Of a DNA stretch of 64,000 bases, positions 1-64,000 are shown piece by piece; within the stretch, counting starts at the first letter, position 1, and each line of letters begins with the position of its first letter. Both the position numbers and the translations under genes were made by a program. Where the stretch lies: the NCBI GenBank assembly GCA_016946835.1, contig JACVTC010000042.1, forward strand, positions 1 to 64,000, written 5' to 3'. Source of the DNA: Neocallimastix lanati (nom. inval.). Taxonomy: Eukaryota > Neocallimastigomycota > Neocallimastigomycetes > Neocallimastigales > Neocallimastigaceae. The notes beneath the pieces were generated by a model. That model saw nothing but the letters and a program-made list of their open reading frames with translations. It did not search any database and was not told the DNA's origin.

Positions 1-211
1 TCTTGCGAAGTGACGTTAAAATATATAGTTTTTTTTATTTTTATTTTAGGCTTTTATAAATTTGTTCGCCTATTATTATTATTATTATTATTATTTTTTT
101 GCAATAAAATAAAAATATATATATTTTTTTTTCCTTTTAAAATAATAAATATTTCATTAATAAATTTTTTTTAATAAATAATAAATTAAATTTTTCTTTA
201 GTGTAGAACAA

Positions 212-254
<43 letters not shown>

Positions 255-1290
255 TTTTAACCAATAGTATTATCATAGATATAGATTTATATATGTAAAA
301 AAAAAAAAAAAAAAAAAAAATTTTATTTTAATGATAAATATTAAAATAATAAGCAAAAAAAAATTTTTTTTTTGTAGTACAAATTTTTAATTTTTTTTTT
401 TAAATAAGAATAAATTTTATAAATAAATTTTTTTTTATATTAATAATTCTAAATAATAAATTGTAATTTTTTTTTATGTTTATCAGTTTTATTTTATTTT
501 TTTTTAATATATACATGTACAATATATATATATAGAATATATAAAATTAGATTATTATTATTATTTTTCAAATAAGTGTATTATTTTTATGATTTTATAT
601 AATTAAATTTTTTTTTTCGAAATTTTTATAATTGAAATTTTTTTTGTGTGTGTTAAATTTTCTATTATTCGTTATATAATTAATTAAATTTTAATTAAAA
701 AGAAAATATAAATAAGCTGTCTTACAACTCTCTACGCGGGATAGTTGAATCACCCACACATAATACTTTATTGTTTTGATCTTGTTGATACTGGGAAGGA
801 TACGTTATTATCTTCTTTATTACTAACAATAAGTTAGCCAAATAAAAAGAATTTAATATTGCTACCTTCTTTTTATTAAGTTTCTTAATAATTAACAATC
901 GACATTATCAACTTATCAATAAAGAGCTAAGGGGACTTATTGTAAGAAGGGTTAACAAGCTATATATTTGATGGTTCAACACTATATAGTTTGGCTTGTA
1001 TTTTAACTTTTATTTAATATTTCATTAAATGTTATAACAAAGAATTAATAGAATAATAAATATATACAAAAAAGAAATAAAAATAAAAATAAATATACAT
1101 TATTATTATTATTTAAGTATTTATACAATTTGCTTTATGTATATTAATTATTTTAATAAAGGAAATAAATATATTAAATAAAATTAATAAAGAAGTTATT
1201 ACTACAAATAAATTTAAAAAAAAATTAAGATATACATATTTGTGTATTAATGCTTAAGAGAATATAATAAACATTAAAATTCATAATAAA
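1..1290. other. AT-rich flank, no gene found
   Basis: I see no coding capacity here. The stretch holds long A homopolymers (about 218-250 and 297-320), ATT/TTA simple repeats and AT-rich filler. It lies where the 5' LTR of the downstream gypsy element would be expected, but no copy of that element's 3' LTR (6603-7441) and no convincing primer-binding site could be found, so the 5' LTR is missing or replaced. The less AT-rich stretch at 720-1010 may be old leader sequence. Confidence 0.6.
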
Positions 1291-1294
1291 AAGC

Positions 1295-1463
1295 TTCAGA
1301 TTTTCAAATTGCGTTTTTGGAGTCTGAATTTATTTTTCTTAGTTTCAGATTTTCGAAGGGTGTTTTCGAGTCTGAATTAATTTATCAGATTTTCAGAGAG
1401 AGATTCTGAGTCTGAATTATTATTGGAATAAAGAATTGGATTGTCAGAGGGTTTTCTGAGTCC
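1295..1463 (+). repeat. four related hairpins in the leader before gag
   Basis: Four imperfect units follow one another upstream of gag. Each opens with TCAGA and closes with TCTGA: TTCAGA 1295-1300 with TCTGAA 1323-1328; TTCAGA 1344-1349 with TCTGAA 1371-1376; TCAGA 1385-1389 with TCTGA 1411-1415; and GGA...TCC 1438-1463 enclosing TCAGA/TTCTGA. The loops differ while the stems are kept, as expected if RNA structure matters. A leader array could serve packaging, dimerisation or translation; that role is inferred. Confidence 0.6.
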
Positions 1464-1582
1464 ATAATTATATTAGTATAAAACAAAGATAAATTTATTT
1501 TTTTTTGTTATTAAATATATTTTTAAAGTAAACATATTTTTAATTGGATATCATAGCATTAATACCATTTTTAAATTTTCAA

Positions 1583-2475
1583 ATGGCTGAAAATAAAATC
1601 AATTTTAAAGAATTAAAAAAGGAATTAAAAGATATCGAGAAAATTTCAAAGGAAAATCTCGATATCAAATCTTGGGAATCAGAAATCCGATTATGGATAA
1701 AACTTGAGGAAGTTACTGATCCCAAAAAGATTTTACCGCCTGCTTACTCACGTCTACTGGAGAGCCTCACGAAGTTATCCAGGATTTAATTGAAAGTTAC
1801 AGTACCGATTCTGAATCAGAAATGTGAGGACGAAGAAGAAGAAGAAGAATCTGATTCAGAAGAAAAGAAAAAAGATGAATATCCTTCCTTAAAGGAAATT
1901 GTAGAAGCAATAGAAACTTTTTATGGTCTTAAAGAAGACCAGAATATGTTACTTCGTGAGCTCCGTGCTTTAAGAATTAAAGAAATGAGCGAGTAAAAGA
2001 CTTTAATACTCGTTTCCGATCCATATATTTGAAATTAGATAAGAAAAGAAAGAAGCGAGTCAGTGTTCTCGATTATATTGATGCTCTTAGGAACAATGAA
2101 GAAGCTTGGAAAAGGGTCTCCCTTAAGGATGACATTCTTTAAATCGGGCGTTTGACATTGCCGAAAAAGTTGATAGAGTAATGAATTTGAGACCCTCAAA
2201 AGAGTACTCAACTGAAATGTCAACCCAAGAATAAATATCAGGAATAATTATCAAAACAACAGAAAGGTAGTAAGAGAGAATTATGAAGTTAGAAGCCCAA
2301 AAAGAAATAAAGATTACGAATTGGAGGACTTAACAAAAAAATGAAAAATCTTACCATTAAAGCCTGTTTTTATTGTAGCGATCCAGGACATTTGCAGTAT
2401 AATTGTCCTAAGTTAAATGCAATTATTCAAGAAAATAAGAAACGGTTATATAGTGGAAAATCTTTAAACCATTAA
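1583..2475 (+). pseudogene. gag: Ty3/gypsy gag, element e1, frame-broken
   Basis: Gag is the capsid/nucleocapsid precursor that builds the cytoplasmic virus-like particle. The likely start is the ATG at 1583 in an A-rich context. An acidic Glu/Ser stretch (about 1825-1875) is followed by YPSLKEIVEAIE-type helices that resemble the N-terminal half of the intact Gag at 56706-58361, and a C-terminal nucleocapsid (2341-2475) carries one CX2CX4HX4C zinc knuckle (CFYCSDPGHLQYNC). The frame is broken several times between about 1740 and 2340, so no full protein can be made. Its stop (2473-2475) lies just downstream of the frameshift heptamer at 2463. Confidence 0.75.
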
Positions 2476-2496
2476 AAGGGAGAGGAAGCACTCCCT
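2463..2496 (+). promoter_or_regulatory. gag-pol -1 ribosomal frameshift cassette, e1
   Basis: The slippery heptamer TTTAAAC occupies 2463-2469 in the phase X XXY YYZ of the gag frame. A 7-nt spacer containing the gag TAA follows, then a hairpin: AGGGAG 2477-2482, an 8-nt loop, CTCCCT 2491-2496. A -1 slip leads into the open pol frame starting at 2469. Three other elements here share the same spacing. Confidence 0.8.
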
Positions 2497-3204
2497 ATAA
2501 AAATAAAATAGCTTCATTACAATACAAATCCATTCCTAGTAGTACAAATGATTATAATAAGGAAGAAAAAGAAGATGCTTCCTATACTAATGAAACTCAC
2601 AAAGAATCCGATAATGAGAATGATGTAGAATTTATAGTTAGTGCGACAAAAAGGAAGTTGACGACTAACGATGAAACTAGTGAAAATAATGAAAAGAGAC
2701 AACGTAAAAGTCTCAAAGATAATCCTACCCCTATAACAACTCCTGCAATAAGAAAGATAAAAGAGAAGGAAATAGAAAATAGAATAATTGTTAAAAATAA
2801 AAATCAACTACATCCTTCGATAATGGCGCAGCCTAATATAAATATTGAGAAAGCCAAAGAAAACAAATTCGGAATAAAGAAAGAGCTAACTTTGGAAATA
2901 ACAAGGGAAAAAGGAAGGAAAGGGAGGATAATATTACTATAAGAGAAAAGCAAAGTCTGGATTCTTCAAAACAAAGAAATAGCATCAGTACTACTAGTGA
3001 TAAAATGCATCAACGATTAAATAAAATAATCGATAATGAAAACGATAAAATTATTAAAACAAAACAAATCAATGAAATGGAAGTTATTGAAGTTCCTGAA
3101 AAGCTTAATGACGAAGGTCATGAGAATATTACATTACAGAAGCTCATAGATTTTCAAGAGCCTAAAGAAAAGCAACAATTAGTAGAACGCTTAGGAACAT
3201 CAAG
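2469..3204 (+). pseudogene. pol: e1 pol N-terminal linker, frame-broken
   Basis: This is the -1 frame entered from gag. It encodes a hydrophilic Lys/Glu/Asn-rich linker of the kind that precedes the protease in the other gypsy elements here. It is open from 2469 to a TAA at 2940-2942. Coding then appears to continue in another frame from about 2935 to 3247, and in the third frame from 3205 onward, so at least two indels separate it from the intact downstream pol. A purine-rich run near 2900-2935 is the likely site of the first slip. No enzymatic motif is visible. Confidence 0.6.
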
Positions 3205-6200
3205 ATGTGTAAGGATCAGGAAGAATATGATGTTTTACAAGATTTGAATGAAACCAAGTGTAATATTAGTTTCGGTCAGCTCCTCAATGTTTCTCCAAAA
3301 GTCAGAAGTCAAGTAAGTCAAGGATTAAAATTAGAAAAACCTGAAAAGAAAATAATAGGTGCATTAAACAATACTATTGCTGCTGCTACTTTGGTAAATA
3401 ATATTGATCACTCTTATATTAGCAAAAGTAAGGAAACCTCAGAAGAAGATATTGCCATGGTTGATGTAACAGTAGATGAAATTCCTGGTAAAGCACTTAT
3501 TGATTCTTGTAGTAACCTCAATGTTATCACAAAAAAATTTTATGAGAAATTACCTGGAAATTATGAAGAAGTAGGTATTAGTCGTGGAAGGATACGTTTA
3601 GCGACTAAGAATGATGAGTATTCGGAAGGAATCATTGTACGAATACCTGTTAAGATTAATGATTATAAAATGATAGTAGATTTTCGAATAATTGATGATG
3701 ATGACCCATTTTATGATTTGTTGATTAATTTTCAAACTCAAGTAGAACACAATCTTTTTATCCATCCTATAAGATATAGTTTATGTCAATTTAATTCTCA
3801 AGGACTAATCGACGTTATAGCTCCTATTAATAATAATTTCCAAGAAGAAGAAAAATTAGTATGTATAGTAAGGAAAATACTTGAAGATGAAGACACAACT
3901 AATGAATTAAAGAAACTTGAAGGTCTATCTCCGCAAGAGTATATCCATGATGAAAAATTTTTAGCAAGCCTTTGTAAAGATTATAAAGATGTAATAGTAA
4001 AATTACTTGAAGAAAACTTGGACATTATAGCGACATCTTCTGAAGAATTAACACCGTCAGACTTGGCCCCTCATAAAATTAACTTGAAAGCGAACGCAAA
4101 ACCTGTTAAACAAAGATGTTACAGAGTAACCAAATTTAAATCTGATATTATTAAAGAAGAACTAATTAAACTTATTAAGAAAAAGCTAGTTGTACCATCA
4201 TATTCAGAATGGTCTTCACCTGTTGTTGTGGTCCCAAAGGCTAATGGAAAATGGAGATTGTGTGTGGACTACCGCAAGGTGAATGATCTAACCGAAAAAG
4301 ACTCTTATGCCCTTCCTTATATTGACGAGATATTTGACAGTCTAGATGGTGCCAAAATCTTTACTACTATGGATCTATACTCAGGTTACCATCAAATCCT
4401 AATGGACGAAGAAAGTGTTGAAATAACCAGTTTTACAACCAAATTTGGCAACTACCAATTCAAAGTTATGCCTTTTGGATTAACTGGAGCTCCGGCTACC
4501 TTCCAACGGGAAATGAATAGAATTTTATTTCCTTTAATTGGAAAATGTGTTTTCAACTTTATTGATGATATACTTATATATTCAAAAACTGTCGAAGAAC
4601 ATATCCAACACATAAAACAAGTATTAGCAATCTTCAAGGAACATAAATTAAAAATTAATATTGAAAAATGTCACTTTATGCAAACGGAAGTTGAAGTTCT
4701 TGGTCACAAGATTTCTACTAAGGGTCTTAGTCCTCAAAATAGTAAAATTGAAGCAATTAAAGCCTGGAAAGAACCCACGAATATACATGAGTTAAGATCA
4801 TTCTTAGGTGCTGTAGGATATTATAGGAACTTTATAAATGAATATGCTCAAACCTCAGCTCCTCTTTGTAAGCTATTAAGAAAAGGCGTAAAATATAAAT
4901 GGAATAATGAACAAAAACAAAGTTTTACCAAATTAAAAGAAAAATTAATTAATGCTCCTATTTTAAAATATCCTGATTTTTCCAAAGAATTCATTATTCG
5001 AACAGATGCATCATATGAAGGTATTGGTGGAGTTTTATTGCAGAAAGACGAATCGGAAATAGAACACCCGATTCATTTCATTAGCCGTAGCTTAACCAAA
5101 GCAGAAAAGAATTATGGAATAACCGATTTGGAAGGAACGGCTTTATATTATTGTATTACTAAATTAAAACCTTATATTATGGGAAGCCCCTTTAGAACCA
5201 TAGTTTTTACAGATCACAAACCTCTACTAGGTTTATTTAATAATAAGGAACCGAATAATGCACGACAAACAAGATGGTGTTTGACTGCAAGTATGCTAAA
5301 AGTGGATATTCGCTATGAGCAAGGTAAAAAGAATGTAGTAGCCGACGCTTTATCTAGAATGAAGAACGATAAAGAACAAAAGGTATTAGCTATAAAAACG
5401 AATAAAGATGATGAAAATGATTCACTTTCTAAAGTAATTAAAGAATTTATTGAAGAAAAATTTACAAAGATTGATGGTATAGATTATTTTATAGATGGAA
5501 ATAATTATAGAAAACTTGTTACCGAAACAAATGAAAAACTAAAATTAATTATCGAAGCACATCATGTTGGCCATGAAGGTTATTATAAAACATATCAAAG
5601 ACTTAGAAAAAGTTACTACTGGAATGATATGGTCAACGATATAAAACGGATAATTTCAAAATGCGAAAAATGTCAGTTAAATCGCCCTCAGCCATATCCA
5701 GAACCAACCGAAAACATTCCAACAGAAGTTGAAGGCCCTTTTACTCATCTTGGACTTGATATTATTGGTCCCTTAATAAAAACTGGTAATAAAAACCAAT
5801 ATATCATTGTTGCGGTGGATTATTTCACAAAGTGGGTGGAGGCTGAACCTACTGAAAATATTACATCTAAGGACATCATTAAGTTTTTAATAAATGTTTT
5901 CGCTAGACATGGAGTTCCTCAAGTCATTACAACGGATAATGGCGTTCAATTCACATCGGATATGACTAAAATATTCCTGGACTTATATGATGTTTACGTA
6001 AAATTTACCACTACCTATCACCCAGAAAGTAATGGATTGGTTGAAAATAGGAATAAAGAAATTGGTAAATTATTGAGATTACTTGGTGAAGAAAATAAAG
6101 ACTGGGATGAGGTATTACCTTCAGCCTTGTGGGCCCTTAGAACTACAAAGAATTCTGTAACCAAACATTCTAGCTTCGAATTAGTTTATGGTCGTGAGGA

Positions 6201-6579
6201 TCAACAGCCTTTCGACATTGCTGCTAGACCTACACAAGGAGTGAATAAATCTTCAGATGAAATTCTTTTAGAAAAATTTATCTCACATTATAGGTGGACC
6301 ATGGAAGCAGCTGAAAATGTAAAGAACGCAAGTAAATATTGGGCCAATCGAAGGGAAGAAAAAAATAGCATGAAAAATTACAAAAACATAAGAATCGGTG
6401 ATTTAGTTCTTGTTCGAAATTTTAGTCGTTCTAAATTAGAACCTTATTTTGTCGGTCCTTTAAAAGTAATAAAAAAACAATTTAATACCGTAACACTTGC
6501 GGACCCAAATACTATGATTCAAATGAATCGTAATGTTCATTTGAAAAATATAGTAAAGTATAACTCAGCTATAGATTAG
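3205..6579 (+). CDS. pol: Ty3/gypsy Pol: protease, RT, RNase H, integrase (e1)
   Basis: An open frame of 1124 codons carrying the full Pol domain set, which copies element RNA into DNA and integrates it. Protease around residue 100 has the site D-S-C-S (D100), with Cys where Gly is usual. RT carries D390 (TTMDLYSGYHQ) and FIDD (D454, D455), with Phe instead of the usual Tyr. RNase H carries D601, E643, D670 and D714. Integrase has an HHCC zinc site (H786, H790, C820, C823) and the DDE triad D852, D911, E947 with 35 residues between the last two, followed by a GPL/GPY-like C-terminal module. The start codon is only where the frame opens after an indel; translation would come from the gag frameshift. 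Stop TAG is at 6577, 24 bp before the 3' LTR. It is the best-preserved pol in the window. Confidence 0.92.
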   Translation: MCKDQEEYDVLQDLNETKCNISFGQLLNVSPKVRSQVSQGLKLEKPEKKIIGALNNTIAAATLVNNIDHSYISKSKETSEEDIAMVDVTVDEIPGKALIDSCSNLNVITKKFYEKLPGNYEEVGISRGRIRLATKNDEYSEGIIVRIPVKINDYKMIVDFRIIDDDDPFYDLLINFQTQVEHNLFIHPIRYSLCQFNSQGLIDVIAPINNNFQEEEKLVCIVRKILEDEDTTNELKKLEGLSPQEYIHDEKFLASLCKDYKDVIVKLLEENLDIIATSSEELTPSDLAPHKINLKANAKPVKQRCYRVTKFKSDIIKEELIKLIKKKLVVPSYSEWSSPVVVVPKANGKWRLCVDYRKVNDLTEKDSYALPYIDEIFDSLDGAKIFTTMDLYSGYHQILMDEESVEITSFTTKFGNYQFKVMPFGLTGAPATFQREMNRILFPLIGKCVFNFIDDILIYSKTVEEHIQHIKQVLAIFKEHKLKINIEKCHFMQTEVEVLGHKISTKGLSPQNSKIEAIKAWKEPTNIHELRSFLGAVGYYRNFINEYAQTSAPLCKLLRKGVKYKWNNEQKQSFTKLKEKLINAPILKYPDFSKEFIIRTDASYEGIGGVLLQKDESEIEHPIHFISRSLTKAEKNYGITDLEGTALYYCITKLKPYIMGSPFRTIVFTDHKPLLGLFNNKEPNNARQTRWCLTASMLKVDIRYEQGKKNVVADALSRMKNDKEQKVLAIKTNKDDENDSLSKVIKEFIEEKFTKIDGIDYFIDGNNYRKLVTETNEKLKLIIEAHHVGHEGYYKTYQRLRKSYYWNDMVNDIKRIISKCEKCQLNRPQPYPEPTENIPTEVEGPFTHLGLDIIGPLIKTGNKNQYIIVAVDYFTKWVEAEPTENITSKDIIKFLINVFARHGVPQVITTDNGVQFTSDMTKIFLDLYDVYVKFTTTYHPESNGLVENRNKEIGKLLRLLGEENKDWDEVLPSALWALRTTKNSVTKHSSFELVYGREDQQPFDIAARPTQGVNKSSDEILLEKFISHYRWTMEAAENVKNASKYWANRREEKNSMKNYKNIRIGDLVLVRNFSRSKLEPYFVGPLKVIKKQFNTVTLADPNTMIQMNRNVHLKNIVKYNSAID

Positions 6580-6590
6580 CTTGAGTCTTA

Positions 6591-6602
6591 GTGGGGGCAT
6601 CT
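6591..6602 (+). other. polypurine tract of e1
   Basis: GTGGGGGCATCT lies directly before the LTR start TGGTAAAG. It matches the tract seen before other gypsy 3' LTRs here (at 18707, 51400, 56437), where plus-strand DNA synthesis is primed. Confidence 0.7.
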
Positions 6603-7441
6603 TGGTAAAGAACGAACATATAATAGATTATTAATTAGAATTTCAACTTACTTTAGAATCCATTATATTATTCTTTACTTAATATTACTTTACTATATTT
6701 TCTATACTAAAATATTTTCTAAATATATTTTTTTTTATATTTTTATTAAAAGTTTCTAAAATATTATCAATAATTCTATATTTTTACTATTAATATCAAT
6801 ATCTATAATTTACCTTAAATTTTATTATTTTATTAAAGTGTTTATTATCAATATTAATATTTTATTTTTATTTTCAAATATATTATTATATTATTATTAT
6901 ATTGTATCAATATTAAAATTGTATTCTTTTTAGTATTTTATTTTATTTTTAAATTGATTATTTAATATTTTTTTTATTCCCCACAAATAAAATCAAATCT
7001 TAATTGATTAATAATAAATATTAAATATATTATAGTTTTTAAATTTATTTTATATAAAATATAAGAATATTATATTAACATTCTTGATTAAAATAACTTT
7101 ATTTTTCTGTAAAATCTTTTTAAATTTTGCTTGTTACTTTTCGTATATATTAAATAATTTAGTTTTAGTATATGAAAAATAATATAAAATTATATAAACA
7201 AAATTTATTAAAATAAAAATACTTATGAATTAGTTAATTTAAATTAATATAAAATTTTAAGTAATTAGTAATAGTAAATATTTTTTTTTTAAATATGATA
7301 ATAAAATGTAGAAAGGCTTTACATATTTATTTTTTTTCAAAAAGTATAAATAAGTGAAGTTTTTCAATAATTAAAATGTGGACAGAAAAATATTAAAAAT
7401 AAATAATTAAATAAAATTCTAATAAAACCCGAACCATAACA
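6603..7441 (+). repeat. 3' LTR of e1
   Basis: An 839-bp LTR, TGGTAAAG...CCATAACA. A second, reverse-oriented copy lies at 47138-47968, which confirms both ends. It is followed by gtgt (7442-7445), re-used as target duplication by the next two LTRs. Confidence 0.8.
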
Positions 7442-7445
7442 GTGT

Positions 7446-8943
7446 TGTTACGGTACAATTAAATAAAGAAAAATTAAACTATTTAAAGAAAATATTTGTT
7501 AAGATAATAACTGAATTTCAATTCAATTTCAATTTCGATAATTCAGTTATTTGAATTTCAATATTAATAAAAAATAATAATATAATAATTATTATTAAAT
7601 TAACTTTATTAAAATATTTAGGAATTAGTCTAGGCCAACTAATTACTAAATATTATTAACATATTGAATTTAATATATATTAAATAATGTAAACACGTGA
7701 TTGTCATATTAAATTAATTTCTACATATTATATTTTAATTATAAAATATAATATTTAGCTATATTAGATTCTTATATTTTATTTATATTAAATATTTATA
7801 TTATTATCTTATTTTATATTATCAATATCAAACTTTTATTAATGCTATTACATATTCATATTAATAATTAATATTTTAAAAATTAATTATTTTATATAAA
7901 TACATGTTTAAATTCTTTTGATTAATCCTTTGTAGGATTATTGTAATTTAAATTATAGTAATAATTATATAAAATAATAATGTAATAAAATATTATTAAG
8001 ATTAAATAAAATTTATATTTTAGATAAAAACTTAATTATAAAATTTACTAATAACAATATGTTTTAAATAAGAATAAAATTAAATTATTAATTAATTACT
8101 ATAATTTGGCATCTTGACCTAATCGTTAAGACCAAATTATCTTAAAACTTTGACAATATTAAAGTAAAAAATATCATTAACAATTATAAATAAATAATAA
8201 AAAAATTGAATATTAAAATATTAGTTATAGAATATTATAAAGTTAAATAAAAATAATTAGATGTATTAAAAAATCATGTATTAATTATATTATTTAATAT
8301 TGTAAAATTTTTATATAATATTTTAATAATTTAGAAAATTTAAGTTTATTATATTTTTATTATTATATTTTTATTATTAAATTTTTATTATTAATTTTTT
8401 TTATTTTTATTTTTAATCCAATCAAATAAATATTTTATTAGTATAAAAAAGAACAAAGTAACACAATACTTTTGTTCTCTCCCTTTTTTTCTTATGACTT
8501 TATTATTATATTATTTTTTTAATATTTTCTAAAAGTTAAATAATAAATTAAATAGTTTAAAATAAATTAAAATTTATTAAATAGTTTTTTCTAAATTTAG
8601 TGTTTTAAAAGTGTTTAATTAATAGTTTTTTGTGTTTAGTGTATAATATTAAGATAAGTATAGTATAAAATTAGTTTAGTAATAGATTAGTTGTATTAAA
8701 CATTTTATAGAAATAGTAATAGATTTAGAGAAATTGTTTAGTTTATATTAGAATAGTTTAGATTAAGATATTAGTTTAAGTTATTTTAACTTAGTTTAGA
8801 TTCTTTTAGATTAGGATAGTTTAGACTAAAATTAGAGTAGTTTATTAATTAATTTAGGTTTAGAATTAGAGAATATTATTTTAAATTTTTCCTTATTATT
8901 AGAATACATTATTTTATTAATAAAATCTTCAGATCTTGTACCA
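7446..8943. repeat. solo LTR, family I, with nested LTR
   Basis: TGTTACGG...TTGTACCA flanked by gtgt on both sides (7442-7445 and 8944-8947). It is about 834 bp once the nested LTR at 7497-8155 and its 5-bp duplication are removed. No coding sequence. Orientation unknown. Confidence 0.65.
7497..8155. repeat. nested solo LTR, family J, copy 1
   Basis: TGTTAAGAT...CTTTGACA, 659 bp, flanked by a perfect 5-bp duplication ATATT (7492-7496 and 8156-8160). The inverted copy at 10590-11229 and the truncated copy at 46369-46941 define the family. It lies inside family I, with the duplication at bases 47-51 of the host LTR. Confidence 0.85.
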
Positions 8944-8947
8944 GTGT

Positions 8948-9473
8948 TGATAAAGAATAGAATAATAATTATATTTTTAATTAAATTTTTAATAATTTAT
9001 TATATAAAAATATATTATTATATTCTTTACTATTAATAATTTTCTTATATTCTATATAATAATTTTTTTATATTAATTATATTTTATTATTTTAAATATT
9101 AAATTTATGTAATTAATTAATTCATATGATTGGTTTTAATAATGTAATTAAATAATATAAAATATGTATTATCCATATTATTTTATGAAGGGGGCCTTTC
9201 TGAGAAAAGAAATAGTAGAAATAGTAGTGATAATGAAATAGGAATAATAATTGAAAGGTTTCCCATATTGTTATTAAATAAATATTAATATTAATAAAGT
9301 ATTTTTAACAATAAAATAATTATATAATTTATAAATAATAAATATTTTTAATAATAGTTCTTTAAATAAAATTTATAATATGTAATAATAAATTCTTTTA
9401 GTGTAATTTAGTAATTAGTTCATTTATCTATTTAATTAATGTTCACACTCCTTTTCTAATATGAACCTCAACA
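8948..9473. repeat. solo LTR, family H
   Basis: TGATAAAG...CCTCAACA with gtgt at 8944-8947 and again at 9474-9477. The right copy overlaps the first three bases of the neighbouring chromovirus LTR, so the insertion went in at that LTR's edge. No coding sequence. Confidence 0.6.
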
Positions 9474-9474
9474 G

Positions 9475-10030
9475 TGTAAAAGGTAAGTTTATTATTAACT
9501 AAAATAACGAATAACAATTAAATCTAAAGGCTAAGATAACTTAACACCTCTCTATTCGAGTTGTTAATAATAAACACTAAATTAATTAATTTTATAACTA
9601 TTATTTCCTATTACACTAGAATATAGCGCAGCACTTTATAACTCTATTTGTTATCAGTTATTGGGCTTACACTGAGTAATATATTTTATTTAATAATTAT
9701 ATTTTATTTATTAATATTAATATTTATAACAACAATTTACGTTAATAGTAACGCTAGTGCGTTACAGTTACAAGTTCAATTATTATTTATACATGTCAAT
9801 AATATTATTATTGGTAAATAATTTAATTTAACTTAGTTTACTAATCACTAAATAAAATATATTTAACTAAGTATTTAACTATATAATTAATTATAAAATA
9901 ATAAAATTTAATGTACGAAATTAACAAAAGATTTTATTTGATTAGCCGAAATTGCTAGCTGTTTAGAGATACGTTACGTAACCAAAGAATTATCATTGGA
10001 TAGTCTTGAAGTTACCATGTATCTGTTACA
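9475..10030 (-). repeat. chromovirus solo LTR (family C), reverse
   Basis: 556 bp, the reverse complement of the LTRs at 40971-41528 and 50304-50860, both of which directly follow chromovirus integrase or chromodomain sequence. Ends on this strand are TGTAAAAGG and ATCTGTTACA. Confidence 0.85.
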
Positions 10031-10037
10031 GATTGAG

Positions 10038-10533
10038 TGTTAAGGAATGAACAAATAATGTTAATTTTATTATTTTTCATAAAAATAACTTAACCACTAA
10101 AATTAAATTATTTATTTCCTTACTTGGGGAACTTTCTTATGTTCTATTACTGCCAAATTATTACTAATATTAAATTTATTATTATTAATATAAATTCTTT
10201 ATTAATATCAATACTTTATTATTAAAATTAATACTATATTATTAATATCAATATTATTATCAATATCTTGTTTTATTAATGATTTATTCTATCAATATTT
10301 TATTATTAAAGAAAATTTTATTTTACAAATATTACTAATACAGATTATTTATTATTAATAAAAATTAATATAATTAATAATGATTTAAAAATATTTTACT
10401 TAAATCCATGAATAATTTTTATTAAATAAATAAATAAAATATTTTAAAAAAAAGATATATTTTAATTTTTAATTTTTTTTTTATTTTAGTGTTTATTTCT
10501 ATATTTATTATTGATCTGTCCCGAACCTCAACA
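10038..10533. repeat. solo LTR, family G
   Basis: TGTTAAGG...CCTCAACA, 496 bp, flanked by tgag on both sides (10034-10037 and 10534-10537). No coding sequence. Confidence 0.6.
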
Positions 10534-10537
10534 TGAG

Positions 10538-12148
10538 TGATAAATAACAAAATTATTAAATTAAAATAAATAATAAAGAACAAATTCTTTGTTAAAGTTT
10601 TAAGATAATTTGGTCTTAACGATTAGGTCAAGATGCCAAATTATAGTAATTAATTAATAATTTAATTTTACTCTTTATTTACATATTGTTATTAGTAAAT
10701 TTTATAATTAAGTTTTTATTTAAAATATAAATTTTATTTAATCTTAATAATATTATATTACATTATTATTTTATATAATTATTACTATAATTTAAATTAC
10801 AATAATCCTACAAAGGATTAATCAAAAGATTTAAACATGTATTTATATAAAATAATTAATTATTAAAATATTAATTATTGATATGAATATTAATATAAGT
10901 TTGATATTGATAATATAAACTAAGATAATAATATAAATATTTAATATAAATAAAATATAAAAATCTAATATAGCTAAATATTATATTTTATAATTAAAAT
11001 ATAATATGTAGAAATTAATTTAATATGACAATCACGTGTTTACATTATTTAATATATATTAATTTCAATATGTTAATAATATTTAGTAATTAGTTGGCCT
11101 AGACTATTTCCTAAATATTTTAATAATAATTATTATATTATTAATTATTAATATTGAAATTCAAATAACTGAATTATTGAAATTGAAATTGAAATTGAAT
11201 TAAATGTAAATTCAGTTATTATCTTAACATTCTTGTCTAACTTAACCCAAAAATTAATCCATTATAAAAAAAATTAAATCCATATTAAAAAAAATTTAAT
11301 TAAAAATAATTAAAATAAAATAATAATAAATTAATTAATCATTAATAATTTTAATTAAAAACTAAAATAAATTAATAAAAAATATTTTTCTAAAACTACA
11401 AATAAACAAAATAATAAACAAATTTAATAAATTATAAATAACAAATAAACAAACTTATAAACATCTCAAAATTAAAATTAAATAGTTAAATAATTAAGTT
11501 ACTTTTATTTAAAATAATGATTATTTTATTTATTTTATAACTCAACTTTTATAAACAAATTGTAATTAAAATCACATTTTAAAACTCATCTTTATTAATA
11601 TTTTAAATGTAAATATTGTTTAATTTAATAATAAATTATTCTTTATTTCTCTTTTATTAATTTTATTATTTTTAATGTAAATAGTTTAAAATCAAAGAAA
11701 AATATAAAAATATGTAAATATTTCTTATAAATTATTCTTTATTATTAATTATTTAATAAATTATTATAGATATTTTATTAGTTTTAATAATCAAAAAGTA
11801 TGATTATTAATTATTTAATAAATTATTATATATATTTTATTAGTTATTAATAATCAATTTTATTATTAAAATTTAAAATAAATTAGTATAAATAATAAAT
11901 ATTTCATTTTATTATTTTATTAGTTTTAACAATTATTTTATTAATTTAAACAAAATTAATTATTAAATAAATAAAGATTAATATTAAAATAAAAATAAAT
12001 TTTTTTTAATAAAACATTTTTGTGTTTAATAATAAAACATATTTATTTTTTTTTTAAAATTTTTAAATCTATTTTATTCAGTATTTATCCTCTTATTCAC
12101 TTCTACAAAATTTAACTTTTGTAGATTAAGAATATCAGGTATAAATCA
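10538..12148 (+). repeat. solo LTR, family F, copy 1, with nested LTR
   Basis: TGATAAATAAC...GTATAAATCA flanked by tgag (10534-10537, 12149-12152). The uninterrupted copy at 59390-60552 shows the empty site that the nested family J LTR (10590-11229) occupies here. Orientation is taken from the related 5' LTR at 37687. Confidence 0.8.
10590..11229. repeat. nested solo LTR, family J, copy 2 (inverted)
   Basis: Reverse complement of the copy at 7497-8155, 640 bp, with a 5-bp duplication TTCTT at 10585-10589 and 11230-11234. It lies inside family F, with the duplication at bases 48-52 of the host LTR. Confidence 0.85.
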
Positions 12149-12152
12149 TGAG

Positions 12153-13205
12153 TGATACGAAATATTAATAAATAGTTAAAATTAGTAAAATTGTTGATAG
12201 TAATGTCAAGGATTTGATACAAATTAATTTACATTTAATACTATAAAAATAACAATTTAATTATAAATATAATTTGTATTCCTTAAATCCTTGTACCGTT
12301 CATAATCTAATTAATATTGTATTACATATTAATTAATATTATCCCTTTTATACATTATTGAACCCCTAATATATTAATTGATTAATATTGTTTTACATAT
12401 TAATTAATATTATCCCTTTTTATATTAATCAATATAGTTGAATATTATTTATAAAAATTGTTTTTTTATTAATTATATTATTTTATATATTATCTTATAT
12501 TATATATGTATTATTCTATTACTTTATATATTAAAATTATATTTTATATTGTTATCTTTAAATTAGTATTTATTAAAATATATTATTAAATATTTTATAT
12601 TGTTTTTCAAAAATATAAAAGAACTAAAAAATATTCTTTTTTAAATCTTTGTAAGATTATTATTTACAAATAATCTGATAACTTTATAATAAAACATATT
12701 AAATAAAATATAATTAATTAAAAGTTTAATAATAAAATAATATTTTATAATTTGAATAAATTAATTTAAAAAATAAAATAATATCCATAAGGTTATTAGA
12801 TTAAAGGCTTCCAACCAAGTTTACCTTTAATCTAAGTACCAACTCAACAAGTAAGAATAATATAGTTTTTAAAGTTAAAATAGTTTATTTTATGTTTAGT
12901 ATAATAGAATATAAATAAAAACAGGGAGTTAGTTAGTTTAAGAAAGAGATATGTATATTCTAGAGATAATTATATAATAATATTGAATTAGAGGAGTAAT
13001 TAATATTCTTATATAGATTATAATAGAATAATAATTACATAATTGGTATTACTTAAATTAAATAAAGATAAATAATAATAAAAGATTGACATATTTAAAT
13101 TATTGTGTGAATTATTATTAAGTATAATTATTCTTATAGAATTTATTAAGTGTTTACACATAAGATTACACCCTGATCCATATACAAGTTAAAAATCTTG
13201 TATCA
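12153..13205 (+). repeat. LTR, family A, copy 1, with nested LTR
   Basis: TGATACGAAA...CTTGTATCA, same family as the 3' LTR of e2 (18719-19135), which lacks the insertion. tgag flanks it on both sides (12149-12152, 13206-13209). It is followed by a piece of family T rather than a primer-binding site, so it is not a normal 5' LTR for e2. Confidence 0.75.
12204..12849. repeat. nested solo LTR, family K
   Basis: TGTCAAGGAT...CAACTCAACA, 646 bp, with a 5-bp duplication AGTAA at 12199-12203 and 12850-12854. It lies inside family A, with the duplication at bases 47-51. The empty site is intact in the copy at 18719. Single copy in the window; its start resembles the inverted start of family J. Confidence 0.85.
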
Positions 13206-13209
13206 TGAG

Positions 13210-13440
13210 TGTGTAATAATTCTATTAAGAACTAACTCAAAATAGAATTATTAACTACAACTTAACGACTAATTCATTAAGTTGAGAAAATAAAATAAAA
13301 TAATTTTTTTTTTACTTATAGAGTATATTATAAAATTAATTATAATAATAACACAAAAAGCAAAAGAAGAATTGTTTGTATAAATTTGATTTTAAAAATA
13401 TATTTTTGAATAAAATATTTTTATTAATTTATTAAAGTTA
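13210..13440 (-). repeat. truncated LTR, family T, copy 1
   Basis: Begins TGTGTAATAATTC, as in the full copy at 19140, and matches it for about 230 bp until it is cut off at 13440, where e2 gag sequence begins. The same 'family A - tgag - family T' order recurs at 18719-19370. Confidence 0.75.
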
Positions 13441-13442
13441 AT

Positions 13443-13676
13443 AATCGAAATGGATATCCCAATAGGAGAACTAATAAATCCGTAACTTTTTCTAATGTTA
13501 ACATTCAAGAAGGTATAAATAATAGTAGAAGAAATAATACAAATGAAAATTTGGAATGCTTCCGTTGCGTTCAAAGAGGACATAAAAGAAGTGAATGTCC
13601 TTATTCCTTTAGACAATTAGCAGAATTAGAGGAGAAAGGTTTGTTAAATAATAATGATAAAAAGCATTTAAATTAG
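13443..13676 (+). pseudogene. gag: gag nucleocapsid fragment, element e2
   Basis: The C-terminal 77 codons of a gypsy gag, open up to the TAG at 13674-13676. A zinc knuckle CX2CX4HX4C (CFRCVQRGHKRSEC) is followed by the conserved tail RQLAELEEKGLL, shared with the reverse-oriented Gag at 63718-63987. The tail binds element RNA in the particle. Everything upstream (capsid, leader, primer site) has been lost at the junction with the family T LTR at 13440, so it has no start codon of its own. It ends just downstream of a frameshift heptamer. Confidence 0.8.
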
Positions 13677-13700
13677 ATTCTGGGAGAAGGATAACTCCCA
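13667..13700 (+). promoter_or_regulatory. gag-pol -1 ribosomal frameshift cassette, e2
   Basis: Heptamer TTTAAAT (13667-13673) in gag phase, then the gag TAG within a 7-nt spacer, then a hairpin TGGGAG 13681-13686, 8-nt loop, CTCCCA 13695-13700. The -1 frame is open across the site and continues as e2 pol. Confidence 0.8.
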
Positions 13701-16700
13701 TTAATCAAACCAACCCCTCTATCAATCTTATTACCTTAAATAACAACTTAACTCAAAATAAAACTTCAGAAGTAGCTGTAGTTGCTGTCAGAAGAAATAA
13801 ATCACCAAGTAGAATAAAAACTTCACCTTATAATGACAAACCACAATCTTTAGGAAATAACCCAATTCCTATAAATACAGATGCTATGAATTATAATAAA
13901 AATTTTATAAATAATAATATATCAAAACAAAATTCTTTGAATGAAGATAAACTTATGAGTTCAATAGAAATAAATGATATACAGGATAGACAAATGGATA
14001 AGGCCACAAGTAATAAAGAAGTATCCACAAAAGAAAGAGAAAAGGGCGAAATTATAGATTTAATATCAGAAGATATTGTGATGGAAGCTAATAAACCTGA
14101 TTCTAATAATACTAATAAGGAAGAGAAAGTATCAAAAGAAACTGAACGTTTAGAACAATTAGATGTATCAATAAATAATCAAGAAAATATTAATAATGTA
14201 AAAAAGAAAAATAAACAGGAAAGGATACAGGAAATTAAACAACAAGTTCAGCATAACACACCAACCAATTCAGCTCCAGATAAATTGAAGAAAATCGAGA
14301 AGCACATACTACTGATGGAAGGTTTTGAATCTTTTAAAATTGATGATTTGGTTAATGAAATTGCGTCGATAGAGGTTGTAACAAAATTAGTGAATTTATT
14401 AGATGTGTTTCCTAAGCTACGAACTGCCTTTGCACAAAAATTAAAGTTAACTCCTGCTACAACTACTAACACAATAACTAATATTATTACTGCGATTAGT
14501 AATAACAAAATTGTAAAAGTAAGAGGGAAAATAGAAGATGCAGATGCTATTATATTATTAGATTCGTGTGCTAGATTAAATATGATTACCAAATCTGCTT
14601 TTGAGAAATTTAAAATTAATAAGAATCCAATAGGAAAAATTTCTGAAACTATATTTCAAGCTTTTAATATGACAGAAGTAGAGACCGAGATTTATGAATT
14701 AAAAGTTACAATCGGATCACATACTTCTTATGAACAATTTCGAGTAATTGATAATAATGAGATTTTTGATATACTAATAGGTATTAATTCTTTAAAAGAA
14801 AATAAATTTATTTTGGACTTTGCGAAAAGCATTTTATATTATAATAATGAAAACGATGAACCTGTTAAAATTGCTATTATGACCTATGATATAGCCTTAC
14901 CTGGAAAGGACATTGCTAAAAAGAATGAAAATAGTGATCAATATCTGTTTCTGACTTTAGAAAAAGAGGAACAAATTAATGAAAACGTGGATAAGAAATT
15001 TAAAATAATTTCTGATATTATCTGTACATTACCAGAGAAAATTAAAAATTCTGCAAAAGGCTTATTCCATAAATTTTCAAATGTGTTAGCTGTTAAAACT
15101 GATGATTTAGGAGAAACAAAACTATTACCTCATAGAATTGAATTACTCCCTGGAACAAAACCTATAAAACAGAGATCTTATAGATTATCAGGAGTGCAAG
15201 CAGGTGCATTAAAAGAGATTTTGACTAAACTGCTTAAAAACAATTTAATTGAACCTTCTCATTCATCATGGTCTTCTCCTGTTGTTTTAGTTCCAAAGAA
15301 GAATGATGATTACCGAATGTGTGTAGACTATAGGAAACTTAATGACTGTTCTATTAAAGATGCTTATTCTTTACCTTTAATTGATAATATATTATATTCT
15401 GTGGGTAAAGATACGAAGATGCTTTCTACATTAGATTTGTTTTCCGGGTATCATCAGGTACCTATTCTCCTGGAAGATAGAGATAAAACTTGTTTCACTA
15501 CCATGTATGGAAATTATAATTTTAAAGTGATGCCATTTGGTTTATGTAATGCTCCTGCCACATTCCAGCGAGAGATGAACAGGATTTTCTTTAAATTAAT
15601 TGGCATATGCATATTTGTATATATTGACGATTTAATTGTATTCTCAACTTCAATAGAGGAACAAATTAAACGCTTATAACAGGTCTTTTCTATTCTTCAA
15701 AACAATGGATTAAAAATCAATCTTGAGAAGTGTCAGTTTTTCAAGAAGGAAGTTGAATTATTAGGTCATATATTAACAATTGATGGTTTAAAACCTGTTC
15801 CTGAGAAGATAAGAGTGATTATAGAATGGTTACCCCCTAAGGATATTTCTCAGCTACGTTCATTTCTTGGTGCTGTTAGTTATTATCGTAAGTTCATTTA
15901 TAAGTTCGCTGAAGTCGCTCAACCATTATTTAAACTTTTAAAGAAAAATGTTCAGTTTATTTGGAACCAGGATACTGATAACGCGTTTAATCAATTAAAG
16001 ACAAAGTTGATTGAAGCTCCTATTCTTATTTCTCCAAATTTTGATAAACCTTTCATTATTAGAACAGATGCGTCTAGAAATGGTATTAGCGGTGTAATAT
16101 TACAACACGACGAATAAAATATTGAAAGACCACTCCATTTTGTAAGTAGAACACTTTCAGCTTCTGAAAGAAATTATAGTGTTACCGATTTAGAAGGAAC
16201 TGCTGTTTATTATTGTGTTAAGAAGTTTAAACATTATATCACGGGAAATAAATTTATTACAACTTTATATACTGATCATCAACCACTTGTAGGTCTCATT
16301 TCAAAAAGTGAACCATCCAATAACAAACATCTTAAATGGGTTTCATTATTAAGTTCTCTGAAGGTAAAGGTCTGTTATGAAGAGGGAAGGAAGAACGTCG
16401 TTACCGATGCATTGTCTAGGCTTGACACCTCTTCTGGAGTAATGGAGGAAAATCATGATCATAAATTAAGAAATCAGGAAGTAATAAATGTTACAATAAA
16501 TGACAAGAATGAAAGATATTCATTAATTCAAGATTTTATATCAAAGAAAATAATTACAATAAACAATATCCAATTCTATAAACAAAATAATAAATTGAGG
16601 GAAATAATTAATGATAAAAGAAGAAGGTGGGAACTCATTGATCAGGCGCATTCTATTGGACATGAAGGATCCTTTAAAACTTACAATAGACTAAAAGATA

Positions 16701-17128
16701 ATTATTACTGGATCGGGATGAACAGAGATATAAAATTATATATCAAATGCTGTCCCATTTGTCAAAAATATAAACCTCAGAAATTAAATAAGAACATTGA
16801 AAATTTACCGACTAAACCAGGTTTTCCTTTTTCGAAAGTAGGACTAGATTTAGTAGGCCCGATACTACCAGAAACACCAAGGGGTAATAAATACATTATT
16901 GTTCTTGTAGATTATTTAACAAAATGGGTAGAAGCCGAGCCTCTAAAAAAATCAGAATCTGTGGACGTTATAAAATTTTTGAAAAATGTCTTTGCTCGTC
17001 ACGGGATTCCAGAAATATTGATCAGAGATAATGGACCTCAGTTTATCTCTGATAAGACTAAAGCTTTCTTGGATTTACATGATGTTTATGTCCAATACAC
17101 TACTACTTATCATCCTGCATCTAACGGT
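13676..17128 (+). pseudogene. pol: Ty3/gypsy Pol, element e2, two stops, 3' truncated
   Basis: One frame runs from the frameshift site to 17128, interrupted only by TAA at 15677-15679 and 16115-16117. In order: a hydrophilic linker; an FKIDDLVNEIA-type helix region; protease with site L-D-S-C-A (Asp about residue 226 counted from the ATG at 13886), again Cys for Gly; RT with LDLFSGYHQ and YIDD; RNase H with RTDAS, DLEG, TDHQPL and a drifted TDALSR; integrase with HHCC zinc site, LDLVGP and RDNGPQF. It breaks right after HPASNG, before the catalytic Glu and the C-terminal domain. Close relatives are the poles at 52729 and 61726. With the integrase cut and two stops it is dead. Confidence 0.88.
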
Positions 17129-17304
17129 CATAATTGGAACTTTGCCTATGAAACCTCAAATATTCGCCGGACTCTACCCTTGTTATAGCACCAACCCGCC
17201 TTACATCAAAATTCCCATATATTTATGCCGTACTTGAACCCACAACCGTTTGCCTCGTTACATACATCCTTCACCATTGCACCAATACTATATTTTTATT
17301 TGAG
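17129..17304. other. junction DNA after truncated e2 pol
   Basis: No gene. The words at 17130-17165 (ATAATTGGAACTTT and AAATATTC) recur at about 17376-17410, which suggests that a break and re-join next to an LTR removed the end of e2 pol. tgag at 17301-17304 may be the left duplication of the next LTR. Confidence 0.4.
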
Positions 17305-18598
17305 TTAATACAGAATGAACAAATAATACTAATTGTGCTAGAATAATATAAATTATTCTAACCTTATAGATTATTCTATTCTATATAATTGGAACTTTCC
17401 CATATTCTTCAAATATTACTAAATAGAAATCTTAAGTTAATAAATCACCAATTAACTTATAATTCCTTTTTGAATTATCGATCCGATTCCATTATAATGT
17501 ATTAAAAATCTTTAGCCAAGAATATTGTCCTTGCCCACTTAATATATTAATATTATATTTCTTTTGTATTATGTTATATTGAAAATAATCAAATCTATTT
17601 AATTAGTTATTAAAATTTTCGTTATCAATTTAAATTTATTTTTAATTACTAAATTTAACTAAACCACAATAAAATATTCTGTATAATCTCTTTATTTTTA
17701 TTTTATATATATTAGTATTAAACTATTATTAAATAATTAATAATTCAATAATATATAACTACTATTTATAACAATAATATTATTAACTAAAATAATAATT
17801 CAATTTCAATTTAAATGTTTTATTTATAAAAATAATTAGTAATTAGTTTATTAAAAAAATAGTTAGGCTTTACAAATTTTAATTTGATAAAAAAATATAA
17901 ATACATGTAATTTTAGTGAAATAAAATATAATCAATAACTTTCTTTTTATTAAATAAATAATTATATTATTATTTTTCTTTTATAAATTTAAATAAATAA
18001 ATATTGATTGTAAAACAAATTATTTTTTTTATTGTAATTTTATTATTTGTGTTAATTATTATTATATTCCTAAAATTATATGAACCATACCAGAGTGATA
18101 AAGTATGGTATATATCTTGTTTCCCATCTTTATCTAATATACTAAATAAAATTATTTATAAGAAAATAATTAAATTCATTCAATAGAAATAAATTTATTT
18201 TATAACCTTTTATGTTATTAATTATAAAAACTTATAATACTAATTCTTTAATTAATAAACCTCTACTAAACTTATCTAATTTTACAGGCTAATTAGTAAC
18301 CTTTAAACATTCTTTTTATTATTATCTAATTTTACTGGACAATTAGTAACATTTTGTTAAATAAATATTTTATATTCCTATTTATATTTGTTATCTAAAT
18401 TAAAGTAATCTTTATAAACAATAATTTTTACTAAAGTATTTAACATTTCTAAACAATTACATTTACAAGTTATTTTTATAATTTTATTAATATAAATTTT
18501 TTTACAATTTAACTATTTAATAATTTTATACTTATAATCTATATAACTTTAATATATTTATTTTAATTTATTATTATTTAAAGTTTCATTCTATATCA
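17305..18598. repeat. probable solo LTR, family Q, inside e2
   Basis: AT-rich non-coding block ending TCTATATCA, with tgag at 17301-17304 and 18599-18602. The left end reads TTAATACAG rather than TG, possibly a mutated TGATACAG. No second copy confirms the ends. The 60-codon hydrophobic frame at 18004-18186 has no family resemblance and is probably chance. Confidence 0.35.
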
Positions 18599-18602
18599 TG
18601 AG

Positions 18603-18718
18603 TAGATTAAACATAGTTGTAAAAATAAAAAAAAAAAAAAAAAAAAAAATTTGAAGTATATCCAAGTAACCTAACAGAAGACTTCAGGGGACGAAGTCTA
18701 ATCTCAGGGGGGACGTCT
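18603..18718 (+). promoter_or_regulatory. e2 pol tail, GACTTC hairpin and polypurine tract
   Basis: Residual pol tail after an A run (about 18629-18650), reading TSGDEV before a stop. GACTTC 18680-18685, a 7-nt loop and GAAGTC 18693-18698 can form a hairpin, followed by the tract AGGGGGGACGTCT that ends at 18718, immediately before the LTR. The same arrangement is seen in three other elements. Confidence 0.65.
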
Positions 18719-19135
18719 TGATACGAAATATTAATAAATAGTTAAAATTAGTAAAATTGTTGATAGTAAGAATAATATAGTTTTTAAAGTTAAAATAGTT
18801 TATTTTATGTTTGGTATAATATTAAAAGAATATAAATAAAAACAGGGAGTTAGTTAGTTTAAGAAAGAGATATGTATATAATATTCTAGAGATAATTATA
18901 TAATAATATTGAATTAGAGGAGTAATTAATATTCTTATATAGATTATAATAGAATAATAATTGTATAATTGGTTGTACTTAAATTAAATAAAGATAAATA
19001 ATAATAAAAGATTGACATATTTAAATTATTGTGTGAATTATTATTGTTGAAGTATAATTATTCTTATAGAATTTATTAAGTGTTTACACATAAGATTACA
19101 CCCTGATCCATATACAAGTTAAAAATCTTGTATCA
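18719..19135 (+). repeat. 3' LTR of e2, family A, copy 2
   Basis: TGATACGAAA...CTTGTATCA, 417 bp, directly after the polypurine tract, which sets its orientation. tgag follows at 19136-19139. The family K insertion site is empty here. Confidence 0.85.
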
Positions 19136-19139
19136 TGAG

Positions 19140-19987
19140 TGTGTAATAATTCTATTAAGAACTAACTCAAAATAGAATTATTAACTACAACTTAACGACT
19201 AATTCATTAAGTTGAGAAAATAAAATAAAATAATTTTTTTTTTACTTATAGAGTTTATTATAAAATTAATTATAATAATAACACAAAAAGCAAAAGAAGA
19301 ATTGTTTGTATAAATTTGATTTTAAAAATATATTTTTGAATAAAATATTTTTATTAATTTATTAAAGTTAAAAATATAAAATTGTTACTATTAAAACTAT
19401 GTTTTTTATAATAATAACTCTTGATTTCTCAAAGAGAACTCAAGAGCCTTATTTATATTTTTTTATGAAAATAAGGTTAAATAAGAAAGGGTTTTCTAAT
19501 CTTAACAAATCTTTTATCTAGGAAAAGATTAGATAGAAAAACCTAGATAAGTTTTCGATCGATATTCTATCCATATCGATCATCGCATTAATTAAGTAAA
19601 ACCGATTACTTCTAAAAAGTAATTGGAAAAAATCTTAATTAACCGATTTTCCAATCTAATCTAATGATCGAAAATAAAAGAATAAAATAATAAAAGATAT
19701 TTCGATCATATAATTTATCCTTATATTAAAAATATAAAATTAAATAGTTAATAAAATACAGAATACAATACAATACAGAATACATTAGTTACAGTAGAGA
19801 AATTAATATATTGTAAATATATCATTTAAAATTAATTAAAAAAATTTTGTTAAATTAATGAATATTTAAAATTAAATTAAATAAATTTAATGAATAAATA
19901 TTATATGTAATTAAATAAAGTTATAGTTATAATAACTTAACTAAGAAAATATAATTATTTGTTAGCAAATAATTATAGATTCTTACA
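19140..19987 (-). repeat. LTR, family T, copy 2 (3' LTR of the chromovirus-like pol)
   Basis: 848 bp. On the minus strand it reads TGTAAGAATC...ATTACACA and begins 13 bp after the pol frame at 20001 ends, as a 3' LTR should. Full or partial copies at 13210, 42537 and 45435 confirm the ends. No G-rich polypurine tract is visible before it. Confidence 0.75.
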
Positions 19988-20000
19988 TTGCTCTGTTTGA

Positions 20001-22150
20001 TTATGATGTTTCCATTAAGTCTTCATTTCTTTTAGTATATGGTTCCAATTGTGAGATATGAAATACCGGATGGAGATGTAAGTTCTCTGGAAGTTCCAAA
20101 CGGTAATTCATTCTTTCCCTTTTCTCGATGATTTTAAAAGGTCCAAGATATTGAGTGGATAATTTTCTAGAGGGTTCATTCGTAAAGTAGTATCTTCTAA
20201 GCATAACCAAATCATTTACCTTAAAGTCAGGTCCTACAGATTTTTTATTGTCAGCAAATTTCTTAAAATCTTCTTTGGCTTTAACTAAATGTTGACGAAG
20301 GGCATTGAAATGTGAAGACCAATCCCTAGTAAGAACAGAAGCACTATCTTTTAGCAGAATCGGTGGTGAATCAATAACACAATTTGGGTCAAATCCATAG
20401 TTAGCATGAAAAGGAGTTTGAGCTATTGATTTGTGAATGGAGTTGTTGTAGGACATTTCACATAAAGGGAGGTAGAAACACCATTCGTTTTGAGCAGAAA
20501 AACAATAGTAGCGAAGATATTGTTCTATTACAGCATTAGCCCGTTCAACCAGACCATTTGATTGTTGGTGGTGAGCAGTAGCGAGTCTTGGTTTAGCACG
20601 AATAGTATCGCACAACGAAGTCCAAAATTGAGAAGAGAATTGGGAACCATGATCAGACACAATCACTTTAGGAAAACCATGTTACTTAAAGACTTGGAAA
20701 AGTAAGAGCTTGGCAGTTAAATCGGCAGAGGGAACATCGGAGCAGGGTACTAAATGAATCATTTTGGTTAAATGATCAGAAACAACCATGATACAAGTGC
20801 AATCTTGTGAAGAAGGCAATGAAACAATAAAATCCACGCCAATAACTTCCCAGGGTTTTGTAGGAGTAGGAAGTGGTATTAGTTTACCATAAGGTTTATG
20901 ACAATGGATTTTATTTCTACAACAAACATCACAAGAAGCCACATAATTTGAAATATCTTTTTTCATATTAGGCCACCAGTAGTTCCTTCTGAGTTTTTCA
21001 AAGGTCCTATCTACCCCCTGATGGCCACTAGTGGGTGCATCATGGAAAGACTTTAAAAGTCTAGCCCTGAGACTGGAAGGGATAGTAATACTCTTCTGAA
21101 AGTGAAGTACGCCATTGACGAAGGAAAATAAAGAACTTTTGACGTTGTTTGACTTATCCCTTATTTTTAAAAGGATATTTTTACAATAATTATCAGTTTT
21201 CTGTGCTTCAATAAGACTACAAATATTGTCATTTATAGCACAGCAGAAAGCATTATTGTTAATTATAGGTTGTGATTTATATGAAGAGTCAGATTTAAAA
21301 TCTAGGCGTCTTGAAAGAGCATCTGGTTTGCCACTTTTAGCGCCTGATCTGAATGCAATCCTATAGTCAAACTTTGATAAAAAGAGACTCCAACAAATTT
21401 GTCTTTGATTTAAATGTTGGGGTTTCTTAAAATACAATAAGTTCTTGTGGCCTGTTATTACTTGAACAGGAAATTTTGCGCCTTCTAAATGATGCCTCCA
21501 AGTTTCAAACGCAGTAATTATAGCAAGAAGTTCTTTATCATATATAGTATAATTGACTTCTGCTTTATTGAGGGATCTAGAATGGAAGGCTACGGGATGC
21601 AATAAGTTATCAGTGTCACTAACCTGAGAAAGTATGCAACCGACAGCAAAGTCGCTAGCATCTGTTTCAATGATGAATTCTTTCTCTAGATTAGGAAAAA
21701 TGAGCACTTCATCAACTTTAAAAGATTCTTTTAATTTATTAAAAGCTTCATTTGCTGATTCATCCCAATTAAATGTAGTATTTTTCCTTAAAAGTCGACG
21801 AAGAGGTTCCATATTTTTGGCAAAATTATTGATAAACTTTCGATAGAAATTACATAAGCCTAGAAAACTTTGTAATTTCTTTTGATTCTTCGGAATAGGC
21901 CAATCCAGAACAGATTTTACCTTATCCTTATCCATAGTGAGACCATCTACAGAAACAGTGAAGCCTAAGAAAGTGGTTTTAGTAACATGGAAGTCACATT
22001 TCTTTAATTTAACATATAATCCATTGTTGATGAGAAGTTGAAGAACAATCCTAACATGTTTAATATGTTCTTTTTCGTTGTTAGAGTAAATAATGATGTC
22101 GTCCAGATAGACTTGGAGGTATTCTTCTACAGAAGGAAGGGGATAATCCA
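20001..22150 (-). pseudogene. pol: chromovirus-like Pol: RT C-part, RNase H, integrase
   Basis: One minus-strand frame with a single internal TAA at 20682-20684, where Gln or Lys would fit (FK-stop-HGFP). It starts abruptly inside RT at the YLDD motif, with the N-terminal fingers, protease and gag missing. RNase H has ETDAS and DKELLA, but its third catalytic Asp is Gly (TGHKNL for the usual TDHKNL). Integrase has the H(x)H/CC zinc site, GVDFI, VSDHGSQF and a VERAN Glu, then a GPF module ending HPVFHISQLEPY, typical of Ty3/chromovirus elements. No chromodomain follows. The protein is much more diverged from e1 and e2 than those are from each other. Confidence 0.85.
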
Positions 22151-22162
22151 GAACATCCATTA

Positions 22163-22860
22163 TGCTACATAAGCAGAACACTTTCAAAATCAGAAAAAAA
22201 TTATTCAGTCACTGACATAGAAGGACTAGTTATAATATTTAGTATAAATCATTTTTGATAATATATATTTAGCAGTAAAAACCTAACCAAGTTCATAACT
22301 GATCATAAACCATTACTTGGTCTTTTTTAGAAAAGCATTTCTACCTCAAGCAGACACGCAAGATGGATAGAAGAATTTAATAAATATAAAGTTGATCCAG
22401 TATAAGAAAAAGGGAAGAAGAATGTTTTCACAAACGCCTTATCAAGACTCCCTTCTAAAAATTTTAATGAAATTCTTTGAGCTAATACTGTATTAGCTAA
22501 TTTTAATCCTAGAGACCTAGACTTACCTGAAGGTCTTATAAAATATTTTACTAAAAATTATCAAGTTGTTAATAATACTACTTGAAAGTTATTTATAAAG
22601 ATGAAGATAAGAAAAATATCATTAACCGCAATCATCTAATCGGTCATGAAGGCGCCAAGAAAACAACAAATCGTATAATGCAATCTTACTATTGGCCTGG
22701 AATTTGGAACGACGTAAAAATGTGGATAAAATGTTGACATAAATGCCAAACTTGTAGGCCTAAACCACAAGTTAAAGACACAGAAAACCATACAACACCA
22801 GTAGAACAACCTTTTACAAAAGTAGGACTAGATATAATAGGTCCACTTCCAACAACCTAA
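22163..22860 (+). pseudogene. pol: gypsy RNase H to integrase fragment, heavily decayed
   Basis: Starts abruptly at 22163 against the reverse-oriented pol. Translated pieces read SRTLSKSEKNYSVTDIEG (RNase H), TDHKPLLG, then GKKNVFTNALSR and a zinc-binding integrase N-terminus (HLIGHEGAKK..., KCQTCRP) and GLDIIGPLP. Several stops lie in place of expected residues, for example TGA where the zinc-site Cys should be. It ends near 22860 in a linker from another copy. Non-functional. Confidence 0.7.
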
Positions 22861-25480
22861 AAAGAAATCATACAACAATAAGGGGAATATAAAGTCTCTC
22901 AATGATAATTCAGTAAGGATAAATGTACCAAATAACAATTAAAATAATAGAAGTGTAACACAGGAGGATATAGAAATGAAAGAAGTTGAAGAAATTACCA
23001 TCAATAATCTCGAGGAAGTCGAAGAAACTGATCCCTCTGTTGTAGCTCAACCATCCATCATGAATAATACTGAGAAGCTAGTAGAAATCGATATTTCAAT
23101 AATAGCCAATCCATCCATCAATAAATCTAAACGATGAACAGCCAAGGAAAGAGAAGAAGAAATTATTCAAGATGCAGAAACAAACAATAAAAAGGTAAAC
23201 AGCGACATAAAGAAACAAAAACAGATGATGAAGTTCAAAAATTATCCAAAAACCAATTAAGGAAGAAGAAAGAAGACACTCCTACTATACTAACATCCCA
23301 AATAGGATTATATTACTTCATGTTCATGGGAAGAAGAGCTATGATATATAGGACGATCTAACTAAATTAACTGCAAATATCTCTATTGCACAACTCTTAG
23401 ACATACGCCCAAAGCTGAGATCCGAGCTTACTAAAGCTCTAAAACTAAAAAGCCCCGAATTAGTTGAAGAAAACCCAGAAAAAGTAATGATGTCCGCTTT
23501 GACTAGGGATGATGTAGCTACTGCCGAATGAATAGTTGATAATGTTAGAGGAGTCACATTTTTGGATACTTACACTAGTATAAACATCATCACTAGATCT
23601 TTCCTCAACAAATTAAAGAATGTCACTCCATCAGACTTCTCCGATAATATTTTATAAATATTTTCTATCAAAAACATAATAATGGAAACGTGTAATCTGA
23701 GAGTCCAATTTGTTAACATACTCATTCAAGACAACTTCTGTATTATTGATTATGTCATTCAAATCTTCGATATCTTAATAGATTACCGTAACACTTAATG
23801 ATAACAACCTATTTATTAATTCTATTGACAATTTCTTGTATCGAATGAATGAAAATGAAGAATGGTATAGAATCACACAAATACCATTCCAACGACACTA
23901 ATAAAAATAATACTTCTAAAGAAAACTCATCTAACAGTGATTCTCTTATGTTCTGTTTAATTACGAAATGTGATGATAACAATAATAAAGAAAATAAAAA
24001 TCAAATGGATTCTGGAACTGATCCCATTAACGACGACGTTAAAGCAAATATTAATTATTAAGGAATCTCCCAGCATAGCCTTATTAAAGTCATCAGTCTA
24101 TTTCAGAACTTAAAAAGCTATACTCGCCATTAGAATTGAAGAACTTGGTCCAACTAAACTCCTTCCACATAATATTACACTTATAGAAAATGCCAAACCA
24201 ATTAAACAGAAGTGCTATCGCCTATCGAAGGTCCAAGCAAAGGCTCTTAAAGAAGAGATTATCAAACTTTTAAAGAATAAACTAATTGTTCCTTCCAACT
24301 CGCCTTGGTTCTTTCCTGTGATACTTGTTTTAAAGAAGAACAAAAAGTGGAAACTCTAAATCGATTATAGGAAGCTTAATAATGTTACCATCAAAGATAC
24401 ATATACTCTACCTATAATCGATGAAATACTATTCTCTATTGGAAATTCTGTTAAAAACTTTACTACCATCGATTTATTCTCTAGCTTCCATCAAATCCCA
24501 ATGAACGAAGCCGATATCCCCAAAACCAGTTTTACTACTATGTACGGAAACTACCAACTTTTGGTCATGCCCTTTGGACTATGTAATGCGCCAGCTACAT
24601 TCCAAAGGGAGATGGATAGAATCTTTTTTCCATTAATAGGTGTTTTTATGTTTGTATACATTGACGATCTCATTATATTTTCTAAGTCTTTTGATGAACA
24701 CATAAATGATATTATTAAGGTCTTCGCAATTATAAGTGATAATGGTTTAAAAGTTAACTTCAATAAATGTCACTTCTTCAAACAAAAGGTCGAACTATTA
24801 GGGCATATTATCTCTACTCAAGGTATCTCTTCTATTGACGTGAAGGTTGAAGTTATTTCTAACTGATTAGCCCCCAAGAATGTAAAGCAATTACAATCCT
24901 TTCTTGGCGCCATCTGTTATTATTATCTTAAATTCATCCACAACTATTCATCCATTGTCAAACCACTATACAAACTGCTTAAAAAGGTATCTCTTTCGAA
25001 TGGACGCCTGCACAAGAAGAAAATTTTCAATCCCTTAAGGATAAACTCCTCTCTCCGCTAATTTTCCAAATGTCCGACTTCGATAGACAATTCCTGATTC
25101 GAACAGACGCATCTTATGCCGTTGTTGGAGGCGTACTTATTCAAAAAGATAACAACAATGTCGAAAAGCCAATACATTACGTAAGTCGTTCTCTTAAGCC
25201 GGAGGAGGTTAATTATGATATCACTGACCTTGAAGGCACCGCGGCTACATACTGTACGAATAAATTCAAATCCTATATTTAGATATAGTCGGACCATTAC
25301 CAAGGTCAACAAAAGGAAACTTATATATCATAGTCTTAGTTGACTACCTCACGAAGTGGGTTGAAGCTGAGACTACAGATAAAATTGAATCGGACAATAT
25401 TATATCCTTCCTTTCTAAGGTCTTTGCTCGTCACGGAATCCCAGAAGTACTTGTGACAGACAACTCAAAGCTATATTGTT
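22861..25480 (+). pseudogene. pol: gypsy Pol fragment: linker, protease, RT, part RNase H and integrase
   Basis: A second, separate decayed pol. In order: hydrophilic linker (about 22960-23330); protease with TFLDTYTSINIITRSF near 23560 (site D-T-Y-T, not D-S/T-G); RT at 24120-24860 with MPFGLCNAPATFQREM and YIDDLIIF in an open stretch (24501-24866); RNase H with RTDASYAVVGGV and DLEGTA; then at 25282 a jump straight to integrase LDIVGPLP, FARHGIPEVLVTDN, where it ends. A deletion removed the end of RNase H and the integrase zinc domain. Many stops (for example TAA for Cys in KWKL-stop-IDYRK). Confidence 0.75.
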
Positions 25481-26703
25481 TATATATTTAATATAGAGTC
25501 CAGAATTTAATGAACTATAAAACAGCTATGATTGATATATAATGATAGGGTTTTTAGCATATTGAAAACCTAGCTCAAACATTCATCAAACAATCAATGC
25601 TCAAAACACATATGATTGATATAAAATGATGGTAGTTTAAGGCATTCAAAATCGACTATATTTATAGCATATATTTGTATAAAACCTATATCGTTTATAT
25701 ATATTAATTATATGCAATTATCATATATTTGTATTTGAATGCCAATATATGCTAACAATGGTCTAAAACATATATGTGTGCGATTACCTGCAACTGTTAT
25801 AATATATCAATTATATTGCATAGTTTGTGCATTCAAATACAATGATATAGTTTTTATCATATATATTAATATAAATGATATAGATTGATTGATTATATTT
25901 GTATGCCATTTTAGCATTAATTTATAATAAAATATATATAGTTTTGAGAGTTTAAGTTGATACTAGTTTGAACAATATTTGCATAGTTTTGGCATACAAA
26001 TACAATATTCCAATATTTTGGACATTATATTAATTAATTAAACGATATAGGGTTTTGATGCTAAAACTATACTAAAACTACTATCAAAATCAATCAATCA
26101 AAAATCAACCAAAAATAATCAAAATACAATAAAAATGCCAATCTTACACATGCATAATTTTAGCATAAATATAGCATAAATCCTTAACACATATATATAT
26201 TCAATTTCTGGTCTGTTAATTAAAATATTAAACAGGCATAGTTTTTGTATAAATATATGCTAAAAACCATATTGATTTAAATATAAAAATAAAATTAAAT
26301 AAAATAAAAATATAATTAATTTGATATAAAACATATATGTATAACAGCATATTTGTATATTTGAATATTTATATATTCAGATATTATATATCTTATTATA
26401 ATAATTTAAATTATTATTATAATTTATATTATTATTCATATTTTATATTATTATATTTTGTATATAATATATTAAAGCTTATATAATTAATATAATTAAT
26501 ATATTATATTAATTATATTTATTTATAAGTACATATTATTAATACTTTACAGTATAATTAATTTTAATTCTTATTCTCGTTTTTATTTTTCTTTAGCAGA
26601 AATAATATTGTAATTATAAAATAATAAAATATTAATAAAAATTATTAATAACTCAAAATACACTTATTAAACCAGCTACAACATAAAGAATATCGCATTA
26701 AAT
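25481..26703. other. AT-rich DNA with diverged short repeats, no gene
   Basis: No coding sequence. The block is built of loosely repeated words such as TTTTTAGCATAT, ATTTGTATTTGAATGCC and TGATATAAAATGATGG. The same style of sequence resumes at 29236-29300, so the small LTR elements at 26704-29235 inserted into one such block. Its origin is unknown. Confidence 0.5.
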
Positions 26704-27072
26704 TGATATAAAACAAATATGTGTAGTAACATATTTGTATATTTAATAATAATTATTAAATATTAAATTTATATCTTTTTGATAATAATTATTTTATTTT
26801 ATTTTATTTCAATATATATTATTATAATTATAATAATTATAATACTTTAATTCATATAAAATTAATATAGTTCTATATATTATAATTAATATATAACCTA
26901 TTTCTTATAAATAGATTAGATTATTTATATTAGAAATAGAAAAAATTTTAGGAATTAGAATTATTATTTTAATTGTACAAAAATTATAATTTTATTAATA
27001 AAATTTACTAAACTACCATTATTTAAAACCCACTGCTTATAAATTATTGCACATAAAAGTCCCCCATATCAA
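26704..27072 (+). repeat. 5' LTR of element R
   Basis: 369 bp, TGATATAAAAC...CCCCATATCA, directly followed by aaaat and the primer site TGGTGAAGATATCGGGG at 27078-27094. Nearly matches the 3' LTR at 28433. Confidence 0.8.
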
Positions 27073-27699
27073 AAATTGGTGAAGATATCGGGGATGTGCT
27101 GTGTAAAAAAATAATTTATAAGTAGTGGTGTTTAGTAATTTTGTTAATTAATTATAAATCCGTATATATTTACATAAATTCTCTTCAGTTAGGATTAATT
27201 AAAATACACTGTTTAGGATATAAATTTTTAATTTTTTTATTGGCTATTTATAATTATTTTATCTTTGGTGAAGAGAAAGTTATACAACATATGTTATTTC
27301 ATTCATTTTAGTATAGTTTAAATAAATTTTTTTAAAATAAATAAATATTTGGAAATTTAATAAATATATATATATAACTAATTTATTAATATAGTGTTAG
27401 TGTTAAAAGTAAGGTAGTTTAAGTAAAATAATAATAATAATTAGAGAGTGAAGTAGTAAAAATATTGTTATTTTAATTAGCATTTTAGTGAATAATTTAG
27501 ATAAAATATATAATAGGAATATTATTTTAAATAAAATAAGAGTAGGAAGATATAAATAGTGTAGTTTAAAAGTGTTAAAATTTAGGAATAAAATTACAAT
27601 AGATATAAGTATAATAAGATAAAAATATTTTTTATTTTAATAGTAGTATATTTAATAATAGTAATTAGTAGTACACTCTAAAAATAGATATAAAATAAA

Positions 27700-28211
27700 A
27701 TGGATATAAATCAAGATAACCTAACGGAAAAAATACAATTTTTAAAATTGTTAATTCAAAAAGGTAGATTTGAAACTGGAGTTAGCGATGACGTGGATGA
27801 ATTAGATGAGTTTGTAGATGGTGAATCAATGGGAATATTAGCTCATGTTGATAACAAGGAAGCTAGGTGTATTTTAAAAGGATACGGTGAAAATAATTTG
27901 GTAAATCGTAATTTTCTGGAAAAATATATTCTTAATCATTGCATTGATGACTCAAGTATTGAATAACTAAACTTATAATTTTAAATTTAACTATTGGTGG
28001 TGTTCAAAAAAATGTAATATTCAGAGTAGTTGAGAAAGAAAATCCATTTTATGATGTTAGTTTAAAATTTAAAACACAAAGAGAATTAGGAATTATTATT
28101 GACCCAAGCGACAATTTAATTCTTTTGAAACAAGGAACTTCTGAATTTAGAGTGGTAGCTGAACTTGAAAAATTATCTGTTTTAAATAGAAGAATCAATA
28201 AAAATGAAGAA

Positions 28212-28243
<32 letters not shown>

Positions 28244-28432
28244 TAACATTTATAATAATAACAATAATAGTAATAAAATTAATAATACTAAAAATGACGC
28301 GGCTGATGACATAATAAACGCGAAACTAAATAAATTAAACTCGTTAAAATTGGATAATTTCAGAGAAAATAATAAAATAGCAAATAGTAATAATAGTGAA
28401 TTCGAAATAAAAAATAATATTATAATTAAAAT
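27700..28432 (+). pseudogene. retropepsin-like protein without catalytic Asp (element R)
   Basis: The ATG at 27700 sits in a good context (AAAATGG). An 88-codon frame ends at 27966, and the rest continues in the -1 frame from 27963, so one missing base splits a protein of about 250 residues. It follows the pattern of the gypsy protease: LAHVDNKEARCIL, a site loop K60-G-Y-G, then ENNLVNRNFLEKY, then NLTIGGVQKNVIFRVV and a partner strand ending GIIIDPSDNLIL. Where D-S/T-G/C-A should be there is K-G-Y-G, so the catalytic Asp is gone. A poly-Asn tract (28211-28270) leads to an Asn/Lys-rich end that runs into the 3' LTR. Whether it ever acted as a Gag-binding decoy or is plain decay cannot be told. 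Confidence 0.6.
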
Positions 28433-28813
28433 TGATATAAAACAAATATGTGTAGTAACATATTTGTATATTTAATAATAATTATTAAATATAAAATTTA
28501 TATCTTTTTGATAATAATTATTTTATTTTATTTTATTTCAATATGTATTATTATAATAATAATAATTATAATACTTTATTTCATATAAAATTTATATAGT
28601 TCTATATATTAGAATATATAATTAATATATTACCTATTTCTTATAAATTAAATTATTTATATTAGAAATAGAGAACTCTCTTGTAAATTTTTAGGAATTA
28701 GAATTATTATTTAATTGTACGAATATTATAATTTTATTAATAAAATTTACTAAACTACCATTATTTAAAACCCACTGCTTATAAATTATTGCACATAAAA
28801 GTCCCATATATCA
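28433..28813 (+). repeat. 3' LTR of element R
   Basis: 381 bp, ends TCCCATATATCA, followed by the AAAT duplication. Several small differences from the 5' LTR show that the insertion is not brand new. Confidence 0.8.
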
Positions 28814-28839
28814 AAATTAAAAACACGTGACTTACACAT

Positions 28840-29235
28840 TGATATGCGGGACTTTTATGTGCAATAATTTATAAACAGTAGGTTTTAAATAATGGTAGTT
28901 TAGTAAATTTTATTAATAAAATTATAATATTCGTACAATTAAAATAATAATTCTAATTCCTAAAAATTTACTAGAGAGTTCACTATTTCAAATATAAATA
29001 ATTTAATCTATTTATAAGAAATAGGTAATATATTAATTATTATTAATTATATATTCTAATATATAGAAATATATAAATTTTATATGAAATAAAGTATTAT
29101 AATTATTATTATTATAATAATACATATTAAAATAAAATAAAATAAAATAATTATTATCAAAAAGATATAAATTTAATATTTAATAATTATTATTAAATAT
29201 ACAACTATGTTATAACACATATTTGTTTTATATCA
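28840..29235 (-). repeat. solo LTR, family R, inverted
   Basis: 396 bp, reverse complement of the two R LTRs, with its own 4-bp duplication ACAT (28836-28839 and 29236-29239). With the LTR at 28433 it forms a near-palindrome with arms of about 390 bp and a 26-bp spacer. Confidence 0.85.
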
Positions 29236-29309
29236 ACATATGGTGTTTTTAGCATATATTTGGTATAAAATGCATATGATTTAAAACCCTAAAAACCTCA
29301 TATTTTCAT

Positions 29310-29915
29310 TCAATCTCATTCACTGATTCAACTACCTTTAATAAGTGAATTAATTGATAGGGTTAAAGGCACTAAATTATTCACTAAGTTAGATTTGAAG
29401 TTATAACTTAGTAATAATCAAAGAAGGTAACGAGTATAAAACTGTTTTTCGTACTCGTTATGTTCATTTTGAATATTTAGTTATGCCTTTTGTGCTTAAA
29501 AATGCTCCAGCCACCTTTCAACATTTTATTAACGATGTTCTTAGCGATTATCTTGATAATTTGTAATTTCCTATATTTATGATATTTTAATTTATTCGAA
29601 TAGTATAGAAGAACATCATGATCATGTTAAAAAAGTCTTAAGGAAATTATTAGAAAATAATCTATGCATTAAACTAGAAAAATGTGAATTTGATGTTTCA
29701 GAAACCGCTTTCTTGGATATATTATTTCAAGAGATGGATTGAAAGTTGATCCCAACAAAATTAAGGCTATTTTAGATTGGCTTGCCCCCACCACGGTCAA
29801 AGAAGTACAATCTTTTATTGGGTTATGTAATTACTATAGAATTTTTATCAAGAATTTTGTTAAGATTGTTCGGCCCTTATATAAACTTACCAGGACCTAA
29901 TACTCTCTCTTGCTA
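29310..29915 (+). pseudogene. pol: gypsy RT fragment, frame-broken
   Basis: Pieces of RT appear in changing frames: [18 protein letters not shown], then [30 protein letters not shown], a degraded catalytic box (YDILIYS instead of Y-x-DD), [13 protein letters not shown], then LDWLAPTTVKEVQSFIGLCNYYR..FIKNFVK and PLYKL. At least three frame breaks and a lost second Asp make it dead. RNase H and integrase do not follow. By sequence it is nearer the chromovirus-like pol at 20001 than e1 or e2. Confidence 0.7.
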
Positions 29916-30064
29916 CTCTTATTTATATCTTATTAATCGCGACCTAGAGTCAAGCTCTAATAGATTAATAAAATATAAACCTATATAATTCTTTAAAATT
30001 AAAATAGAATTCTTTTCAAAATTTAATATCTATCGTTTCTTTTCTTTATATTTGTCGTTCTTTT

Positions 30065-30230
30065 CCTATTTTTTTTTTATAATATCAATTTCTTTCTTCA
30101 CAATATTACTCACTTCTTCTATAATAATATTAGTTGCTTTCTTCTTCCAATTTTAATTCCTTCTTTCTCCTAATATTAATTGCTTTTCATTCAATATTGT
30201 TTGCTTCTTTCTCAATATTATTTGCTTCTT
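30065..30230 (-). repeat. tandem purine-rich leader repeats of LTR element S
   Basis: About seven units of 19-24 bp, each reading roughly GAAGAAGCAA-N-TAATATT on the minus strand, start right after the primer-binding site of the reverse-oriented element S. No frame of note. The rest of S's interior is missing; the next recognisable sequence to the left is a forward RT fragment. Confidence 0.6.
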
Positions 30231-30249
30231 CCCCCCACGTTGGGCTCCA
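30231..30249 (-). other. primer-binding site, Lys-tRNA type
   Basis: On the minus strand TGGAGCCCAACGTGGGG, two bases (at) after the LTR end TTATCA. It differs by one base from the classic TGGCGCCCAACGTGGGG site that pairs with a Lys tRNA 3' end, where reverse transcription is primed. That match is from memory of the retroviral site. Confidence 0.65.
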
Positions 30250-30251
30250 AT

Positions 30252-30612
30252 TGATAAAATGTAACAATTACCTTAATTTAGAAATTGTCCTAAAAGTGGT
30301 AATTACTTATCAAAAGTATTTTATTCGTTATTATTTATTAATTATTATCTATGATTATTTATTATTACTTATTATTTGTTATTATTTATTACTTTTTATT
30401 ATTATTTATTATTATTTATTATTATTTATTATTATTTCCTAGTTTAATAACTATTCTAATAATTATAAATTATTTTTATTAACTAAATTAATAATTATTT
30501 AATTATACATTAAATGAATTATCAATTTTCATATTTTATTAAATTTTTACTATTAAATTTTTATTATTAACTTTATTTATAATAATTTATATAAAATTTT
30601 TTTATTAATTAT
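30252..30612 (-). repeat. LTR of family S, first part (5' LTR, reverse element)
   Basis: On this strand it starts TGATAAAATG next to the primer site and is broken at 30612 by the copia element (duplication ATTAT at 30608-30612). It resumes at 36915. Together the two parts give an LTR of about 1.13 kb. Confidence 0.65.
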
Positions 30613-30853
30613 TGTCAGAAATAAAAAAAACTATTGAAATAATTATATTAATTCTTTATTTTATATATTTAATATATATAACTAATAATCTACTATAAAT
30701 AAATATTAAAATACTAATTTGTATAAATAATTACATTTTCGTAATTGATATTTTTTTTAACTTTTTAATCTTCTTCATAAATAATAATAAAGTATATAAT
30801 CAAAATATACTAATTCATCCCGTTAATATTTTTCTTGTCTTTTTGGCTTTAAA
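30613..30853 (+). repeat. 5' LTR of copia element
   Basis: TGTCAGAAATAA...TTTTGGCTTTAAA. It matches 36674-36914. The right end does not read CA in either copy, so the boundary is set by where the two copies stop matching. Confidence 0.8.
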
Positions 30854-32149
30854 TGATTAAGGGTCTCAACTCACCAGTTGAGTAAAACACAAAGCTAAGT
30901 ATTAAAAATTAAATATTATATTATTAATTAAATATAACAGGATATTAAAAAAAAAAAGGCTATCATTAACATTTTTTTTTTTGTTCTTATTAATCCATTA
31001 CTAAATATCATATAAAAATAATAAAATTATATTACAATGTCAATAATACAAAATAAATAAAAAGTACATTTTAAAATATCAATAAAAATTATAAGTCTCA
31101 ATTTAAAAAAAATAACAAAATCACAAATTGAAACAACAAAAAATAAAAAACATATATATATTTAAAAAAGGAGAGACAGCAAGTATTGAGAAGATAAAAA
31201 TTAGATATTAATAATAGTCAACAAATGTTAAGATAAAAAAATATATAATACTCATCTAACAATATTATTAAAGTTGAAAAGAATATATTATAATAGCATA
31301 ATCTAATAAATCGAATAATAGTCAACTAAATAAAATGTTGAAAATAATTGAGATAAGTTAAAGAAAAATGTTAAGTTGAAAATGCATTGCAATAGTAAAC
31401 TAACATTAATTTAATAATAGTCAACTTAATTAAAAAAGGTTGAAAATAATTGTAATAAATTTAACAAAATTAAAAAATGAACGTTGAGTTGAAAATACAA
31501 CACAATAGTCAACTAATATTAATTTAATAATAGTCAACTAAAATAAAATGTTGAAAATATGATATATAAATAATAAATATTCATAGTCAACTTTAATAAA
31601 ATGTTGAAAATAATGATTAAATATATGATAATATTTAATTATATACTACATTTATCTAATCAATATATCAATAAATCTAATCTAATCACACAAGGAGTTA
31701 TTATATGCATAAAAAAAGTTATATTAAACTATACCAGCATTCTAATACATTAAATTCTATTTATAGAGCCAATCAAAATATTAACAATATTCAATTATAC
31801 AGTAACTTAACACTAACAAATAAAATAAATCCAAGAAGTTTTTGTAAATTAAATTATATAAACAACAATAACAAAATGAAACATTAATCTTCATCAGTTC
31901 ATCAGATGACAAAACAAAAACATTTATTCGTTACAAACAGAAACAGGAATATTTACATTCATATAATAGTTATATTAAATAATATATTATTTAATATATT
32001 AAATTAAATTTATAGTGTTTATTTATATATAAAACCTTCGTTTTTATTCCCTTTTAAAAAATAATCAATAGAATAACAACAAATAAATTTAATCAACTAA
32101 TTGAAACATAATCAACTATTTTACTAAAATTTAAATACTATCATACAAA
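30854..32149 (+). other. copia leader with TCAAC/GTTGA mini-hairpins
   Basis: Unusually long untranslated leader of 1.3 kb. Between about 31215 and 31610 the words AGTCAAC and GTTGAAAAT alternate many times, for example TCAAC...GTTGA at about 31320-31345, 31425-31455, 31535-31560 and 31583-31607, so each pair can fold back. The small ATG frame at 31705-31887 has no family resemblance. Confidence 0.5.
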
Positions 32150-33450
32150 ATGACTGGAAGAAGAGGAAGGCCACAATTGACCAACATTGGAGAGTCAAAC
32201 GGTTAACTTCAGTTATACAGAGAACTTCAACAGAGTGACCGACTTAACTACCGAAAACTATAGAGGATGGAAACGTAATATTATCCATCTTTTAAGCATT
32301 AATGACCTATTAATATATGTAACTAAAGAAAGAATAAGAAAATTGAGAAGAGATATCAAGGAAATTATTGAAAAATATACAGAAGACCAATTTGATGATT
32401 CTTTAATGTACGATTTGAATGTGGAAGAAAATGATATAAACAATGACATAATAGCCCAGTGGATTATCATGAACAGCTTAAGTGAAGCTACCCAAAAGGT
32501 GATCGAAGGAAAAGCGAATACTGCCTATAAAATTTGGAATTTCCTTAAATCCACTTTCACTAAGAAACTACAAACAAGGAAAATGGAACTCAAAAAAAAA
32601 CTAGATGAATTAAAATACGATGAAGAGAAAGACATTAATATATTTATGTCTGAATTACAAAATATTATTGACGATCTAGAAAAATTAGATGGTGACATGG
32701 ATTCCAATACTAAAGTTGATATCCTAAATAGGACGTTACCTGAAAACTTAAGTTACATTAATGTTTTCCAAAACATAAATAATTTGGAAGAATGTACGTC
32801 CTATGTTAAGCGTGTAGTTCCAGAAATAATAATTTAAAATAATATTAAAACAAATAATATAAAAATTGGTAATACCAAAAGGATATTTTCAATTGAAAAT
32901 GAAAACACCAATCATAAAAACATAAAATCAAAAATAAAGAAAAATGTACAACGAACAACAACTAGAAGGAATGGAAGATGTAACTACTGCCATAAAAAAG
33001 GACATTATTTTTACGAATGTAGAAAAAGGTTATCAGATAAAAAACTAAAGTTCAAAAGAAGAAGAAACATTAAAAACAACAATCGAAGAAGACAATTTCA
33101 TGGAAAGAAAAATTATGCAAATTTTGTTCAAAGGGATAATTACAATTCTATATATTCGGATTCTTTTACTAAAGATTACAACGATAATGAAACTATGAAC
33201 ATCAATTATATACACAAAGGAAAATCTCAAACACCAGTAAACAATAAAGAATTAATATGTTGGATTTTAGACTCTGGTGCTTCAATAAATATCACTAATA
33301 GAAAAGATAAATTGATAAATATATAAACATGCAATGAAAAAATTTATCTTGCAAATAATGAAATATTAACTACAAAATACATTGGTACATTCAAAGGGTA
33401 CATTAATGATCAAGAAATACCATCAATGACGTATATTATTCACCATTTAT
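32150..33450 (+). pseudogene. gag-pro: copia gag, zinc knuckle and protease
   Basis: The ATG at 32150 starts MTGRRGRPQLTN but a +1 slip is needed near 32185-32205 to enter the long gag frame (to 32834). That frame has the UBN2-type Gag layout: LTTENYRGWKRNI, WIIMNSLSEAT and a helical region ending in LNRTLPENLSYINVF. After an in-frame TAA (32835-32837) the same frame continues to the zinc knuckle CNYCHKKGHYFYEC (near 32972) and protease CWILDSGASINIT (near 33260), with the normal D-S-G-A site. Another TAA follows near 33324 and a frame change near 33430. Confidence 0.8.
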
Positions 33451-34960
33451 TGATAAAAATCTTCTATCGGTAGGAAAGTTAAATCAAGAAAACTACAAAA
33501 TAGTTTTTAACATTCATCACAATAAACAATGTGCTACCATTTATGACAATTATCGAAATAAAATCATAAACGTATTATCATATTCAAATAACACATTTAA
33601 ACTTTTTATGTCTACACATTCATTACAACTAAAGGATATCGAAAAAATCAACATTAACAATGAAATTAATTATATGAATATGAAAATTCAAGATAAACTT
33701 AACTTATGGCATAGATGTTTAGCCCACTTTGACATTAGAACGATTAAGCACAAATTATTAAACACTAACGTGATATTAAAATATCCATTATGTATTCAAT
33801 CCAAAATTAGAAACAAACCTTACCCCAAAGGCAAAAATAAATCACAACACATATTCGAATTAATTCACATGGACTTAGTGGGGCCACTACCAGATTCTAT
33901 TCATTGTAATAAATATTTCTTTACTATATTAGACTTACCTAGATATGGCTGGGTACTCTTTCTTAAAGGCAAAAACGATACATATCCTGCATTTTACAAT
34001 TGGTTCCGTAATTTAAAAAAACAAATACAACACTATGATTAAGTATATTCGTTCAGACAACGGAACTGAATTTGTATATACAAAATTTTAAGAATTCTGC
34101 TCCCAATATGGTATCCAACATCAATTAACTATACTATATAACCCCAACAAAACGGAAAAGCAGGACGTTTCAATGGAACTTTAATCAATGCAGCTAAAAC
34201 ACTACTCAATGACGCCAAACTAAGTCATCAATTTTGGGAACACACCATTGATACCGCAAACTATGTTAGAAACCGTCTTCCCTACAAAGGAAATTCTAAT
34301 AAAATTCCATATGAAATATTAAACAAAACTAAAATAGATTACTCTAATATTAGGGTTTTTGGATGTAAAGTTTTTTTCTTTATTCCGAAAAACTTCAGAT
34401 CAAAATTTGATAACAATGCTTCACCAGGTATCTTCCTCGGTTATTCAAATAATCCCACAGGATACAAAATTCTCGACATTACAAACAACAAAATTGTTCT
34501 TTCAAGAAATGTAGAATTCTTCGAATCAAACCCAGGTAGTTCTTTCTGCACTCATTGCAATACAAATGTTTCAAATTTTATTCCAAACCATGAAATTAGG
34601 AGGAATAATACTAGTACTTATTTCAATAACAACAGTTATAATTCAAACATCATTTCAAATAATTATCATAACAACATTGATCTACCAAATCCAATATATA
34701 TCCATAAACAAAATACTAAAAATAGCAATAAAAATCTAAAAGTAAATAATAATAATAATAATAAAAATAACAATAATAACAATAACACTAAAATAATAAT
34801 AACAATAACATTAATAATAATAATAGCGACAACAACAACAATAAAAACAATAATACCAACAATGATAATATCAACAGCAATAAAATCGACAATAATAATA
34901 TCAATAATAACAATACAAACAATAAAAATATTAGTTTCGTCTTAACATTTCATGATCATA
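33440..34960 (+). pseudogene. pol: copia integrase
   Basis: Begins with VYYSPFIDKNLLSVGKL, then the HHCC-type zinc region (LWHRCLAHFDIRTIKH..., CIQSKIRNKPYPKG) and IHMDLVGPLP with the first catalytic Asp (to 34042). After a frame break come RSDNGTEF (second Asp, 34050) and QQNGKAGRFNGTL, where Gly-Arg stands near the expected V/A-E, so the Glu is probably lost. Then the C-terminal copia domain with IRVFGC, PGIFLGYSNNPTGYKI. The open stretch 34143-34790 contains no in-frame ATG. It ends in a poly-Asn linker (34740-34920) that changes frame. Confidence 0.75.
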
Positions 34961-35049
34961 TCATCATTAACAATGTAATCGAAAATGTAAAAACCAAAAG
35001 CAACAACACAACAAGCAATAGTAATAATAGAAGGAAAACAGATAGCTTT

Positions 35050-36570
35050 AACATAAGTAAGAAAAATAATAAAAAGAAAAAATACAATGAAAAATTAAGA
35101 GAACCATTCAATTTCGATGACATAAAAAACTTACCTGACAAAACAGAATGGTTGGAATCAATCAAAGAAGAATTACAGAATATGAAATCATTACAAGTTT
35201 TTGAATCAGTCAAAAAAATTCCTGAAGGCGCTAATGTTACTGCTTCTAGGTGGATATTCAAATTCAAAAGGAATTCGACAGATGAAATTATCAAAATAAA
35301 ATCAAGATTAGTAGCTAAGGGATATACACAACAAGAAGGAATTGATTTTCATGAAACCTTCTCACCTACATTAAAATTAGACTCAATTAGAATTTTCACC
35401 GCATTAGCTGTTCAAAACAATTTCCAAATACACCAAATAGATATCAACGCAGCATACCTTAATGCTCCTTTAAAAGAGGAAATTTATATGAAACCACCAA
35501 AAGGACATGAGGATTATAATAAAAAATATTGAAAATTAAGAAAGGCTATTTATGGATTGAAACAAAGTGGTAAACAGTGGAACGATGAACTAGACAAATA
35601 CATCAAGAAGATTGGATATAAGAGAATCATCAATGAACCATGTCTTTATTCAAAGAGAAACAAACACAATAAAATATGCAGTATTTTGGCTGTATATGTT
35701 GATGATATATTATTAGCAGGGGAAAGAGTAGAAATTGAAAACACAAAAAAATTAATTAAAGAAAGATTTAAAATTAAAGGCACAGGTAAAGTTAATTTCA
35801 TAATTGGAATAAAATTTAAACATAAAAATGGTTACTTTTTAAATCAATCTAGGTATGCAGAAGAAATATTAGAAAAATTTGGAATGAAGAATTCTGTGCC
35901 ATCAAGAAATACAAAACCAATACTAGACGAAGATCTAAGAAAGAATAAAATTGATAAAACTAAATACAGAAGTGCCATAAGGAATCTATTATACTTAGCT
36001 ATATCTACAGGATATCATGTATTCTGTTGGAAAGGCTGCAAGAAGATCAAAGGATCCCAATCTCGAAGACTGGGCAAATGTACTGAAAATACTCAGATAC
36101 CTTAAAGGAACAATACAATATGGCTTAAACTTTACAAAACACCAAGGAATAAAAGCTTTCGTTGATGCCGATTACCTGAAAACAAGAAGATCCACTACAG
36201 GTTTTTTGATAACCGTAGGAAACACTACGACTAGTTGGTGTTCGAAGCTCCAACATTGTGTCTCTACATCTACAGCTGAGTCCGAATACTACAGCCTTAG
36301 TGAATGTAGCAAACATTGCATCTGGTATCTAAATCTACTAAATGAATTTGGATTAAATATGAAAAGTATTGAGATCAATATTGACAATAAAACAGCTATA
36401 TTCGACGCTAAAAATCAATCAATTAATCCAAAAACTAAACATATGGATATAAGAGTTCACTATATTAGAGAATTAATAAGAAATATTAAATTAAATTAAA
36501 GTACATAAAGTCACAATACAATTTTGCTGATGGATTCACTAAATACTTGAATAATGTCTAAATGGATAAC
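35050..36570 (+). pseudogene. pol: copia reverse transcriptase and RNase H
   Basis: RT starts near 35100 (LPDKTEWLESIKEEL) and has RWIFKFKRN, RLVAKGYTQQEGIDFHETFSP, QIDINAAYLNAPLKEEIYM and the catalytic YVDDILLAG near 35695. A TGA at 35530-35532 replaces an expected Trp (KKY-stop-KLRKAIYGLKQSG). A frame break near 36015 precedes RNase H, which keeps AFVDADY, STTGFLITVGN, STAESEYYSL, NKTAI and KHMDIRVHYIREL. The frame stops at 36499, and a last piece, YNFADGFTK, lies in the next frame. Classic copia domain order and motifs leave no doubt about identity. Confidence 0.85.
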
Positions 36571-36637
36571 TTTAGGAATTACATATTAACAAACATTGAT
36601 GATTTAAATGATATACAAAGATAAATAATATATTGAT

Positions 36638-36673
36638 AAGTATAATATTCAACAATATTATACTTAGGAGGAA
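36638..36673 (+). promoter_or_regulatory. perfect hairpin and polypurine tract before copia 3' LTR
   Basis: AAGTATAATATT (36638-36649), loop CAAC, AATATTATACTT (36654-36665): a 12-bp perfect stem, followed at once by the tract AGGAGGAA and the LTR. The stem may mark the 3' end for plus-strand priming; that role is inferred. Confidence 0.6.
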
Positions 36674-36914
36674 TGTCAGAAATAAAAAAAACTATTTAAA
36701 TAATTATATTAATTCTTTATGTTATAAATTAAATATATAGCCAGTAATCTACTATAAAAAAATATTAAAAAACTAATTTGTATAAATAATTACATTTTCG
36801 TAATTGATATTTTTTTTAACTTTTTAATCTTCTTCATAAATAATAATAAAGTATATAATCAAAACATACTAATTCATCCCGTTAATATTTTTCGTGTCTT
36901 TTTTGGCTTTAAAA
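36674..36914 (+). repeat. 3' LTR of copia element
   Basis: 241 bp, TGTCAGAAATAA...TTTGGCTTTAAA, then ATTAT as the right duplication. Confidence 0.8.
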
Positions 36915-37683
36915 ATTATTAATTATTTATTATAATAATTTTAAAGAATAAATTATTTTTACTATTAATCTATTCTAATATTTCTAAACTATTCTAAATT
37001 ATAGCTAAATTCTATAATTTTATTAAGCTATTTTATTTTATTATTTATTAATTATAATGTAAAATAATTATTATTTATCCTTATTAATTTTTATTAAATA
37101 ATTATCTAATTTATTTTATTTGTTTATTTTGGTTATTATTTATTATTTTATTAATTTAATAATTTAATAACAACGAAGAATAATTAAAAAAAATATTTAC
37201 AAGTATTTATATTTTTACACGAATTTAAGGTATTTATAATTTTAGTAAGAAAAGAAATAAAAGAATAAAAATTTTTAATATTAAAAGAAATAAAAGAATA
37301 AATATTTTTATATTAAAAGAAAAAAAAGAATAAATATATTATGTTAAAAGAAATAATAAAAGAATAATTATATTTTATTATAGAAATAAAGGAATAATAA
37401 AGAAATAAAAGAATAACAATAAAGAAAATAAAGAAATTATATCGTTGATAAAAATAAGATTATTAAAAGTTATCTTTTAAAGTCATTATAATATTTTTTT
37501 TCTAGAAACACAATTTTTCTAGAAGATCATGATTAATTTTTAATTTTAATTTTAATTTTATTAAAGCAGAATTATTTAAGGTACAGATAATTTAATTTTA
37601 TTTAAGGTTAAAATTTAATTTTTAAATAAATTTTATTATTATAATATTTGAATTTATAATTTCATTCTTCATCAGCCGTATCA
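36915..37683 (-). repeat. LTR of family S, second part
   Basis: Continuation of the LTR broken by copia, ending CCGTATCA at 37683. caa and the next LTR follow directly. Non-coding; A/T-rich with AGAATAAA-like words. Confidence 0.6.
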
Positions 37684-37686
37684 CAA

Positions 37687-38345
37687 TGATAAATAACAAA
37701 ATTATAAAAATAGTTTCTAATATCTAATTATACAATAAACTAACCTTATATATGTAAAATAATTAATTATAGTTAAAATTACTTTAGAAAATAAAATTAA
37801 TTAATCAACAACAAAATTAAATGAAAATATTATCTTATTTAAACAAACTCCGAAATGAAATTAACTAAATAATAATTAACTGAATATTTTTTTTAAAAAA
37901 AAAAGAAATTTAAAATTTAATAATTGGTTTTAATTAAAATAATAAATAAGCAATTATTGTTATTTTAATTAATTCTTTAAATTTAATAAAATTAACATTA
38001 TTTATTTGTTTTATTTTACTTTAAATAATTATTTTAAAATTGTAAATAGCTTAAGTTTAAGGAAAAATATAAATACCTTTAATATTTTTCTTATTTTTCT
38101 TCATTATTATTATATATAAAATTAATATTTAATAACTTGTAATTTTAATTTTATATTTTTAATAATCAAAATTTAATAAATTATAAATAAAAATTTAATA
38201 ATAATTAGAAAAAGAGCGTTTTCTAATAAAACTTTTGTGTTTATTTTATAAATCATTTTTATTATTATTTTTTATTTTACTTTGATAAAGAAATAATCAC
38301 TTTTTGATTCTAAATCAAAATTAAGATTACTTTCAAGATTTATCA
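37687..38345 (+). repeat. 5' LTR, family F-like (F2)
   Basis: TGATAAATAAC...GATTTATCA, 659 bp, followed by at and a candidate primer site, so it is a 5' LTR. No matching 3' LTR occurs downstream; the element's other end carries a chromovirus LTR. Confidence 0.75.
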
Positions 38346-38347
38346 AT

Positions 38348-38886
38348 TGGTCATTCGAACCGGAGAAGAAAAAAAAAGCAGTAAATATATATACAGTTAC
38401 AAAATATTGAGTTGCTTTATTAATTGATTATAATCGACAAGATAACTTAGTCTTATCTTTTGGTATAATCAATTAGTAAAATAATTAAAGTACTATATAG
38501 TAAGTTAGTAAGAGTGCAGCTTTATCACACATCGTGGGGGAGTAGAGCATTAACTAATAAGTAAATATTATACCAGCGTTATTAGACAATACTAATAACT
38601 TAATATTTATGACGGTTAGTTAGTGGGGGTCGAAAGACACGGTGACAAAACAGCCGGGTATTCTGAAGGTACTATATTAGTATAATCAATATTAATTTTT
38701 CATTTAATACTGCTATAAGTAACTTTCCTTGTTAAATTAATAATACTAAATACTTTAAGTACTATTTACTATTACTAATACAAAAAAAAAATATTTTTTT
38801 TTTTACACTTTTAAGACTTAAATATTATAATTAATAAATTACTAAAACAATTATAATAAATTTTTATAAATTATATAAATTTTCAA
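38348..38886 (+). other. primer-binding site and leader of the F2 element
   Basis: TGGTCATTCGAACCGGAG (38348-38365) sits two bases after the LTR, the same spacing as the Lys-type site at 30249. The leader to the ATG at 38887 holds no frame but has G-rich words (GTGGGGGAG near 38534, GTGGGGGTCG near 38622). Confidence 0.55.
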
Positions 38887-39798
38887 ATGGATAGTACAAA
38901 ATCCATTACATTTAGTATACTGTCTGTGTTAGGTCAGCCAAAAACTGAATTTAATGATTGGAAGTTCTCCTTCGAACACTGGTGCAAAATAAATAAAGTA
39001 CCAGAAGAAGAAAAAGTAGAATATCTTACCTCAATAACGTAAGGCATCACTAGAACCATAGTAGTAAACTGCCTAAATAAAGAAATTCCTGAAGATTATG
39101 ACACCATTCTGCAAACATTAAAGAATCATTACAAGAAGTCATTACCTAAAAATTCAAGATTACTAGAATTATAAACCCTTACAATAAAAAAGGGAGAAAG
39201 TGTATCAGAATTCAATATAAAATTTGAAAGTATTATCTCACAGATAAATATCAAAATGTCTGATGAAATAATAATTCCATATTATATAAATGCCTTTAGA
39301 AATTTACCTAGAACTTATGAAGCTCTCTTAGAAAAAGAACCACAAAAATTGGATGAGGCAATGAAGCTAACAGTAAAAAAAGAAAAGATATATAGCCTCA
39401 TAGAAGAAAATAAACCTAAGACCAAAAGTCAAACTTTGAACATAAAAAGAACTACTAATGAAAGTCTTATTCAGAAAGCAAATAGTGGAAATTAATATAT
39501 GGGAAATTATAACAATTATTATAAGTTAAATCCAAATAATAATCCAAAGACGGACTATAATAGATTGAATACAGATAAAGAACAAACAAATAAGTATAGT
39601 GAACAAACTAACCTTAATAAAAATGTTGAGTATAGAAAGAATTCTTTAAAATATCCAAAACAAAATAATGATGAAATACAAGAAATTACTAAAAAGTTAG
39701 CTGACTTGAAAATCAATTTATGCATAGGCTGTCAACGGATTGGTCATACAATTGAAGACTGCCCTGAAATTGAAAATGAAGAAGATCATTTAAACTAA
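38887..39798 (+). pseudogene. gag: gypsy gag with three in-frame TAA codons (F2 element)
   Basis: A single frame of 304 codons from ATG 38887 to TAA 39796, interrupted only by TAA at 39040, 39172 and 39493. There are no indels. It reads as a retrotransposon Gag: FNDWKFSFEHWCKIN near the start, then LLEL-stop-TLTIKKGESVSEFNIKFESII and a helix bundle ending MKLTVKKEKIYSLIEE. A zinc knuckle CX2CX4HX4C (CIGCQRIGHTIEDC) lies near the end. Each stop sits where Gln (CAA) fits the context, so C-to-T change at CpA is a simple explanation. It differs clearly from the e1, e2 and gag-only capsids. It ends just downstream of a frameshift cassette. Confidence 0.8.
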
Positions 39799-39822
39799 CG
39801 TGTGGGAGTATGCAATCTCCCA
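39789..39822 (+). promoter_or_regulatory. gag-pol -1 ribosomal frameshift cassette (F2 element)
   Basis: TTTAAAC 39789-39795 in gag phase, gag TAA at once, 7-nt spacer, then TGGGAG 39803-39808, 8-nt loop, CTCCCA 39817-39822. The -1 frame is open from 39795 to about 39960. Confidence 0.8.
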
Positions 39823-39952
39823 TGATAAACAAAATTGCAGACCCACAACAATCCCAATATATGATTAAAGTATCACAGAAAAAGAAAAATATAACAAAAT
39901 TATTAGATAAAAATAAGATCTTTCCTAATAATAAAAGTATCATTAAACTAAA

Positions 39953-40953
39953 AGGTTGCTGACAAATTAACCAAGATGATACACCTGATAGGATTTAACC
40001 ATGTACCCAATGCTAGCGAGACTGCTAAAGCTTTCCTAAAAGAAATTTACAGGTTGCACGGATTCTCTAAGGTGGTTACGACTGACCGAGGAGTTCAGTT
40101 TACAAGCCAACTATGGAAGGAGCTGCTAGAGTTCTTCGGAACCAAAGTAAATTATACTACCACTAGTCACCATGAGACAGTAGGTCAAGTCGAAAGGAAC
40201 AATGCCTACGTAGAAACCTATTTACGGTGCTTTTTGGGAACTTACGATGACGAAAGCTGGATGGATTACTTATACTTAGCAGAATTCTGCTACAACAATT
40301 CAATCCATGCTTCTACCCAACTATCTCCTTATCTTACCTTGTATAACTACCAGGTACACAACTCCCCAAAAACAGCCGACTTAGTGTATTCTTTAGGCGA
40401 AGCCAAAATGATTGATAGCTTTGCTCACAACTTGGGAAACCTAAAGCACATATTGGAAATCACTCAGACTAGGTACCTGGATAACATGGACAAGACTCGT
40501 ACAGATAACTACCCCAGGTATAGGCTGCTAGACAAGGAATGGCTGAGAAAGCCAGAAAATTACGATGAGTTGCAGTTTTATAAGTTAGCAACGAGAAAGT
40601 TCGGTCCATTTAAGGTAGTTGGCGTCGACGATGAAAAGAAGAACTACAGGTTTGATATTAGTCGTTTGCCATTCCCAAATATGTACCCAGTATTTCACGT
40701 GAGTGAGTTGGAACCGTACTATAAGCTACCCAAGACCTTAGTACCAGATCCAGTAGGAAGCCAAAAGATAATTCATATCCTTGGACTAGGAAGCACCAAG
40801 GACAGTACCAATATCTGGTTGCGTACCAGAACGATAAACAAGAGTGGGTCAACGCCGACGTGATCGACGACAATCCTCACTATGCAGAATTGCTGGAGGA
40901 TTACCAAGATTTTAGTTAAAGCCAGTTCATTGCTAACGTCGTCAACCATTAGT
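39953..40953 (+). pseudogene. pol: chromovirus integrase fragment joined to a foreign gag
   Basis: Starts in mid-integrase at ADKLTKMIHLIGF, so protease, RT, RNase H and the first catalytic Asp are deleted. It keeps TTDRGVQFTS (second Asp), GQVERNNA (Glu), a GPF module (RKFGPFKVVG) and YPVFHVSELEPYYKLPKTLVP, the join to a chromodomain. The frame is lost near 40790 compared with the copy at 50016, where the chromodomain remains readable. A further TAC-to-TAA change lies near 40916. Base use is less AT-biased than neighbouring elements. It belongs with the chromovirus LTR that follows, not with the gag upstream. Confidence 0.8.
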
Positions 40954-40970
40954 AGCTTGCTCCTTGGGAG

Positions 40971-41528
40971 ATACATGGTAGATACATGGTAACTTTGAGC
41001 CTATCCAATGATAGTCCTCTGGTTACGTAACGTATCTCTAAAAAGTTAGCAATTTCGGCTAAATAAATAAAATCTTTTGTTAATTTTGTACATTAAATTT
41101 TATTATTTTATAGTTAATTATATAGTTAAATACTTAGCTAAATATATTTTATTTAGTGATTAGTAAACTAAGTTAAATTAAATTATTTACCAATCATAAT
41201 ATTATTAACATGTATAAATAATAATTGAACATGTAACTGTAACGCACTAGCGTTACTATTAACGTAAATTGTTATTATAAATATTAATATTAATAAATTA
41301 AATATAATTATTAAATAAATAAAAATTACTCAGTGCATGCCCAGTAACTAATAACAGATAGAGTTATAAAGTGCTGCGCTATATTCTAGTGTGATAAAAT
41401 AGATAATTATAAATATAATTAATTTTAGTGTTTATTATTAACAACTCGAATAGAGAGGTGTTAAGTTTTCTTAGCCTTTAAATTTAATTATTATTCGTTA
41501 TTGTAGTTAATAATAAACTTACCTTTTA
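40971..41528 (+). repeat. chromovirus 3' LTR (family C), copy 2
   Basis: Matches the LTRs at 9475 (inverted) and 50304. The first bases are scrambled into a short direct repeat (ATACATGGTAG), and the last two bases (CA) are missing at 41528, where the next LTR starts. Confidence 0.8.
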
Positions 41529-42533
41529 TGATACGGGCTGGGTTTGAAACACTAAGATATTCAAAACAAAAAAAAAATAAATATTAAAACACAAAAATGA
41601 ATTTGAAAACAAATAAAAAAGTTAATTTTTAAAATATTCCTTTATTTAAAATTAAAATTAAAATTATTTGTTCTAAGTATTAAAAAGAAAGAAATTTATT
41701 CTTCTTTTTATACTTTTATTTTAATACATTTTATTTATTATTAATATATTCTTTATAAAAAATAAACTATTATAACTATTTTATTTTAATTTTTAACTAT
41801 TATTTTAAATTATTTTAATAAAAAATAATGTTTGTTAAATTAAAATATAAAAAAATTAATTTAGAGATTATATCATGAAGGGCATTCCGGGCGGTAGCTT
41901 CTTCTTGATATTGTTTTCAAAGAGAGAATTATACAGAATTGATATTTTCTGTATTTTAGATCATTTTTATTATTGGAATTCTTCTGTATTTTAGTTCATT
42001 TTTATTTTAATAAAGATTTAATTTATTTTTGATTTTTGTTTTATTTTTAGTTTATTTCAAAGGTTTTAGAAAATATTATACAGAAACTTATAATTCTGTA
42101 TTTTACATCAAATATTTATTGAAATAGGTTTTTATTATTCTTAATATAAAAATAAGAATTAGTAATGATTTAAATATTATATAATTTTTAATAAGAATAC
42201 TTAGTAATAATTTTTATTATATTTAATATTAATAAAATATTTAATAATTATTTTTATTAGATTTGATATTAATAAAAGATTTTAATAAGAATATTTAATA
42301 ATAATTTTTATTATATTTAATATTAATAAAAGAATTTATAAGAATATTTAATAATAATTTTTATTATATTTGATATTAATAAAAGATTTTAATAAGAATA
42401 TTTAATAATAATTTTTATTATATTTAATATTAATAAAAGAAATTAATAAGAGTATTTAATAATAGTTTATTATTTTATTATTATTAAGAGTATTTAATTG
42501 GAAATACAAGGTATTTAGTGACACCCCGTATCA
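41529..42533 (-). repeat. solo LTR, family D, copy 1
   Basis: TGATACGGG...CCCCGTATCA, 1005 bp, with inverted 9-base termini. Same family as 47973-49552, whose polypurine tract gives a minus orientation. It contains about six units of a 53-bp repeat (42150-42470). Confidence 0.8.
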
Positions 42534-42536
42534 AAA

Positions 42537-43511
42537 TGTAAGAAATAATAATTATTTATTAATAAATAATTAATATTTCTTAGTCTTTATAATTATTAAT
42601 AATAATTATAAATTTATTTAAGTTATAACTAATTCATACATTGAGGTACTATTATCAAATTATTATAATTATAATTATTCATACACTTAAATAATATTAG
42701 AAAATTTATTTAAATAATTATTATATGTACACTTATTAATATTATTAATTTTATTTAGATATTCATTTAATTATCAAGTTAATGTAAACATTAGTTTTAT
42801 TTATTTTTTACATTATACATTTAAAAGAACAATTAATAAGTTTCTGTATTCTTTATAATTCTACATTTCAGTTTAAGGATAGTATTACGTTAATAAGTTT
42901 AGATTAGATTTTAAAAATGATATTTAGAAAAATAGATTAATTTAGATCATTACGGTTATTTATTTTTCCTTTTATTTAATGATCTAAATTAAAATTTAGA
43001 AAACCGATATTTTAAGGTTTTATCCAAATATAAAATAATATATTTGGTTTTACTTAATATATACGATGATCGATATAAATAGAATATCGATCATAACTTA
43101 TCTAGATTTTTCTTCTAATCTTTTTCTAGATAAGATATTTTTTAAGATTAGAAAACCTTTTTTTATTTAACCTTATTTCCAAAAAAAATATAAATAAGGC
43201 TCTTGATTTCCCTTTAAGAAATCAAGAGTTATTATTATAAAAAACATAGTTATAATAATAACAATTTTATATTTTCAACTTTAATAAATTAATGAAGTAT
43301 TTTATTCAAAAAACATATTTTTAAAATCAAATTTATACAAATAATTCTTCTTTTGCTTTTCGTGTTATTATTATAATTAATTTTATAATAAACTCTATAG
43401 GTAAAAGATTTATTTTATTTTATTTTTTATTTTCTCAACTTAATGAATTAGTCGTTACGTTGTAGTTAATAATTCTGTTTTGAGTTAGTTCTTAATAGAA
43501 TTATTACACAA
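42537..43511 (+). repeat. solo LTR, family T, copy 3
   Basis: TGTAAGAAATAAT...AATTATTACACA, 975 bp, flanked by aaaa (42533-42536, overlapping the last base of the previous LTR, and 43512-43515). Confidence 0.75.
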
Positions 43512-43515
43512 AAAT

Positions 43516-43914
43516 GATAAAGAATTTTTATAATTTAATAATTTTATAATTTAAAATTAATAGAATATACACGTGATCAAACAAAATATAAAATTTACAT
43601 TTATACTTATTATTTGAAATGGGTTCTTTTTTGAAAAAGACGAAAAATATTTAAATAAAAATGTGTTTTTAATAACATATATTAACAGTGGTTAGTATAT
43701 GAAAACTTATAAATTAATAAAGTGTTTAAATACAAAAAATATAAGATAAATTAGTTGTGTAAAAATTTATTCTATATTTACTTTCTATATTAATTATTTA
43801 TTGTAGTAATTAATTTTAATATAAGTTGTAAAATAGTTCTTTCTTAAAAGTTAGAATTTAACTACAACTTTAGAATAACATTATAATATTAATTAATATA
43901 TTATTCTGTTATCA
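43516..43914. repeat. solo LTR, family L
   Basis: TGATAAAGAA...CTGTTATCA, 399 bp, between aaaa at 43512-43515 and 43915-43918. Single copy, so the ends rest on TG...CA and the duplications. Confidence 0.5.
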
Positions 43915-43918
43915 AAAA

Positions 43919-44598
43919 TGATATGGGCACAGATCAAACACAATATTAAATATTATAAATAAATTTTTGTTAGTTTAAAAGTATTTTATAAATTTTTATT
44001 TTATTTTTTTATCGTCGTCCCCTTTTCAAAAGAAAGAAAATTTCTTCCTTTTATAGTTTTTTACATTAATCTTGAATTGAACATTAACGTATAAATTTAT
44101 TTATATTATTCTATTATGAATGTTATATTAATATTAATATATTTTAAAAATAACCTATTTTAAAGTATCTATTTTAAAATATAATTGTATAATTATTAAT
44201 GTTTTATTTATATTTAAAATTTTTACTATCTATTCTAATAATATTTTAATTTATCAGTTAATGTATAATTTAGTATTCTTATAAATTATTAATATCATGT
44301 TCACATAAAGTTTATTATTGTAAAAAGAATACAATCTATTTTAGAGAAAAAAATAAAAATAATAGTTAGTATCGTCAAACGATTTAATTTTATACAGAAT
44401 TAAATATTTCTGTATTTATTTTATTAAAAACAATTTGTAGAAAATTATTTTTATTATAAATAATTTTATTATAAATAATTTTTTTTATTATAACTATTTT
44501 AATTTTAAATAATTTCATTATTATAAACATTTTATATTTTTTCCTTTTTATCATTTTTATATATGCTTATTCGAAGTAAATAAGCTAGTTCCGGATCA
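43919..44598. repeat. solo LTR, family M
   Basis: TGATATGGGC...CCGGATCA, 680 bp, between aaaa at 43915-43918 and 44599-44602. Single copy. No coding sequence. Confidence 0.5.
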
Positions 44599-44602
44599 AA
44601 AA

Positions 44603-45431
44603 TGATAAGAATATACCAAATAATGCATTCTTAATTAAATCTACGATTCATTTCTAATACATTATGTGTACATTATTATCTCTGTACTTTGATAAATTTT
44701 TAAATTCAAAGATCAAAAATTAAATCAAAAATTATATTAAACTTTATATTTTTATATTAAATCTTATATTAATAGTAATATTTTTATATATTTAAAACTT
44801 ATATTAGCAATATTAATAATAAATCTTATTTTTTTTATTTTTATATTAATAATGAAATTTTGTATTAATAATATTTTTATATATTGATAATTAAAAATTT
44901 ATATATTATATTTTAACTTTTATTATAAAATTTTATATCGAAATGTTTTATTTTATATTGAAAAATATTTTATTTTATTAAAAACCTTTATATTAGAATA
45001 GTATTTTTATTTTTATTTGAATATTTTAACAGATTTTAATAATAATTATAGCCAATTAAATAAATTCTTATTAGTAATATTTTAGATAGATTTTTCTTAT
45101 AAAAAAAAAAATGTTATATTATAAATGTATTTTATCTATATTGTTATAATTAAATTTTATATAATTGATTATAAAAATCAATTTAAATTTAATAGTTTTT
45201 ATAAAAAAAATAATAAAATGTAATAATATAAAATTTAGTGGAAAGAACAACTTTTATGCCTTGAAAAAAAGTATAAATAGTTTTAAATTTTGCTACCAAT
45301 TTTTAAAAATCATAAAAATTAATCGATTAATAAAATAAAGAATTAAATAAATAAATAAAATAAAATAAAATAAATAAAATAAAATCTTTGTATTTATTAT
45401 TGTTTTTATTTAATTTCTCATAACCTTAACA
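44603..45431. repeat. solo LTR, family N
   Basis: TGATAAGAAT...CCTTAACA, 829 bp, with aaaa on the left and aaaa (sharing its last base) on the right. Single copy. No coding sequence. Confidence 0.45.
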
Positions 45432-45434
45432 AAA

Positions 45435-46368
45435 TGTAAGAAATAATAATTATTTATTAATAAATAATTAATATTTCTTAGTTTTTATAATTATTGATTA
45501 TAATTATAAATTTATTTAAATTATAATTAATTCATACATTGAGATATTATTATCAAATTTATTATTATTATAATTATTCATACACTTAAATAATATTAGA
45601 AAATTTATTTAGATAATTATTATATGTACACTTATTAGTATTATTAATTTTATTTAGTTATTCATTTAATTATCAAGTTAATGTAAACATTAGTTTTATT
45701 TATTTTTTACATTATACATTTAAAAGAACAATTAATAATTTTCTGTATTTTTTACAATTTTGTATTCTAGTTTAAAGATAGTTTTATGTTAATAAGTTTA
45801 GATTAGATTTTAAAAATAATATTTAGAAAAATAGATTAATTTAGATCATTACGGTTATTTATTTTTCCTTTTATTTGATGATCTAAATTAAAATTTAGAA
45901 AATCGATATTTTAAGGTTTTATCCAAATATAAATAATATATTTGGTTTTACTTAATATATACGATGATCGATATGAATAGAATATCGATCAAAAAACTTA
46001 TCTAGTTTTTTCTTCTAATCTTTTTCTAGATATTTTTTAAGATTAGAAAACCTTTTTTTATTTAACCTTATTTCCAAAAAAAAAATATAAATAAGGCTCT
46101 TGATTTCCTTTTAAGAAATCAAGAGTTATTATTATAAAAAACATAGTTATAATAATAACAATTTTATATTTTTAACTTTAATAAATTAATGAAGTATTTT
46201 ATTCAAAAAACATATTTTTAAAATCAAATTTATACAAATAATTCTTCTTTTGCTTTTCGTGTTATTATTATAATTAATTTTATTATAAACTCTATAGGTA
46301 AAAGATTTATTTCATTTTATTTTCTATTTTCTATTTTCTCAACTTAATGAATTAGTTGTTAAGTTGTA
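45435..46368 (+). repeat. LTR, family T, copy 4, cut by family J
   Basis: Close copy of 42537-43511 up to GTTGTA, where the family J LTR starts; the last 46 bases are missing. If the last five bases TTGTA are the J duplication, it occupies bases 47-51 from the family T end. Confidence 0.75.
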
Positions 46369-46941
46369 TGTTAAGATAATAACTGAATTTCAATTCAATT
46401 TCAATTTCAATAATTCAGTTATTTGAATTTCAATATTAAAAAATAATAATATAATAATTATTATTAAATTAACTTTATTAAAATATTTAGGAATTAGTCT
46501 AGGCCAACTAATTACTAAATATTATTAACATATTGAAATTAATATATATTAAATAATGTAAACACGTGATTGTCATATTAAATTAATTTCTACATATTAT
46601 ATTCTTATATTTTATTTATATTAAATATTTATATTACTATCTTACTTTATATTATCAATATCAAACTTATATTAATACTATTACATATTCATATTAATAA
46701 TTAATATTTTAATAATTAATTATTTTATATAAATACATGTTTAAATCTTTTGATTAATCCTTTGTAGGATTATTGTAATTTAAATTATAGTAATAATTAT
46801 ATAAAATAATAATGTAATAAAATATTATTAAGATTAAATAAAATTTATATTTTAAATAAAAACTTAATTATAAAATTTACTAATAACAATATATAAATAA
46901 AGAGTAAAATTAAATTATTAATTAATTACTATAATTTGGCA
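46369..46941. repeat. family J LTR, copy 3, truncated
   Basis: Same sense as 7497-8155, starts TGTTAAGATAAT, stops at about 46941 within AATTTGGCA, losing the last 60 or so bases together with the rest of the family T host LTR. Confidence 0.8.
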
Positions 46942-47137
46942 CTTGATTTTGAAAAATATATAATATTTCTTTCATATCTGAGTATTAATGTAATTTTTAA
47001 GTGTAATTTATTTGTTTTAATTAATTAATTAATTAATTTTTTTATTTTATTAAATTATTATTAAACTTGGCTAAGGTTAGTTTTGATTTTATGTATAATA
47101 AATTTTCAAGATTTATTAATTTTGTTATTTATCACAA
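46942..47137 (-). repeat. family F-like LTR end, truncated
   Basis: Its right end reads TTTGTTATTTATCA, the reverse complement of the family F start. The rest is unassigned AT-rich DNA. The duplication acaa begins with its last base (47134-47137). Confidence 0.4.
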
Positions 47138-47968
47138 TGCTATGGTTCGGGTTTTATTAGAATTTTTATTTAATTATTTATTTTTTTCTGTCTACATTTT
47201 AATTATTGAAAAACTTCACTTATTTATACTTTTTGAAAAAAAAAATAAATATGTAAAGCCTTTATACATATTATTACCATATTTAAAAAAAATAATTTAC
47301 TATTACTAATTACTTAAAATTTATATTAATTTAAATTAACTAATTCATAAGTATTTTTATTTTAATAAATTTTGTTTATATAATTTTAAATTATTTTTCA
47401 TATACTAAAACTAAATTATTTAATATATACGAAAAGTAACAAACAAAATTTAAAAAGATTTTACAGAAAAATAAAGTTATTTTAATCAAGAATGTTAATA
47501 TAATATTCTTATATTTTATATAAAATAAATTTAAAAACTATAATATATTTAATATTTATTATTAATCAATTAAGATTTGATTTTATTTGTGGGGAATAAA
47601 AATATTAAATAATCAATTTAAAAATAAAATAAAATACTAAAAAGAATACAATTTTAATATTGATATAATATAATAATAATATAATAATATATTTGAAAAT
47701 AAAAATAAAATATTAATATTGATAATAAACACTTTAATAAAATAATAAAATTTAAGGTTAAATTATAGATATTGATATTAATAATAAAAATATAGAATTA
47801 TTGATAATATTTAAGAAACTTTTAATAAAAATAAAAAAAAATATATATTTATAAAATAATTTAATATAGAAAATATAGTAAAGTAATATTAAGTAAAGAA
47901 TAATATAATGGATTCTAAAGTAAGTTGAAATTCTAATTAATAATCCATTAAATGTTCGTTCTTTACCA
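47138..47968 (-). repeat. solo LTR of the e1 family, reverse
   Basis: 831 bp, reverse complement of the e1 3' LTR (6603-7441), flanked by acaa (47134-47137 and 47969-47972). Confirms the LTR ends of e1. Confidence 0.85.
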
Positions 47969-47972
47969 ACAA

Positions 47973-49552
47973 TGATACGGGCTGGGGTTGAAACACTAAG
48001 ATATTCAAAACAAAAAAAATAAATATTAACAAATAACTATAAAAATAAATTTGGAAACAAGAAAAAAATTAAATTTTAAAATATTCTTTATTTAAATTTA
48101 AAATTAAAATTCCAAGTATTAAAAAGAAAGAAATTTATCTTTTTTTATACTTTTATTTTAATACATTTTATTTATTATTAATATATTCTTTATAAATAAA
48201 ACTATTATAACTATTTTATTTTAATTTTTAACTATTATTTTAAATTATTTTTTTTAAAAAAATAACATTTATTAAATTAAAATATAAAAATTAATTTAGA
48301 GATTGTATCACGAAGGGCATTCCGGGCGGTAGCTTCTTCTTGATATTGTTTTTCCGAGAGAGAATTATACAGAATTGATATTTTCTGTATTTTAGATCAT
48401 TTTTATTATTGAAATTCTTCTGTATTTTAGTTCATTTTTATTTTAATATTGATTTAATTTATTTTTAATTTTTGTTTTATTTTTAGTTTATTTCAAAGGT
48501 TTAGAAAATATTATACAGAAACTTATAATTCTGTATTTTATATCAAATATTTATTGAAATAGGTTTTTATTATTCTTAATATAAAAATAAGAATTAGTAA
48601 TGATTTAAATATTATATAATTTTTAATAAGAATATTTAGTAATAATTTTTATTATATTTAATATTAATAAAATATTTAATTTATTTTTATTAGATTTGAT
48701 ATTAATAAAAGATTTTAATAAGAATATTTAATAATAATTTTTATTATATTTAATATTAATAAAAGAATTTATAAGAATATTTAATAATAATTTTTATTAT
48801 ATTTAATATTAATAAAAGAATTTTATAAGAATATTTAATAATAATTTTTATTATATTTAATATTAATAAAAGAATTTATAAGAATATTTAATAATAATTT
48901 TTATTATATTTAATATTAATAAAAGAATTTTATAAGAATATTTAATAATAATTTTTATTATACTTAATATTAATAAAAGAATTTTATAAGAATATTTAAT
49001 AATAATTTTTATTATATTTAATATTAATAAAAGAATTTATAAGAATATTTAATAATAATTTTTATTATATTTAATATTAATAAAAGAATTTTATAAGAAT
49101 ATTTAATAATAAATTTTATTATATTTAATATTAATAAAAGAATTTATAAGAATATTTAATAATAAATTTTATTATATTTAATATTAATAAAAGAATTTAT
49201 AAGAATATTTAATAATAATTTTTATTATATTTAATATTAATAAAAGAATTTATAAGAATATTTAATAATAATTTTTATTATATTTAATATTAATAAAAGA
49301 ATTTTATAAGAATATTTAATAATAATTTTTATTATATTTAATATTAATAAAAGAATTTTATAAGAATATTTAATAATAAATTTTATTATATTTAATATTA
49401 ATAAAAGAATTTATAAGAATATTTAATAATAATTTTTATTATATTTGATATTAATAAAGGAAATTAATAAGAATATTTAATAATAATTTTATTTTATTAT
49501 TATTAAGAGTATTTAATAGGAAATACAAGGTATTTAGTGACACCCCGTATCA
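47973..49552 (-). repeat. 3' LTR, family D, copy 2, expanded
   Basis: TGATACGGG...CCCCGTATCA, 1580 bp, about 575 bp longer than copy 1 because of an expanded internal repeat. A reverse polypurine tract and pol tail follow at 49553, which sets the orientation. Confidence 0.85.
48590..49485 (-). repeat. 53-bp minisatellite inside family D LTR
   Basis: About 16-17 head-to-tail units of 53-54 bp with the core AATTTATAAGAATATTTAA and TTATTATATTTAATATTAAT. Units differ mainly by one T (TTTATA or TTTTATA). Copy 1 of the LTR has about six units. Confidence 0.85.
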
Positions 49553-49592
49553 TAATCTCCCCGCTTAAGATGAGACTTCATCCCCTGAAGTC
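49553..49592 (-). promoter_or_regulatory. polypurine tract and GACTTC hairpin of the family D element
   Basis: On the minus strand AAGCGGGGAGATTA abuts the LTR. GACTTC 49574-49579, a 7-base loop and GAAGTC 49587-49592 lie just before it. The hairpin overlaps the codons for TSGDEV at the pol C-terminus. Confidence 0.65.
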
Positions 49593-49894
49593 TGATTATA
49601 CCAAGTATAATAATGAACAAGATTTTTCTGGTGTACATTTCTGTCAGCTATTTCACCAGTGTAAATATCACAAATACAAGCGGTATTATAATTCATTTGA
49701 ACAATTCTAAAAGGACCAGTGTAAAAGGGGTCTAACTTTCTTCTTGAGAAATTTCTAACTAAAATTAAGTCCCCTGGTTCAAAAACAGTATTCATAGATT
49801 TTTGTTGTTTTCTTCTATTTTCTAATTTATTAGCATTATCAATATTAACAGTGGCTTTCATAATCCATTTATGATGAGTTGTAAATTTTCTAAT
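49565..49894 (-). pseudogene. pol: gypsy Pol C-terminus, family D element
   Basis: Only the end of integrase is left: KLENRRKQQKSMNTVFEPG, DLILVRNFSRRKLDPFYTGPF (GPY/F module), DRNVHQKNLVHYYTWY and a C-terminal TSGDEVSS. It is closest to the ends of e1 pol (residues about 1050-1120) and the pol at 52729. Upstream pol is cut off at about 49894, where an inverted piece of family D LTR begins. Not functional on its own. Confidence 0.75.
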
Positions 49895-49995
49895 TAAATA
49901 TTTAATAATTATTTTTATTAGATATTTTATTAATATTAAATATAATAAAAATTATTACTAAATATTCTTATTAAAAATTATATAATATTTAAATC
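49895..49995 (+). repeat. inverted fragment of family D LTR
   Basis: About 100 bp, reverse complement of 48590-48680, sitting exactly between the reverse pol tail and the forward chromovirus tail. It marks a rearrangement junction. Confidence 0.65.
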
Positions 49996-50279
49996 ATTAT
50001 TAATTCTTATTTTCAGTGTTCCATGTAAGTGAATTGGAACCACTCTACAAATTACCTAAAACATTAGTGCCGGCTCCTGCGGGAAACCAAAAGATAATTC
50101 ATATCCTTGGATCAAGGAAACACCAAGGACTTTATCAATACCTGGTTGCGTACCAGAATGATAAACAAGAGTGGGTCAACGCCGACGTGATCGACGACAA
50201 TCCTCACTACGCAGAATTGCTGGAGGATTACCAAGATTTTAGTTACAGCCAGTTCATTGCTAGCGTCGTCAACCATTAG
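49996..50279 (+). pseudogene. pol: chromovirus Pol tail with chromodomain, 5' truncated
   Basis: The open tail of a chromovirus pol, readable from about 49996: VFHVSELEPLYKLPKTLVP, then a chromodomain-like YLVAYQNDKQEWVNADVIDD...HYAELLEDY and the end SQFIASVVNH. Chromodomains bind histone marks and steer integration, often to heterochromatin. The domain has the aromatic Y and W positions expected of the fold. It is the intact version of the frame-shifted tail at 40690-40953. The LTR starts 25 bp after the stop. Everything upstream is lost at the junction at 49995. Confidence 0.8.
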
Positions 50280-50303
50280 TAGCTTGCTCCTTGGGAGAGG
50301 CCT

Positions 50304-50860
50304 TGTAACAGATACATGGTAACTTCAAGCCTATCCAATGATAGTTCTTTGGTTACGTAACGTATCTCTAAGCAGCTAGCAATTTCGGCTAATCAAATAA
50401 AATCTTTTGTTATTTTCGTACATTAAATTTTATTATTTTATAATTAATTATATAGTTAAATACTTATTTAAATATATTTTATTTAGTGATTAGTAAACTA
50501 AGTTAAATTAAATTATTTACCAATCATAATATTATTGATATGTATAAATAATAATTGAACTTGTAACTGTAACGCACTAGCGTTATTATTAACGTAAATT
50601 GTTATTATAAATATTAATATTAATAAATAAAATATAATTATTAAATAAAATATATTACGCAGTGTAAGCCCAGTAACTGATAACTAATAGAGTTATAAAG
50701 TGCTGCGCTATACTCTAGTGTAATTAAGAAGTAATAGTTATTGAATTAATTAATTTAGTGTTTATTATTAACAACTCGAAAAGAGAGGTGTTAAGTTATC
50801 TTAGCCTTTATATTTAGTTATTATTCGTTATTTTAGTTAATAATAAACGTACCTTTTACA
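50304..50860 (+). repeat. chromovirus 3' LTR (family C), copy 3
   Basis: 557 bp, TGTAACAGATAC...CCTTTTACA, after the purine-rich TTGGGAGAGGCC. It gives the complete ends of the family. Confidence 0.85.
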
Positions 50861-50862
50861 CA

Positions 50863-51399
50863 TGATACGTTATTTTTATAAGTATCAATGTTTTTGTGGT
50901 TAGCAAGATTGTATTAAATAAAAATATATTCTAATATAAAAATATATAATTACAATACACGTTAATATTAAAACAAAATATAAAAAAAATTATAGTTTTG
51001 TCGTTTTATTTATTTATTTAAATTATTTATGTCGTAATACAAATTTTATAATAAAATGTTATTAAAGATCTTATTAATTATTTATAACTAACTTATTACT
51101 ATTAAAATTTTTGATAAATATATTCCCCAAATATATTTATTTTAACCAATTTTATCTCTATTTTTTTCCAAATAAAAAAACCTCCTTTTCTTTAAAGAAT
51201 TATAATAATTTTTCTTTTATATTTCTAATTTCTAATTTACTATAAATTAAATCCTATTGGCTATTAACTAATTAAATAAATTTAATAATTTTTATATTAC
51301 TATTTATTATTATAATATACATATATAATTTAACTAATTATTTATTATATTTAATTTTATTTCTTGATAATATTCTCTTTTTATTTATATACTGCATCA
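50863..51399 (-). repeat. 3' LTR, family O, of the reverse gypsy element e3
   Basis: Minus strand TGATGCAG...AACGTATCA, 537 bp, starting right after the tract GCGGGGGCGTCT. No second copy in the window; the left end is set by TGATACG two bases after the family C LTR. Confidence 0.65.
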
Positions 51400-51438
51400 A
51401 GACGCCCCCGCTTAGCCTAGACTTCGTCCCTTGAAGTC
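51400..51438 (-). promoter_or_regulatory. polypurine tract and GACTTC hairpin of e3
   Basis: Minus strand: GACTTC, 7-base loop, GAAGTC (51420-51438), then the tract AAGCGGGGGCGTCT up to the LTR. Residual codons read TSRDEV. Confidence 0.65.
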
Positions 51439-51495
51439 CTAAAAAAAATATATATATATATATATATAAATCCATTTAAATTTGCTAGTTTGTTG

Positions 51496-51540
<45 letters not shown>

Positions 51541-51652
51541 AAAATTAATCTTTGTTCAAAAAAAAATTTTATATGAATTATTATTATTTTATTGGTCAAT
51601 TATTAATTCATTAACTATGTGAAGTTTATCAATGTAAATGTCTTATTCATGG

Positions 51653-51685
<33 letters not shown>

Positions 51686-52496
51686 TTAGGTATGTATATT
51701 ATGTTATTATTATTATTATTATTATAATATATTTAAATTGATGATTACATATTTAAATTGATAATTACATTCAATTATTATTTTTATTAATTGATTTAAT
51801 TTCATTGTTACCATTTGTTATATAAATATATATATATATATTTGGAAATATCGTATAATTTAGAATTTATAACGTCAAATTTCTTTGTCAAATCTCATTA
51901 TGTTCACATTATTTTCTTTTCGCCATGTATTTTTTTAATTATCATTAATATGTATTATAATCATTATTATCCAAATAAAATTGTAATTAAAAAAAATAAA
52001 ATAATCTTTTGAATCAATGTCTTAATTTAGTGTTGAACCTATGGTTTTAAAATATATTCTATTATTATTTTTGTATATTATTATATAATTATATTTATCT
52101 ATAACATTCATATTATTTTATATTATAATACTATCTATTTTGTTATTTTAGTTAATAATATATATTATTATACTGTCTTTTTGTTATTTCATCTATATTT
52201 TATTATTTTACTCAATATATAATATTTATATTATTATACTATCTATTTGTTATATTATCAATATTTTATTATTTTACTCAATATATAATATTTATATTAT
52301 TATACTATCTATTTGTTATATTATCAATATTTTATTATTTTATTCAATATATAATATTTATGTTATTATACTATCTATTACGTTATATTGTCTATATTAT
52401 AGTTAATTATACTATCTATACTATCTATGTTTATATATTTTATTATTATATCTAATATAATCAGTTCTTATATATAATTATTATTATTATTATTAT

Positions 52497-52538
<42 letters not shown>

Positions 52539-52651
52539 AGATAAAATTTATCAAATGTTAAGTAATGAATAAAATAAATTTCAAAATTATAAGTTTTAAA
52601 TTCAGATTTTGAAATTTCAATTTTGAGGTTTTGAAGTTTCAATATAATTTA

Positions 52652-52694
<43 letters not shown>

Positions 52695-52728
52695 CTGTTA
52701 ATTTTTTTTTGTATATATATATGTATCC
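51439..52728 (-). other. non-coding 3' region of e3 with long T runs
   Basis: 1.3 kb between the e3 pol stop and the hairpin. It contains T homopolymers of roughly 30-40 bases (about 51501-51536, 51655-51683 and 52499-52537), TTA/ATT repeats, and a 66-bp tandem repeat at 52130-52400. I see no gene; the short frame at 51815-52012 is low-complexity. Confidence 0.6.
52130..52400. repeat. 66-bp tandem repeat
   Basis: About three to four copies of a 66-bp unit with the words ATACTATCTATTTGTTATA, TATCAATATTTTATT and CAATATATAATATTTAT. It lies within the e3 3' region. Confidence 0.6.
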
Positions 52729-55200
52729 TTATTCTTCTAAATTCAATTCTGTGAAATATGGAATAATATTTTTTAAATGAATGTTCCTATCAGCAACTTC
52801 CCCAGTTACTGGATCGCAAACTGTTACTGTATTGAACTCTTGTTTTACGATCTTTAGTGGGCCTGTGAAAAACGGATCCAGCTTCTTTCTGTTGAACAAT
52901 TTGACCAAAACAAGATCACCTGGCTTATACTTTGCTCTCATTCTTTTTATTTGTTTTCTACGATCTTCCCACAACTTGTTTGCTGTTTCAATGTTCTTTA
53001 TTGCTTCACGGATCCAACGGTCATGGTTAATAAATTTCCTCAGCCAAAATTCTTCTTCGTCTTCCCAGTCATTTTTGGATTCGACATTAACAGTGAGTTC
53101 GAATGGTTGTAAGTCTCTCCGACCATACAACAATTCAAAGCTGCTGTGTTTCGTAACTTCATTCTTGCACGTTCTTAAAGCCCAAAGAGCACTATAAAGT
53201 GTTTCGTCCCACTGCGAATCCTCTTCTCCGAGTAACCTGAGATACTTACCTATTTCCCTATTTCTGTTTTCTACTTCTCCATTAGACGAGGGGTGATAGG
53301 TTGCTACATAATTTACATAAATGTCGTTAAGGTCCAAAAATGCTTTTGTCTTATCGGAAGTAAACTGTGGACCATTGTCAGTAACTAAAATTTCAGGAAC
53401 ACCATGTCGTGCAAATATTTTCTTGAGAAAATTTATTACATCTTGAGATTCGGCAGATTGTAAGGGTTCTGCTTCCACCCATTTGGTAAGATAATCTACT
53501 AATACAATTATATATCTATTACCTTTATTTGTTATAGGTAACGGTCCTATTAGATCCAACCCAACTCTTGAGAAAGGATATTCAGGTACAGTTGCAATAT
53601 TTTCGGTATATTTATTTAATTTTTGTGGTCGACAAGTTTGACACTTGTGACAACATTTTATTAGTATTTGTATATCTTTTTTTATATTTCCCCAGTAGTA
53701 ATCCCTCTTCAGTCTACTATAAGTTTTATAAGCTCCTTCATGGCCTAGACCATGGGCTTCTTCGATTAATTTTTGCTTCTCTTCTTTGTTGTGAACTATT
53801 CTTCTCAGTTGTTCTCCTTGTTTAAGATATTCCACACCATCAATATTTATAATTCTCTTATTTATAAATTCATTCATAAATTTATTTATACTATCATTGC
53901 TATTATTGGATAAAACATCATTGTTTACTAATGCATTTAATATTTCTTTATTTTCATGTATTTCTTTTGTAGGTAACCTAGATAAAGCGTCAGCAATAAC
54001 GTTCTTCTTCCCCTCTTGAAATTGGACTTGAACATTTAATATTGATAGTTCAGTAACCCATTTAAGGTGGCGATTATTTGAAGGCTCTCTATTAGCAAAT
54101 ATACTAACCAAGGGTTTATGGTCTGTATAAACGATAGTGGTAAAAGGGCTTCCACTAAAATAGGGTTTAAATTTTTTAACACAATGAAATATTGCTTTGC
54201 CTTCTAAATCAGTAACACTATAATTAGATTCAGCAGCGGAAAGAGTTCTACTTTCAAAATATATGGGGATTTCAATTGAATTTTCATTTGTTTGGAGAAG
54301 TACTCCACCAAGTCCATCTCTGGAAGCATCTGTTCGGATAATAAATGGTTTAGAATAATCAGGAGGAGTTAAAATAGGGGCAACCGTTAGTGACATTTTT
54401 AATTTTTCAAAGGCTATGTTGCACTTTTCGGACCATTCATACGGTACATCTTTCTTTAAGAGGTTAAACAGAGGATTTGCAATCTGAGCAAAATTTTTAA
54501 TAAATTTCCGATAATAACCAACAGCTCCCAAAAATGATTTAAGTTGAGTGATATTTTTAGGGGTAGCCAGTTAATTATAACTTTAATCTTATCAGGAATC
54601 GGGGCAATACCTTTTGTGGATAATACATGACCAAGAAGGACTACTTCTTCTTTGAAAAAAGAACATTTTTCTAAGTTTATTTTCAAACCATTGTCTGCTA
54701 GGATTTGGAATACTTTAGTAAGATGAGTAATGTGTGATTCAATTGAGTCAGAAAATATTACTAAATCGTCAATGTAAACAAATAAGCATACTCCAATCAA
54801 GTCAAAAAAAATCCGGTTCATTTCACGTTGAAATGTAGCCGGTGCATTACATAGCCCAAACGGCATCACACAAAATTTATAGTTTCCAAACATCGTTGTG
54901 AATGTTGTTTTATCTTTATCATCAGGATTCATTGGAACCTGATGATAACCAGAAAAAAGATCAATAGTAGAGAGTATTTTAGCGTTCTTTCCAATAAACA
55001 TTAATATGTCATCAATTAAGGGCAAAGCATAGGAATCCTTAATAGTTATATTGTTTAAAGCCCTAAAGTCGACACACATTCTCCAGTCGCCGTTTTTCTT
55101 TGGAACTAGTACTACTGGAAATGCCCATGAAGAGTAGGATGGCTCTTGTAACGGAGGTGCTTCTATTGTAAAGGCGGGATGAGATATAGAAACACAGAAA
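52729..55200 (-). pseudogene. pol: Ty3/gypsy Pol, element e3: RT, RNase H, integrase
   Basis: Two long frames (54456-55079 and 52729-54531) are joined by one missing base near 54570 in a C run. RT begins near 55200 (EPSYSSWAFPVVLVPKK), with LDLFSGYHQ-type (TIDLFSGYHQ) and VYIDDLVIF. RNase H has RTDASRDGLGG, DLEGKA, TDHKPL and IADALSR. Integrase has the HHCC zinc domain, GLDLIGPLP, VTDNGPQFTS, and NGEVENRN with the Glu, then FTGPLKIV and DRNIHLKN. Apart from the frameshift the triads are all intact. Gag, protease and the RT start are missing at the 55200 junction. Close relative of e2, and shows what e2's lost integrase end looks like. Confidence 0.9.
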
Positions 55201-55689
55201 GGAGAAAACTCAATAGGTTTACACTATCTGTATAAATAATTCGTTTTATTAGAAATATTTTTTATTAATTATAAAATTTAAAATAATTATTAATATTAAT
55301 CAACAAGGTAATATTTCGAATTACTTATACGTTAATTATTATTAATAAAAGCACGAAGAAAAATATTTTCATTCGTGAAGTTCGCACTATTTATACTTTT
55401 AACGGAAAAACAGTTTTAACATGTAAAAATAATTTTAAAGAAATATTTAGAAATATGTTTGTAATAATTAATAATGTAAAGTTTCTAGAATATTGATTTT
55501 AATTGATGAAAATGAATCTTATCAAAAAAGAATAAAATAATTTATATAATAAGAATTTCTAAATTCATTTCGGTTGAATTACGAACCGAAAGAATCTTTA
55601 ACTTTCTATAATTTTATACAGAAAGAATATTCAAGAAGATATTATTAATAATTAATAAAATAATTAATAAAATAATTATTTATGCAAAA
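55201..55689. other. AT-rich junction region, no gene
   Basis: Follows the break in e3 pol. Non-coding, with some LTR-like words (TTTATACAGAAAGAATATTC) but no second copy in the window. I cannot assign it. Confidence 0.5.
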
Positions 55690-55763
55690 TGGGTTGAGGT
55701 GTGAGTCGAACCCATGAAGTATTGGTCATGGTCAATGTAACTAACCATTGAACCAAAGTTCTA
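55690..55763 (-). tRNA. degenerate tRNA-like sequence
   Basis: On the minus strand it has an A-box-like TGGTTCAATGG (55745-55755) and a B-box-like GGGTTCGACTC (55703-55713) at close to the normal tRNA spacing. The anticodon arm pairs weakly (ATTG with CAAT), the T stem has a mismatch, and no acceptor stem forms, so it is at best a tRNA pseudogene or relic; the anticodon cannot be read. An LTR target duplication (ctga, 55774) lies about 11 bp upstream of its 5' side. Confidence 0.3.
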
Positions 55764-55778
55764 ATTTTACTAACTGAT

Positions 55779-56436
55779 TGATACAGAACATTTAAAATAT
55801 TCCATATCTAGTTATTTATTTATTTGGTCGTTTCTCTAGGGAATTATGACACAATAATATATTCTAATAAATATAAGAAAATAATTTATAATAATAATGT
55901 TTTATAATAATATTTTGTTCTTTATTTATTTTTATAATTTTATTTTTACATACATAATAATTTATTATTACATTCTCTTAATTTTATATAATTGTTAAAA
56001 TAATTACTTAATATTATATTTTTATTAAACATATCTCTTTAACTATTAATTTCCTAATAACTTTATTTAAAAATACAATTTCATTATTAAATATATTTAA
56101 CTATTAATATTTAAAATATATTTCCTAAATAAAATATAATTATCAATATTTATAATATAATTCCTAAAACTATATAATTCTCAAAATAATATTTAAAATA
56201 TAAAATAAAACTTATTAATAATAATGATGAATTAATTTATTATCATAATAATAGAATCATTATTAATATAATTTATCTATTTTAATTATGATAAAAGAAT
56301 TAACCATGCTTTTAAAAATAATTATTTGAATTAACTATATATAAATTATTTTAATTATTATAACCAATAATATTTATACAATATTTCTAACCTAAATTTC
56401 TTACCTAAATCTTATTTTTATAGTGGTATCGTATCA
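55779..56436 (-). repeat. 3' LTR of the gag-only element
   Basis: 658 bp, TGATACAGAA...GTATCGTATCA on this strand. No difference from 58729-59386 was noticed when the two were read side by side. Confidence 0.88.
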
Positions 56437-56476
56437 AGATTCCCCCACTTTAAATAAGACTTCGTCCCTTGAAGTC
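56437..56476 (-). promoter_or_regulatory. polypurine tract and GACTTC hairpin of the gag-only element
   Basis: Minus strand: GACTTC, 7-base loop, GAAGTC (56458-56476), then AAAGTGGGGGAATCT to the LTR edge. The hairpin is kept although pol is absent, so a cis role in RNA is more likely than a protein one. Confidence 0.65.
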
Positions 56477-56602
56477 AGGCGAAAAAAAAAAAATTTTTTT
56501 TTTTTTTTTTTTTAATTATTTAATAATTAAATTTTTATATATATTTTGTTAAAAAAGTAAAAACATAAAAATATTACGTATAAATTTTTTTTTTTTTTTT
56601 TT

Positions 56603-56690
56603 TTATAGAAATTTGAAATTTGAAATTTGAAATTTGAAATTTAATAATTTAAATTTTGAATTTTTGAATTTTGAATTTTGAAAATTTAAT
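56603..56690. repeat. GAAATTT / TTTTGAA microsatellites
   Basis: About five GAAATTT units followed by several TTTTGAA-type units, just downstream (minus strand) of the gag stop. The two halves can partly pair. Confidence 0.65.
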
Positions 56691-56705
56691 TGAATTATAT
56701 TCAAA

Positions 56706-58361
56706 CTATGTTTTTCTTTTTCTTTTATATTTGTAATTCCTGATAATACACTTTGTATCTTTCCTATTATTATTATACTTTTTAATAATTGTATTTTTAT
56801 AATTAAATTTAATTTTAAATTTTCTTTTTGAATTATTTTTGCTATTACCATTATTTTGGTTGGAATTTTCTACAGTAGGTATTTTTTTTATTATTATTTT
56901 ATTATCAGAATTTATTTTAATTTTATTTATCATTTCATTATAAATATTTAAATTATTTCCTTCCATCTTAATTATATTTATTTTCAATTTATCAATAGGT
57001 TTACTTTCTAATAATTTACTTTCCTCTTTACATAATAATATGTTTTCGTTTTTCTTTTCTACTGGAATTAGTTTATGTGATGGATTATATACGTTACCTT
57101 CGAGAATAGTATCACTCAATTTATTAATTACCATATTACCTTCTATATTTTCTTCAATAATTTGTTTATCCATATTATCATTATAAGTTGTGATTTTAGT
57201 TTGAATTCTATCATTATCATTATTTACGTGTTTATTTCCTGATTCGCCCTTAACATTAACATTTTCATCCACGGAATTTAAATTATAATTTTCTTCAATA
57301 GTGCAAGTATCTTTACTATTAATATTATGATCATAATTACTATTTATTATTTCTTTATAAATACCTTTTGAAGAACTATTAATATTACCATAATAATAAT
57401 ATGAATTCAAATTTTCTTTATTAATATAATAATTATTTATTGAATTAACATTCATGCAAGAATTACAATTAGAATTATTCATAGATTTTAAATAATTTTC
57501 TTTACCATTAAAATTTGAATTGCCACATTCAACATTAGTATAATCCGAATCAAAATAATTAAAATTTTTATTTTGTTCAATATTATAATTTCTTTTATAA
57601 TAATTCATTTTGTTTTGTCTAGGCGTAAAATTATTTATTTTATTATAATAATTATTAGTTTTTAATTTATTATTATAATTATTGTAATAATTAAAATTAA
57701 ATTTCTTAAAATTTTTATTAATATTTTCATTTATTAATCCATATTCTCTAAAATGCGTGTTATAAGGGTCAGTCCTATTGTTTCTCCTATTATAAGTTAT
57801 TTTATGGTTATTAAAGCTTTCTCTTTCTTCCTTATTAGATTCTATTAATTCATTTTCTATTCTTTCAGCGAGAGAAGCAGTTTTCATAGCATCTTCTATA
57901 GTTTTGCATCCTTTTATAATTACTTGTTGATATGGGAAACGTCTAACTTTTATTGAATTTAAATAATCTTCAATTGTCACTAATTTCCTAAAGTCGCACT
58001 CCAAATTCTTTAATAGTCTTCTATAAGTTACATTAAAAATTGAAATTTTTGTATCATTTGGAACTTTTATGGTCTTTAAAGTCCAGCATTTTTCACTTTG
58101 AGTAATATTTAAATATTTTTCAATGGCATATTGTATTTCTTTTAATGTTGGATATTCATTTCTTTTATACTTTTCTTTTAATATTTTAATTTCTATATTT
58201 ATGTCTTGATTTACACATTTAATTATCCAAAAGTATTGTTGCCTCAATGTGTAAATCTCCCATAATTCCATAACTTCCTCAAAGTCCTTAATCCATCCAT
58301 CAATATCCCTTCCATAATTGACTAATAAAGGTAGTTCTTTTATTAAGCCTTGAACATTCAT
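56706..58361 (-). CDS. gag: Gag of the gag-only element
   Basis: An intact frame of 551 codons from ATG 58361. Gag would assemble the particle that packages this element's RNA. Residues 1-185 (WIKDFEEVMELW..., EYPTLKEIQYAIEKYLN..., AMKTASLAERIENELI) form a helical capsid domain with the same pattern as e1 gag. The rest is Asn-, Tyr- and Lys-rich low complexity ending in a basic tail KYKRKRKT. No zinc knuckle is present, unlike the other gags here; the basic tail may bind RNA instead (inference). No frameshift cassette follows, as expected with no pol. The leader carries an A run of about 45 bases just before the ATG. Confidence 0.85.
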   Translation of the reverse strand: MNVQGLIKELPLLVNYGRDIDGWIKDFEEVMELWEIYTLRQQYFWIIKCVNQDINIEIKILKEKYKRNEYPTLKEIQYAIEKYLNITQSEKCWTLKTIKVPNDTKISIFNVTYRRLLKNLECDFRKLVTIEDYLNSIKVRRFPYQQVIIKGCKTIEDAMKTASLAERIENELIESNKEERESFNNHKITYNRRNNRTDPYNTHFREYGLINENINKNFKKFNFNYYNNYNNKLKTNNYYNKINNFTPRQNKMNYYKRNYNIEQNKNFNYFDSDYTNVECGNSNFNGKENYLKSMNNSNCNSCMNVNSINNYYINKENLNSYYYYGNINSSSKGIYKEIINSNYDHNINSKDTCTIEENYNLNSVDENVNVKGESGNKHVNNDNDRIQTKITTYNDNMDKQIIEENIEGNMVINKLSDTILEGNVYNPSHKLIPVEKKNENILLCKEESKLLESKPIDKLKINIIKMEGNNLNIYNEMINKIKINSDNKIIIKKIPTVENSNQNNGNSKNNSKRKFKIKFNYKNTIIKKYNNNRKDTKCIIRNYKYKRKRKT

Positions 58362-58367
58362 TTTGAT

Positions 58368-58423
<56 letters not shown>

Positions 58424-58706
58424 AATTTTTTTCTTTTTTTTTTGTTTATATTTATTTCTATTACGCGTTATTTTAAATAATATATATTATTATAACATTT
58501 TAAATAACTATTATTTTATTATTTACTATTTTAAACTATTATTTTATTATGTGTCATTAAAACCTATTAATATTATCTTTACGTGTTAAAATAAACTATT
58601 ATTTTATTACACGATATTTTTTTTTTGTATTATTATTATTATTATTATCATTATTATTATTATATTTTCAAATTTTTATTATTTTCATATTATCATGCTA
58701 GAGAAA

Positions 58707-58724
58707 CGCCCGGATTCTCCACCA
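58707..58724 (-). other. primer-binding site of the gag-only element
   Basis: Minus strand TGGTGGAGAATCCGGGCG, four bases after the LTR end. It would pair with a tRNA ending CGCCCGGATTCTCCACCA. I cannot name the tRNA. It differs from the sites of families S, F2 and R. Confidence 0.65.
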
Positions 58725-58728
58725 TTTT

Positions 58729-59386
58729 TGATACAGAACATTTAAAATATTCCATATCTAGTTATTTATTTATTTGGTCGTTTCTCTAGGGAATTATGAC
58801 ACAATAATATATTCTAATAAATATAAGAAAATAATTTATAATAATAATGTTTTATAATAATATTTTGTTCTTTATTTATTTTTATAATTTTATTTTTACA
58901 TACATAATAATTTATTATTACATTCTCTTAATTTTATATAATTGTTAAAATAATTACTTAATATTATATTTTTATTAAACATATCTCTTTAACTATTAAT
59001 TTCCTAATAACTTTATTTAAAAATACAATTTCATTATTAAATATATTTAACTATTAATATTTAAAATATATTTCCTAAATAAAATATAATTATCAATATT
59101 TATAATATAATTCCTAAAACTATATAATTCTCAAAATAATATTTAAAATATAAAATAAAACTTATTAATAATAATGATGAATTAATTTATTATCATAATA
59201 ATAGAATCATTATTAATATAATTTATCTATTTTAATTATGATAAAAGAATTAACCATGCTTTTAAAAATAATTATTTGAATTAACTATATATAAATTATT
59301 TTAATTATTATAACCAATAATATTTATACAATATTTCTAACCTAAATTTCTTACCTAAATCTTATTTTTATAGTGGTATCGTATCA
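58729..59386 (-). repeat. 5' LTR of the gag-only element
   Basis: 658 bp, the same as 55779-56436. The next LTR starts four bases on (59390), where the TGAT duplication overlaps its first base. Confidence 0.88.
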
Positions 59387-59389
59387 TGA

Positions 59390-60552
59390 TGATAAATAAC
59401 AAAATTATTAAATTAAAATAAATAATAAAAAAACAAATTCTGTCTAACTTAACCCAAAAATTAATCCATTCTAAACAAAAAATTAAATCCATATTTAAGA
59501 AAAATTAATTAAATAAAAATAATTAAAATAAAATAATAATAATTTAATTAATCATTAATAATTTTAATTAAAAACTAAAATAAATTAATAAATAATATTT
59601 TTCTAAAACAACAAATAAACAAAATAATAAACAAATTTAATAAATTATAAATAACAAATAAACAAACTTATAAACATCTCAAAATTAAAATTAACTAGTT
59701 AAATAATTTTTTAAGTTACTTTTATTTAAAATAATGATTATTTTATTTATTTTATAACTCAACTTTTATAAACAAATTATAATTAAAATAACATTTTAAA
59801 ACTCATCTTTATTAACATTTTAATTGTAAATATTGTTTAATTTAATAATAAATTATTCTTTATTTCTCTTTTATTAATTTTATTATTTTTAATGTAAATA
59901 GTTTAAAATCAAAGAAAAATATAAAAACATGTAAATATTTCTTATAAATTATTCTTTATTATTAATTATTTAATAAATTATTATAAATATTTTATTAGTT
60001 TTAATAATCAAAAGTATGATTATTAATTATTTAATAAATTATTATAAATATTTTATTAGTTTTAATAATCAAAAGTATGATTATTAATTAGTTAATAAAT
60101 TATTATAAATATTTTATTAGTTTTAATAATCAATTTTTTATGATTATTAATTATTTAATAAATTATTATAGATATTTTATTAGTTTTTAATAATCAATTT
60201 TTTTTATGATTATTAATTATTTTGATAAATTATTATATATTTTATTAGTTATTAATAATCAATTTTATTATTAAAATTTAAAATAAATTAGTATAAATAA
60301 TAAATATTTCATTTTATTATTTTATTAGTTTTTAACAATTATTTTATTAATTTAAACAAAATTAATTATTAAATAAATAAAGATTAATATTAAAATAAAA
60401 ATAAATTTTTTTAATAAAACATTTTTGTGTTTAATAATAAAACATATTTATTTTTTTTAAATTCCTTAAATCAATTTTTATTCAGTATTTATCCTTTTAT
60501 TCACTTCTGCAAAATTTAATTTTTGTAGATTAAGAATATTAGGTATAAATCA
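59390..60552 (+). repeat. solo LTR, family F, copy 3
   Basis: TGATAAATAAC...GTATAAATCA, about 1.16 kb, without the family J insertion of copy 1. Its duplication ctga is at 60553-60556 and, separated by the gag-only element, at 55774-55777. Confidence 0.8.
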
Positions 60553-60557
60553 CTGAA

Positions 60558-61473
60558 TGGTAAAGAATGAATTAATAACCTTTATTTTATTATTAATAAT
60601 TCTTTACTAAATTGTACTTTCCTATATTCTTCATAACCTAAACCTCATTGTAAATTTAATTTATTTTGATATAAATTAATTTACACTTGTAAATAATGTA
60701 AATAAATTTTAATTAATTACTTTATTGTTATATTATTAAATATATGTATATATTAAAATACAATTGTAAATATTAAAATTATACTTTTAAGATACTAAAT
60801 TATTAAAATTATTAATTAAATATTATTCTAAAAATTATTATAAATTATTAATATTATAAAATTATTAAAATTATTAAATATTATTATAAAAATTTATTTA
60901 TTATAACTATTAAATATTATTATAAAATTATTAAGATTATTAATTAAATTTATTATTAAAAATTATTATTAAAAATTTTTACTTATTATAAAAATTATTA
61001 TTTAAATATTATCAAATTTATTAATTAAATATTATAAAAATTTTATTTTATTTTGAAAATAATTACAAGTATTATTTAAAATAATTAAAGATTATTAAAT
61101 TTATTATATTAATCTTTAAAAACAATTTATTTAACTTAAAAATATCAAAGAAAATAGTAAAAAACTATTTTCTATATATTTATTTTATAATTATTTTTAA
61201 TTAAATTATATTTGAATATTATATTATTATATTTATAAAAATTAAAACAAAAATGAATTATTGATATAAAATTAATTCAATAATTCTATAAAATTACTTA
61301 AATTATAAACAATTAATTATACTTTAAATTTATAAAAAAATATAAATATTGTAACAATTTCTTAAAAATTAAATATGTGTATTTTAAATAATAAAATTTT
61401 ATATTAATAAAAAAAATAAATAACTTTTAATAAAGAATTATTTTTTTTTATCTAAAATCAAAGCAGGGTAATA
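60558..61473 (-). repeat. probable 3' LTR, family P, of the right-hand gypsy element e5
   Basis: Minus strand from TATTACCC (possibly a mutated TG start) to TTCTTTACCA. Placed by the reverse polypurine tract at 61474-61485 and by resemblance of its end to the e1 LTR start (TGGTAAAG). Single copy, so the ends are tentative. Confidence 0.45.
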
Positions 61474-61496
61474 CCCGTCCCCCCCTGCTTGATTTT
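61454..61496. other. long hairpin spanning the e5 polypurine tract
   Basis: AAAATCAAAGCAGGG (61454-61468) pairs with CCCTGCTTGATTTT (61483-61496), a 14-bp stem with one bulge; the loop and the right arm contain the G-rich tract (GGGGGGACGGG on the minus strand). Confidence 0.65.
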
Positions 61497-61539
61497 AAAT
61501 ATCTAAGGGTCAACCCCGAGTCTACCATGAAGATTTCGT

Positions 61540-61735
61540 TACAGCTCTATTAGTTTGTTTTCTATTAGCTTAATCAAAATTTCCTTTAGAGCTTTTGTTT
61601 GCGCTTTGGATAAACGGTAAGCTTTTAACTTTATGGGTGAAGATTTTGGAATTAATTCAATCCTGTGAGGTAATAATTTTGACCTTCCTAAATCATCTGT
61701 TTTAATTGCAACTACATTTTTAAATTTAAAAAAAT
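61540..61735 (-). pseudogene. pol: start of gypsy RT, element e5, truncated
   Basis: Minus strand reads VVAIKTDDLGRSKLLPHRIELIP...YRLSKAQTKALKEILIKLIENKLIEL and then a stop. This is the segment just before RT in e2 (TDDLGETKLLPHRIELLP). The rest of RT, RNase H and integrase are deleted, so pol passes almost directly into the polypurine tract. Confidence 0.7.
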
Positions 61736-62628
61736 AATTTACTAATTTTATTTTTAAATTTATTAGGAACAGAAGATATTATTTCGTTAATTAAATGTTC
61801 TTTCGTGTTAGGTAATTCATTAGTGTTCGTAATTTCTTTATCATTGGTAACTGTAATTGTTAATAAAAAAGGTTCAGATTTTGTATTTTGATGTTTTTCT
61901 ATATCCTCATCATCCTTGTAAGTATTATTAAGATTGATATCATAAAATAGATCTGCTAGTTTAATGTAATTATTATTTTCATCAATATAATATAAAGTAT
62001 CATCTACTAAGTTAATATCAAATCTATTATTCTTTAGAGAATCAACACCAATTAAGATATCGAAAATATCATCCTTTTCTATTACTCTGAAATATTCATT
62101 AAAAGTTTTACTATCAATAGAAATCTGTAAGTCATAGATATCACTCTCTGTTGAAGAATTAGAGTACGCTTGAAATATTGTTTCAGAAATTCTACCAATA
62201 GAAGGTTTGTTGATTTTTAATTTATTTAAAGCAGAACGTGTGATAAAGTTGACACTAGCACACGTATCTAAAAATATTTCACAGTCATTATTTTCTACTT
62301 TACCGCAAACTTTAATTATTTTATGTTTTGTGATAGCCGTCATCACATTTGTTATTGTTTGTTTAGGCGCTAATTTTAAAGCTTTTAAAAATTCTGTACG
62401 GAATTTTGGAAAAAGATCTAAAAGGTAAACTAATTTTGTTATTACATCAGTTGATGCAATTTCTTTTATTAAATCTTGAATATAATAATCACCAAATTTT
62501 TCCATAAGTTTGATGTGTTTTTCAGGTTTCTTAAAAGAAGTTTCACTTTGCTCAATGTCGGTATTTATTTTCTTAGCTTTATTTTTTATATCTTTAATTT
62601 TTTTCTTCCCTATTTTTACCTTTAACAT
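61726..62628 (-). CDS. pro: gypsy protease region of e5
   Basis: A 300-codon frame. KPEKHIKLMEKFGDYYIQDLIKEIAS matches the helix region before the protease of e2. The protease site reads F-L-D-T-C-A-S-V-N, with Cys in place of Gly, followed by a FDILIGVDSLKNNRFDI strand that completes the fold. It overlaps the next frame (62594-63634) by 35 bp in another phase, so a slip near 62600 separates it from the pol N-terminus. It cuts Gag-Pol in the particle if active. The truncation just downstream means this copy cannot transpose by itself. Confidence 0.75.
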   Translation of the reverse strand: MLKVKIGKKKIKDIKNKAKKINTDIEQSETSFKKPEKHIKLMEKFGDYYIQDLIKEIASTDVITKLVYLLDLFPKFRTEFLKALKLAPKQTITNVMTAITKHKIIKVCGKVENNDCEIFLDTCASVNFITRSALNKLKINKPSIGRISETIFQAYSNSSTESDIYDLQISIDSKTFNEYFRVIEKDDIFDILIGVDSLKNNRFDINLVDDTLYYIDENNNYIKLADLFYDINLNNTYKDDEDIEKHQNTKSEPFLLTITVTNDKEITNTNELPNTKEHLINEIISSVPNKFKNKISKLFF

Positions 62629-63537
62629 TTCGAATATTTTTCTCTGTTATAAAGGAAGGATCAAGATATTCTAGTTTTTCTGTTTTACGATTTTCACTAT
62701 TAGAGACCATATCCGGGTTTTCCTTAATTATATTATTAAAATTCTTAGATCTACCAGGTAAAATATTATTATAATTTTTAGAGTTATAATTTTCTTTATC
62801 AGCATCATTATCTTCATCATCTTCAGATTCTTCTATCATAATTACATCTTCATTAGGTTCTATATCTTCTCGTTCAACCCTTTGGGTATTGCTTGTATTG
62901 TTATGAGTATTATCATCATTATTGGTGACAGTATTTTCTTTAAAATAGTCGTAAGTATTATTTTCCTTATTTTCATTAAAATCATTATTAATATTATAAT
63001 TATCTATAGTATTATTATTTTTATTATTATTATTCGCATTATCGTTATAATTGTGTATATTATGATTAATTTTATTATTATTATTCTTATTATTGTTTTC
63101 ATATTCATTATTCTTATTATTCTTATGATTATTATTATTATTATAATTATTATTAGCATTTGTATTACTATAATCGATATTATTTTTATTATTAATATTA
63201 TTATTATAATTATTATTAATACTATTATTAGTACTAATTTTATTATCACTAGTATTATTATTAATATTATTATGACTCATAGCTGCCGTTTGTATTGGTT
63301 TTGGATTGTCCTTTAAATTAAATCTCACTTCCTTTCTATTGTATGGCTTTTCATTATGTTTGTTTAATTTATTTCTTGAATTTCGAGTAGCGGCTGCTAT
63401 AATTTCAATTGGTCTATTTAATGTATTTTGTGTAGTGTTACTATTATTGTTTATATTAAGGTCATTACATTTTTGTTTTTCTTTAATATTATTATTAATT
63501 ATAGGTAATATTGTTTGATCGTCTACCATTGTCATTA

Positions 63538-63569
<32 letters not shown>

Positions 63570-63723
63570 GAGTCGTTATTTTTGGACATTATTTTATTAT
63601 TATTATTATTATATGAGTCATTATTTTTGAACATTGTTTTATTATTATTATTATATGAGTCATTATTTTTGAATATTATTTTATTGGTTTGGTTAATGGA
63701 AGTTGCCCTTCTCCCATCTATTG
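62594..63723 (-). CDS. pol: e5 pol N-terminal linker, poly-Asn
   Basis: The -1 frame entered from gag at 63724. After PIDGRRATSINQTN, which matches e2's DSGRRITPINQTN, it is mostly Asn: AAT/AAC repeats (63004-63250, 63540-63660) with a short conserved island RKEVRFNLKDNPKPIQTAAM and an acidic stretch EESEDDEDNDADKEN. Asn-rich linkers precede the protease in all the gypsy elements here. The isoleucine-rich frames on the other strand are antisense shadows. The repeat-rich sequence should be length-variable. Confidence 0.65.
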
Positions 63724-63730
63724 GTTTAAA
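63697..63730 (-). promoter_or_regulatory. gag-pol -1 ribosomal frameshift cassette, e5
   Basis: Minus strand: TTTAAAC in gag phase (63724-63730), spacer CAATAGA with the gag TAG, then TGGGAG (63711-63716), 8-nt loop, CTTCCA (63697-63702; one G-T pair). It has the same 7-nt spacer as the three others. Confidence 0.8.
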
Positions 63731-64000
63731 TGTTTATTGAGCAATCCTTTTTCTTCCAATTCAGCCAATTGCTTAAATGTATAAGGACATTCTGAAGCTC
63801 TATGTCCATTCATTGTGCAACGGTAACAATTCACATGGTTGTTATTATTGTTGTTAATTGAGTTTTTATTAGTTACTAATGTATTACTGACATTATTATT
63901 TTCTATCCCATTGTTGTGATTATTTCCATTTTGATAATTAAAGGATTGAATCATATTATTTGTATTAAATTTATTATTGTTAAACATTTGGTTGTCATGT
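63718..64000 (-). CDS. gag: gag nucleocapsid part of e5, frame runs to the window edge
   Basis: The minus frame is readable from near the window edge to TAG at 63718-63720. It is Asn-rich, then has a zinc knuckle CYRCTMNGHRASEC and the tail KQLAELEEKGLL shared with e2 gag. The ATG at 63987 may be internal, since most of a gag (capsid) would lie beyond the window. Confidence 0.75.
   Translation of the reverse strand, partial: HDNQMFNNNKFNTNNMIQSFNYQNGNNHNNGIENNNVSNTLVTNKNSINNNNNNHVNCYRCTMNGHRASECPYTFKQLAELEEKGLLNKHLNQ

Follow-up and report, generated by a model that had tools for sequence, protein, structure and literature searches.

Retrotransposons of two families, here J and K, lie at a fixed distance inside other LTRs, and we suggest, with a probability of roughly 0.85, that this distance is set by Pol III genes, from which two classes of LTR measure their insertion points and beside which displacement stacks build up. 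In the mechanism we propose, LTRs of a proximal class (F, A, I, T and others, with 4-5 bp duplications) would enter near the Pol III start site, about 10-18 bp ahead of the tRNA 5' end, a position that Ty3 also uses. Elements of a distal class (J, K and a probable third family, named N here, all with 5-bp duplications) would leave about 60 bp between their duplication and the tRNA 5' end, plausibly inserting at the upstream border of TFIIIB, which would serve as the tether. Because proximal LTRs would abut the gene at a fixed point, J or K would land about 46 bp inside the gene-facing edge of whichever LTR was there. Later proximal insertions would use the same 4-5 bp site and carry the older LTR with its J or K outward, leaving a stack whose ruler seems to begin at an LTR edge.

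Nested insertions in the 64-kb window

The window, by which we mean the whole analysed stretch of 64,000 nucleotides, contains four nested insertions. A plus-strand solo LTR of family J (7497..8155), of the distal class with 5-bp duplications, has ATATT on either side. The proximal 51 bp of its host, LTR I (7446..7496; host segments and the adjoining repeat carry no strand assignment), end in the first copy (7492-7496), and the second lies at 8156-8160. The duplication occupies positions 47-51 from the host start at 7446, with the junction at 46. An LTR-like repeat (6602..7441), matching 47969-47134 with the match end at 7445, adjoins host I across a 4-nt gap, GTGT (7442-7445), and may have entered later, separating I from a Pol III gene now out of view. 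Host LTR F was delimited with its flanking TGAG (10534..12152) by sequence reading and F alignment; F itself is 10538-12148 minus a minus-strand J solo LTR (10590..11229), which has TTCTT at 10585-10589 and 11230-11234, positions 48-52 of F counted from 10538. The TGAG copies (10534-10537 and 12149-12152) are a proximal-class 4-bp duplication that lies precisely at the LTR A edge. The proximal 51 bp of A (12153..12203) end in AGTAA (12199-12203), and a plus-strand solo LTR of family K (12204..12848) follows, with the second AGTAA at 12849-12853; the duplication is at 47-51 of host A from 12153.

The sequence-only reading had described these three cases, and its coordinates proved exact, with duplications on both sides. 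Its fourth case, a truncated plus-strand J LTR in host T (46369..46946), held for the distance, which rests on comparison with another T copy, but not for the second duplication copy, which is absent since J matches only 1-621 of 660; one copy, TTGTA, is present at 46364-46368. Uninterrupted sites are visible at 59.39 kb for F, at 18.75 kb for A and at 43.46 kb for T. J and K are distinct families: the matches of K at J loci are partial, weak and AT-rich. The hosts, said to be unrelated in sequence, are not entirely so: A and T share a segment (13190-13445 versus 43530-43271, 90%).

Neither ARAGORN nor Rfam called a tRNA gene in the window. Five of its 21 B-box matches have an A-box-like match upstream, and one of these five, a degenerate tRNA-like gene on the minus strand (55690..55765, limits approximate; A box TGGTTCAATGG, B box GTTCGACTC at 55711), likewise called by neither program, belongs to a family that recurs in locus L014. 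Between this gene and a second F LTR sits a young 3.6-kb LTR element on the minus strand (55779..59386), flanked by TGAT (55775-55778 and 59387-59390) and with LTRs that are 99.85% identical. This element is a visible example of an LTR being displaced from the gene.

Distances from J and K to LTR junctions and Pol III genes

Extending the collection beyond the window gave 76 J/K records, comprising 47 J, 9 full-length K and 20 single K LTRs. Identical 5-bp flanks were present in 41 of the J records, in all nine full-length K and in nine single K LTRs, the remaining 11 of which have K-internal sequence on one side. The six remaining J comprise four LTRs of full-length elements, L010, whose start is degenerate, and L040, whose flanks mismatch at 1 base. 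We dropped 12 records whose flank sequence recurs in another record, some of which may be independent, leaving 64.

Some of the 12 dropped records are true duplicates, and the J-in-I and K-in-A of the window recur on contig C57 with 100% identity, both of which would fit nested pairs that descend from one ancestral insertion, or from a few, copied along with the host LTR. However, J and K are different families, hosts and neighbours differ, and F alone holds insertions with the duplications TTCTT, ATTCA and ATTCT, in both orientations. We rejected copying of one event because duplications and families differ, and we regard such an origin as extremely improbable. The four window cases, with their two families, different duplications and different hosts, are not copies of a single event.

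Junctions were scored as CA-N3-5-TG, a rule that misses degenerate ends (for example at L056) and edges of other form at 48-56. Across the 64 insertions, LTR/LTR junctions concentrate 44-47 bp from the 5-bp target duplication, with a mode of 46. Half of the CA-N3-5-TG matches (39 of 78) fall at positions 41-50, 19 of them at exactly position 46, and every other 5-bp bin holds 0-7. This sharp peak corresponds to a duplication at 47-51 and supports a fixed distance of the kind that a bound protein would set. A junction at 41-51 is present in 33 of the 64 insertions, and 20 have neither such a junction nor an adjacent Pol III gene. At L092-093, one of the 33, the junction match is on the side opposite its Pol III gene.

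A Pol III gene lies directly beside 12 of the 64 insertions. Five of these genes are tRNAs called by ARAGORN (Cys at L009, Glu at L010, Trp at L026 and L067, Ala at L097) and seven are tRNA-like only, with no ARAGORN call. Searching the outward flanks of all 76 insertions for a B-box motif gave 13 matches, spread over 11 distinct loci and confined to 111-115 bp, and a reverse-orientation control gave three, at 36, 106 and 223; a relaxed motif added L096-097, for 12 distinct loci. The B box in the 12 lies at 111-115 bp (mean 112.8, SD 1.2), and the A box, picked by eye, starts at 67-71 bp (mean 68.7, SD 1.0). J and K thus show the fixed-distance clustering of Pol III-gene-targeting retrotransposons at 12 distinct loci of the 64. 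Rfam at E up to 1, run on 18 and 20 loci, returned solely tRNAs already called by ARAGORN, and the tRNA-like gene of L014 had no match to the Rfam tRNA model at E up to 1.

These distances bear on the claim that the ruler starts at the LTR edge, where a bound factor or DNA shape would direct J and K about 46 bp inward and tRNA genes would be unneeded. The 33 insertions with a junction at 41-51 are consistent with such an anchor. However, four of the 12 Pol III-adjacent insertions (L010, L068, L092-093 and L094-095) have no CA end at 40-56 and keep the same A-box and B-box distances, which argues that J and K do not need an LTR edge. Across the remaining eight, the A box varies over 68-70, whereas the CA ends, picked by eye, vary over 44-49. 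If the junction were symmetric, its other side should be hit as well, yet all seven edges in three stacks, a small sample, face one way per stack. Given the four loci without a CA end, we rejected LTR-edge anchoring as the cause and consider it unlikely; the earlier interpretation is partly supported, the observation being real and the anchor most likely wrong.

Phased nucleosomes or bent DNA at LTR ends would account for the sharpness of the distance, which amounts to about five helical turns. This is a very improbable explanation, as host sequences differ, a single value is seen with no ladder, and insertions beside a Pol III gene keep the distance even when they lack the LTR end.

Host LTRs at tRNA genes and probable displacement of older LTRs

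Host LTRs insert at tRNA genes too, which places LTR edges and Pol III genes at a fixed mutual distance. In 19 of 20 sampled tRNA genes, the upstream repeat matches end 11-18 nt short of the gene, and a CA end lies 10-18 nt upstream in 18 of the 20, versus 2.9 of 20 expected from the background rate. Additional match breakpoints occur at 65-68 nt upstream (L122, L125, L126, L134 and L131/L136). We found 11 CA ends at 65-69 nt, at least four of which are ordinary host sequence. These four are three F copies and L119, which is like the L035 host.

Newer LTRs appear to use the same 4-5 bp site and to move older LTRs outward. At two loci the Pol III gene can be seen behind a single younger LTR. 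When F with its J is subtracted at L011, the B box falls at 112 bp, and subtraction of a 710-bp LTR plus 4 bp at L023 leaves it at 113 bp. The two 4-nt gaps at L023 are one base apart (ATAG and ACAG), and those at L011 are poly-A. In a subset of stacks gaps recur: in 6 of 18 loci the locus's own gap sequence reappears at another junction, versus 9 of 299 for the gaps of other loci. Edge direction is uniform within each multi-insertion stack (3/3 in the window, 2/2 at L007 and 2/2 at L009/L011). At L037 a tRNA-like gene lies behind the junction, and the far LTR edge could not be placed. The sequence beyond the junction was also considered as the primer site of the host's own element and rejected, since the sequence behind host F takes several forms, and one of these forms recurs behind several hosts.

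No Pol III gene in the required orientation was present at any of 20 junction loci extended to 1.65-3 kb, a result that would also fit a ruler starting at the LTR edge, and no outward-facing tRNA was found in four stacks walked by 6 kb, to 8.4-9.0 kb. As no gene is seen near these 20 loci, we infer displacement for most LTR/LTR loci, which in general would have originated beside a Pol III gene. It is doubtful that J and K also read the LTR/LTR junction directly, proximal LTR ends having become Pol III (TFIIIB-like) assembly sites; if they did, LTR stacks would propagate as self-made targets. With Pol III genes setting the ruler, stacks would be an ordered insertion record, because each proximal insertion displaces the older one outward, and J or K would mark which LTR stood in front at insertion time.

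Element identity and known targeting systems

All nine full-length K elements have paired LTRs with 5-bp duplications. In one element the Pol domains run RVT_1, RT_RNaseH, Integrase_H2C2, rve and SH3_Tf2-1, with a weak protease match (E 0.018). Having LTRs and the RT-RNaseH-IN order, K is a Ty3/gypsy (Metaviridae) element. The best solved match of its Pol is Ty3 Gag-Pol (7q5b), as is that of the window ORF at 3205-6579.

The sequence-only reading knew of no described system with this rule; however, a review lists fixed-distance insertion upstream of Pol III genes for Ty3, Tj1, DGLT-A, TRE5 and others (PMC5911963). Ty3 of Saccharomyces cerevisiae, Tj1, DGLT-A, Tyl3, Ylt1, Tyl6 and Beta/Tca8 are, like K, Ty3/gypsy elements with a fixed position upstream of Pol III genes, given for such elements as 1-10 bp when measured from the start site, or as 6-33 bp when measured from the mature sequence (PMC5911963). 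Proximal-class host LTRs, at 10-18 nt, share the position of Ty3 (about 15 bp upstream, at the Pol III start site), whereas J and K, at about 60 bp, lie some 46 bp further upstream than Ty3-like elements. TRE5 and NLTR-B of social amoebae resemble J and K in their fixed insertion upstream of tRNA genes, at 40-54 bp and 39-64 bp, respectively (PMC5911963), and 80.2% of 1,003 TRE5-A events fell at 47+/-3 bp (PMC5391098). However, TRE5 and NLTR-B are non-LTR elements, whereas J and K, as LTR elements, fall outside the TRE5 family, K being Ty3/gypsy with 5-bp duplications and an offset of about 60 bp. The yeast LTR elements Ty1, Ty2 and Ty4 also insert preferentially upstream of Pol III genes (PMC5911963), but they are of Ty1-copia type and use a window of about 1 kb, unlike the one fixed point of J and K. 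Skipper-2 chromoviruses, LTR elements with a diverged chromodomain, target tRNA genes (PMC5006619), inserting downstream of them, whereas J and K insert upstream. The C-terminal tail of K Pol aligns with the Chromo domain of relatives (P0041, E 3.5e-08; P0042, E 5.9e-06), with no Pfam Chromo match in K.

Literature searches on anaerobic fungi, Neocallimastix and retrotransposons listed no paper on such an insertion pattern. Two fixed offsets from a single Pol III gene appear to be in use within one genome, the start site and about 46 bp upstream; the second is used by LTR elements, and the table of the review has such a fixed offset for non-LTR elements only (PMC5911963). Whether a gypsy integrase with a diverged tail reads the upstream TFIIIB border is testable. 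On the J strand, the element parts of four loci (L020, L021, L024 and L029) contain only gag-like ORFs among those of at least 70 aa, and these J copies therefore look non-autonomous.

Fixed spacing at LTR/LTR junctions

We searched the 199-Mb genome (762 contigs, the window being C357:1-64000) for J and K, two distinct LTR families that insert with a 5-bp target duplication. The J sample consisted of 30 loci from scored matches and the first 30 of the 367 places genome-wide that match the 21-base J end exactly. For K, 40 of 2400 first-look candidates were scored; of the 40 places listed, 19 were taken as single loci and 18 as nine full-length pairs, and the tally includes the K of the window while leaving out its duplicate on contig C57 and the K of locus L059. 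This gave 76 both-ended records, or 64 insertions once records with common flank sequence were dropped. Matching 5-bp flanks were found for 41/47 J, 9/9 full-length K and 9/20 single K LTRs among the 76 records; each of the other 11 single K LTRs is one of the two LTRs of a full-length element.

The sequence-only reading had placed J and K about 47-52 bp inside host LTRs (F, A, I and T), measured from the LTR edge. In the very AT-rich window, its coordinates proved exact for three of four nested insertions, the truncated fourth being only consistent with them, and the fixed distance extends past the window, as shown across the 64 insertions sampled genome-wide. With a junction defined as CA-N3-5-TG and its position measured outward from the duplication, junctions peak at 44-47 bp in these 64 insertions (mode 46, n=19); 39 of the 78 junction matches fall in 41-50, and 33 insertions have one in 41-51. 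Alignments of the flanks to other loci often break at 44-49, mostly on one side only. The J in I and the K in A (7497-12848) recur at 100% identity at C57:1865185-1870535, a copy that is either a recent segmental duplication or a second haplotype.

Pol III genes and the insertion distance

Among 152 flanks, the outward-oriented B-box motif occurs 13 times at 11 distinct loci, every time at 111-115 bp from the duplication, and in reverse orientation three times, at 36, 106 and 223. A relaxed motif brings in L096-097 (at 113), making 12 distinct loci. ARAGORN identified tRNAs for Cys, Glu, Trp (two loci) and Ala; the other seven genes are tRNA-like, known from A and B boxes alone, with no ARAGORN call, and the one at L014 did not match the Rfam tRNA model at E up to 1. 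The A box, picked by eye at the 12 loci, starts 67-71 bp from the duplication (mean 68.7). Four of the 12 (L010, L068, L092-093 and L094-095) lack a CA end in the range 40-56 and keep their distance to the A and B boxes; therefore an LTR edge is not needed, and the edge as anchor was abandoned. L092-093 and L094-095 are independent insertions: the tRNA-like gene beside them exists in two copies, and each insertion adjoins a different one. The anchor of the J/K distance is most likely the Pol III gene. Work on TRE5-A (PMC5391098) argues for the A box as the element that fixes distances of this sort; A-box and B-box anchoring are indistinguishable here because the spacing between the boxes is nearly constant.

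From the target side, we sampled 20 tRNA genes of one type from the 29 outside contig C555 among 63 matches listed. In 18/20 genes a CA end lies 10-18 nt upstream, counted from the first gene where two tRNAs form a pair; the background rate predicts 2.9. Repeat matches end at 11-18 nt in 19/20, the exception being L137. A second peak of CA ends is found 65-69 nt upstream (11 ends, two from L126). Four of them are simply part of the host, which is F in L120, L129 and L135 and resembles the L035 host in L119. Matches break at 65-68 nt in L122, L125, L126, L134 and L131/L136 (the last two have a common flank), as would be expected for a distal-class insertion such as J or K; L128 is the uninterrupted counterpart of L126. 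Host LTRs thus take the start-site position and distal elements sit about 46-50 bp further out, so that an LTR adjoining the gene is hit near 46.

Tandem tRNA pairs with few bases between them occur in 11/20 sampled loci (L119-L122, L124-L126, L132, L134, L135, L138); the first gene begins GCTCTTATGG, the second GCTCGCGTAGCC, and an LTR-type end immediately precedes the first. At C555:170732-399007, 34 of the 63 tRNA matches listed lie on a single strand over ~230 kb, some ~540 bp apart, and this cluster is an amplified tRNA array.

Stacked LTRs and the proposed displacement from Pol III genes

Several results count against a Pol III anchor. No outward-facing Pol III gene was found in 20 junction loci extended to 1.65-3 kb or in four stacks walked to 8.4-9.0 kb. 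The 64-kb window has no tRNA; at 55.7 kb there is only a degenerate gene that resembles one. Thus the displaced gene is visible at two, perhaps three, junction loci and inferred for all others. Neither a junction at 41-51 nor an adjoining Pol III gene accompanies 20/64 insertions. In L011, a tRNA-Cys lies behind the F carrying the J of L009, and subtracting F together with that J gives 112 (gaps poly-A); in L023, a tRNA-Val lies behind a 710-bp LTR, and subtracting this LTR plus 4 bp gives 113 (gaps ATAG, ACAG). The possible third is a tRNA-like gene behind the junction in L037, where the far LTR edge is not placeable.

The stacks fit repeated insertion at one target site, newer host-class LTRs entering it again and again and older LTRs moving outward. 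Host-class elements have duplications of 4-5 bp: in the window, TGAG stands on both sides of an F exactly at the edge of A, and TGAT on both sides of the LTR element at 55779-59386. A locus's own gap sequence was found again at a further junction in 6/18 loci, versus 9/299 for gaps from other loci; CAAAA stands at three junctions in succession in L040 and CGAA at two in L027. Within each stack with multiple insertions of J, K or the third family N, all edges point in a single direction; the window supplies three such edges, L007 two and L009/L011 two.

One tRNA-like family (TGGTTCAATGG ... GGGTTCGACTC) has two inward-facing copies ~5.3 kb apart in extended L013 and in extended L040, and a copy at 55690-55765 in the window. 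The paired copies possibly belong to the two LTRs of one full-length element, in which case LTR elements would themselves carry some of the Pol III-like targets.

The elements and known systems

One copy of K codes for gag and for a Ty3/gypsy-type Pol of 1192 aa; among solved structures, this Pol matches Ty3 Gag-Pol (7q5b) best. The Pol tail did not match Pfam Chromo; it can be aligned to the chromodomain that relatives have, and may be a diverged form of that domain. Protein relatives of K are labelled Orpsp1_1, a label that stands for Orpinomyces, an anaerobic gut fungus; the host genome is probably that of such a fungus too. In the parts of full-length J elements examined, the ORFs are gag-like only. 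The 3.5-kb J element of L021/L024 (C147:117574-121072), with a single gag-like ORF and AAACT on both sides, is perhaps non-autonomous, depending on another element's Pol. N acts like J and K in places: it adjoins one of them across the 5-bp duplication in L011, L062, L063 and L090, and lies 46 bp from an edge in L007.

In the positions tabulated in PMC5911963, Ty3/gypsy elements inserting upstream are placed at 1-10 bp relative to the start site or at 6-33 bp relative to the mature sequence, Ty1/2/4 use a 1-kb window, and TRE5 (40-54) and NLTR-B (39-64) come nearest to J/K in position, both being non-LTR whereas J and K are LTR elements; Tj1 and DGLT-A are treated in PMC4600332 and PMC5006619, respectively. 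Ty3 has the same position as the host LTR class here, while J/K lie further upstream. Set against that table, J/K therefore count as a new form, namely gypsy LTR elements whose position is TRE5-like, beside a Ty3-like class in one genome. We found no earlier report of such insertion in anaerobic fungi in the literature searched, which is no proof of absence. The window also holds a tandem array with a period of ~53-54 bp, unequally expanded in two places (42114-42574 and 48547-49649).
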